Below the pieces are notes generated by a model, which was given only the letters and a program-made list of their open reading frames with translations, searched no databases and was not told where the DNA came from. The position numbers and the translations under genes are program-made. Positions 1-33,578 of a stretch of DNA of 33,578 nt are shown in pieces (positions within the stretch are counted from its first letter, which is position 1; the number at the start of each line of letters is the position of its first letter). This DNA is from Bacteroidales bacterium (GTDB lineage Bacteria > Bacteroidota > Bacteroidia > Bacteroidales > UBA932), in assembly GCA_017443845.1 (NCBI GenBank), contig JAFSXX010000001.1:1-33578 (forward strand), given 5' to 3'.

Positions 1-38
1 ACGAACGACTGATTATGCATAACTGTCTGATTTACAGA

Positions 39-46
39 CAAAGTTA
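39..46 (-). promoter_or_regulatory. Possible leftward promoter -7 element
   Basis: On the minus strand this reads TAACTTTG, matching the Bacteroidota -7 consensus TAnnTTTG. It would fire leftward, out of the window, divergently from the sigma factor gene. A small hairpin (TGTCTG at 24-29, CAGACA at 35-40) overlaps it. No leftward gene start lies in the window, so the call rests on the 8-mer alone. Confidence 0.25.
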
Positions 47-160
47 CGATTGAAAACCGTTCGCCCCGCAAACACCTCCTAACTATCTAACTATCAATAT
101 TTTCAAAGACCTATATATAAATTTTTAGTGGACACTAATGAATCTTTGTTATTTCTTTAT

Positions 161-168
161 TATCTTTG
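161..168 (+). promoter_or_regulatory. -7 promoter element for the ECF sigma/FecR genes
   Basis: TATCTTTG matches the Bacteroidota -7 consensus TAnnTTTG exactly. It lies only 5 nt before the ATG at 174, so a start site about 7 nt downstream would give a leaderless or nearly leaderless mRNA. A TTTG at 145-148 is a weak candidate for the upstream element. If this promoter is used, the upstream in-frame ATG at 138 cannot be the start. Confidence 0.5.
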
Positions 169-173
169 TGGAA

Positions 174-758
174 ATGGAAATTGCTGATTTATACGATAGT
201 CTCCCGCTGGATGTCATTCTTCTATGGAACGAAGAGTCGCTTAAGTTGCTCTACAGACATTATTACAAGTCCCTGGTAGCTTTTTCCGACCGTATCGTAG
301 ATGACCGTTTCATTGCGGAAGAGATAGTTCAGAACACCTTCCTGAAAATGTGGCAGAAGCATATCTCTTTCCAAAGCCGGAATTCACTCTCTGCATACCT
401 CTATAATTCCGTACGAAACGGCAGTATATCCCATCTGCGCCACAGCAAGGTGGATCGCCGCCGCATTCAATCAATTATGGCGGAATTCTCCGATATGGGT
501 GCTGACACTCTTAATGAGCCGCTCCTTCAACGGGAAGAGATATTCCGCCATCTCCTGAATGCCATTGACAAGCTTCCTGACAGACAGCGTGAGATATTCC
601 TCCTTTCGGTCGAAGGCAAAAGCGCCAATGAAATATCGGAAGAACTCCATATCAAGCCGGAATCGGTCAGAAAACAGCGCCAGAGGGGCTTTGCCCGTCT
701 GAGGGAACTTCTCCGCCCCGAAGACTTCCTGCTGCTGGTATTGCTCGTTATCAAATAG
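174..758 (+). CDS. ECF sigma-70 factor (FecI/Bacteroidetes family)
   Basis: Encodes an about 194-residue extracytoplasmic-function sigma factor that would direct RNA polymerase to the downstream SusC/SusD genes when released by the adjacent FecR anti-sigma factor. Region 2 starts near ESLKLLYRHYYKSL and includes AEEIVQNTFLKMWQ. Region 4 is the C-terminal helix-turn-helix around PDRQREIFLL and SANEISEELHIKPESVRKQ. This size and architecture are usual for the family. An ATG at 138 is in frame, but it would add a short hydrophobic stretch (MNLCYFFIIFVE) not expected in this family and would place the TATCTTTG element inside the gene, so I prefer the ATG at 174. The FecR gene follows after 65 nt. 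The inducing ligand is unknown. Confidence 0.9.
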   Translation: MEIADLYDSLPLDVILLWNEESLKLLYRHYYKSLVAFSDRIVDDRFIAEEIVQNTFLKMWQKHISFQSRNSLSAYLYNSVRNGSISHLRHSKVDRRRIQSIMAEFSDMGADTLNEPLLQREEIFRHLLNAIDKLPDRQREIFLLSVEGKSANEISEELHIKPESVRKQRQRGFARLRELLRPEDFLLLVLLVIK

Positions 759-796
759 TTTATCATTCTTTTCTGTCCCCCTTTTTATCTTTTTTG

Positions 797-808
797 CGTC
801 TTAAGACG
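797..808. promoter_or_regulatory. 12-bp perfect palindrome between sigma and anti-sigma genes
   Basis: CGTCTTAAGACG is a perfect palindrome 15 nt before the FecR start codon, preceded by a T-rich run (783-795). It could be an operator or a small mRNA hairpin that separates expression of the sigma factor from that of its antagonist. The sequence shows only the symmetry; the function is inferred. Confidence 0.3.
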
Positions 809-823
809 TGAAAAGGAATAATA

Positions 824-1864
824 ATGGAAGAACTGTTCAATAAACTGAAAGAACTGATGCTGCTCGGCGATATCGGCGGCGACGAGCTTGTCAGCAGATA
901 TCGGACTTTTGCAGCGACTGATGAGGAAAAAGCCCTTGAAGGGCTGAAACGGCGGATTGCAGATGACGAGAAAAAGCCATTGCCGTTCAGGGGCGGAAAG
1001 CTGGTCCGTTATGCGGCCGCCTCGGCGGCAGTATTGTTGTTGCTGTCGTCCCTTCTGATCCTTTTCCGCAAGCCAGGCAGCGAGAAGCCTTCGCTTTCTC
1101 AGGATGCGAAGATGGCGATGGAGCAGAGCGGCCGTAGCGGAAAGCAGGAAGCGGGCTTGAAAGTCCTGACAGAAGAGGCCGTCGCCGAGGCTGTCAAAAC
1201 AAATGCAGCGAAAGCTGAGGATTTTGCATCGGCCCGCTGCATCGAGACTGAAAAGACAAAAGAGTATTGGGTGACCCTCGATGACGGATCTGTAATCCAT
1301 CTGAACAACGACACCTATCTTATTTATCCCGAGAGGACCGGAAGCAAAACCAGGGAAGTAATCCTCGATGGAGAAGCCTATTTTGTGATAGCCAAGAATC
1401 CGGGCCGGCCGTTTGTCGTGCACACCAGACAGGGCTTTATCACAGTTTACGGCACTGAATTCAACGTTTCGACCCGCGAGCCCGGAGACGTGGCGGAGGT
1501 CGTCCTGGTTGAAGGGAGTTTGAGCGTTACTCCCAATTGCGGAGATGAGCGCCGCATTGAACCGGGGCAGATGGCTACCATCGGAGAGGGCATCACGGTC
1601 GAGTCGGTAGATGTCGAGCGCTATGTGGCCTGGAATACCGGCCGCTTTTCATTCAAGGACTGGCCGCTCGGGAAGGTCCTGGATATTATCTGCCGCTGGT
1701 ATGGTGTAAATGTCATTTATGACGACGAATCACTGTCCCAGCCCCATATCTCGGGTAATTTCGACCGTTATGAGGACCTTTCCACCACTATCGAATCGCT
1801 GTCAACCGTTACGGGATTGCACTTCGATTTAATGGAAGATACTCTCCGCATCAGCAGACCTTAA
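824..1864 (+). CDS. FecR-family anti-sigma factor with DUF4974 domain
   Basis: Inner-membrane anti-sigma factor of 346 residues that should bind the ECF sigma factor in the cytoplasm and receive a signal from the STN domain of the SusC transporter in the periplasm. An N-terminal cytoplasmic part (about 1-60) is followed by one transmembrane helix (about 61-81, Ala/Leu-rich). The periplasmic FecR domain spans about 140-235, with the typical DGSVIHLNNDTYLIYPE and GTEFNVSTR strands. A C-terminal DUF4974 domain (about 275-345) has the pattern FSFKDWPLGKVLDIICRWYGV. Domain order and length are standard for Bacteroidota regulators of SusCD loci. The gene ends 21 nt before the SusC gene, which suggests co-transcription. 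Confidence 0.92.
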   Translation: MEELFNKLKELMLLGDIGGDELVSRYRTFAATDEEKALEGLKRRIADDEKKPLPFRGGKLVRYAAASAAVLLLLSSLLILFRKPGSEKPSLSQDAKMAMEQSGRSGKQEAGLKVLTEEAVAEAVKTNAAKAEDFASARCIETEKTKEYWVTLDDGSVIHLNNDTYLIYPERTGSKTREVILDGEAYFVIAKNPGRPFVVHTRQGFITVYGTEFNVSTREPGDVAEVVLVEGSLSVTPNCGDERRIEPGQMATIGEGITVESVDVERYVAWNTGRFSFKDWPLGKVLDIICRWYGVNVIYDDESLSQPHISGNFDRYEDLSTTIESLSTVTGLHFDLMEDTLRISRP

Positions 1865-1885
1865 CATATCTTAATATATAACCAT

Positions 1886-4800
1886 ATGAAAAACAATAGT
1901 TTCAACAAGGCGGTCCTCTCCGTTGTCCTGATCCTGCTGACGGTTATAACAGCGGTTGCATCGCCTGATCTCGACACGAAGATTTCGGTCGGATTCCGTT
2001 CCGCTCCCGTTGAGGCCGTGCTGGCTTCGATACAGGAACAGACAGGACTGAACTTCGTCTATTCTTCTGATTTGGCCAGGAAATGGCCAAATGTTACAAT
2101 CCAGGCCCGAAAGCACTCTGCCGAAGAGGTTATAGGCGATCTGGTCAGCCTGATCGAGTGCCAGTACACTGTAAAGGGCAATATCGTCAGCATCAGTCCC
2201 CAGCAGCTCAGCGGCCGCACACGCAATATCAAAGGTTATGTGCGCGATGAAAACGGCGATCCTTTGCCGGGCGCTCCGGTAAGCATCGGTGAGGCGAGGG
2301 TTCTTGCCATTACCGACAACAACGGTTTCTATTCTTTCCCGATTCCGGTGGAAAATACGACCCTGAAGATCACCTACCTCGGTATGAACGATTCATATCT
2401 GGTTCTGGAACCCGGAGAGAAGGATATCGTCAGGAATATTGAAATGCAGTCCAATCTTGTCCTCGACGAGGTGATGGTGGTTGCTTACGGTACGGCCAGT
2501 AAATCATCGTTTACGGGCTCCGCAGGCAAGGTTGACGGAGAAAAGATAGAACTTGTCCCTTCTGCCAATCCTCTGAATACGCTTAACGGAACGACTCCGG
2601 GCCTGCGTCTTACCGCTGCGAACGGACAACCGGGAACCGACGCTACCATAACGGTCCGCGGTATCGGCTCCATCAACGGAAACAACGATCCTCTGATAGT
2701 CCTCGACGGAATGATATATTCCGGCAATCTCGCGACGATACCGTCCACCGATATCGAGCAGATTACGGTCTTGAAAGATGCGGCTTCGACCGCGCTGTAC
2801 GGTTCCCGTGCCGCTAACGGAGTAATAATGATTACGACAAAACAGGGCCGTGACGAGGTTCCCAAGATCAATGTCAAGGTCGCCCACGGCTTTGTGACCC
2901 GCGAGCAGAAAGACTATCAGGTGATGGATCTCAAGAACTATATGGAAAGCTACTGGCAACAGTTGTATAACAATAATGTCATTGAAGGCAAAAGCAAGGC
3001 TGAGGCAGCCGCGATCGCTTCGAACAACGTGGTAACGAGCCTTGGTTACTCTGCGGACTATTATCCCTGGAAAGGAAGTGTCGCCATAAACGAAGTCGTC
3101 GGTCAGGACGGCAAGTTCAATACTTCGGCAAAAATGCTTTGGGAAGATGATACCGACTGGCTCGGTGCTACGGAGCGTGTAGGACAGGTACAGGATTACA
3201 CTGTATCCGCCTCCGGAAAGGGTAAATATACCTCCTATTTCGGCTCTGTCAATTATCTGAATAACCCGGGCTATATGGTGGGCACCGCATTCGAGAGATA
3301 TACCGCACGCGCCAACGTCACTTTTGAAAAGAACTGGCTTAAATTCGGAGTCAATTCCTCCGCTTCGTTCAGCGACCAATCGGGAAACCTTACAACTTCG
3401 ACCGGAAATGTCAGCAACCCTTACCACGTGGTTCTGAAGATAGTACCGACCTATCCCATCCACCTGCATTATTCGGATGGCTCATACGTTACTAACGGGA
3501 GTGGGGAGATACTCTATGATTTCGGCGAGGGTTATACGAAACAGTATAAAGAGGAAATTCCGTCCAGAATAGGTTTCGCCAACAACGTCGTTGCATATCA
3601 GGCGAAGCGTTACAGCCATTACAACAGAAATATCATCAATGTAAAGCCTTTTATGGAGATAACCTTCCTGAAAGACTTCAAGCTGTCGCTCAACGTTGCC
3701 GCGTACAACAACGATTACAGGAGCCATTCGGCGACCCCCTATTTTGCCGAATATACATCAACGTCCACTTCGGCGACCTTGACGGAGTCCCATACCAGGA
3801 CCTGGACGGCAAATCAGCTCCTCACCTGGAACCACTCTTTCGGAGACCACCACGCCGATGTGCTCCTTGGACACGAAACCTACAGGTGGTCGTACGATTA
3901 TGAAACTTCCAGCAAGAAGAATCAGATAATCATTGGCGACAATTATCAGTTCAACAATTATTCCCTGCCCTCATCGGACCCTTCAGGCTATCGTAACACG
4001 TATAATACCGAAGGCTTTTTCGCCCGTGCGAATTATGACTACTCCGGCAGGTATTTCTTTTCAGGATCATTCCGGCGTGATGGAAGTTCTAAATTCCATA
4101 AATCTTCGCGTTGGGGTAATTTCTGGTCGCTGGGAGCTTCCTGGATTATTTCCAATGAGGAATTCCTGCGGAATAATCCCAGTATCAACCTGCTCAAGTT
4201 CAGGGCATCGGTCGGCACTGTCGGAAATGACGACCTTGGCGACAGCAAGTACCCGTGGATGGGCCTCTATTCAATCAAGCAGAATGATACCCAGCCCGGT
4301 TATGTCCAGGATATGGACTCTCCCGGTAACGAGAAACTGCACTGGGAGGTCTCTACCAACTGGGATGCGGCAATTGAATTTGCCGCCTTCAAACGCAGGC
4401 TTACCGGAAGTATCGAGTACTTCAACAGGTCTTCTTCCGAATTGCTGATGCAGGTTACATTGCCTTCCTCTTCGGGAAACACTTCTTATCCTACCAATGA
4501 CGGCGGACTCGTCAACAGGGGATGGGAGCTCCAGCTCGCTTACGATGTAGTCAGGAACAAGAACGTCACCTGGAACATCGGGGCGAATGCTTCGATACTG
4601 AAAAACAAGGTGACCCATCTTCCTATAGACCCGTATACCTTCAATACGGATTTCAACAAGATGGAAGAGGGACACTCCGTGTATGAGTGGTGGCTTTACC
4701 AGTGGAGGGGCGTAGATCCCGCAACCGGAGTCAATTATTATGAACTGGGAGAATCATATTTCAACGAGGACGGCACTTATATCGCTGGAATAGAGGATAA

Positions 4801-5413
4801 TGTTGATGTGATTACTATTGACGGCAAATACTACACGACAGCCATCGTAACCTCCAAACAGGATTACAGCGGGTCTTCTATCCCGAAAGTTTTCGGCGGC
4901 ATTACCTCCGATCTATCGATCGGCAGGTTCTCACTTGCCGTGAATCTCTTCTACCAGTTGGGCGGAAAGGGTTATGACCGTGGATACTCCAATATAATGC
5001 AGCAGGGAACCATTGGAGACAACACCCCCGTAATCAACCGTCACGTTGATGCTGCAAAATCCTGGACTCCTGAAAATCCCAGTACCGAATTCGCAATCTG
5101 GACAACCAGTACGGCAAAACTCGGCACATCTACCTATGCGGCGAATACGACCGGTACCAGGTCCACAAGATGGCTCACCAGTACCAATATGCTCGAGGTA
5201 AACAATGTTACCGCATCCTACCGGTTTTCCAAACGCCTTTGCGATGCTGTAAAGATAGATGGCCTGAGACTTTTCGTCTCAGCTGACCACCTCTGGCTTT
5301 TCAATTCCCGCAGGGGTTATTACACGAACTACTCTCTGAGCAACCATACCACGAACGCTTCATTCTCGAAGCCTGCGAGGACCATTATGGTCGGTCTTGA
5401 TGTTACACTTTAA
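1886..5413 (+). CDS. SusC/RagA-family TonB-dependent transporter with STN domain
   Basis: Outer-membrane beta-barrel transporter of 1175 residues that imports an oligomeric nutrient using TonB energy, paired with the SusD lipoprotein that follows. A signal peptide (about 1-26) is followed by an STN domain (about 28-105, including QEQTGLNFVYSSDL). Next are a CarboxypepD_reg-like beta-sandwich (about 113-170, VRDENGDPLPGAPVSI), a plug with TVRGIGSINGNNDPLIVLDG and AASTALYGSRAANGVIMITTK, and a barrel ending in a hydrophobic C-terminal strand. An STN domain in a SusC protein is the usual partner of a FecR anti-sigma factor, so this protein should be both importer and sensor. No glycosidase, lyase or peptidase lies nearby to indicate the substrate. 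Confidence 0.95.
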   Translation: MKNNSFNKAVLSVVLILLTVITAVASPDLDTKISVGFRSAPVEAVLASIQEQTGLNFVYSSDLARKWPNVTIQARKHSAEEVIGDLVSLIECQYTVKGNIVSISPQQLSGRTRNIKGYVRDENGDPLPGAPVSIGEARVLAITDNNGFYSFPIPVENTTLKITYLGMNDSYLVLEPGEKDIVRNIEMQSNLVLDEVMVVAYGTASKSSFTGSAGKVDGEKIELVPSANPLNTLNGTTPGLRLTAANGQPGTDATITVRGIGSINGNNDPLIVLDGMIYSGNLATIPSTDIEQITVLKDAASTALYGSRAANGVIMITTKQGRDEVPKINVKVAHGFVTREQKDYQVMDLKNYMESYWQQLYNNNVIEGKSKAEAAAIASNNVVTSLGYSADYYPWKGSVAINEVVGQDGKFNTSAKMLWEDDTDWLGATERVGQVQDYTVSASGKGKYTSYFGSVNYLNNPGYMVGTAFERYTARANVTFEKNWLKFGVNSSASFSDQSGNLTTSTGNVSNPYHVVLKIVPTYPIHLHYSDGSYVTNGSGEILYDFGEGYTKQYKEEIPSRIGFANNVVAYQAKRYSHYNRNIINVKPFMEITFLKDFKLSLNVAAYNNDYRSHSATPYFAEYTSTSTSATLTESHTRTWTANQLLTWNHSFGDHHADVLLGHETYRWSYDYETSSKKNQIIIGDNYQFNNYSLPSSDPSGYRNTYNTEGFFARANYDYSGRYFFSGSFRRDGSSKFHKSSRWGNFWSLGASWIISNEEFLRNNPSINLLKFRASVGTVGNDDLGDSKYPWMGLYSIKQNDTQPGYVQDMDSPGNEKLHWEVSTNWDAAIEFAAFKRRLTGSIEYFNRSSSELLMQVTLPSSSGNTSYPTNDGGLVNRGWELQLAYDVVRNKNVTWNIGANASILKNKVTHLPIDPYTFNTDFNKMEEGHSVYEWWLYQWRGVDPATGVNYYELGESYFNEDGTYIAGIEDNVDVITIDGKYYTTAIVTSKQDYSGSSIPKVFGGITSDLSIGRFSLAVNLFYQLGGKGYDRGYSNIMQQGTIGDNTPVINRHVDAAKSWTPENPSTEFAIWTTSTAKLGTSTYAANTTGTRSTRWLTSTNMLEVNNVTASYRFSKRLCDAVKIDGLRLFVSADHLWLFNSRRGYYTNYSLSNHTTNASFSKPARTIMVGLDVTL

Positions 5414-5415
5414 AG

Positions 5416-5423
5416 AAAGGAGG
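5416..5423 (+). promoter_or_regulatory. Strong Shine-Dalgarno sequence before susD-like gene
   Basis: AAAGGAGG sits 8 nt before the ATG at 5432, an almost ideal anti-16S match and spacing. Bacteroidota genes typically lack recognisable Shine-Dalgarno sequences, so this one stands out and supports the chosen start. Confidence 0.55.
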
Positions 5424-5431
5424 AGATCATT

Positions 5432-7048
5432 ATGAAAAAGATAAACTCTTTAGCACTTTTAATGGCGGCCTTTTGCCTTTCCGTATCCTGCTCAGAATCG
5501 TTCCTCGATACGGAACCGACAAGCTCCGTTGCCGAATCAACTATTTTCAGCAACACGGAGACGGCCTTGATGGCAGTCGACGGCATCGCGCGAATAATGC
5601 ACGACTGCAGTACGTCCTGGGTAAGCCAGGGCAGTTATCCTACATTCTGCCTGCACCTTGCAATGATGTCCGATGATGTCATCTATACATATACCCACAC
5701 TCAATTCAAGGATTCCCAGAACTGGGTGCGCCATCGCGACCTGACACACAAATACTATGACATCAATTACTACTGGAAGGTCTTCTACAGGGTGATCAGC
5801 AACGCCAATAAAATCATCTCTTATATCGACCGGATTCCCGGTGATGAGCTCACGCGTCAGTGGATCAAGGGACAGGCTTATTCCTATCGTGCATTCTGCC
5901 ATTTTCAGCTCGTGCAGACGTGGGCTCAGCGTTATGATGCATCCGGCAACAACACTCAGCTTGGAATTGTCATAAGAACCGATAACGAAGGTACGCCCAA
6001 AGCCCGTTCTTCCGTTGAGGAGGTTTATGCCCAGATCCTTTCGGATATCAATGAAGGCATTTCCTGCCTTGAACAAGCCGCCGCCTTCAAGAAGCATGAC
6101 AAATCGAATATCGACCAGTGGGTTGCAAAGGGAATCAAGGCCAGGGTACTTCTCAATATGGGTAAATGGGCTGAAGCGGCTGCCGTGGCGCAGGACGTAG
6201 TTGATAATTCTGGCGCCTGTCTTGCCGTTTCCACTTACGCCGATACTGACAAGCAGAACCGCTTCGGAGAGGCGTCGAACGATGAATGGATGTGGGCGTG
6301 TATCTCCTCGCGCACCGACTATTCACAGTTCGGCGGCAACCGAAGGTGCTGGCACGACCATATTTCGAATAATCCCACGACTGATAACAATACTTCGCCG
6401 AAGGCTATCAACCGCTTGCTTTACAATACGATTCCCGATACGGACGTGAGGAAGGCTATGTGGAGCGCCGATCCCTATTCGAATCCCAACCTTTATATCG
6501 CGGCTGCGGGAAAGAAAGCAATGTATATGTCCCAGAAGTGGCTTGTCGACGATATCGTTATGAAGTATGCCGAACGGGATGTCCCCTATATGCGGTTTCC
6601 GGAAATGATGCTTATCGCAGCTGAAGGTTATGCCCGGAGCAATCAGCCGGCAAAGGCACAGCAGTTGGTGTATGACCTGGGTCATTTCCGCGACCCTTCA
6701 TATTCCAAACCGACCGAATCCGGAGATGCCCTCTGCGAGAAAATACTTTGGCAGCGGCGTGTGGAACTGTGGGCAGAGGCGGGCCTCCGCTGGCTCGACC
6801 TCAAGCGCCTGAATCTCCCCTGTGACCGCGGTCCGGCTCCCCGTGCAGGTTATAATCAGGGGCCCTGGAAGAATTCCGACAAAGTTGCGCCGTCCAATAT
6901 CGATCCACAGTCGTCAAATTACGATATGTATGGATCGGAACTCGGCGAGGGGGCACGTTATATCCCCGCAGGTGACAAGCGGTGGCAATGGCTCATCCCT
7001 ACGCAGGAAATCAACGCGAACCCGCTTTGTGAACCAAATGAATTGTAG
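5432..7048 (+). CDS. SusD/RagB-family nutrient-binding outer-membrane lipoprotein
   Basis: Surface lipoprotein of 538 residues forming the lid of the SusC transporter encoded 18 nt upstream. It has a lipoprotein signal peptide with the lipobox SVSC (acylated Cys20). The N-terminal part carries the family pattern around FLDTEPTSSVAESTIFSNTETALMAVDG. The C-terminal part has the TPR-like RFPEMMLIAAEGYARSNQ and the closing signature RRVELWAEAGLRWLDLKRL. Length is normal for the family. The ligand cannot be inferred, because SusD binding residues are not conserved and no enzyme genes are linked. A strong intrinsic terminator follows the stop codon and ends this unit. Confidence 0.94.
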   Translation: MKKINSLALLMAAFCLSVSCSESFLDTEPTSSVAESTIFSNTETALMAVDGIARIMHDCSTSWVSQGSYPTFCLHLAMMSDDVIYTYTHTQFKDSQNWVRHRDLTHKYYDINYYWKVFYRVISNANKIISYIDRIPGDELTRQWIKGQAYSYRAFCHFQLVQTWAQRYDASGNNTQLGIVIRTDNEGTPKARSSVEEVYAQILSDINEGISCLEQAAAFKKHDKSNIDQWVAKGIKARVLLNMGKWAEAAAVAQDVVDNSGACLAVSTYADTDKQNRFGEASNDEWMWACISSRTDYSQFGGNRRCWHDHISNNPTTDNNTSPKAINRLLYNTIPDTDVRKAMWSADPYSNPNLYIAAAGKKAMYMSQKWLVDDIVMKYAERDVPYMRFPEMMLIAAEGYARSNQPAKAQQLVYDLGHFRDPSYSKPTESGDALCEKILWQRRVELWAEAGLRWLDLKRLNLPCDRGPAPRAGYNQGPWKNSDKVAPSNIDPQSSNYDMYGSELGEGARYIPAGDKRWQWLIPTQEINANPLCEPNEL

Positions 7049-7065
7049 TTAGGTAAGTAGTGGGT

Positions 7066-7102
7066 AAGGGGCTGTCTTGTGGTACGTGGACAGCCCCTTT
7101 TT
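7066..7102 (+). terminator. Rho-independent terminator after the SusCD unit
   Basis: GGGGCTGTC (7068-7076) pairs perfectly with GACAGCCCC (7089-7097), extended by A-T pairs at the base and followed by TTTTT. It lies between the convergent ends of the susD-like gene and creD. The T tract favours rightward termination; the leftward strand has almost no U run. Confidence 0.88.
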
Positions 7103-7114
7103 GTTTTTGGCAGG

Positions 7115-8350
7115 CTACTTTTCCTGCACACCGGCCTCTTCGGCTTTCTGCAGGTTGCGTGTCAGATACATAACCAGGCACAGTATTGCGAATAGCAGCA
7201 GGGTGCCTGCCAGGAATGCGAAGGTTTCCATCTGGAGCAGGATGTAGATGACCAGGTAGGCTAGGGCGACCAGGGCGGTGAGGATGTACGCCCACTTTCC
7301 CTTGACTATGGCTATGAAGTATGCGCCGAGGGCGATGGTAGTCATAGCGGCGGCTATGAGGTAGGAGAGGCCGAAGGAGAGGAAGTCGGAGAATGCCAGC
7401 AGCAGGGCGTAGAAGAGCACCAGCGAGGCTCCGATGACGAGATACTGTATGTAGTTGATCGGCTTTCCGGAAATCATCTCCACTGCGAATCCGGCGAAGA
7501 AGATGAGGAATATGACCAAAATTCCGTATTTGAGCGCCCTTTCGCTCTGGCGGTACTGGGTCACGGGCTCTATGAGCCGGACTCCGAAGCCGCCCGTAGC
7601 GGGGCTCGAAAGGGTTATCTGCGAGACTTCCCACCTGGCGGTGAAGCCATTCTCTCCGACCTCCCTTTCAACGGGGAGGAAATCTCCCGTGAAGGAGGGA
7701 TTCGGATAGTCGGAGTCCATATCGACGGTGGTCAGGTTGCCGGCAGGCCGGAAAAAGAGGGATTCGGAACCGTTTATCTTCATTGTCATCTCGAACGGAA
7801 CGGAATCGCCCTCTGCGGCTCCTGCGGGCAGCTTTATTTCGGCTTTGAGGTTGCTTTCTTCGGATTTGACCTTAAGCGAAGTCCCTCCGAAAGTGATTTC
7901 AGGGTTGCCCTGGATTCCCTTGAGGCCCGACAATCCGAACAGCAGGTCCGCGTTCTCCGTCCCTGGCAGTTTCCCTTCGAGGACGAAATTTCCCAGGACG
8001 GTAATCTCCGCCGTATAAACCGGGACATCGTAAATCGATCTGTGCAGCGTCTTGGTCGTGGATTTGACCCGGTATGAGAGATTTTCGGGATAGAGCGTTT
8101 CCGATACCGTTTCGAAGCTCTTGCCCTGTGCGAGGGCCTTCTGATATTTATATGATATCCAGGGGCCTGTGAAAACCTGGCTGGTGCCCCAGCTGTATGT
8201 GATGTCGCCGACCGATTGGTCGTGGTGGCGCTCCCTGTCTTTTATTTGGGACCGGACCATTTCCAGAGGGATGAGCATTGCGATTGAAGCCAACGCTATG
8301 AATGCGACACGGACGAGCTGGCTGCTCCAAAAGTTCTTTTTCTGTTCCAT
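7115..8350 (-). CDS. creD: CreD-family inner-membrane protein
   Basis: Integral membrane protein of 411 residues of the CreD family, linked in enterobacteria to envelope integrity and colicin E2 tolerance under CreBC control; its biochemical activity is unknown. One N-terminal transmembrane helix (about 12-28) is followed by a long periplasmic domain (about 30-290) with the family pattern TYSWGTSQVFTGPWISYKY. A C-terminal bundle of helices follows (about 295-400). No CreBC-like two-component genes or winged-helix regulator lie beside it. It is convergent with the SusCD unit and divergent from the ZIP transporter gene, so it is probably monocistronic. Confidence 0.88.
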   Translation of the reverse strand: MEQKKNFWSSQLVRVAFIALASIAMLIPLEMVRSQIKDRERHHDQSVGDITYSWGTSQVFTGPWISYKYQKALAQGKSFETVSETLYPENLSYRVKSTTKTLHRSIYDVPVYTAEITVLGNFVLEGKLPGTENADLLFGLSGLKGIQGNPEITFGGTSLKVKSEESNLKAEIKLPAGAAEGDSVPFEMTMKINGSESLFFRPAGNLTTVDMDSDYPNPSFTGDFLPVEREVGENGFTARWEVSQITLSSPATGGFGVRLIEPVTQYRQSERALKYGILVIFLIFFAGFAVEMISGKPINYIQYLVIGASLVLFYALLLAFSDFLSFGLSYLIAAAMTTIALGAYFIAIVKGKWAYILTALVALAYLVIYILLQMETFAFLAGTLLLFAILCLVMYLTRNLQKAEEAGVQEK

Positions 8351-8513
8351 CGGGGAGAATACTTAAGTGATGACAGGCTGTTTCTTTCAAATTCCGGGCC
8401 GTGCAGAAATGCCGCAGGCCTTCCTGGCGGCGATTCCGGGTTCTGTCACAAATAATACCTGTCCGGGTGCCTCTATCCCCACATCTGATGATTCGTGTTT
8501 GCCCGGTTTTCAG

Positions 8514-8521
8514 TATATTTG
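8514..8521 (+). promoter_or_regulatory. -7 promoter element for the ZIP transporter
   Basis: TATATTTG matches TAnnTTTG and lies 20 nt before the ATG at 8542, which gives a short leader. The rest of the 190-nt creD/ZIP gap shows no other clear structure. Confidence 0.6.
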
Positions 8522-8541
8522 CATAAACAAAAACCGCCGTG

Positions 8542-9306
8542 ATGAGCCCTGTATTCACAGCCTTGATGATTCCATTCCTGGGAACCGCCCTCGGTTCGGC
8601 TTTCGTCTTCTTTATGAAGAATGATATGCCGCTTCCGCTGAAAAAGGCCCTTCTGGGCTTTGCTTCAGGCGTTATGGTCGCGGCATCGGTCTGGTCGCTG
8701 CTGATTCCTTCGATGGAGATGGGGGAGGGCACGTCTGCCGTAATCCCGGCTGCGGTGGGGCTCCTGGCCGGTTTCGCGTTCCTTCTGCTGATAGACCGCG
8801 TCACGCCGCACATACACGCCTCGGGTGAGGCCGAAGGTCCCCGCAGCGGCCTCTCGCGCACCGCCAAGCTGGCCCTTGCCGTCACGATCCACAATTTCCC
8901 GGAGGGAATGGCGGTGGGCGTGGCTATTGCGGGAGCCCTTACGTCCGGATTCACTATGGCCGGTGCGATCGCCCTCTCGCTGGGAATCGCGATCCAGAAC
9001 ATTCCCGAAGGGGCGATAATCTCGATGCCCCTGCGCGCCGAGGGCAACAGCCGCCTCAAGTCCTTCTGGATCGGCGCCCTCAGCGGAGCCGTGGAGCCTG
9101 TCGGCGGCGCCCTGGTGCTCCTTCTGGCCTCGGCCGTCACGGGAATAATGCCCTACCTGCTCTCTTTCGCGGCGGGGGCGATGCTCTATGTGGTGGTAGA
9201 GGAACTCATTCCGGAGACCTCCGAGGGGGCCCATTCCAACATAGGTACGGTCGGCTTCGCCCTGGGTTTCGCACTGATGATGGTGCTCGACGTCGTTCTG
9301 GGCTGA
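8542..9306 (+). CDS. ZIP-family divalent metal transporter (ZupT-like)
   Basis: Inner-membrane metal ion importer of 254 residues, probably for zinc, iron or manganese. It has about eight transmembrane segments and the paired ZIP metal-site motifs HNFPEG (residues 117-122) and QNIPEG (152-157), followed by EPVGG (185-189) and a late VEELIPE. The short His-containing loop around PHIHASGE (89-96) fits the variable metal-binding loop. A GTG directly precedes the ATG at 8542; I take the ATG. Metal choice cannot be read from the sequence. No metal-responsive regulator is adjacent. Confidence 0.9.
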   Translation: MSPVFTALMIPFLGTALGSAFVFFMKNDMPLPLKKALLGFASGVMVAASVWSLLIPSMEMGEGTSAVIPAAVGLLAGFAFLLLIDRVTPHIHASGEAEGPRSGLSRTAKLALAVTIHNFPEGMAVGVAIAGALTSGFTMAGAIALSLGIAIQNIPEGAIISMPLRAEGNSRLKSFWIGALSGAVEPVGGALVLLLASAVTGIMPYLLSFAAGAMLYVVVEELIPETSEGAHSNIGTVGFALGFALMMVLDVVLG

Positions 9307-9356
9307 AAAATTCCCGAATTTTTTCAAAAAATTATTGCAATTCGATAAAACTTTAT

Positions 9357-9364
9357 TATATTTG
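9357..9364 (+). promoter_or_regulatory. -7 promoter element for the NfeD-like/flotillin operon
   Basis: TATATTTG matches the consensus and is 43 nt before the ATG at 9408. ATTG at 9334-9337 is a plausible -33 element (TTTG variant) with a 19-nt gap. An AT-rich near-palindrome (9317-9333) just upstream may terminate the ZIP transcript. Confidence 0.6.
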
Positions 9365-9407
9365 CATCAGCAAATAAGTTAACTCTAACCTCAAAAAATC
9401 GATTGCT

Positions 9408-10058
9408 ATGATAGAATGGTGGACTTCCCTTTCGCTCTTTATGAAAATCCTCTGGGCCATTACGCTGGCCTCTTCGCTGATTTTCATCATCCAGAGCGTG
9501 ATGACATTCATCGGTGCTGACGCGGGAGACGGCGGCATCGATACCGATTTCGGCGGAGCCGATGCCGGCGGTTTTGACGCCGGGGTTGACGGCGGTCTCG
9601 ATGCCGATACCTCCGGCGATGTCCCTGAGATGGGTAGCGGCCTGAATCTGCTGACCTTCCGCAACGCCGTCAATTTCTTCCTCGGCTTCGGCTGGACCGC
9701 GGTCCTCTTCGCGGACCAGATCAAATCCACGTTTTTGCTGATGCTGCTCGCTATCGTCGTCGGCATAGCCCTTGTCTTTGCCGTGATGTATCTCTTCAAA
9801 TGGCTCAACAGCATGCAGCAGACGGGTACCATCAACGTTTTCACCGCAGCCACGGGCTGCACCGGCAAGGTTTATCTGACCATCCCCGCCGCCCGAAGCG
9901 GCGAGGGCAAGGTGCAGATTACCATCAATAATTCTGTTCGCGAGTTCGATGCCCTGACCGACGGCGAGGCCCTTCCCACCGGCAGCAGCATCCGCGTGGT
10001 CGAGGCCATCGATGCGCATACCCTCCTGGTGGAGGGACAGGAATCCCTTATCGTATAA
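9408..10058 (+). CDS. NfeD/YqiJ-like membrane protein with OB-fold C-terminus
   Basis: Small membrane protein of 216 residues that probably partners the flotillin encoded 27 nt downstream, as NfeD/YqiJ proteins do in membrane microdomain systems. A transmembrane helix (about 10-35) is followed by a striking Gly/Asp-rich acidic stretch (about 37-72) and two more helices (about 85-130). The C-terminal beta-rich segment (about 140-216) resembles the OB-fold of NfeD proteins, with conserved-looking GCTGKVYLTIP and SIRVVEAIDAHTLLVE. The family call rests on topology, this C-terminal pattern and the flotillin neighbour rather than on a diagnostic motif. Confidence 0.72.
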   Translation: MIEWWTSLSLFMKILWAITLASSLIFIIQSVMTFIGADAGDGGIDTDFGGADAGGFDAGVDGGLDADTSGDVPEMGSGLNLLTFRNAVNFFLGFGWTAVLFADQIKSTFLLMLLAIVVGIALVFAVMYLFKWLNSMQQTGTINVFTAATGCTGKVYLTIPAARSGEGKVQITINNSVREFDALTDGEALPTGSSIRVVEAIDAHTLLVEGQESLIV

Positions 10059-10085
10059 AGACAATAATCAATAAAATCAGACAGT

Positions 10086-11474
10086 ATGCAACTCTATCTC
10101 ATTCTCATCATCGTCGTCGTGCTGTTCGTCACCTTCTCGGCGATCCTCAGACGCTACCGCAGGTGCCCGTCCGACAAGATCCTTGTGATCTACGGAAAGA
10201 CCGGCAAGAACAACTCGGCGAAGTGCATCCACGGAGGTGCGGCCTTCATCTGGCCCGTCTTCCAGAGCTACTCATACCTCGACCTGACCCCCATCAGCAT
10301 CGAGTGCAATCTGACCAATGCCCTTTCGAAGCAGAATATCCGCGTGGACGTGCCCTGCCGCTTCACCGTGGGTATCAGCACCGAGACCGACAGTATGACC
10401 AACGCCGCGGAGCGACTCCTGGGCCTCAATACCGAGGACATCCGCAACATCGCCACCGATATCCTCTTCGGACAGCTGCGTCTGGTCATCGCAACGATGG
10501 ATATCGAGGAGATCAACGCCGACCGCGACAAGTTCCTCGCCAATGTCTCCACCAATGTGGAGGCCGAGCTCCGCAAGATAGGTCTTAAGCTCATCAACGT
10601 CAATGTCACCGATATCCGCGACGAGTCCGGTTATATCGAGGCTCTCGGTAAGGAGGCTGCTGCAAAGGCTATCAACGACGCCAAGAAGAGCGTCGCCGAG
10701 CAGAACCGTTACGGTGAGACCGGAAAGGCTATGGCCGACAAGGATACCCGTGTCAACGTGGCTTCGGCCGATGCCGACGCCGTCAAGGGTGAGAACAACG
10801 CCAAGATCGAAATCGCCAACTCCGACGCTCTCCGCCGCGAAAAGCAGGCAGAGGCCGAGCGCCTGGCAGTAGCGGCCGAGAAGGTCCAGGCTGCGAAGGC
10901 CCTCGAAGAGGCATACAAGAGCGAGCGCGACGCCGAGCTTGCCCGTGCCGAGAGGGAGGAGGCTACGCAGAAGGCGAATATCGTGGTCGCTGCCCAGATC
11001 GAAAAGGAAAAGATGATAATCGCAGCCGAGGCGGAGGCAGAGAAGCTCCGCCGCGAGGCGAAGGGTGAGGCTGACGCCATTTTCGCAAGGATGGACGCCC
11101 AGGCGCGCGGTGCCTTCGAGATCCTCTCGAAGCAGGCGCAAGGTTTCAACCAGCTGGTCGCAGCGGCCGGCGGCGACGCCAGGGATGCCATCACGATGCT
11201 TATCTCCGACAAGCTCCCCGAGCTGGTCAAGACTCAGGTCGAGGCTGTCAAGGGCATCAAGATCGACAAGGTTACCGTCTGGGACGGCGGCAACGCCAAG
11301 GACGGAAAGACCGCTACTTCCAATTTCATCTCCGGCCTTATGGGTTCCGTCCCGCCGCTCCAGGACCTCTTCAATATGGCCGGAATGGAACTCCCTTCAT
11401 ACCTCAAGGGCAAGCCGGCCGAGGATGCGGCCCAGCCTGTGGAAGATGTGAAGGCCGAAAAGGTTGAGGAATAG
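10086..11474 (+). CDS. Flotillin-like SPFH-domain protein (YqiK/FloT type)
   Basis: Membrane-anchored scaffold protein of 462 residues that would oligomerise in membrane microdomains. An N-terminal hydrophobic anchor (about 2-22) is followed by an SPFH/Band 7 domain (about 25-195), including DVPCRFTVGI and VTDIRDESGYIEALGK. A long Ala/Glu/Lys-rich coiled coil (about 185-350) with alternating EAE and AEA repeats is typical of flotillins. The tail has the conserved DKLPELVKTQVEAVKGIKIDKVTVWDGG. It follows the NfeD-like gene in the order seen for YqiJ-YqiK systems. The Xre regulator gene starts 2 nt after its stop. Confidence 0.92.
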   Translation: MQLYLILIIVVVLFVTFSAILRRYRRCPSDKILVIYGKTGKNNSAKCIHGGAAFIWPVFQSYSYLDLTPISIECNLTNALSKQNIRVDVPCRFTVGISTETDSMTNAAERLLGLNTEDIRNIATDILFGQLRLVIATMDIEEINADRDKFLANVSTNVEAELRKIGLKLINVNVTDIRDESGYIEALGKEAAAKAINDAKKSVAEQNRYGETGKAMADKDTRVNVASADADAVKGENNAKIEIANSDALRREKQAEAERLAVAAEKVQAAKALEEAYKSERDAELARAEREEATQKANIVVAAQIEKEKMIIAAEAEAEKLRREAKGEADAIFARMDAQARGAFEILSKQAQGFNQLVAAAGGDARDAITMLISDKLPELVKTQVEAVKGIKIDKVTVWDGGNAKDGKTATSNFISGLMGSVPPLQDLFNMAGMELPSYLKGKPAEDAAQPVEDVKAEKVEE

Positions 11475-11476
11475 TC

Positions 11477-11683
11477 ATGTCTATAGTAATCAATATAGAT
11501 AAACTGATCCTGCGCCGGATGACCTCCCGCGAACTCGCCGCCAAGACGGGGATTTCGGAAGCCAATCTTTCGATCCTCAAGACGGGCAAGGCGAAAGCCG
11601 TCAGGCTCTCGACCCTCGAGAACCTGTGCAAGGCCCTCGACTGCCAGCCGGGAGATATCCTGGAGTATGTCCCGGACGAGTAA
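11477..11683 (+). CDS. Small Xre/Cro-CI-type helix-turn-helix regulator
   Basis: A 68-residue protein that is essentially one helix-turn-helix domain (about 14-62): SRELAAKTGISEANLSILKTG supplies the two DNA-contact helices and RLSTLENLCKALDCQPGDILEY the C-terminal helices. It resembles stand-alone YozG-type Xre proteins. The start is 2 nt after the flotillin stop, so translation is probably coupled. It may regulate its own operon or the dsbD gene downstream, whose upstream region carries two related inverted repeats; that link is only positional. Confidence 0.85.
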   Translation: MSIVINIDKLILRRMTSRELAAKTGISEANLSILKTGKAKAVRLSTLENLCKALDCQPGDILEYVPDE

Positions 11684-11708
11684 TCTGCGGAACCCTTCCT
11701 GCAACTTT

Positions 11709-11752
11709 GGCCACGAAATGAAAGAACAAGGCTTTTCTTTCATTTCGTGGCC
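11709..11752 (+). terminator. Long inverted repeat, probable terminator (copy 1 of paired hairpins)
   Basis: GGCCACGAAATGAAAG (11709-11724) pairs perfectly over 16 bp with its reverse complement at 11737-11752, leaving a 12-nt loop and followed by TTGTTTT. It ends the flotillin/Xre unit. The same arm sequence recurs at 11781-11823, which is unusual for a plain terminator. Confidence 0.7.
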
Positions 11753-11780
11753 TTGTTTTCAGCCTTTCCGCCCTTTTTGA

Positions 11781-11823
11781 GGCCACGAGATGAAAACAGA
11801 GATCCTTATATTCATTTCGTGGC
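11781..11823. repeat. Second copy of the GGCCACGAAATGAA inverted repeat
   Basis: GCCACGAGATGAA (11782-11794) pairs with TTCATTTCGTGGC (11811-11823) with one G-U pair. The arms match those of the hairpin at 11709-11752. No U tract follows; an A-rich run (11828-11835) and the dsbD promoter do. The four arms can pair in alternative combinations. Confidence 0.7.
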
Positions 11824-11856
11824 ATCGAAAAAAAAGGGGGAAAACCGATTAATTTG

Positions 11857-11864
11857 TATATTTG
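11857..11864 (+). promoter_or_regulatory. -7 promoter element for dsbD
   Basis: TATATTTG matches TAnnTTTG and lies 34 nt before the ATG at 11899. It supports that start over the upstream in-frame TTG at 11854. Confidence 0.62.
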
Positions 11865-11898
11865 TCGGCAATCATTTAATAACAAAGACTTATACCTT

Positions 11899-13920
11899 AT
11901 GAAATTCCTGAAACTTCTCTTTCTGTCCCTTCTGGTGGCCGTCCCTGCTTTCGGCCAGATGAGTCAGCCGGTCTCCTGGAAGGCCGAGGCCGTAAAGGTC
12001 GAAGGCAATGTTTACGAAATCCGTGCGACAGGTACCATTGCCGGCGACTGGCATATCTACGACCTGACCGACTATGGCGACAGCGGCCCCAACGGCACCA
12101 TACTGACCGTCGATGCGGCGGATAAGGTCAATCTTGTCGGCGATCCCTATATCGCGTCGGAGACCCATAAAGGTTTCGACGAAGTCTTCGAGGTGGAAAT
12201 CGGCACCTGCGACAGCCCGGTGGTGATTTGCCAGAAAGTGGAATTGCTTCAGGGAAACGAAGTGACGGTTCCCGTTACGGTCGAATGGCAGGCCTGCAAC
12301 GATGAGAATTGCATTCCGCCGGAAGATTTTACGATGGATGTGACCCTGCCCGCCGGCGAGGGACTCCCCGTGGTATCGCAGGCCGATACCGCCGATGACC
12401 CTAATGCCACCGCTCCCGGCGAGGGCAAGTCCATCTGGGGCCTGATCCTGGAGGCTATAGCTTGGGGATTCGTAGCCCTTCTGACCCCCTGCGTCTTCCC
12501 GATGATCCCGATGACGGTGAGCTTCTTCCTCAAGCAGAACCAGGCAGCTGAGGGTGAGGAGAAGAAGAAAGGCCGCGGCAAGTGGCTCGCGAGCGTCTTC
12601 GGCCTCTCGATAGTGGCGCTCTATACCATCCCCATCGCGGTCATCATCCTGATTACATATTTCGCCGGAGGTGCGACCATTACGGCCGACATTTTCAACT
12701 GGCTGGCTACCCACTGGCTGCCCAATATCATCTTCTTCCTGATATTCATGATTTTCGCGGCATCGTTCTTCGGCGCCTTCGAAATCACCCTGCCCAGCAA
12801 GTGGCTCAACAAGTCGGACGAGAATTCCAACAAGGGAGGCCTCGCAGGCGTCTTCTTCGTGGCCCTGACCCTCGTGCTGGTATCGTTCTCGTGTACGGGT
12901 CCCATAGTGGGTTCGGTGCTTATCAAGAGTACGCAGGGCCAGTTTTGGGAGCCCATCATTACGATGCTCGCCTTCTCGATAGCCTTCGCCCTGCCGTTCA
13001 CCCTCCTGGCATTCGCCCCGTCGCTTCTTGACAAGCTGCCCAAGTCCGGCGGATGGCTCAACAGCGTCAAGGTGGTCCTGGGCTTCGTCGAGGTAGCTCT
13101 CGGCTTCAAATTCCTGAGCGTCGCCGACCAGACCTATCACTGGGGCCTGCTCGACCGCGAGGTATATCTGGCAATCTGGATCGTAGTCTTCACCCTTCTG
13201 GGACTCTACCTGCTCGGCAAGATCCGCTTCGAGATGGATTCTCCCGTCCAGCACCTGAGCGTCTTCCGCCTCATCCTGGTCATCATCGATTTCACTTTCG
13301 TGGTCTATATGATTCCGGGAATGTGGGGCGCGCCGCTGAAAGCCCTCTCCGGCTATCTGCCGCCCATTACGACGCAGGATTTCGTGCTCGATCAGGCGCA
13401 GCATTCAGCAGGCGGACCGACATATATAGTGGGTCAGGCTCAGGAGGATGAGTACGGCCTGCCTGCCGACCGCAAATATGCCGATTTCCTCCATCTGCCC
13501 TATGACATCCCCGCTTTCTTCGATTATGAGGAGGCCCGCGCTTACGCGGCGAAGGTAGGCAAGCCGATGCTCATCGACTTCACCGGCCACGGCTGCGTCA
13601 ACTGCCGCGAGATGGAGTCCCGTGTCTGGAGCGATCCCCGCGTGCTCAAGCTGATGAAGAACGACTATGTGGTCTGCTCGCTCTACGGCGACGACAAGAA
13701 GGTCCTCGACAAGGAGGATTGGGTGACCACTCCGGAGGGCAAGGTCCTCAAGAGCCTTGGCAAGATCAATTCATACTTCGTGATGAACCGCTATCACGTG
13801 AACGCCCAGCCTTACTACGCCATCATCGACCCCGTGACAGAAAAGCACAAGGTACCCTCGCGCAGTTACAATCTGGATGTCGATGAGTATGTGGCGTTCC
13901 TCGAAAAGGGCCTCGAATAG
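11899..13920 (+). CDS. dsbD: Thiol:disulfide interchange protein DsbD
   Basis: Inner-membrane protein of 673 residues that moves electrons from cytoplasmic thioredoxin to periplasmic thiol proteins. A signal peptide (1-20) precedes the periplasmic alpha domain (about 22-150), whose cysteine pair appears as Cys133/Cys138 in ACNDENCIPPEDF. The eight-helix beta domain (about 180-490) carries Cys198 in LTPCVFPMIPMTVSFF and Cys332 in SFSCTGPIVG. The C-terminal thioredoxin-like gamma domain has the redox motif CVNC (566-569) in GHGCVNCREME. All six redox cysteines are present, so it should be functional. The ATG at 11899 begins a clean signal peptide. Its stop is only 10 nt from the stop of the convergent glycosyltransferase gene, with no visible terminator between. 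Confidence 0.95.
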   Translation: MKFLKLLFLSLLVAVPAFGQMSQPVSWKAEAVKVEGNVYEIRATGTIAGDWHIYDLTDYGDSGPNGTILTVDAADKVNLVGDPYIASETHKGFDEVFEVEIGTCDSPVVICQKVELLQGNEVTVPVTVEWQACNDENCIPPEDFTMDVTLPAGEGLPVVSQADTADDPNATAPGEGKSIWGLILEAIAWGFVALLTPCVFPMIPMTVSFFLKQNQAAEGEEKKKGRGKWLASVFGLSIVALYTIPIAVIILITYFAGGATITADIFNWLATHWLPNIIFFLIFMIFAASFFGAFEITLPSKWLNKSDENSNKGGLAGVFFVALTLVLVSFSCTGPIVGSVLIKSTQGQFWEPIITMLAFSIAFALPFTLLAFAPSLLDKLPKSGGWLNSVKVVLGFVEVALGFKFLSVADQTYHWGLLDREVYLAIWIVVFTLLGLYLLGKIRFEMDSPVQHLSVFRLILVIIDFTFVVYMIPGMWGAPLKALSGYLPPITTQDFVLDQAQHSAGGPTYIVGQAQEDEYGLPADRKYADFLHLPYDIPAFFDYEEARAYAAKVGKPMLIDFTGHGCVNCREMESRVWSDPRVLKLMKNDYVVCSLYGDDKKVLDKEDWVTTPEGKVLKSLGKINSYFVMNRYHVNAQPYYAIIDPVTEKHKVPSRSYNLDVDEYVAFLEKGLE

Positions 13921-13930
13921 TCAGGCCCTT

Positions 13931-15088
13931 CTATCCGAGCTTTGTTGCTGCCGCTGATTCGAACATTCCGATCAGCGCCGTGATCGATTTGGATATGTCG
14001 TATTCTTCGGTGGATTCGGCATATTTCCAGCCCATTTCCTGACGCTCCACGGGGTGGTCGAGCCAGTAGTCGATACACTCGGCCAGAGCCTTCGCGTCCT
14101 TGGTGGGGAAGAGGCTGCGCTCGTCCAGGGCGAATTGCGAGGTGGCCGTGAGGTTGCCCTCGGCAATGATGGGCACCACGGCCTGCTGGAGCGCTTCGAG
14201 GGCCGAAAGACCCTCCACTTCGACCGTCGCGCAGTGGATGTAGAGATCGGCTTTCGCCGCCAGTTCCCTCAGGCCGTCGCGGTCGTGGAACCTGAAGATC
14301 GGTTCATAAGCCACGATGCCTTCGTCGTAAATGGCCTTGGCCCTCGCCTTGATGGCCTCCGCCTCGGGGCCGCGCCCGGCGAAGTAGAGCTGTATCCGCT
14401 TGGCATATTTCGAGTATTTCATAGCCTCAAGCAGGGTAGGCTGGTCCTTCTCAACTGCCAGACGGCCGATGCAGACTATGAGGAAAGGCCTCTCGGGATC
14501 GTCCGGAACTTCCCTGGGGCGGACAACCTTATCCGGGATGATGCCGTTGGAAATCAGGTGCAGCCGCGCCTTGAATCCGAAAGACTTGAGCCTTTCCATC
14601 ACATTCTCCGTGGGGCACTGGATATCGGTGCAGTAATTGAAAACCGTATCTCTCCAGAGACGGAGGGTGTTCGAGTTCAGGAACTTCCAGTCGCCGAGAT
14701 TGATGGAGCAGAAGAGATTCTCCGGATGCAGGTGATATGTTCCGGTGCAGGGGACCCCGAGCCTCCTGGCGATGCGCGCCGTCACCATCTCGATGATGAA
14801 AGGCTCCTCCAGATGTACCACGTCGGCCCATTTGACGGCCTCCTCGATTATCTTGAAATCGGTCTTTGCGAACTTATACCCGTGCGACTGGATCAGCCCG
14901 TCGAAAACGGGAACCCTGAAATCCTTCAGCACATAATCGGGCTGCGGCTCCTCGGCCTCGTGATTGCGGCCCGAAAGCACCCTCACATCCACACCCGCTT
15001 CCTTCAAGAATTTGACGGTTCGCCTTGCCGAAGCGGAAAGTCCATTCCCCGGTGCATAGAAATTATTAACTACGAACAGAACTTTCAT
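13931..15088 (-). CDS. Family 4 glycosyltransferase
   Basis: Cytoplasmic or membrane-associated GT-B glycosyltransferase of 385 residues, probably acting on a glycolipid or surface polysaccharide. The N-terminal Rossmann part begins MKVLFVVNNFYAPGNGLSAS, and the C-terminal nucleotide-sugar domain has CIGRLAVEKDQPTLLEAM, LYFAGRGPE and the acidic site VEVEGLSALEALQQAVVPI, as in GT4 enzymes. I chose the ATG at 15088 because it begins directly at the first beta strand. An ATG at 15109 (MSKYKVF extension) is possible, and the longer open frame upstream runs through a palindromic element and is not coding. Donor and acceptor are unknown. It follows the PCMD gene on the same strand, with the palindrome between them. 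Confidence 0.85.
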   Translation of the reverse strand: MKVLFVVNNFYAPGNGLSASARRTVKFLKEAGVDVRVLSGRNHEAEEPQPDYVLKDFRVPVFDGLIQSHGYKFAKTDFKIIEEAVKWADVVHLEEPFIIEMVTARIARRLGVPCTGTYHLHPENLFCSINLGDWKFLNSNTLRLWRDTVFNYCTDIQCPTENVMERLKSFGFKARLHLISNGIIPDKVVRPREVPDDPERPFLIVCIGRLAVEKDQPTLLEAMKYSKYAKRIQLYFAGRGPEAEAIKARAKAIYDEGIVAYEPIFRFHDRDGLRELAAKADLYIHCATVEVEGLSALEALQQAVVPIIAEGNLTATSQFALDERSLFPTKDAKALAECIDYWLDHPVERQEMGWKYAESTEEYDISKSITALIGMFESAAATKLG

Positions 15089-15104
15089 AAAAACTTTGTA
15101 CTTA

Positions 15105-15226
15105 GACATCTTGCAGTCGGAGACGACATTACCTCCTGAAAAGTGTGCGCCCCCGGCACACGGGGAGGGGCCCACGAAGTGGGAGGGCCTTTTCAGGAGG
15201 TAATGTCGCGGAGACGTAAAGATGTC
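15105..15226. repeat. Complex palindromic element with nested hairpins
   Basis: CGACATTACCTCCTGAAAAG (15124-15143) is an exact inverted copy of 15189-15208. Outside it, GACATCTT (15105-15112) pairs with AAGATGTC (15219-15226). Inside the 45-nt centre are two small hairpins: TGTGC/GCACA (15144-15148 with 15156-15160) and CCCAC/GTGGG (15171-15175 with 15179-15183). The whole can fold into a long stem ending in two hairpins, a cruciform-like unit filling the gap between the PCMD and glycosyltransferase genes. It could be a repeated intergenic element, a miniature mobile element or an mRNA-processing or termination structure. There is no U tract in either direction. Confidence 0.8.
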
Positions 15227-15234
15227 GTCATAAA

Positions 15235-16008
15235 TCAATAATTAAACTTCAATTCATCCAGATACAATACGCTTCCGCTGGCTCCGGTGAAATAGGCACC
15301 GAGCCTGCTGGCAGCGGCATTGATGACGGCGTATGAAGGCGTCTTCGAGCTTCGGTACTCCAGCGGTATCTCGAACCTCACATAACCTTCTGTGCCCTTC
15401 TCTATGATCAGCTCGGCCCTTCCGATGACGTGCGGATCGGTAGCGCCGTCGATGAACTCCTCATTGTTGGTCACAACGTGATATGGCTTGTCCCAGTCCG
15501 TCAGTATGATCTCCACGCGCCCCTTGTCCATCTGTCCCTTTAGCCCGTCATAGGGCGGCTTGGTAAAATTGATCTTCCTGGGAATGTAATGGTAGTAACC
15601 CGAGAGGCTCTTCGGCCTTGCCCTGAAAGGCACTCCCATATTCATCTCGGCGCCGGAAAAGTCCACTACCCGCACGAATTCCCCGGTGTAGATATTCCCC
15701 GCCACGAAGGCCCAGAGCACCTTGGTGCTGGTGATCTTTGCGGCGGCCTTGCCCTCACCCTCGACGGCGAGATGCTTATACTCGGGCTGGGTGCCGTTCA
15801 CCCCGAGGATACTCAACCCCTTGTTGGCGCTGTCCCACACCTTCTGCGCGGCGGAAGCCCCCTTGGGATTCGGCATCCAGGCTCCTGAAACCTTCGACCA
15901 GCGGTCGAAATCCATATTGTAGATCTGCGGCCCCTCCTGCGCCCGCAGGCAGAAGCCTTCAAGAAGAATCAAAATGAGGGGAAGGGTTATTTTAATTCCG
16001 TGATCCAT
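15235..16008 (-). CDS. PCMD-domain exported protein
   Basis: Exported protein of 257 residues. A signal peptide (about 1-23) is followed by a PCMD (putative carbohydrate metabolism) domain filling the rest: it opens with IYNMDFDRWSKVSGAWMPNP, continues through VPFRARPKSLSGYYHYIPRKIN and closes with a YLDELKFNY strand. The beta-sandwich jelly-roll pattern is known in Bacteroidota surface glycan loci, but no activity is established. The ATG at 16008 lies 2 nt after the esterase stop and starts a good signal peptide; the longer open frame upstream overlaps the esterase and is not needed. It is probably translated from the same mRNA as the esterase. Confidence 0.82.
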   Translation of the reverse strand: MDHGIKITLPLILILLEGFCLRAQEGPQIYNMDFDRWSKVSGAWMPNPKGASAAQKVWDSANKGLSILGVNGTQPEYKHLAVEGEGKAAAKITSTKVLWAFVAGNIYTGEFVRVVDFSGAEMNMGVPFRARPKSLSGYYHYIPRKINFTKPPYDGLKGQMDKGRVEIILTDWDKPYHVVTNNEEFIDGATDPHVIGRAELIIEKGTEGYVRFEIPLEYRSSKTPSYAVINAAASRLGAYFTGASGSVLYLDELKFNY

Positions 16009-16010
16009 AG

Positions 16011-16901
16011 CTATTTGAAGAATAATTGAAGGGCCCTCGCATAGTAATCGTTCCAATTGGGCCAGTCGTGCCCTCCGGGAGTCATTATCCAGAGATGCTC
16101 ATAGCCCCTGCGCTTCAGCTTGCGGTGAAATGCCACCGCCCCGATATTGTAGGGGTCGTTCTTGCCGTTCATCAGATAATAGCCTTCCGGCGGCTCCATC
16201 AGGAACTGGGCGTCGAGCCGCTGGTTAAGCCCCCGGTAAATCTCGCGGTAGCGGCTGTTTTTCCCCATAACCGGCATATACGGCGAGAAGGCGGCCACAA
16301 AGCCGAAAGTATCGGGCTCGTATGCCGCTATCGCGACGCTCTGCCGTCCGCCTATCGACATTCCGGCGATGGCCCTGTGCTCCCGGTCGGGAATGGTCCG
16401 GTAGAGGCTGTCCACCAGATTCACCACATCTTTGGTAAAGGCCCACTCCGCTGCCCCGTCTGTCTCCATGATCGACTCGAAGGCTCCCTTGGGCCTGGAG
16501 TCGGCGAAATCCGCATCGTCGTCGTACTGATTCAGGTTGGGCAGGACCACTATCGCCGGGACGGCGAGGCCGCCGGCGAAGAGGCTGTCCGTGATTTGGA
16601 GCATCCTCCCTTTGCGGATCCAGGAGGTCTCTTCCCCGCGGGCTCCGTGGATGAGATAGACAACCGGATAGCGTGCGTCCGATCCGTAATAACCCTCGGG
16701 CAGATAGACTATCATCCTGCGGCTTGTCGGGCCCGGTACGGAACAGGGGTAGCGCACCTCCTCGACCTTCCCGAGAGGCTCGTAACCCGGTGAGGAAGGG
16801 GCAGCGGCGACGTGCCCCGCGATATTGCGGGGATTCTGGATGCCGCACGAAAGAGCCGCGGAGGCAACTGCCATCAGCATTATGATATGCCTGAATCTCA
16901 T
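16011..16901 (-). CDS. Esterase-D-family alpha/beta hydrolase lipoprotein
   Basis: Exported serine hydrolase of 296 residues of the putative esterase family that includes S-formylglutathione hydrolases and feruloyl or acetyl xylan esterases. A lipoprotein signal peptide ends in the lipobox ALSC (Cys19). The oxyanion region is VYLIHGARGEETSW, the nucleophile elbow GMSIGG has Ser182, and probable Asp249 (NGKNDPYNIG) and His278 (PGGHDWPNW) complete the triad. It starts immediately after the stop of the DUF2149 gene. Its place at the end of a chelatase/motor operon is unexpected: it may act on an ester-containing glycan, or de-esterify a tetrapyrrole or other imported ligand. The second option is speculation. 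Confidence 0.86.
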   Translation of the reverse strand: MRFRHIIMLMAVASAALSCGIQNPRNIAGHVAAAPSSPGYEPLGKVEEVRYPCSVPGPTSRRMIVYLPEGYYGSDARYPVVYLIHGARGEETSWIRKGRMLQITDSLFAGGLAVPAIVVLPNLNQYDDDADFADSRPKGAFESIMETDGAAEWAFTKDVVNLVDSLYRTIPDREHRAIAGMSIGGRQSVAIAAYEPDTFGFVAAFSPYMPVMGKNSRYREIYRGLNQRLDAQFLMEPPEGYYLMNGKNDPYNIGAVAFHRKLKRRGYEHLWIMTPGGHDWPNWNDYYARALQLFFK

Positions 16902-17234
16902 CTACTCCGGTATATAAACTATCTCTCCGTTTTCAAGTTCGTAGGCCGAGCCGACGCGCCGTCCGAGCCGGCCCTCCCTGGAGGACTCATCTTCAGGCGA
17001 GTAGCGTTTCAACTGCCCCGCCTCGCGGGTGATTATCTCCATATCGGCCTTACCGGGATTCTTGACCACAGTGAAATCCTCTCCCGAGAGGAATTCGGTC
17101 ATATTGTAGCGGGCAGTCAGGGCCACCATCAGCGCCACGGCGAAGACCATCGCCACGTCGAAAAGATTGGCGGCGGCCGACATCGGATTGACGTCGCCCT
17201 CTTCCCTGAGAAGCCTGTTCCTACTCTTTCTCAT
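16902..17234 (-). CDS. DUF2149-family ExbD-like membrane protein (HmuV type)
   Basis: Small membrane protein of 110 residues. A short basic cytoplasmic N-terminus is followed by DVNPMSAAANLFDVAMVFAV, which resembles the ExbD/TolR start, with Asp26 inside the single transmembrane helix where ExbD keeps its proton-carrying Asp. A periplasmic C-terminal tail of about 65 residues follows. DUF2149 proteins accompany ExbB-like and CobN-like proteins in archaea and Bacteroidota, and the corresponding Porphyromonas gene is hmuV. I choose the ATG at 17234, which overlaps the ExbB-like gene by 14 nt, rather than the TTG two codons upstream. It probably forms a proton channel with the ExbB-like protein. 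Confidence 0.78.
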   Translation of the reverse strand: MRKSRNRLLREEGDVNPMSAAANLFDVAMVFAVALMVALTARYNMTEFLSGEDFTVVKNPGKADMEIITREAGQLKRYSPEDESSREGRLGRRVGSAYELENGEIVYIPE

Positions 17235-17814
17235 TGTCAATCACGGAATTGATATATTCGAGGTCGTTCATCTCGCCGGAGAGCCAGCGCTGCTTCACCT
17301 GCAGCGTCACAACTCCTACGGCCGCAACCAGCATTCCTATTACCGTGGTCGCGAAGGCAACCTGCATATTGTATGCCATCGAGGCCAGATCGCCGGATGC
17401 GAGCCCCACAAGCGCGGGACCCATGGGAATCAGGGTTCCCATAAGGCCGAGCATCGGGCCGACCTTGGCCAGGATGCGGGGACCTCCGAGCTCCCTGGTG
17501 GCATCGACCTCATACTGGGCAAGGACGCGTTCCCGGTAAGCGGAGTCGCCCTTATGTGCGAGAAGGGCCGCTATGGCGCGGGGAAAAAGATCCTTCGAAG
17601 GGCTTGTAAGAGAGACGAGCTGCCCGGAGATCGCCTGGGGTTCGCCGTCCAGAATGGCCTTGAGCCTCTTCTGCCTGCCGCTCCGGCGCAGGAATTCGCC
17701 GAAAAAGCCGCAGACCAGTACCGTGGCCTGCACGAGGAAAAGGAGCAGGATCACCACTACGGGCACCATAAGTCCGTTTGAAATCCAGAACAGTGCGTTG
17801 GAGATAGTTTCCAT
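17221..17814 (-). CDS. MotA/TolQ/ExbB-family proton-channel protein (HmuU type)
   Basis: Inner-membrane motor protein of 197 residues. It has an N-terminal helix (about 13-38), a cytoplasmic loop, and two closing helices in the family pattern: VGPMLGLMGTLIPMGPALVGL, then NMQVAFATTVIGMLVAAVGVV. Length matches ExbB/TolQ proteins. It overlaps the DUF2149 gene and lies 18 nt after the polytopic membrane protein gene, so the two channel subunits are made together. By family knowledge such pairs turn proton flow into mechanical work on a partner; here the likely partner is the CobN/HmuS-type protein of the same operon rather than TonB. The partner assignment is inferred from gene order. Confidence 0.88.
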   Translation of the reverse strand: METISNALFWISNGLMVPVVVILLLFLVQATVLVCGFFGEFLRRSGRQKRLKAILDGEPQAISGQLVSLTSPSKDLFPRAIAALLAHKGDSAYRERVLAQYEVDATRELGGPRILAKVGPMLGLMGTLIPMGPALVGLASGDLASMAYNMQVAFATTVIGMLVAAVGVVTLQVKQRWLSGEMNDLEYINSVIDNEKE

Positions 17815-17832
17815 ATTGCGATAGTTTTATTG

Positions 17833-18366
17833 TCAGAATGTAAAGGCTCCCGCTGCGGCGACGGTCAGCAGCAGGATGAAAATATTCACCAGGAATAGGG
17901 CTTCCAGAGGCTCGCTTTCGCTGCGGGAGAGGGCTTTTACGAGCAGGATTCCACCGGCTGTCACAATGATGGAGGCGATGGCCGCACCGATTCTGAAAAG
18001 GGTGAAATCGACTCCCGGAAGGGCGTACAGGGTCAGGACCGGGAGGAGGCAGAGCGAAGGGATGGCCAGGATCTCGGGAACCCACAGGGTCCAGGCCGAC
18101 CTCTCCCCGGCGCGCAGGAAGCAGAAGAGAATCATCAGGATGGCTTCGGTTACCACCGCTGCCGAGACGTCCGCCAGGATTTTCCTGTCCGAAAACACCC
18201 CGGTGACGGCGCTGCTGGGCTGGGAAGTGAGCCACGGGAAGGCGAACCAGAGCGCGAGAGCCGCAAGTGCCACCAGGGCCACCCAGCTTTTGCGGGGCAT
18301 CAGGGCCCCTTTCAGCACAAAGCTGAATATCAGCAGGATGGCTATGAGGGTGAAAAGCAGCTGCAT
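17833..18366 (-). CDS. Polytopic membrane protein of the chelatase operon (HmuT-like position)
   Basis: A 177-residue very hydrophobic protein with about five or six predicted transmembrane helices (near residues 2-20, 26-43, 68-85, 95-115, 125-147 and 157-176) and short loops; no catalytic motif is visible. I do not recognise a characterised family from the sequence. It occupies the position of hmuT, between the CobN-like and ExbB-like genes of the Porphyromonas/Bacteroides hmu operon. Its start is 4 nt after the CobN stop, so it is certainly co-translated. It could be a membrane platform for the motor or a path for a tetrapyrrole or metal; neither is shown. Confidence 0.62.
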   Translation of the reverse strand: MQLLFTLIAILLIFSFVLKGALMPRKSWVALVALAALALWFAFPWLTSQPSSAVTGVFSDRKILADVSAAVVTEAILMILFCFLRAGERSAWTLWVPEILAIPSLCLLPVLTLYALPGVDFTLFRIGAAIASIIVTAGGILLVKALSRSESEPLEALFLVNIFILLLTVAAAGAFTF

Positions 18367-18370
18367 CCCG

Positions 18371-21300
18371 TTATTCCTCCCTTTTCCGTCTTAATATCAG
18401 CAGCAGGATTACCAGCAGGGCGGTCAGCGCTGCGCCGACGATTCCGGCGTACGCAGCAAAGCCGTTGCGGCTTTCCGGGCTCCTGCCGCCTTTCTCCTTC
18501 AGGACCACTTCCCGGGCATCGCTTCCGGAGGCGTTCCGCATCGAGTTCATAGCCTTGTCGTACAGGGTTCTGCTTCCGCCTTCGAGGTGCTCCGAGATGA
18601 AGCGCTCGAGTTTGGCGTTGCCGCATACGAACTCGGTGCAGGCGGGGCCGTTTTCGGCGGTGACGGCGGCGTGCAGCTCCGCAACTTTCCCGAGCTGCTC
18701 CGGGGATGCCTTCCAATACCCTTTGCGGGCGCTTTCGAGCATCACGGCGGTCATCGCCTGGTACGCCGCAGGATTGGTGCGGTCGAAGAATTCCCGGATG
18801 CCCAGGCCGTTCTCATCCAGGATATATGTCTTGTAGAGATCGTCGAAAAGCTGCCCGTCGAGCGCAGAGGGACGGGTGGCGTTCCAGCCGAAGACATTGC
18901 GGAACATCTCGCCGAACATCTGGGCGGAGCCCTCGCCTCCCTTCATCCTTTCGGAGATGAAAACGGGGTTGAGGAGGGTCGCGCGGGTCTCGACCGCCAC
19001 AGCCTCGCGGAGGTTCTGCATCCTGCGGTTGTTGCGGTTGCGGTAATCGGCCATATAGGCTTCGGGCTCCTTTCCGGTGAGGTGCCTTACGGCATTCGAG
19101 AGGCCTCCCGTGAATTCATATACGTGGTCGAGCGAGACGGGCCCCCAGGTATTGCTCTGGCGGGGCTGGACGATTGCATCGGTCTCGGAGAGGGCAGCCG
19201 CGAAGAGCCCCTTTTCGAATCCCGCCCACTCTTCCTCGTCGCCGTAGGCGGCACCCATATTGTTGAGGTATCCCTCCGCAATCTGGTTTTCATCGTCCCA
19301 GCTCCAGCTGTTCTCCACGAAATCGAGCATTCCTGAGCCGTATCCGCTGTTGAGGGGGCCGAAGATACGCATCACGGAGAGTTTGCGGGCCCGCTGGGGG
19401 GACAATCCCTCATCGAGCAGAAGCTTCTCCTGCAGCCGTGTACCCGAGGCCACGAAATTGGGGAATCCCTCTTCCGGGGCCTCCGATGCCATCTTTATGG
19501 CCTCCGTGAGGAGCATCAGCCGGCTGGCGGCGATATCGCGCAGCTGGCCCGAGACCTGTACCGCGACGTTTATCCTCGGGCGCCCGAGTTCGCTTGCGGG
19601 AATCAGCCGGAGGTCCACCACGTGGCCCTGCTTGTCGCGCAGCGGTTCCACTCCCAGCATCCGGAACGCCTGCGCTATGGTGGCCCCTTCGGTGGAGATG
19701 AACTCTCCGGCCCAGAAAGTGTAACTCACCTTGCGGGGATACTCGCCGTGCAGGGCGAGATACTCCTCCAGGGTCTTGTCGGCCAGCCTCGCGCCATCTT
19801 CCCAGGCCCTTTCGGAAGGGGTGGCCTCGGCATTGACGCCATACATATTGCGGCCTGTGGGGAGCACGTTCGGCTTGAGAACCGGATCGCCTCCGGGAGC
19901 GGGTGCGATGGTTCCGCCCTCAAGCGCCTTGACCATCGCGTCGAATTCGTTGCGGGTGGAGGCCAGAAGGCCGTTGAAGCACTCCAGGGCCGGTCTCAGT
20001 TCCGGCGCCACGAGCGCCGTATCCTTTGGCGGATCGGCCAGCAGTGCCGTAATCCTGCGCCTTGCGGAGGGCAGGTAATGGTGCCTCAGATAGTCGAAGT
20101 CCTGAAGCTGCCCGGTTGAGATCCGCCCCGCATCGCGGTCGCGCCGGGCCATCTCGTATGCCAGCGGATCGGCCGCCACGGCCAGGGTTGTGGCAAGCAG
20201 TTCGCTTTGGGAGTAGGGCCGGCCCATCGTGTAGTATGCGCCCGTGATCTTCTCGTCGGCCAGTTCTTCGATGAAACTGTCGAGTTTTTCGAGATCCTGG
20301 CGGCTGTAGGGCCTGCCCGCGGTGGAATCCAGCCCGAGGTCGCGGTGCAGCCCGAGCCGCAGGGTCTCCTCCTTGATGCGCGTGCCCAGGGCGCTGCCGC
20401 CCTCTTCGCCAAGTGCCTTGTGTATGTCGTCGAGCAGAGCCGTGTATCGGCTGCGGAGCCCGTTCTCCACGAAAGGAGGGGTCAGATAGGTCACCAGCGC
20501 GGCGTGGGTCCGCCGCTTGGCTATGACTGCCTCGCCCACATTGCCGGTAGTGTAGAAATAGAAGTGGGGGAGGCTTCCGATCAGGGCTTCCGGCCAGTCG
20601 GCCGGGGAGAGCCCCGCATTCTTGCCGGGGGTGAATTCAAGGCTTCCGTGGGTGCCGAAATGGATTATCGCATCGGCTTTGAAGCCTTTCCTGACATAGA
20701 GGTACGGCGCCACATAACTGTGCGGGGGAGCCACCGCGGCTCCGTGCACCAACTTGAACGAGTCCTCCCCGAGTGCCGGTCTCGGCTGGGGGAAAAGCAG
20801 TATGTTGCCGAACTTCAGGCAAGCCACGGCGATGCTGTCGCCCCTTGCCAGAAGCCCTCCGGGAGCCTCGCCGTAGAGTTCCGTAATTTCGGCGTATTTC
20901 TGCGGCAGAAGGGCTTCGGAGGCCCATTTTTCGTATTGTTGTTTCGATATCCAGACGGGATGGGCGTTTTTCAGGAATTCGGCCTGGGCGCCGGCGGCGT
21001 ATGAACCCATCACGCTGCCCTCCCTCCGCAGCATCCTTGCGAATGCATCGGAGCCGGAAGGAAGCCCGCTTACGTCATATCCTTCGTCGCGCAGCCGCAG
21101 CAGGAAGTTGTAAATCGAGGGGGCGACCTCCATTCCGCTGGCCAGCAGAGCATCTTTTCCGGGCGATTTGAAGTAGCAGAGGGCCACCTTTTTCTCGGAA
21201 TTCGGCTTGCTCCTCAGGGCGAGGCAGGATGAGATATGGTCGGCCAGAGCGTCGATTCTCCCGACTTCGGCCGTATAATATGAATACCCCTCGTCCGATT

Positions 21301-22285
21301 CCTTCTGCGTCGCTATGCACATTGGAGCCAGGCCTCCGTCTATCTCGGGAATAACCACCCTCGCGGTGAGGGTTCCGCCTGTTACCGGAACCGTCGGATC
21401 CATCCACTCGGAATGGCTCTGAAGGAGGGGAAATGGATTGAATATCAGGATATTCTGACTGTGGAGCCATTGGATGAAACCGTCGCCTCCGAGCCGCCCC
21501 ATCGGGGTATAGATCACGGCATCGGGATGCACGGCGCGGACCATCGCCTCGCGCTTCTTGCCGAGCGCCGTCAGGGGATAGACATTGAACCCCCTTCCGG
21601 TCAGGATGGAGATAAGCGTATCGACATGCGGACGGTTGCCCTCCACGGGGAAGAGCCTGCCCGGGATATAGACTATCCTCGCCCCGCCTTCGTTGTATAG
21701 CCCCTTTTCCTTTAGGTAGGCTGTAAGCTCCTCACTATCGGTAAAATACTTGCCGTATTCGCGGTGGAAAAAGAGGTCCGAGGGGAATACGGTCGGGGGC
21801 TGGCAGGAGCGCCCTCCCTTCCGGTTGGGGGTGGCGACTCTCCTGAGGTAGCGGAATCCGTTGCGGTAATTCTCCCGGCAGGGATTGCCGAAGTATCCCG
21901 ACAGATTCTCGAAGACTTCCTTAGGAAGCCTGCTATTGATGTCGAATTCCTGCCCCTCTGGGCTGTTAATGAAGACCGTCGCCCCGCGTGAGGCGGCCAT
22001 TTCGAGTTCGGCGATGTCGTTCTCGCCGAGAAAGGCCCCGCGGCGGAGCATTATCACCGCATCGTACTCCTTGAGCGATGGGATCTGGGTGTAATCGTTG
22101 AGGAAGGAGAGTTTTACGGCGCGGGTGTCGTTGTTGAGCGCCATATCGGCCTGCTGTCCCTCCCTGGCGTTGATGATCAGCACCTTGGTGGGGGCGAGCC
22201 ATATATGCCAGGCCGCGATGCAAATCAACACGGCTCCGGCAGCTGCCACGATGCCGGTAAGGATCCTCCTACCTGCCCGCTGCAT
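18371..22285 (-). CDS. cobN: Membrane-anchored CobN/HmuS-family chelatase large subunit
   Basis: A 1304-residue protein of the CobN/ChlH/BchH superfamily, which binds tetrapyrroles for metal insertion or removal. Family motifs are clear: IHFGTHGSLEFTPGK near residue 545, FYFYTTGNVGEAVIAKRRTHAALVTYLTPP just after, TFWAGEFISTEGATIAQAFRML near 865 and RPRINVAVQVSGQLRD near 900. Unlike soluble CobN it has a transmembrane helix at each end (about 7-30 and 1272-1298), as in the HmuS branch, which places the body probably in the periplasm. No CobS, CobT, ChlI or ChlD genes are in the window; an ExbB/ExbD-like pair follows instead. Bacteroides HmuS has been reported to remove iron from heme. Here the B12 gene context suggests a corrinoid or precursor, but heme cannot be excluded. 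The start overlaps the CbiK-like gene by 17 nt. Confidence 0.88.
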   Translation of the reverse strand: MQRAGRRILTGIVAAAGAVLICIAAWHIWLAPTKVLIINAREGQQADMALNNDTRAVKLSFLNDYTQIPSLKEYDAVIMLRRGAFLGENDIAELEMAASRGATVFINSPEGQEFDINSRLPKEVFENLSGYFGNPCRENYRNGFRYLRRVATPNRKGGRSCQPPTVFPSDLFFHREYGKYFTDSEELTAYLKEKGLYNEGGARIVYIPGRLFPVEGNRPHVDTLISILTGRGFNVYPLTALGKKREAMVRAVHPDAVIYTPMGRLGGDGFIQWLHSQNILIFNPFPLLQSHSEWMDPTVPVTGGTLTARVVIPEIDGGLAPMCIATQKESDEGYSYYTAEVGRIDALADHISSCLALRSKPNSEKKVALCYFKSPGKDALLASGMEVAPSIYNFLLRLRDEGYDVSGLPSGSDAFARMLRREGSVMGSYAAGAQAEFLKNAHPVWISKQQYEKWASEALLPQKYAEITELYGEAPGGLLARGDSIAVACLKFGNILLFPQPRPALGEDSFKLVHGAAVAPPHSYVAPYLYVRKGFKADAIIHFGTHGSLEFTPGKNAGLSPADWPEALIGSLPHFYFYTTGNVGEAVIAKRRTHAALVTYLTPPFVENGLRSRYTALLDDIHKALGEEGGSALGTRIKEETLRLGLHRDLGLDSTAGRPYSRQDLEKLDSFIEELADEKITGAYYTMGRPYSQSELLATTLAVAADPLAYEMARRDRDAGRISTGQLQDFDYLRHHYLPSARRRITALLADPPKDTALVAPELRPALECFNGLLASTRNEFDAMVKALEGGTIAPAPGGDPVLKPNVLPTGRNMYGVNAEATPSERAWEDGARLADKTLEEYLALHGEYPRKVSYTFWAGEFISTEGATIAQAFRMLGVEPLRDKQGHVVDLRLIPASELGRPRINVAVQVSGQLRDIAASRLMLLTEAIKMASEAPEEGFPNFVASGTRLQEKLLLDEGLSPQRARKLSVMRIFGPLNSGYGSGMLDFVENSWSWDDENQIAEGYLNNMGAAYGDEEEWAGFEKGLFAAALSETDAIVQPRQSNTWGPVSLDHVYEFTGGLSNAVRHLTGKEPEAYMADYRNRNNRRMQNLREAVAVETRATLLNPVFISERMKGGEGSAQMFGEMFRNVFGWNATRPSALDGQLFDDLYKTYILDENGLGIREFFDRTNPAAYQAMTAVMLESARKGYWKASPEQLGKVAELHAAVTAENGPACTEFVCGNAKLERFISEHLEGGSRTLYDKAMNSMRNASGSDAREVVLKEKGGRSPESRNGFAAYAGIVGAALTALLVILLLILRRKREE

Positions 22286-23210
22286 AGTCGGCTTTCTTCT
22301 TCATTATGTCCACCTCGGCGTACTCGGTGGCAAAGCGGATATGGGAGATGTAGATGTCTTGGATTTCGGGAATCTGGCCGAGTCCTTCAAGGACGCATCC
22401 GACCTCGAATCCCTCATCCTCGAGGGCCTTTTTCCAATCGACGGCTATGTCGTTGCTGGCGTGGTCTCCGGCCACGAAGAGGAAGGGCACGAGCGTGACC
22501 TTGCGGGCCTTGGCGGCCTTGAGTTCGGCTAGCAGGGTGTCGTAGGTGGGATATCCCTCAAGCGTGGTGACGTGGAAGAGGCCCAGGTTAGAGACCCTGA
22601 AAATATGGTCCATCTGGCTGTATACCGCGGTTGCAGGGGTATAGGTGCCGTGTCCCACAAACACCACGTGATGATTCTTTTTGATATTGGACAGTTCGAG
22701 ATGCCTTGCCGCAAGCACCAGGGCTACCTTTTGGGAATCCTCCACATCATAGAGCAGCGGCTTGCCGATACGGATCTCCTTGAAGAAGGGGGACATCGTA
22801 GCCGCGTCGCGGCGCAGGGACTCCATCTCGGCCCCGTCCAGCAGGGTGGTGGGCTGCATTATGATATGGGTGAAACCTTCTGCCCTGAGGCGGAAAAGCG
22901 CGTCGAGCGGGGTCTGTTTTTCGATTCCGCGCTCTTTGAGCTTGCGTATCACGATGCGTGAGGTGTAGGCCTCGCGCACCTCGAATTCAGGAAAAGCCTC
23001 ACGGGCCTTTTCGTTGATAGCATCGATTGTCCAGGTCCGGGTTTTGTCGTAAGTGGTTCCGAAGTGGACCATCAGCAGGGCGACCCTGTCACCGCTTTGG
23101 AGAGTCTCTTTCAGAGGGCTCTTGCGGTAACCTCCGTGTTCCTGGGCAATGGCGTCGATACTGAGAAGACACAAAACCGCTATGGCGGCAAATGCAAGGA
23201 TTCTTTTCAT
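22269..23210 (-). CDS. Exported CbiK-family protein (chelatase-like, altered active site)
   Basis: A 313-residue protein of the class II chelatase CbiK family with an N-terminal signal peptide (about 1-22), so it is periplasmic, like CbiKP of Desulfovibrio and the IhtB hemin-binding protein of Porphyromonas. The fold is well preserved: VHFGTTYDKTRTWTIDAI, YTSRIVIRKLKERG, GKPLLYDVEDSQ, VFVGHG and FLFVAGDHASNDIA. However, aligned by eye with Salmonella CbiK, the metal-binding histidine of the QSLH motif corresponds to Thr122 (MQPTTLLDG) and the histidine after GHG corresponds to Thr191 (GHGTYTP). It may therefore bind or hand over a tetrapyrrole rather than insert cobalt into sirohydrochlorin. 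It is the first gene of the leftward operon. Confidence 0.85.
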   Translation of the reverse strand: MKRILAFAAIAVLCLLSIDAIAQEHGGYRKSPLKETLQSGDRVALLMVHFGTTYDKTRTWTIDAINEKAREAFPEFEVREAYTSRIVIRKLKERGIEKQTPLDALFRLRAEGFTHIIMQPTTLLDGAEMESLRRDAATMSPFFKEIRIGKPLLYDVEDSQKVALVLAARHLELSNIKKNHHVVFVGHGTYTPATAVYSQMDHIFRVSNLGLFHVTTLEGYPTYDTLLAELKAAKARKVTLVPFLFVAGDHASNDIAVDWKKALEDEGFEVGCVLEGLGQIPEIQDIYISHIRFATEYAEVDIMKKKADYAAGR

Positions 23211-23235
23211 CTTCGCAATGTTTATTATACGCGCA

Positions 23236-23243
23236 CAAAGTTA
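23236..23243 (-). promoter_or_regulatory. -7 promoter element for the leftward chelatase operon
   Basis: Read on the minus strand this is TAACTTTG, an exact TAnnTTTG match 25 nt before the ATG of the CbiK-like gene. The leftward transcript starts outside the riboswitch sequence, so the riboswitch should not control it directly. Confidence 0.55.
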
Positions 23244-23263
23244 GCGTTTTTGAAAATAATGGC

Positions 23264-23271
23264 TATCTTTG
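23264..23271 (+). promoter_or_regulatory. -7 promoter element for the riboswitch/btuB transcript
   Basis: TATCTTTG matches the consensus. Transcription would begin near 23278, just where the cobalamin riboswitch starts. It is 20 nt from the divergent leftward -7 element. Confidence 0.65.
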
Positions 23272-23278
23272 CGGCCGG

Positions 23279-23442
23279 TTTCGGTGCCCGAGCCCCACTG
23301 CGGGGCGGAGGTTAAAAGGGAATCAGGTGCAAAACCTGGGCAGACACCGCTGCTGTGAGTCCCATTTGTGTTTCCGACTTTCACTGCCACTGCGCTCCGG
23401 CGTGGGAAGGCGTCGGAAACGGGACGAGCCAGAAGACCTGCC
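23279..23442 (+). promoter_or_regulatory. Cobalamin (B12) riboswitch aptamer
   Basis: The conserved B12-aptamer blocks occur in order. GGTGCC is near 23283. AAAAGGGAATCAGGTGCAAA (23314 onward) is the core, followed by CCTGGGCAGACACCGCTGCTGTGA. TCACTGCCACTGC and GGGAAGGC come next, and the 3' block GAGCCAGAAGACCTGCC ends at 23442. Such RNAs bind adenosyl- or hydroxocobalamin and shut off B12 uptake or synthesis genes when the vitamin is plentiful. It leads into the TonB receptor gene starting 48 nt later, so that receptor is a corrinoid transporter with high probability. Confidence 0.95.
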
Positions 23443-23458
23443 GCGACCGCGTGTTTTG

Positions 23459-23481
23459 AAGCTTTCGGGTAATAAAAGCTT
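23459..23481 (+). promoter_or_regulatory. Hairpin in the riboswitch expression platform
   Basis: AAGCTTT (23459-23465) pairs with AAAGCTT (23475-23481) around a 9-nt loop, 9 nt before the btuB-like start codon. With no U tract after it, the hairpin suits control of ribosome access rather than transcription termination. Confidence 0.45.
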
Positions 23482-23490
23482 TAGTGAACG

Positions 23491-25647
23491 ATGAACTTTT
23501 ACCGGCGATTATCATTTTTGATTGCGCTCCTGTGCTTCTGCGCTTCACTGCGAGGGCAGGATACGATCGGAGTATGGGGAATGCTCAAGGATACCGTGAC
23601 CCTCGAGGCCTCGGCCGTCACAGCCAAGAGCAAGGAACAGACGCTCCGGGAGGGAGCCTATGCCGTCAATGCGGTCAATATCAACACGCAGGCGGCGACC
23701 CTGCAGTCGCTGACCCAGGCTATCGACCGCACCTCCGGCATACGCATCCGCGAGGAAGGCGGTGTCGGCAGCGACTTCGACCTCTCGATCAACGGAATGG
23801 GCGGCAACTCGATCCGCTATTTCCTCGACGGTATGCCGCTCGATGCCAAGGGCTCGGGCGTCACCCTCTCCAATCTGCCGGTCAACCTCATCGAGCGCGT
23901 CGAGATTTACAAGGGCGTCATCCCCGCCAGCTTCGGCAGCGATGCCCTGGGCGGGGCGGTCAATATAATCACCAGCCGCCACCGCCGCAACTATCTAGAT
24001 TTCTCATACGGCGCGGGCTCGTTCCATACCCACAAGGCCGATTTCCGCGCGCAGTACACCGGGAAGAGGACGGGACTCATCATCAGGCCCGTCGTCAGCG
24101 CCCACTATTCCAAGAACGACTACCTGATGCGCGATGTCAAGGTCCGCAACGAGGAGCGTACGGCCTTCATTATCACCGACCTGCCCCGTTTTCACGACGG
24201 ATATCTCTCCCTTTTCGGGCAGATCGAAGCCGGCTTCTCCGGCCGCAAATGGGCGGATGACTTCTTCGTCTCGGCTTCGGCCTCGAAGGTCGACAAGGAG
24301 GTCCAGACCGGCGCCACGCAGTCGTATGTCGTGGGAATGGCGGAGCGCAAAACCCGTTCGCTCAACCTTTCGGCCCGCTATTCCAAACGGGGATTCCTGG
24401 CCGAGAATCTCGACTTCTCGGCGATGGCCTCACATACCTGGGACCATTCGCAGACCATCGACACCACATACCGCCGTTACTACTGGGACGGCACATACAT
24501 AGAGGGCTCATACAGTGAGATCCGCCACCGCGGCAAGACCCTGCGCAACTATTACCGCCCGATGACAATCGTCCGCGGCAACTTCGACTGGCATCTGGCC
24601 GATAACCATTCGCTCACCCTCAATTATCTGCTCAACCGCACAGGCAACCGCCAGGACGACGAGTGGGATCTCGATTATGTTCCAACTGACGATGTCCTGA
24701 CCAAGCACATCATAGGCCTGGCCTACAATCAGGTGCTCTTCGGCGGGAGGATGGACAACGCCTTCTTCGCCAAGGATTACGTCAACCACCTGGAAGTGGG
24801 GCAGAGCGAGTTTCCCTCCACCACCGGTGCCGCGACCGTGGAGCCGGTCAGTACGCGCAACTACATAGGGTACGGCCTGGGCAGCCGATTTGAAATCGAC
24901 GCCCATTTCTCCCTCAAGGGCTCTTACGAGCACAGCGTCCGCCTTCCCGTATCGCGCGAGGTGCTTGGCAACGGCTCGACGGTCTATCCCAATCTCGCCC
25001 TCAGCCCCGAGATTAGCGAGAATTTCAACCTGGGCCTCTTCGGAGCCTGGGATCTCGGCGGAGGACACGTCATCTCCTACGAGGCCAACGGATTCGTCCG
25101 CCTGGTGGACAATTACATCCAGGCCACGGTTTCGGAGACCGAAGGAATGATGCAGTATGTCAACGTGGCTGCGGTCCATATCAAGGGAGTGGACGGCGAG
25201 ATCCGTTACGACTGGGCCGGGAAGCTGCACCTGGGAGCCAATGCCAGCTATGACGACTGCCGCGACCAGCGGGAGTTCAACCAGGACGGCACTCCCTCAA
25301 TAACCTACCGCAACCACACTCCCAACCGTCCGTGGGCCTTCTGTAACGCCGAGGCCGCCTATACCTTCCGCGAGGTGGGCCTGCCCGACAGCCGCCTGCG
25401 CATCGGCGCCGATTACCAGTGGGTGCACTGGTTCTTCGTGACCTGGGAAGCCTACGGTTCGGCCCGCACTAAGCCCCGCATCCCCGCGCAGCATCTGGTA
25501 AACGCCTCGCTGCTCTACTCCTGGATGGGCGGCAGGTACAATGTCTCGCTCGAGTGTACGAACCTGCTCAACGTCCTCTCCTTCGACAACTATATGCTGC
25601 AGAAGCCGGGCAGGGCATTCTTCCTCAAATTCAGATTGTTCCTATAA
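23491..25647 (+). CDS. btuB: BtuB-like TonB-dependent corrinoid receptor
   Basis: Outer-membrane TonB-dependent receptor of 718 residues. A signal peptide (about 1-22) is followed by a short TonB-box region (near TVTLEASAVTAKS). The plug domain contains QAIDRTSGIRIREEGG, SINGMGGNSIRYFLDGMPLD and IERVEIYKGVIPASFGSDALGGAVNIITS. A 22-strand-type barrel ends in the aromatic strand GRAFFLKFRLFL. It lacks the CarboxypepD and STN extensions of SusC proteins, so it is a simple vitamin or metal-complex type receptor. The cobalamin riboswitch in its leader and the BtuFCD genes downstream assign corrinoid as the cargo. The DUF4374 lipoprotein gene starts 29 nt after it and is probably its surface partner. 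Confidence 0.9.
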   Translation: MNFYRRLSFLIALLCFCASLRGQDTIGVWGMLKDTVTLEASAVTAKSKEQTLREGAYAVNAVNINTQAATLQSLTQAIDRTSGIRIREEGGVGSDFDLSINGMGGNSIRYFLDGMPLDAKGSGVTLSNLPVNLIERVEIYKGVIPASFGSDALGGAVNIITSRHRRNYLDFSYGAGSFHTHKADFRAQYTGKRTGLIIRPVVSAHYSKNDYLMRDVKVRNEERTAFIITDLPRFHDGYLSLFGQIEAGFSGRKWADDFFVSASASKVDKEVQTGATQSYVVGMAERKTRSLNLSARYSKRGFLAENLDFSAMASHTWDHSQTIDTTYRRYYWDGTYIEGSYSEIRHRGKTLRNYYRPMTIVRGNFDWHLADNHSLTLNYLLNRTGNRQDDEWDLDYVPTDDVLTKHIIGLAYNQVLFGGRMDNAFFAKDYVNHLEVGQSEFPSTTGAATVEPVSTRNYIGYGLGSRFEIDAHFSLKGSYEHSVRLPVSREVLGNGSTVYPNLALSPEISENFNLGLFGAWDLGGGHVISYEANGFVRLVDNYIQATVSETEGMMQYVNVAAVHIKGVDGEIRYDWAGKLHLGANASYDDCRDQREFNQDGTPSITYRNHTPNRPWAFCNAEAAYTFREVGLPDSRLRIGADYQWVHWFFVTWEAYGSARTKPRIPAQHLVNASLLYSWMGGRYNVSLECTNLLNVLSFDNYMLQKPGRAFFLKFRLFL

Positions 25648-25676
25648 TAATGATAACTGACAAAAAACAAATCGAA

Positions 25677-26990
25677 ATGAAAGCATTGAAACATCTTCTT
25701 CTCATCCTGACCGTAGCGATGGTCTCGATGATGTCAATGGCATCGAGCTGCGAAAAACAGCCTGAACCCGAACCGAAGCCTGAAATCAAGGATTACAATT
25801 TCGACCTCTTCGTCTGCGCTGTAAAGCACGGCGGTATGTCCAAGAACAAGAACGGCACATACGTGCGCAGCGTCTCCGCCCTGACCGCTGACCAGCCTAT
25901 GGTTGAATTCACCGGCAAGGGTATCGATATCACCGAGGATTTCACCCTCGAGAGCATCACCCGCGGCAAATACTACTATCAGGTTCCCCAGCGCGCTACC
26001 GGCGGCTTCGTAAAGTTCCACATCGAGCGTAACGCCGCAGGCGAGGAGAGCATCGTAGAGGATGCCGAGGTTCCTTTCAAGGACAATACCTTCGACGCAC
26101 GCAAATATACCCACGCCTGGATCGGTGACAGCACGACCCTCGTACTCGTCGGCACGGATGCCAAGCACACCAAGATTTTCTGGACCAAGCTGGCCGAGTC
26201 GAACCTCGCAGTCCAGAGCGAAGGCACGTTCAATATCACCCTGCCAGAGAAGTATGGTTCCTTCTCCACCTCAGGCCTTCTGACCTACCGCAAGAGCGAC
26301 AAGAAACTCTATTATTTCTATCTCACCAAATTGGCTGCCGGCATTTCCGACGCTGCCACTTCAGTGACCCATATCGCAGTCATCAACCCCGAAACAATGG
26401 CGGTTGAATCTGATACCGCAGTTCCCTTCGACGTGATGGAAGAGACCGCCGGCAGCGCATACGGCGAACTGATGCAGAGCATGATCTTCTACGATGAGGC
26501 TGACAATATGTATGTGGCCGGCCTTAAGACCATTAACGATCAGGAGATGGGTATCCTCCGCCGCATCCCCGTGGGCAAGACCACTTTCGATGCATCCTGG
26601 AACGGCTTCCCCAACCCCGAAGGCAAGCTCCTCACTGTCCAGTATCTCGGCGACGGAAAGGTCCTCAGCTACTCCCGCGAGGAGACCCTCGGTACCAAGA
26701 TCGACAGCAAGAGCCACTTCTACTCCATCATCAACCTCTCCGACTGCACCCGCAGCCGCGTCAAGTTCAACGGCCAGGACCTCCAGTATTGCGGCGGCCG
26801 CTTCTCGCAGCGCAGCGCGGTTGTCAACGGTAAGGCATATATCGGAGTAGGCGGCGAGGTAGAGGGCGCTGACGAGGCGACCAACCCGACCATCTACATC
26901 TACGACTGCAAGACCGGAGCTGTCGAAAAGGGCGTGGAGCTCTCCAAGGGCTTCTGCTTCGACATCATCCGGGCAATGGAAGCGAAGTAA
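25677..26990 (+). CDS. DUF4374 surface lipoprotein, candidate corrinoid-capture partner of the receptor
   Basis: Lipoprotein of 437 residues. The signal peptide ends near ASSC (Cys25) and is followed by an acidic, Pro-rich linker with alternating E and P (about 27-37). The rest is beta-rich, with repeated blade-like segments (for example HAWIGDSTTLVLVGTDAKH, KKLYYFYLTKLAAGISD, DNMYVAGLKTINDQEMGILR and TIYIYDCKTGAVEKGVE), consistent with a propeller-like fold and the DUF4374 family. In Bacteroides a propeller lipoprotein, BtuG, caps BtuB and captures B12. This protein may play the same role but is probably a different family. The ATG at 25677 gives a clean lipoprotein signal; the longer upstream frame overlaps btuB. 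Confidence 0.78.
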   Translation: MKALKHLLLILTVAMVSMMSMASSCEKQPEPEPKPEIKDYNFDLFVCAVKHGGMSKNKNGTYVRSVSALTADQPMVEFTGKGIDITEDFTLESITRGKYYYQVPQRATGGFVKFHIERNAAGEESIVEDAEVPFKDNTFDARKYTHAWIGDSTTLVLVGTDAKHTKIFWTKLAESNLAVQSEGTFNITLPEKYGSFSTSGLLTYRKSDKKLYYFYLTKLAAGISDAATSVTHIAVINPETMAVESDTAVPFDVMEETAGSAYGELMQSMIFYDEADNMYVAGLKTINDQEMGILRRIPVGKTTFDASWNGFPNPEGKLLTVQYLGDGKVLSYSREETLGTKIDSKSHFYSIINLSDCTRSRVKFNGQDLQYCGGRFSQRSAVVNGKAYIGVGGEVEGADEATNPTIYIYDCKTGAVEKGVELSKGFCFDIIRAMEAK

Positions 26991-26997
26991 AGTTTGC

Positions 26998-27005
26998 TAT
27001 ATTTG
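26998..27005 (+). promoter_or_regulatory. -7 promoter element for cbiA-btuFCD
   Basis: TATATTTG matches TAnnTTTG, 39 nt before the cbiA ATG. It suggests that cbiA and the ABC transporter genes have a promoter independent of the riboswitch. Confidence 0.5.
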
Positions 27006-27043
27006 CTTCCGGTTTCAGAAATGGAACCGGAAGCTTGTATTTT
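27005..27043 (+). terminator. Hairpin terminator between the DUF4374 gene and cbiA
   Basis: GCTTCCGGTT (27005-27014) pairs perfectly with AACCGGAAGC (27025-27034), and TTGTATTTT follows. It probably ends the riboswitch-controlled btuB transcript. It overlaps the start region of the next transcript. Confidence 0.65.
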
Positions 27044-27044
27044 A

Positions 27045-28331
27045 ATGAAGCCACAGTTACTCATAGGAGCCATAGCTTCGGGAAGCGGCAAAACCACCTT
27101 TTCGATGGGATTGATGCGGGCCCTGCGGCGCCGTGGGCTTGTGGTACAGCCCTTCAAATGCGGTCCCGACTACATCGACACCCGCTTCCATACCGTCGCC
27201 ACCGGCGTCGGATCCGTCAACCTCGACACCTGGATGGCCACCCCGGGGCACGTAAGGGACATTTATCATCATTACGGCAAAGACTCCGACATCTGCATCA
27301 CCGAAGGGGTAATGGGCCTCTTCGACGGCTACGACCGCCTCAAAGGCAGCGCCGCCGAGATCTCCACCCTCCTGCAGGTTCCGGTGGTGCTTCTGGTCAA
27401 CGGCCGCTCCACGGCCTACACCATAGCCGCCCAACTCTACGGAATGAAAAACTTCATTCCCGGGATATCGATAGCCGGAGTGGTATTCAACCAGGTCGGC
27501 TGCGGCAGGCATTCGGAATTCATGCGCCAGGCCTGCGAGGATGTAGGTCTCGAATGCTTCGGCTTCCTGCCGAGGACCCAGGGCCTCGAAATACCCTCCC
27601 GCCACCTCGGACTTACGATGGGGGCCCGGGAGGAGATGGACGCCCTATGCGAGAAGGCGGCGGATCTGGTAGCCCGGAACGTGGATATCGACCGTCTGCT
27701 GCGAGCCTGCACCGTTCCCTTCGCCGAAAAACCGGCCTCAGGACAACTTGAGGCCGGCCAGACCACGGGAAAACTCAGCATAGCGGTAGCCCGCGACGCC
27801 GCTTTCAACTTCACCTACCGCGAGAATCTCGACAGACTCTCTTCGCTGGGTGAGATAACATATTTCAGCCCGCTTGCGGGCGACAGTCTTCCCGGATGCG
27901 ACCTCCTTTATCTGCCGGGAGGCTATCCCGAGCTCTTCGCGAAGGAACTCTCCGGGAGCGCTACCAATCTGCAGATCAGAGAGTTCGCAGAAGCTGGAGG
28001 CAAGGTTCTTGCGGAGTGCGGCGGAATGATCTACCTATGCAAAGGAATAGAGGAGGCTCCGATGTGCGGGGTGCTGCCGTTTGAGGCTACGATGGAGGGC
28101 GCCAGGCTCCATCTCGGATACCGCCGCATCGAAACCTCCGGCGGTTCTTGGCGCGGACACGAATTCCACTATTCGCACCTTACCGCCCCCGATGCCCTCC
28201 CTTCCGTGGCGCGGCAATACAATGCGGCGGGGGAGGAGGTTCCCACCCCGCTTTACAGATACAAGAATACGATAGCCGGCTACACCCACCTCTACTGGGG
28301 CGAGGCCGACATTTTGAAACTATGGGAATGA
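27045..28331 (+). CDS. cbiA: Cobyrinate a,c-diamide synthase
   Basis: Cytoplasmic ATP- and glutamine-dependent amidase of 428 residues that converts side chains a and c of cobyrinic acid to amides in cobamide synthesis. The N-terminal synthetase domain begins with the P-loop GAIASGSGKTT (residues 8-18) and includes KCGPDYIDTRFH and EGVMGLFDGYD. The C-terminal class I glutaminase domain has LLYLPGGYPELF and the catalytic Cys325 in VLAECGGMIYL, with a late GHEFHYS. Length is slightly short for the family but no domain is missing. The ATG at 27045 starts right at the P-loop strand; earlier in-frame starts lie inside the terminator hairpin. The CbiA and CobB variants cannot be told apart by eye. 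It overlaps btuF by 4 nt. Confidence 0.94.
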   Translation: MKPQLLIGAIASGSGKTTFSMGLMRALRRRGLVVQPFKCGPDYIDTRFHTVATGVGSVNLDTWMATPGHVRDIYHHYGKDSDICITEGVMGLFDGYDRLKGSAAEISTLLQVPVVLLVNGRSTAYTIAAQLYGMKNFIPGISIAGVVFNQVGCGRHSEFMRQACEDVGLECFGFLPRTQGLEIPSRHLGLTMGAREEMDALCEKAADLVARNVDIDRLLRACTVPFAEKPASGQLEAGQTTGKLSIAVARDAAFNFTYRENLDRLSSLGEITYFSPLAGDSLPGCDLLYLPGGYPELFAKELSGSATNLQIREFAEAGGKVLAECGGMIYLCKGIEEAPMCGVLPFEATMEGARLHLGYRRIETSGGSWRGHEFHYSHLTAPDALPSVARQYNAAGEEVPTPLYRYKNTIAGYTHLYWGEADILKLWE

Positions 28332-29473
28332 AACAAACGATGATGGCGGCCCTTGCGGCCCTTATGCTGATTGCCTGCCCCTCCTGCAAACAGGGTGCGA
28401 AAAACGTTCAGCCCGCTCCGGCTGTCCCTTCGGTGAGCGGCGAAATCAAAGTTGAATATGCCACCGGCTTCAGCGTAACCTATACCGACTATGGCACGCT
28501 GCTGGAAATCAGCGACCCCGAGAGGGAGGAGGGCCAGGTCTTCCGTTACCTGCTGATACCGACCGAGACCGAGGCCGAAAAGGTACCGGAGGGCTATGAA
28601 ATCCTCGAAGTGCCCGTCGAGAGCGTGGTATGCATGACCTCCCTGCAGCTCTCCAACTTCATCAAGCTGGGCGAACTTGACAGGGTAGTGGGAATCACCA
28701 GCACCCGCCATCTCTTCAATCCGGAAATGAAACAGCGGCTGGCCGACGGCCGCACGCACAAGATCGGCATCGAAGGCAACTTCGACAACGAGGTGATACT
28801 CGCAATGGACCCCGAGGTCATCTTCATATCGCCCTTCAAACGCGGCGGATACGAGGCCCTCAAGGGCGTCGGCATTCCCCTGATTCCCCACCTGGGCTAC
28901 AAGGAGATGACTCCGCTCGGACAGGCGGAATGGATCAAATTCATAGGCCTGCTGACGGGTGAGGAGAAGAAGGCGAACGCCGAATTCGAAGCCATCAAGC
29001 AGCGCTACAATGAGCTGAAGGAGAAGGCTTCGAAAGTGAAGGAGCGCCCCGTGGTGCTCAGCGGCGAATTGCACGGCGGCAACTGGTATGTGGGTGGTGG
29101 CCGCAGCTTCCTGGCCCAGATATTCCGCGATGCGGGAGGCGAATATTTCCTGCCCGACGACCAGACCTCCGGCGGCAAGAACCTCGACTTCGAGACCGTT
29201 TACAGCCGCAGCGACGAGGTCAAGTACTGGAGGATAGTCAACAGCTACGACGGCACCTTCTCATACGACGCCCTCAAGGCCGAGGATGCCCGCTACGCCG
29301 ACCTCTATGCCTTCAAAAACAAGGGCGTGATCTACTGCAACATGCGGGAGAAACCCTTCTATGAGAGTATGCCGGTAATGCCCGAGGTGGTGCTCGCCGA
29401 CCTTATCCATATCTTCCATCCCGAACTCCTTCCGGCCGATTACAAGCCGGTATTCTACGAACTGCTCAAATGA
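28328..29473 (+). CDS. btuF: Corrinoid ABC transporter substrate-binding lipoprotein
   Basis: Periplasmic binding protein of the BtuF/FepB class III type, 381 residues. The lipoprotein signal has the lipobox LIAC (Cys17; a second Cys at 20 is possible). The two lobes joined by a helix are visible from VESVVCMTSLQLSNFIKLGE and DNEVILAMDPEVIFISPF, and the permease-docking region is around YKEMTPLGQAEWIKFIGLL. The start overlaps the cbiA stop in an ATGA arrangement; an ATG two codons earlier is possible. Operon position with cbiA, next to a riboswitch-controlled receptor, argues for corrinoid as the ligand. By family alone, heme or siderophore would also fit. Confidence 0.88.
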   Translation: MKQTMMAALAALMLIACPSCKQGAKNVQPAPAVPSVSGEIKVEYATGFSVTYTDYGTLLEISDPEREEGQVFRYLLIPTETEAEKVPEGYEILEVPVESVVCMTSLQLSNFIKLGELDRVVGITSTRHLFNPEMKQRLADGRTHKIGIEGNFDNEVILAMDPEVIFISPFKRGGYEALKGVGIPLIPHLGYKEMTPLGQAEWIKFIGLLTGEEKKANAEFEAIKQRYNELKEKASKVKERPVVLSGELHGGNWYVGGGRSFLAQIFRDAGGEYFLPDDQTSGGKNLDFETVYSRSDEVKYWRIVNSYDGTFSYDALKAEDARYADLYAFKNKGVIYCNMREKPFYESMPVMPEVVLADLIHIFHPELLPADYKPVFYELLK

Positions 29474-30507
29474 AACGTCCCGTCGCCCTCTGGATGGTGA
29501 TACTGGTTCTCTCCATCCTGGTATTCTTTTTCCTGAACCTGCTGCTGGGGTCTGTCACGATTCCGGCATCTTCGGTGTGGGATATCCTCCTGGGAGGCGA
29601 CGGCGATAAGACAGTCTGGCGCAACATAGTCCTTAAATCCCGCCTGCCCCAGGCCGTGACGGCGCTTGTGGCGGGAGCCGGGCTTTCGGTGGCCGGCCTG
29701 CAGATGCAGACCGTTTTCCGCAACCCGCTGGCGGGCCCTTCGGTGCTCGGAGTTAGTTCCGGCGCCAGCCTCGGAGTAGCCTTCGTAGTGCTTCTCTCGG
29801 GCCGTCTGGGAGGCGTCGCGCTGAGCCGTCTTGGCTATATGGGAGAGTTCGCGATGACTATGGCGGCGATTGTAGGAGCGCTGGCGATAATGGCTCTGAT
29901 AGTATATGTCGCGCAGAAGGTCCGCGGCAATGTCACCCTGCTGATAATCGGCGTGATGATAGGCTATGTCGCCACCGCCATCATCGGAGTGCTGAAATTC
30001 TTCAGCGCCGAGGAGGACGTGCGCGCCTATGTGGTCTGGGGCCTGGGCAGTTTCGCCCGCGTCTCGGGCGGCCAGGTGGCCACTTTCGCTGTGATAATGG
30101 CCGTGCTGCTGCCTCTTTCGATGCTGCTGGTCAAGACACTTAATCTGCTCTTGCTGGGCGACGGATATGCCCGCAACCTGGGCCTCAATATCCGCCGCGC
30201 GCGCCTCTGGGTCATAATCTGCGCCGGTGTGCTGGTGGCCATAGTCACAGCCTATTGCGGCCCGATCTCATTCCTGGGGCTCGCGGTGCCGCACCTCTGC
30301 CGCGCGATGTTCCGCACATCGGACCACCGCATCCTGATGCCGGCCTCCCTTCTTGCGGGTTCCTCGCTGGCATTGCTCTGTAATCTCATAGCCCGGCTGC
30401 CCGGATTCGAAGGGGCGCTGCCGGTCAACTCTGTCACGGCCCTCATAGGCGCCCCGGTCGTGGCGATGGTGCTCTTCAGGCGCAGAAAGGAGGAGACGGG
30501 AGAATGA
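29470..30507 (+). CDS. btuC: Corrinoid ABC transporter permease (FecCD/BtuC family)
   Basis: Inner-membrane permease of 345 residues with about ten transmembrane helices. Family motifs are SRLPQAVTALVAGAGLSVAGLQMQTVFRNPLAGPSVLGVSSGA (residues 54-96), WGLGSFARVSGG, and the cytoplasmic coupling region GPISFLGLAVPHLCRAMFRTSDHR. Only one permease gene is present, so it should form a homodimer with two BtuD ATPases. Start and stop both overlap their neighbours by 4 nt, a tightly coupled btuF-btuC-btuD array. Confidence 0.92.
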   Translation: MKRPVALWMVILVLSILVFFFLNLLLGSVTIPASSVWDILLGGDGDKTVWRNIVLKSRLPQAVTALVAGAGLSVAGLQMQTVFRNPLAGPSVLGVSSGASLGVAFVVLLSGRLGGVALSRLGYMGEFAMTMAAIVGALAIMALIVYVAQKVRGNVTLLIIGVMIGYVATAIIGVLKFFSAEEDVRAYVVWGLGSFARVSGGQVATFAVIMAVLLPLSMLLVKTLNLLLLGDGYARNLGLNIRRARLWVIICAGVLVAIVTAYCGPISFLGLAVPHLCRAMFRTSDHRILMPASLLAGSSLALLCNLIARLPGFEGALPVNSVTALIGAPVVAMVLFRRRKEETGE

Positions 30508-31244
30508 GGGGAGAAGTGAGCATAAAAGTCGAAAACCTGGCCATCGGCTACCGCGGCAAGCACGAAGTCAAGCGTGTTGCCGAAGGCATCTCCGATACCA
30601 TCCACAGTGGCGAACTCACCTGCCTGCTGGGCGAGAACGGAGCCGGAAAATCCACCCTCCTGCGTACCCTGGCGGCATTCCAGCCCGCCCTGGAAGGGAA
30701 TATCTCGATACTCGGACGCAATCTGGCAGATTATGGCGAGAAGCAGCTCGCGACCGTCATAGGAGTGGTCCTTACGGAGCGGAGCAGCGTCCAGAATATG
30801 ACTGTCGAAGAGCTCGTAGGAATGGGCCGTAGCCCCTACACCGGCTTCTGGGGCCGTCTCAGGCCCGAAGACAGGGCGGTAGTCGATTCCTCGCTCGAGA
30901 TGGTGGGCATCTCTCAGTTCCGCAGCCGCCTGGTCCAGACCCTCAGCGACGGCGAGCGGCAGAAAGTTATGATTGCCAAGGCCCTGGCGCAGGAGACCCC
31001 GATAATCTTCCTCGACGAGCCTACCGCTTTCCTCGACTATCCCAGCAAAGTGGAGATCCTCCATCTGCTCCACCGCCTCTCGCGCGAGGCCGACAAGACC
31101 ATATTCCTCTCCACCCACGACCTCGAACTCGTCCTGCGGGTGACCGACCGCATCTGGCTGATGGCTAAGGGCAAGAGCGTGCAGATCGGTCGGCCGGAGG
31201 ACTTCGTTATCGAAACTGAAACGGGCCGTTTTTACTTCAAATAA
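30504..31244 (+). CDS. btuD: Corrinoid ABC transporter ATPase
   Basis: ABC ATPase of 246 residues that energises the BtuC permease. Walker A GENGAGKST (43-51), signature LSDGE (147-151), Walker B IIFLDEP (167-173) and the switch His205 in STHDLE are all intact. Most similar in pattern to FecE/BtuD/FepC ATPases. It is the last gene of the cbiA-btuFCD unit and ends 53 nt before the convergent cbiB stop. No strong terminator is visible in that gap; there is only a short palindrome, GCTTTAAAGC. Confidence 0.93.
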   Translation: MRGEVSIKVENLAIGYRGKHEVKRVAEGISDTIHSGELTCLLGENGAGKSTLLRTLAAFQPALEGNISILGRNLADYGEKQLATVIGVVLTERSSVQNMTVEELVGMGRSPYTGFWGRLRPEDRAVVDSSLEMVGISQFRSRLVQTLSDGERQKVMIAKALAQETPIIFLDEPTAFLDYPSKVEILHLLHRLSREADKTIFLSTHDLELVLRVTDRIWLMAKGKSVQIGRPEDFVIETETGRFYFK

Positions 31245-31297
31245 TCGATATCTGCTTTAAAGCGCGGCGGTCAAACTGATTTTGGGTGAAAAACGAG

Positions 31298-32299
31298 TCA
31301 CAACAGGATGAACACCGCAGCCACCAGCGCCACCATCACGATTTCGGCGCCCCGGTTGATGCGGACCGAACGCTCCATATCCTCCGTGGTCAGGGGGCGG
31401 TCGTTTTCCCCGATATAGGGTTTCCAGACCTCCTCGCCGAAGTAGTTGTGCGGCCCGCCGAAGCGGCAGTCGAGGATTCCGGCAAGGGCCGATTCTGGAT
31501 AGCCGGAATTGGGGCTCAGGTGGGCCTTGCCGTATTTCCGGACGAAGGGTAGGAGGTTGAGGCGCCCTGCCACGAGAAGCATCAGGAACGCGCTCAGGCG
31601 TGCGGGGATCCAGCCCGCGATATCATCGAGGCGGGCGGCGAAACGGCCGAACTCGAGGTAACGCTCATTGCGGTATCCGATCATCGAGTCGAGGGTGTTT
31701 ATCATCTTGTAGGCCACCATTCCGGGCACGCCGAGTACCGCGAGCCAGAAAAGCGGCGCTATGACGCCGTCGTTGAGGTTTTCTGCAAGGGTTTCGAGCG
31801 CGGCGGTACGGATTTCCTGCACGGAGAGTTCCGAAGTGTCGCGGCCCACTATGCGTCCGACCTGTTTGCGGCCCTCTTCGAGGGAGCGGTCAGCCGCCTT
31901 GAAGACCTCGCGGACTTCGCGTATCAATGTGGTGCCGGCAAGGCAGAAGAAGATGAGAATGGCCGATATTATGCCCTCCAGCCAGGTTCCAAGACGCATC
32001 GCGCCCTGAAGTGAACCGGAACCCGCCGCATCGCTCATCAGCGCCTTTCCGCCCCATATGAGCGAAGGCAGCGCCCGTGCGATCCAGAGCAGGCACCAGG
32101 TCAGGATAAAAGCCCCGATTACCAGGCCGACAGCCATAAAAGCCCCCTTCCGGACGCGGTTGGCACCGTTGTTCCAGCGTTTCTCACCCTTTGCGATAAG
32201 CTTTCCGAAACCCACGACGGGATGCGGCAGCCACGCGGGGTCGCCGAGCGTCAGATCGAGCAGCCAGCCCGCTGCGAGGGAGATTGCCCTTGAAATCAT
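31298..32299 (-). CDS. cbiB: Adenosylcobinamide-phosphate synthase
   Basis: Inner-membrane enzyme of 333 residues that attaches aminopropanol phosphate (or a related arm) to adenosylcobyric acid. The signature region GDPAWLPHPVVGFGKLI lies at about 19-35. AENLNDGVIAPLFW and NTLDSMIGYRNERYLEFGRFAARLDDIAGWIPARLSAFLM are the conserved loops. Several transmembrane helices are visible (about 50-75, 90-115, 180-200, 240-258 and 315-332). It overlaps the decarboxylase gene upstream by 4 nt, and the two encode consecutive steps of the lower-loop branch. It is called cobD in the aerobic-pathway nomenclature. Confidence 0.94.
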   Translation of the reverse strand: MISRAISLAAGWLLDLTLGDPAWLPHPVVGFGKLIAKGEKRWNNGANRVRKGAFMAVGLVIGAFILTWCLLWIARALPSLIWGGKALMSDAAGSGSLQGAMRLGTWLEGIISAILIFFCLAGTTLIREVREVFKAADRSLEEGRKQVGRIVGRDTSELSVQEIRTAALETLAENLNDGVIAPLFWLAVLGVPGMVAYKMINTLDSMIGYRNERYLEFGRFAARLDDIAGWIPARLSAFLMLLVAGRLNLLPFVRKYGKAHLSPNSGYPESALAGILDCRFGGPHNYFGEEVWKPYIGENDRPLTTEDMERSVRINRGAEIVMVALVAAVFILL

Positions 32300-33333
32300 A
32301 GCCGTCCCTCCATATATTCCCTTATGGCCTCCGTGAGCATATCGTTTTCCTGAGGGGTCTGTGCGGCGATGCGGAAGTATCTCTCATCCAACCCCTCGAA
32401 ATTGGACGCGTCGCGGATAAGCAGGCCGCGTTCGTGTGCCAGATGGGACTTGAGTTCCGCCGCGCTGCCTTCCTTGAGGCGGCAGAGCATAAAATGGGTC
32501 TCGCTCCGGAAGGCCGAAACGCCGGGGATGGCGTCCAGGCATCCGCGGAGCCGCTCCGATTCCCCGAGGAGGGCGTCGAGGTCGATGGGGGCCTCGTCGG
32601 GATGCTCACTCAGATAAAGCCCGGCCTCGATGGCGATGGCGTTTACCGACCAGGGCATCCGTACCGCCCTGACGCGGGAAAGGAGTTCCGGCGAGGCAGT
32701 GATATATCCGAGCCTGAGACCCGGCATAGCGTAGCGCTTGGTCATCGAGTGCAACTGGATTATATTCGGCATCGCGGCGGCTTCTGCCTCGGAGAGCAGC
32801 TCCCTGCGGGTGAAGAATCCGTAGGACTGGTCGATTACGAATACCGTCTCCGGATGGCTCCCTATCGCCGCCAGCAATTCCTCTCGGGGAACGACTCCTC
32901 CGGTTGGGTTGTTGGGATTGCAGAGCCACAGCATATCGGTGTCCGCTGGGATTTCGGGCAGGGTTCCCGCCTGTGCGGCTTGAATATTCGTTATCAGGTG
33001 CCCGTGGAGCCGGCAGGCATCGGCATACTCGCTGAAAGTGGGCTGCAGGATGGCCGTGCGGCTTCCCCTGAATGCCAGGGCTATGAGATAGATGGCCTCC
33101 GTTGCGCCGTTTGTGACGCAGACCGAAGCGGCGTCGCCCAGGCCGTTAAGGGCGGCAAGGCGCGCCTCGAGGGTATAGGGCTCCGGCTCGGGATAGCTTC
33201 CGACCGCGTCGAGATGCCTCCCCAGATGCTCCTTGAGGCCCGAAAGGTCCACTTTTCCATAGACATTCGAGCTGAAATTGGCCTTTATCGGCCTGCCGTA
33301 GAGATATGCGTCGTCGCCGTGTCCCTTTATCAT
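32296..33333 (-). CDS. cobD: PLP-dependent threonine-phosphate decarboxylase (CobD type)
   Basis: Cytoplasmic fold-type I PLP enzyme of 345 residues. In the CobD role it decarboxylates threonine phosphate to aminopropanol phosphate for the partner CbiB. Visible motifs are TNGATEAIYLIA (74-85), NPNNPTGG (139-146), VIDQSY with Asp168, the Schiff-base Lys199 in HSMTKRYAMPGLRLGY and the substrate-carboxylate Arg207. The sequence alone fits both CobD and histidinol-phosphate aminotransferase; the 4-nt overlap with cbiB decides for CobD. Salmonella CobD and CbiB names are used here, and the symbol clashes with the aerobic-pathway cobD. Confidence 0.88.
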   Translation of the reverse strand: MIKGHGDDAYLYGRPIKANFSSNVYGKVDLSGLKEHLGRHLDAVGSYPEPEPYTLEARLAALNGLGDAASVCVTNGATEAIYLIALAFRGSRTAILQPTFSEYADACRLHGHLITNIQAAQAGTLPEIPADTDMLWLCNPNNPTGGVVPREELLAAIGSHPETVFVIDQSYGFFTRRELLSEAEAAAMPNIIQLHSMTKRYAMPGLRLGYITASPELLSRVRAVRMPWSVNAIAIEAGLYLSEHPDEAPIDLDALLGESERLRGCLDAIPGVSAFRSETHFMLCRLKEGSAAELKSHLAHERGLLIRDASNFEGLDERYFRIAAQTPQENDMLTEAIREYMEGRL

Positions 33334-33353
33334 CGCGGTTTTGTTTGAGAGGG

Positions 33354-33361
33354 CAAAGATA
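33354..33361 (-). promoter_or_regulatory. -7 promoter element for the cobD-cbiB unit
   Basis: On the minus strand this reads TATCTTTG, an exact TAnnTTTG match 20 nt before the decarboxylase ATG. TTTG at 33387-33390 (minus) is a possible but over-spaced -33 element. Confidence 0.55.
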
Positions 33362-33379
33362 ATCTATTCGCGGCAGAGT

Positions 33380-33412
33380 TTTGATGCAAACGGTTAAAAA
33401 TGATTACATTTG
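33380..33412 (+). promoter_or_regulatory. Rightward promoter before a structured RNA
   Basis: TTTG (33380-33383) and TACATTTG (33405-33412), separated by 21 nt, match the Bacteroidota -33 and -7 elements. Transcription would start near 33419 and run into the folded segment that follows. It is divergent from the cobD promoter. Confidence 0.6.
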
Positions 33413-33419
33413 CCAGACA

Positions 33420-33570
33420 AATACAGGACATAGATATGAAAATTTCTTGTAGCGAGGAAAACCATCGGAAACGATACGTCAGGTGGGCGATGTAATATCA
33501 CTTGCATCAGCACGTTAGGCGAGTATCACAGTGTTTCCTTTGATTGCTGCAATATCGGATTATTTCATTC
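33420..33570 (+). ncRNA. Candidate rod-shaped small RNA or leader (possibly 6S-like)
   Basis: Five helices nest without crossing. These are ATGAAA/TTTCAT (33436-33441 with 33563-33568), TTGTAGC/GCTGCAA (33447-33453 with 33546-33552, one G-U), AGGAAA/TTTCCT (33455-33460 with 33534-33539), GATAC/GTATC (33473-33477 with 33523-33527) and GATGTAA/TTGCATC (33489-33495 with 33502-33508, 6-nt loop). An asymmetric internal bubble (33461-33472 opposite 33528-33533) contains a possible ATCG-GAAA-CGAT hairpin. A promoter lies just upstream. The only reading frame, 19 codons from 33436, is unconvincing. A long rod with a central bubble recalls 6S RNA, though it is shorter; a riboswitch for a gene beyond the window is also possible. 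The extents are approximate. Confidence 0.45.
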
Positions 33571-33578
33571 AATTTTGC

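Follow-up and report, generated by a model that had tools for sequence, protein, structure and literature searches.

An HmuS-type chelatase operon of a Bacteroidales bacterium linked to vitamin B12 and paired with a candidate proton motor

The analyzed stretch of 33,578 nucleotides (the window), from a gut-type bacterium, carries on its minus strand a five-gene operon (16902–23210) encoding an exported CbiK, a CobN/HmuS-type protein, a polytopic membrane protein, an ExbB protein, and a DUF2149 protein. We propose, at a probability only slightly above one-half (about 0.52), that this chelatase represents a B12-linked, insert-less, BtuS1-like branch of HmuS that would be paired with CbiK and driven by a proton motor dedicated to the anchored chelatase. 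According to this model, a periplasmic machine anchored in the inner membrane would act on a metal-tetrapyrrole: the HmuS relative would have retained its de-chelation pocket but not the features that load haem, the exported CbiK could insert cobalt, and ExbB and DUF2149 would form a dedicated motor on the anchored chelatase. This motor would open and close the chelatase cleft or release the product, thereby holding the place that ATP-driven CobST or ChlID have on soluble CobN or ChlH. We infer that motor and chelatase are physically coupled, that the reaction runs in the direction of metal removal, and that the substrate lies on the B12 side rather than being haem used for iron.

Operon and B12-associated neighborhood

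The initial annotation had described these genes as one operon, and all five were recovered at their coordinates and strand, four of them above Pfam cut-offs (Table 1). From CbiK to DUF2149, the intergenic gaps are –17, +4, +18, and –20 bases. Of 19 genomes sampled from the genus, five contain CobN, and since all five show the identical five-gene order (in locus L304, the contig begins inside CbiK), the cluster is more than a chance collocation. A promoter scan of the operon, which is not informative for Bacteroidota, returned no σ70-like site.

Table 1. Features of the operon and its surroundings in the window
Feature	Coordinates	Strand	Evidence
CbiK-type class II chelatase, exported	22269..23210	-	Pfam PF06180 3e-74
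Anchored CobN/HmuS-type class I (de)chelatase, 1304 aa	18371..22285	-	Pfam PF02514 5e-277
HmuT-type polytopic membrane protein, 177 aa	17833..18366	-	weak phmmer similarity to HmuT
ExbB/TolQ/MotA-type proton-channel protein, HmuU-like	17221..17814	-	Pfam PF01618 2e-10
DUF2149 protein, HmuV-like, one TM helix	16902..17240	-	Pfam PF09919 3e-29
Cobalamin riboswitch of divergent TonB-dependent receptor gene	23265..23459	+	RF00174, 99 bits
TonB-dependent receptor behind riboswitch	23491..25647	+	Pfam PF00593 8e-20, PF07715 1e-16
Cobyrinic acid a,c-diamide synthase CobB/CbiA	26994..28331	+	NF002204, above cut-off
BtuC-type ABC permease	29470..30507	+	top NCBIfam match NF003001 BtuC, below cut-off
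CbiB and CobD-type genes, late cobamide synthesis	31298..33333	-	PF03186, PF00155

The riboswitch of the divergent receptor gene, also predicted beforehand, is real; the operon points away from it and does not lie under it. The late cobamide genes noted nearby at first are likewise present as cobB/cbiA, cbiB, and a cobD-like gene, with TIGR00380 above and TIGR01140 just below the NCBIfam cut-off for the latter two types. In two relatives, the riboswitch lies upstream and on the operon's own strand, and locus L303 gave no riboswitch match in the stretch covered. Altogether, a B12 riboswitch was found near three of five window-type operons versus none of the 21 hmu-type loci scanned (all but L170 and L314).

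This setting, with a B12 riboswitch, a TonB receptor, and a BtuC-like permease and ABC ATPase close by (top NCBIfam matches of both below cut-off), could also suit a complex that energizes corrinoid uptake as an accessory of B12 transport and performs no metal chemistry. We consider this very improbable: the chelatase catalytic residues are kept in the CobN and CbiK proteins of all five copies, and separate btuC/D-like genes exist.

The chelatase, CbiK, and the putative motor

Among PDB entries, the window CobN protein is closest to HmuS (9d26, 1179 bits, versus 388 for ChlH and 331 for CobN). It carries a hydrophobic segment at both ends (peak hydropathy 2.36 and 2.85), in agreement with the two transmembrane helices annotated initially, and basic residues lie outside both segments. 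Judged from hydropathy, the CobN body should thus be located in the periplasm. A quick tree of 50 rows separates the protein from 25 soluble rows by a branch with an SH-aLRT of 99; this phylogeny, proposed as a check in the initial annotation, puts it on the HmuS side, outside the soluble CobN branch. Quick trees even nest the window clade inside HmuS; since, in an AU test, a single HmuS clade excluding it is not rejected (p 0.096), our sequence-based assignment is limited to "on the HmuS branch" and nothing narrower.

An identity as soluble cobaltochelatase was rejected based on the tree, the predicted topology, and the absence of CobS. The lack of CobS and ChlI, claimed at first for the window, extends to the genome assembly (93% complete), in which no CobS was detected and the sole PF01078 match is YifB/ComM. 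As far as tested, with topology judged by hydropathy, we encountered neither a soluble-branch phylogeny with cobS nor a cytoplasmic body, the two outcomes initially held to contradict a periplasmic machine.

We compared the pocket residues in five copies, those of the window and of four relatives from the same genus. All five retain His538, Glu577, Ser1067, Gln1198, Ser1199, Trp1202, Asp1208, His1209, and Glu1212 (HmuS numbering), and His538 and His1209 are present in 27 of 27 aligned anchored bacterial CobN copies. All five also show replacement of Met79 by Arg, His254 by Met, and Ser1014 by Ala; in the HmuS controls, position 79 is Met in 20 of 22 (His in two) and position 254 is His in 22 of 22. 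The Met-rich insert (domain IV) is missing in all five, which have a 112-aa spacer with one to three Met residues, versus 133–370 aa in 22 HmuS proteins, some of whose spacers are Met-poor too.

CbiK has a signal-peptide-like N-terminus (by inspection of the sequence), and its PDB relatives are 1qgo, 2xvx, and 9b86. The two catalytic histidines given for CbiK in the available text of PMC7689651, His145 and His207 of the Salmonella protein, could be aligned and are kept in all five genus copies. Its gene lies directly upstream of the CobN gene in every one of the five window-type operons.

In the transmembrane helix of DUF2149, Asp28 is invariant (Asp in 38/38 aligned sequences), at what we take to be an ExbD-like position. 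Thr127 and Thr157 of ExbB are likewise invariant in an alignment of 37 sequences (37/37), presumably at places equivalent to the known Thr residues of the ExbB family. With these residues, the pair resembles an ExbB/ExbD-type proton motor, and proton flow is predicted. The 177-aa polytopic protein matched no Pfam or NCBIfam family and shows weak phmmer similarity, up to 40 bits, to HmuT of hmu-type loci. As annotated initially, the gene order is hmuSTUV-like, with T-, U-, and V-type genes following the chelatase gene.

Linkage of motor and chelatase in bacteria and archaea

We examined the surroundings of 66 CobN copies with flanks of mostly at least 4 kb, including short contigs (L170, L208, L221) and after removal of duplicate or cut copies (L162_16041, L231_70). 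Motor genes lie within 4 kb of 33 of 38 C-terminally anchored CobN proteins versus 0 of 28 unanchored ones, and ChlI/ChlD-type ATPases within 5 kb of 0/38 versus 12/28; the linked sequences are related to one another, so that Fisher p-values for these counts exaggerate the independence of the samples. Two of these ATPases were checked and had TIGR02442 as top match, one above and one below cut-off. Near the other 16 of 28 unanchored copies, neither motor nor ATPase was found. The five anchored copies without motor comprise one whose contig ends after HmuT, two with a contig start inside the cluster, and the two later CobN genes of a Methanosarcina array, the first gene of which has the motor. 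One genome (G087) possesses both types, an HmuS with motor (L173) and a soluble CobN with AAA and VWA proteins (L174).

Thirty Bacteroidota loci with flanks of at most 1.5 kb (L272–L301) were kept apart from these counts; including them gives 33 anchored copies with motor, five anchored only, none with motor only, and 58 with neither. All tables are restricted to CobN frames of at least 950 aa: shorter fragments occur in L232, L235, L237, and L242, with no transmembrane segment in those that hold the C-terminus, and G163, G179, G182, G189, and G194 contain further small fragments. In the loci examined, motor linkage and AAA+ linkage are mutually exclusive. The initial idea of a proton motor instead of AAA+ subunits therefore stands at the level of linkage, in bacteria and archaea alike.

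DUF2149 was found in 6 of 50 archaeal genomes, a hand-picked and non-random set (50 of 119 loci, mainly Euryarchaeota-type). Each of the six carries a DUF2162-ExbB-DUF2149-CobN cluster with an anchored CobN; the motor genes of Methanosarcina sp. 2.H.T.1A.6, for instance, adjoin CobN. Weak DUF2149 matches in two genomes without CobN match (G133, G047) were not counted. Archaea have no outer membrane. Their copies of ExbB and DUF2149 cannot serve, together with TonB, an outer-membrane receptor, and this linkage argues against the published view that HmuU and HmuV serve such a receptor only. Comparison with archaea suggests that the proton channel encoded in the window may stand in for the ATP-driven partner of other such chelatases.

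However, His1209 is absent from all eight archaeal motor-linked CobN proteins aligned (of ten distinct anchored copies, all except L160 and the truncated L234 copy), and His538 from four of the eight, suggesting that chelation is not necessarily the motor's task in all of these systems. This loss fits a different role, in which the motor drives the polytopic HmuT (in archaea, DUF2162) as a transporter of tetrapyrrole or metal and the anchored CobN is its substrate-binding receptor. The polytopic gene adjoins the motor in uncut CobN clusters, and the available text of PMC13227078 proposes HmuTUV as haem movers across the inner membrane. We nevertheless regard a transporter as improbable: HmuT and DUF2162 show no detectable homology (hhalign probability 6%), whereas CobN, ExbB, and DUF2149 are common to both groups, and the two histidines are conserved throughout the aligned anchored bacterial copies.

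Haem, cobalt, and comparison with known systems

HmuS, initially referred to as a reported dechelatase, has in fact been shown to de-chelate haem, and its structure has been determined (PMC12583661; PDB 9D26, from the hmuYRSTUV system of Bacteroides thetaiotaomicron). Since its catalytic residues are kept here, the operon could be an ordinary hmu-type haem-iron system, with the chelatase removing iron from haem and ExbB/DUF2149 energizing the TonB-dependent receptor. HmuU and HmuV are ascribed to TonB and HmuR in the available text of PMC10100974 and in the legend of the introductory figure of PMC12583661; the initial annotation had left this published role unweighed. Upstream in L305 and L302 are TonB receptors with similarity to HmuR (179 and 43 bits), and a btuS1 btuS2 double mutant of B. 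fragilis grows poorly on haem iron (PMC6460266). The same mutant still formed protoporphyrin IX from haem, about twofold more than its parent, and the authors concluded that BtuS1/2 have little, if any, de-chelatase activity (PMC6460266). This result and the HmuR-like receptors made us lower our estimate for the B12-linked machine and raise that for a haem-iron system.

We still consider a haem-iron system rather unlikely. The chelatase lacks the haem-site-1 ligands and the Met-rich insert, operons of this type show linkage to B12 riboswitches, archaea retain the motor without an outer membrane, and further ExbB/ExbD genes exist elsewhere in the same genome, with a weak TonB match next to one set of them. 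No HmuY match was obtained by phmmer in the five loci, a search that likewise gave no HmuY in several hmu-type loci. Moreover, the haem-iron defect of a B. fragilis btuS1 single mutant is not significant, and disruption of cbiK causes none (unpublished, in the discussion of PMC6460266).

Purified HmuS alone performs one to two turnovers with NADH, in the absence of any motor or HmuU/V (PMC12583661), which makes the motor dispensable for the de-chelation chemistry as such. Addition of the inner-membrane fraction enhances the in vitro activity of P. gingivalis HmuS, according to the available text of PMC13227078, and the literature has yet to settle what HmuTUV do. A motor that belongs to the chelatase could be a reason for the few turnovers of HmuS alone; in that case, class I chelatases would possess two power units that can replace each other.

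The genome encodes the corrin-ring enzymes CbiH, C, E, T, G, F, J, and D. A PF00590 search of it revealed neither SUMT nor CbiL, and a PF01903 search no CbiX/CbiK beyond that of the window, except for a 60-aa frame that matches at 0.046; this model scores the window's CbiK at only 1.3e-4, so a second, divergent CbiK could escape it. Porphyromonas gingivalis reportedly lacks the steps to precorrin-2 (available text of PMC6461909). The B12-linked branch is a candidate route by which Bacteroidota with incomplete early tetrapyrrole pathways might acquire a cobalt-loaded starting ring. A bolder and doubtful extension is that proton-powered metal exchange in the periplasm feeds corrin synthesis, with the HmuS relative stripping the metal (e.g., iron from imported sirohaem) and CbiK reloading cobalt. 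If true, B12 synthesis in bacteria without the first tetrapyrrole steps could begin with externally acquired material, and there would be two power types of class I chelatases, driven by ATP (CobST/ChlID) or by a proton motor (ExbB-DUF2149), the latter common to Bacteroidota and methanogenic archaea.

By sequence, the window protein shares with HmuS the fold family, the anchor at both ends, the pocket residues, and the T-U-V genes that follow. Unlike HmuS, window-type proteins lack the Met-rich insert and the haem ligands Met79 and His254 and have Ala for Ser1014; unlike hmuYRSTUV, their operons have CbiK in front, B12-riboswitch linkage, and no HmuY match. The name BtuS was proposed by Rodionov 2003, according to PMC6460266. 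BtuS1 of B. fragilis 638R, likewise a second CobN-like protein, shares its operon with a cbiK gene (PMC6460266) and appears comparable in length: by our own arithmetic from the cloned fragment (4,094 - 45 - 85 nt), it has about 1320 aa, versus 1304–1313 aa for window-type proteins. The same arithmetic gives about 1448 aa for BtuS2, which is HmuS-like. CobN-like proteins of archaea have also been named BtuS in Methanosarcina barkeri, which has two copies; the available text of PMC10846266 states that the whole B. fragilis operon is absent from that species and contains no mention of ExbB or DUF2149.

The ExbB-ExbD, TolQR, and MotAB motors have the ExbB family in common with the window, from which they differ in that here DUF2149 replaces ExbD, the motor is linked to a chelatase, and it also occurs in archaea. 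Desulfovibrio CbiK(P) (2xvx) and Fusobacterium FetB (9b86) belong to the CbiK family and are presumably exported like the window's CbiK; to our knowledge, neither is linked to an HmuS-type protein and motor. CobNST and ChlHID, finally, contain a large subunit homologous to the window CobN, but this subunit is unanchored, falls on a separate side of the tree, and works with ATP-driven partners.

The CobN operon and its B12 context

The five genes that the initial annotation had placed at 16902-23210 are all present with the coordinates claimed (see table), and they are packed like an operon, with intergenic gaps of -17, +4, +18 and -20 bases. Two further statements about the surroundings held as well: the operon is divergent from a gene for a TonB-dependent receptor located behind a cobalamin riboswitch, and late cobamide genes (cobB/cbiA, cbiB and a cobD-like gene) are found nearby. 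A btuC-like permease and an ABC ATPase are also encoded past the riboswitch-linked receptor, which is directly followed at its 3' side by a gene for a 478-aa protein without a Pfam/NCBIfam family. The DUF2149 gene is directly adjoined by genes for an esterase, a PCMD protein and a glycosyltransferase, which may belong to the same transcript. Hydropathy analysis revealed one hydrophobic segment near each terminus of the CobN protein, flanked by basic residues on what is presumably the cytoplasmic side; the body of the protein should therefore be periplasmic.

Coordinates and order of the features discussed
Feature	Location	Strand	Details
Exported CbiK	within 16902-23210	-	first gene of operon
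CobN-family protein	within 16902-23210	-	1304 aa
Polytopic protein	within 16902-23210	-	177 aa, without named family
ExbB/TolQ-type protein	within 16902-23210	-	
DUF2149 protein	within 16902-23210	-	
Cobalamin riboswitch	23265-23459	+	
478-aa protein	25554-26990	+	
Esterase, PCMD, glycosyltransferase	13931-16901	-	
Same-genus locus	L305		riboswitch, TonB receptor, second CbiK-like lipoprotein, CotH-like protein, CbiK, CobN, motor genes
Same-genus locus	L302		riboswitch, PepSY protein, TonB receptor, unclassified frame, CbiK, CobN
Fused corrin-ring genes, own genome	G000:C23 (L330:8931-15448)		CbiH-C, CbiE-T, CbiG-F, CbiJ-D
Soluble CobN locus of G087	L174:6442-15936		B12 riboswitch, BtuF-like protein, soluble CobN, AAA + VWA proteins, CbiZ, in one run
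CobN without motor	L176:7538-11380	-	riboswitch at 13855-13652
CbiK with signal-like start	L230:769-1692		

CobN is carried by five of the 19 sampled genomes of the genus. The gene order CbiK-CobN-polytopic-ExbB-DUF2149 is identical in these five, and both catalytic histidines of the exported CbiK are present in each. A B12 riboswitch was identified in three of the five loci: in the window, where it is divergent and not at the head of the CobN operon, and in L305 and L302, where it lies upstream and on the same strand as the operon. Scanning L303 gave no match within the stretch examined, and L304 was counted among the five loci although its stretch lacks the upstream sequence. The same scan of 21 hmu-type loci gave no match (3/5 vs 0/21; Fisher p 0.004, for related sequences). 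Because the receptors of L305 and L302 resemble HmuR (179 and 43 bits, respectively), a haem-like ligand is possible for them.

The organism's own genome encodes four fused corrin-ring proteins (see table). SUMT and CbiL were not found by a PF00590 search of this 93% complete genome, which returned five matches, two of them rRNA-methyltransferase-like. Except for a match of 0.046 in a 60-aa frame, no second CbiX/CbiK was found by PF01903, a model only modestly sensitive to CbiK (1.3e-4 for the window's own copy). These absences could be an assembly gap at this completeness; if they are real, an advanced ring, possibly cobalt-loaded, must come from outside the organism.

Linkage of CobN to ExbB-DUF2149 or AAA+ genes

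We compared 66 CobN copies with flanking sequence, 38 with a C-terminal transmembrane helix (anchored) and 28 without. ExbB and DUF2149, together termed the motor, are encoded within 4 kb of 33 of the 38 anchored copies, the other five being located on cut contigs or representing later genes of one array, and no motor genes were found near the 28 unanchored copies. ChlI/ChlD-type proteins within 5 kb showed the reverse pattern (0/38 anchored vs 12/28 unanchored), and 16 of the 28 unanchored copies have neither neighbor. Two ATPase neighbors were checked, and both match TIGR02442 (putative cobaltochelatase) best, one of them above the cut-off. Both types coexist in genome G087, where an anchored HmuS has the motor and a separate, soluble CobN is accompanied by AAA and VWA proteins. 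A quick tree separated 25 soluble rows from anchored CobN (SH-aLRT 99). Across bacteria and archaea, the transmembrane Asp of DUF2149 (38/38) and Thr127 and Thr157 of ExbB (37/37) are invariant. The CobN of L176 has a signal-peptide-like start, no C-terminal transmembrane helix and no detectable motor; its gene immediately follows a B12 riboswitch and a TonB receptor gene, and it groups with the anchored side in the quick tree. In a Methanosaeta MAG (L230), the genes for a soluble CobN and for a CbiK with a signal-like start are about 3 kb apart.

Archaea have no outer membrane and were therefore used as a test of the view that the motor genes serve TonB. According to PMC10100974, which also tabulates HmuV relatives in Methanomicrobia, HmuU and HmuV are ExbB/ExbD proteins serving TonB and HmuR. 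Our archaeal sample consisted of named genomes found by a 16S pattern, namely those of 50 of its 119 loci, chosen by us. CobN occurs in 25 of the 50 and, judged by the copies fetched, is anchored in seven of these 25. DUF2149 is present in six genomes (two Methanoculleus, a Methanosarcina, a Methanocalculus, a Methanosarcinales MAG and a Methanophagales MAG), that is, in 6/7 with anchored CobN vs 0/43 others (Fisher p 4e-7); since linked genes share ancestry, p-values are only a guide here. All six harbor a DUF2162-ExbB-DUF2149-CobN cluster, and the CobN it encodes carries one hydrophobic segment N-terminally and another C-terminally; in the seventh genome, the cluster is interrupted by the contig start. 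The occurrence of such clusters in archaea argues against a role restricted to serving TonB, as does the presence of ExbB/ExbD genes elsewhere in the organism's own genome, one set adjoining a weak TonB match. Within the window's order, CobN was found in nine of 149 sampled genomes (own included), all nine with DUF2149 close to a CobN, and two further genomes gave weak DUF2149 matches.

In the archaeal motor-linked CobN proteins, His1209 (HmuS numbering) is absent in 8/8 aligned and His538 also in four of them; in those archaea the complex may therefore bind or move a tetrapyrrole instead of de-metallating it. The HFGTHG motif is lost in the motor-linked CobN of L158, L161, L162 and L234, with Phe at His538 and Met at His1209, and these proteins are likely non-catalytic. 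Methanosarcina sp. 2.H.T.1A.6 (L162 and L231) carries three anchored CobN genes in tandem. ExbB and/or DUF2149 without adjoining CobN occur in Methanophagales and Methanosarcinales MAGs (L163, L164-L168), one such pair next to a gene for a 2147-aa CARDB/beta-helix protein.

A proposed motor-driven chelatase

In the mechanism that we consider most likely, a tetrapyrrole would be imported through a TonB receptor and bound by the periplasmic anchored chelatase, whose pocket would take out the metal as in HmuS. These steps are proposed from homology. Proton flow through ExbB-DUF2149 would move the chelatase so as to reset or open it, a coupling proposed from gene linkage. The exported CbiK could insert cobalt or take over the freed ring. 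As for the substrate, the B12 surroundings of the operon allow no more than a guess at one from the B12 side. Observations that count against this scheme are the turnover of HmuS alone in vitro (PMC12583661), the loss of His1209/His538 in archaeal motor-linked CobN, ExbB/DUF2149 without adjoining CobN in two archaeal MAGs, and the position of the window's riboswitch, which does not lead the operon. A published alternative regards HmuTUV as a haem transporter; the same paper also states that HmuT, HmuU and HmuV may influence HmuS activity and that HmuS is stimulated by an inner-membrane fraction (PMC13227078).

Earlier publications already describe HmuS, the order hmuSTUV and proteins under the name BtuS, among them CobN-like ones from Methanosarcina barkeri (PMC10846266). 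Our literature search, mostly by listings, found no paper proposing ExbB-DUF2149 as a chelatase motor or using the archaeal clusters as an argument for one, and none combining BtuS, cobalamin and riboswitch. The proposal yields a general and testable claim on the power source of class I chelatases.

Comparison with BtuS1, HmuS and AAA+-driven chelatases

BtuS1, the second CobN-like protein of Bacteroides fragilis (about 1320 aa, calculated from the cloned length), shares an operon with a cbiK gene (PMC6460266). Growth on haem iron is not significantly impaired in a btuS1 single mutant, partially defective in a btuS2 mutant and defective in the double mutant (PMC6460266). The btuS1 result is consistent with a role outside haem-iron use for BtuS1-type proteins; the double-mutant results also allow overlapping functions. 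The double mutant still makes protoporphyrin IX from haem, about twofold above the parent (PMC6460266 section 3.6), which speaks against BtuS1/BtuS2 as the sole de-chelatase of B. fragilis.

Among solved structures, the one nearest to the window CobN in sequence is 9d26 (1179 bits, vs 388 for ChlH and 331 for CobN), the HmuS of Bacteroides thetaiotaomicron, an enzyme that removes haem iron with NADH. PMC12583661 gives a Met-rich insertion, Met79 and His254 as family markers, the two residues being ligands of the first haem, and includes His538 and His1209 in the catalytic pocket. In trees, the window CobN has a long stem and groups with the HmuS branch; its place may be inside or beside the sampled HmuS (AU test, p 0.096). 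The window CobN and its four same-genus relatives all carry Arg at Met79, Met at His254 and Ala at Ser1014 and lack the Met-rich insertion, whereas 22 control HmuS of the same order have Met (20) or His (2) at the first position and His at the second (22/22). All five retain His538, Glu577, Ser1067, Gln1198, Ser1199, Trp1202, Asp1208, His1209 and Glu1212. With the markers missing and the pocket kept, the window CobN is, by sequence, not HmuS proper, while its pocket chemistry should be like that of HmuS, and ExbB-DUF2149 would play the role that the AAA+ ring has on CobN and ChlH.
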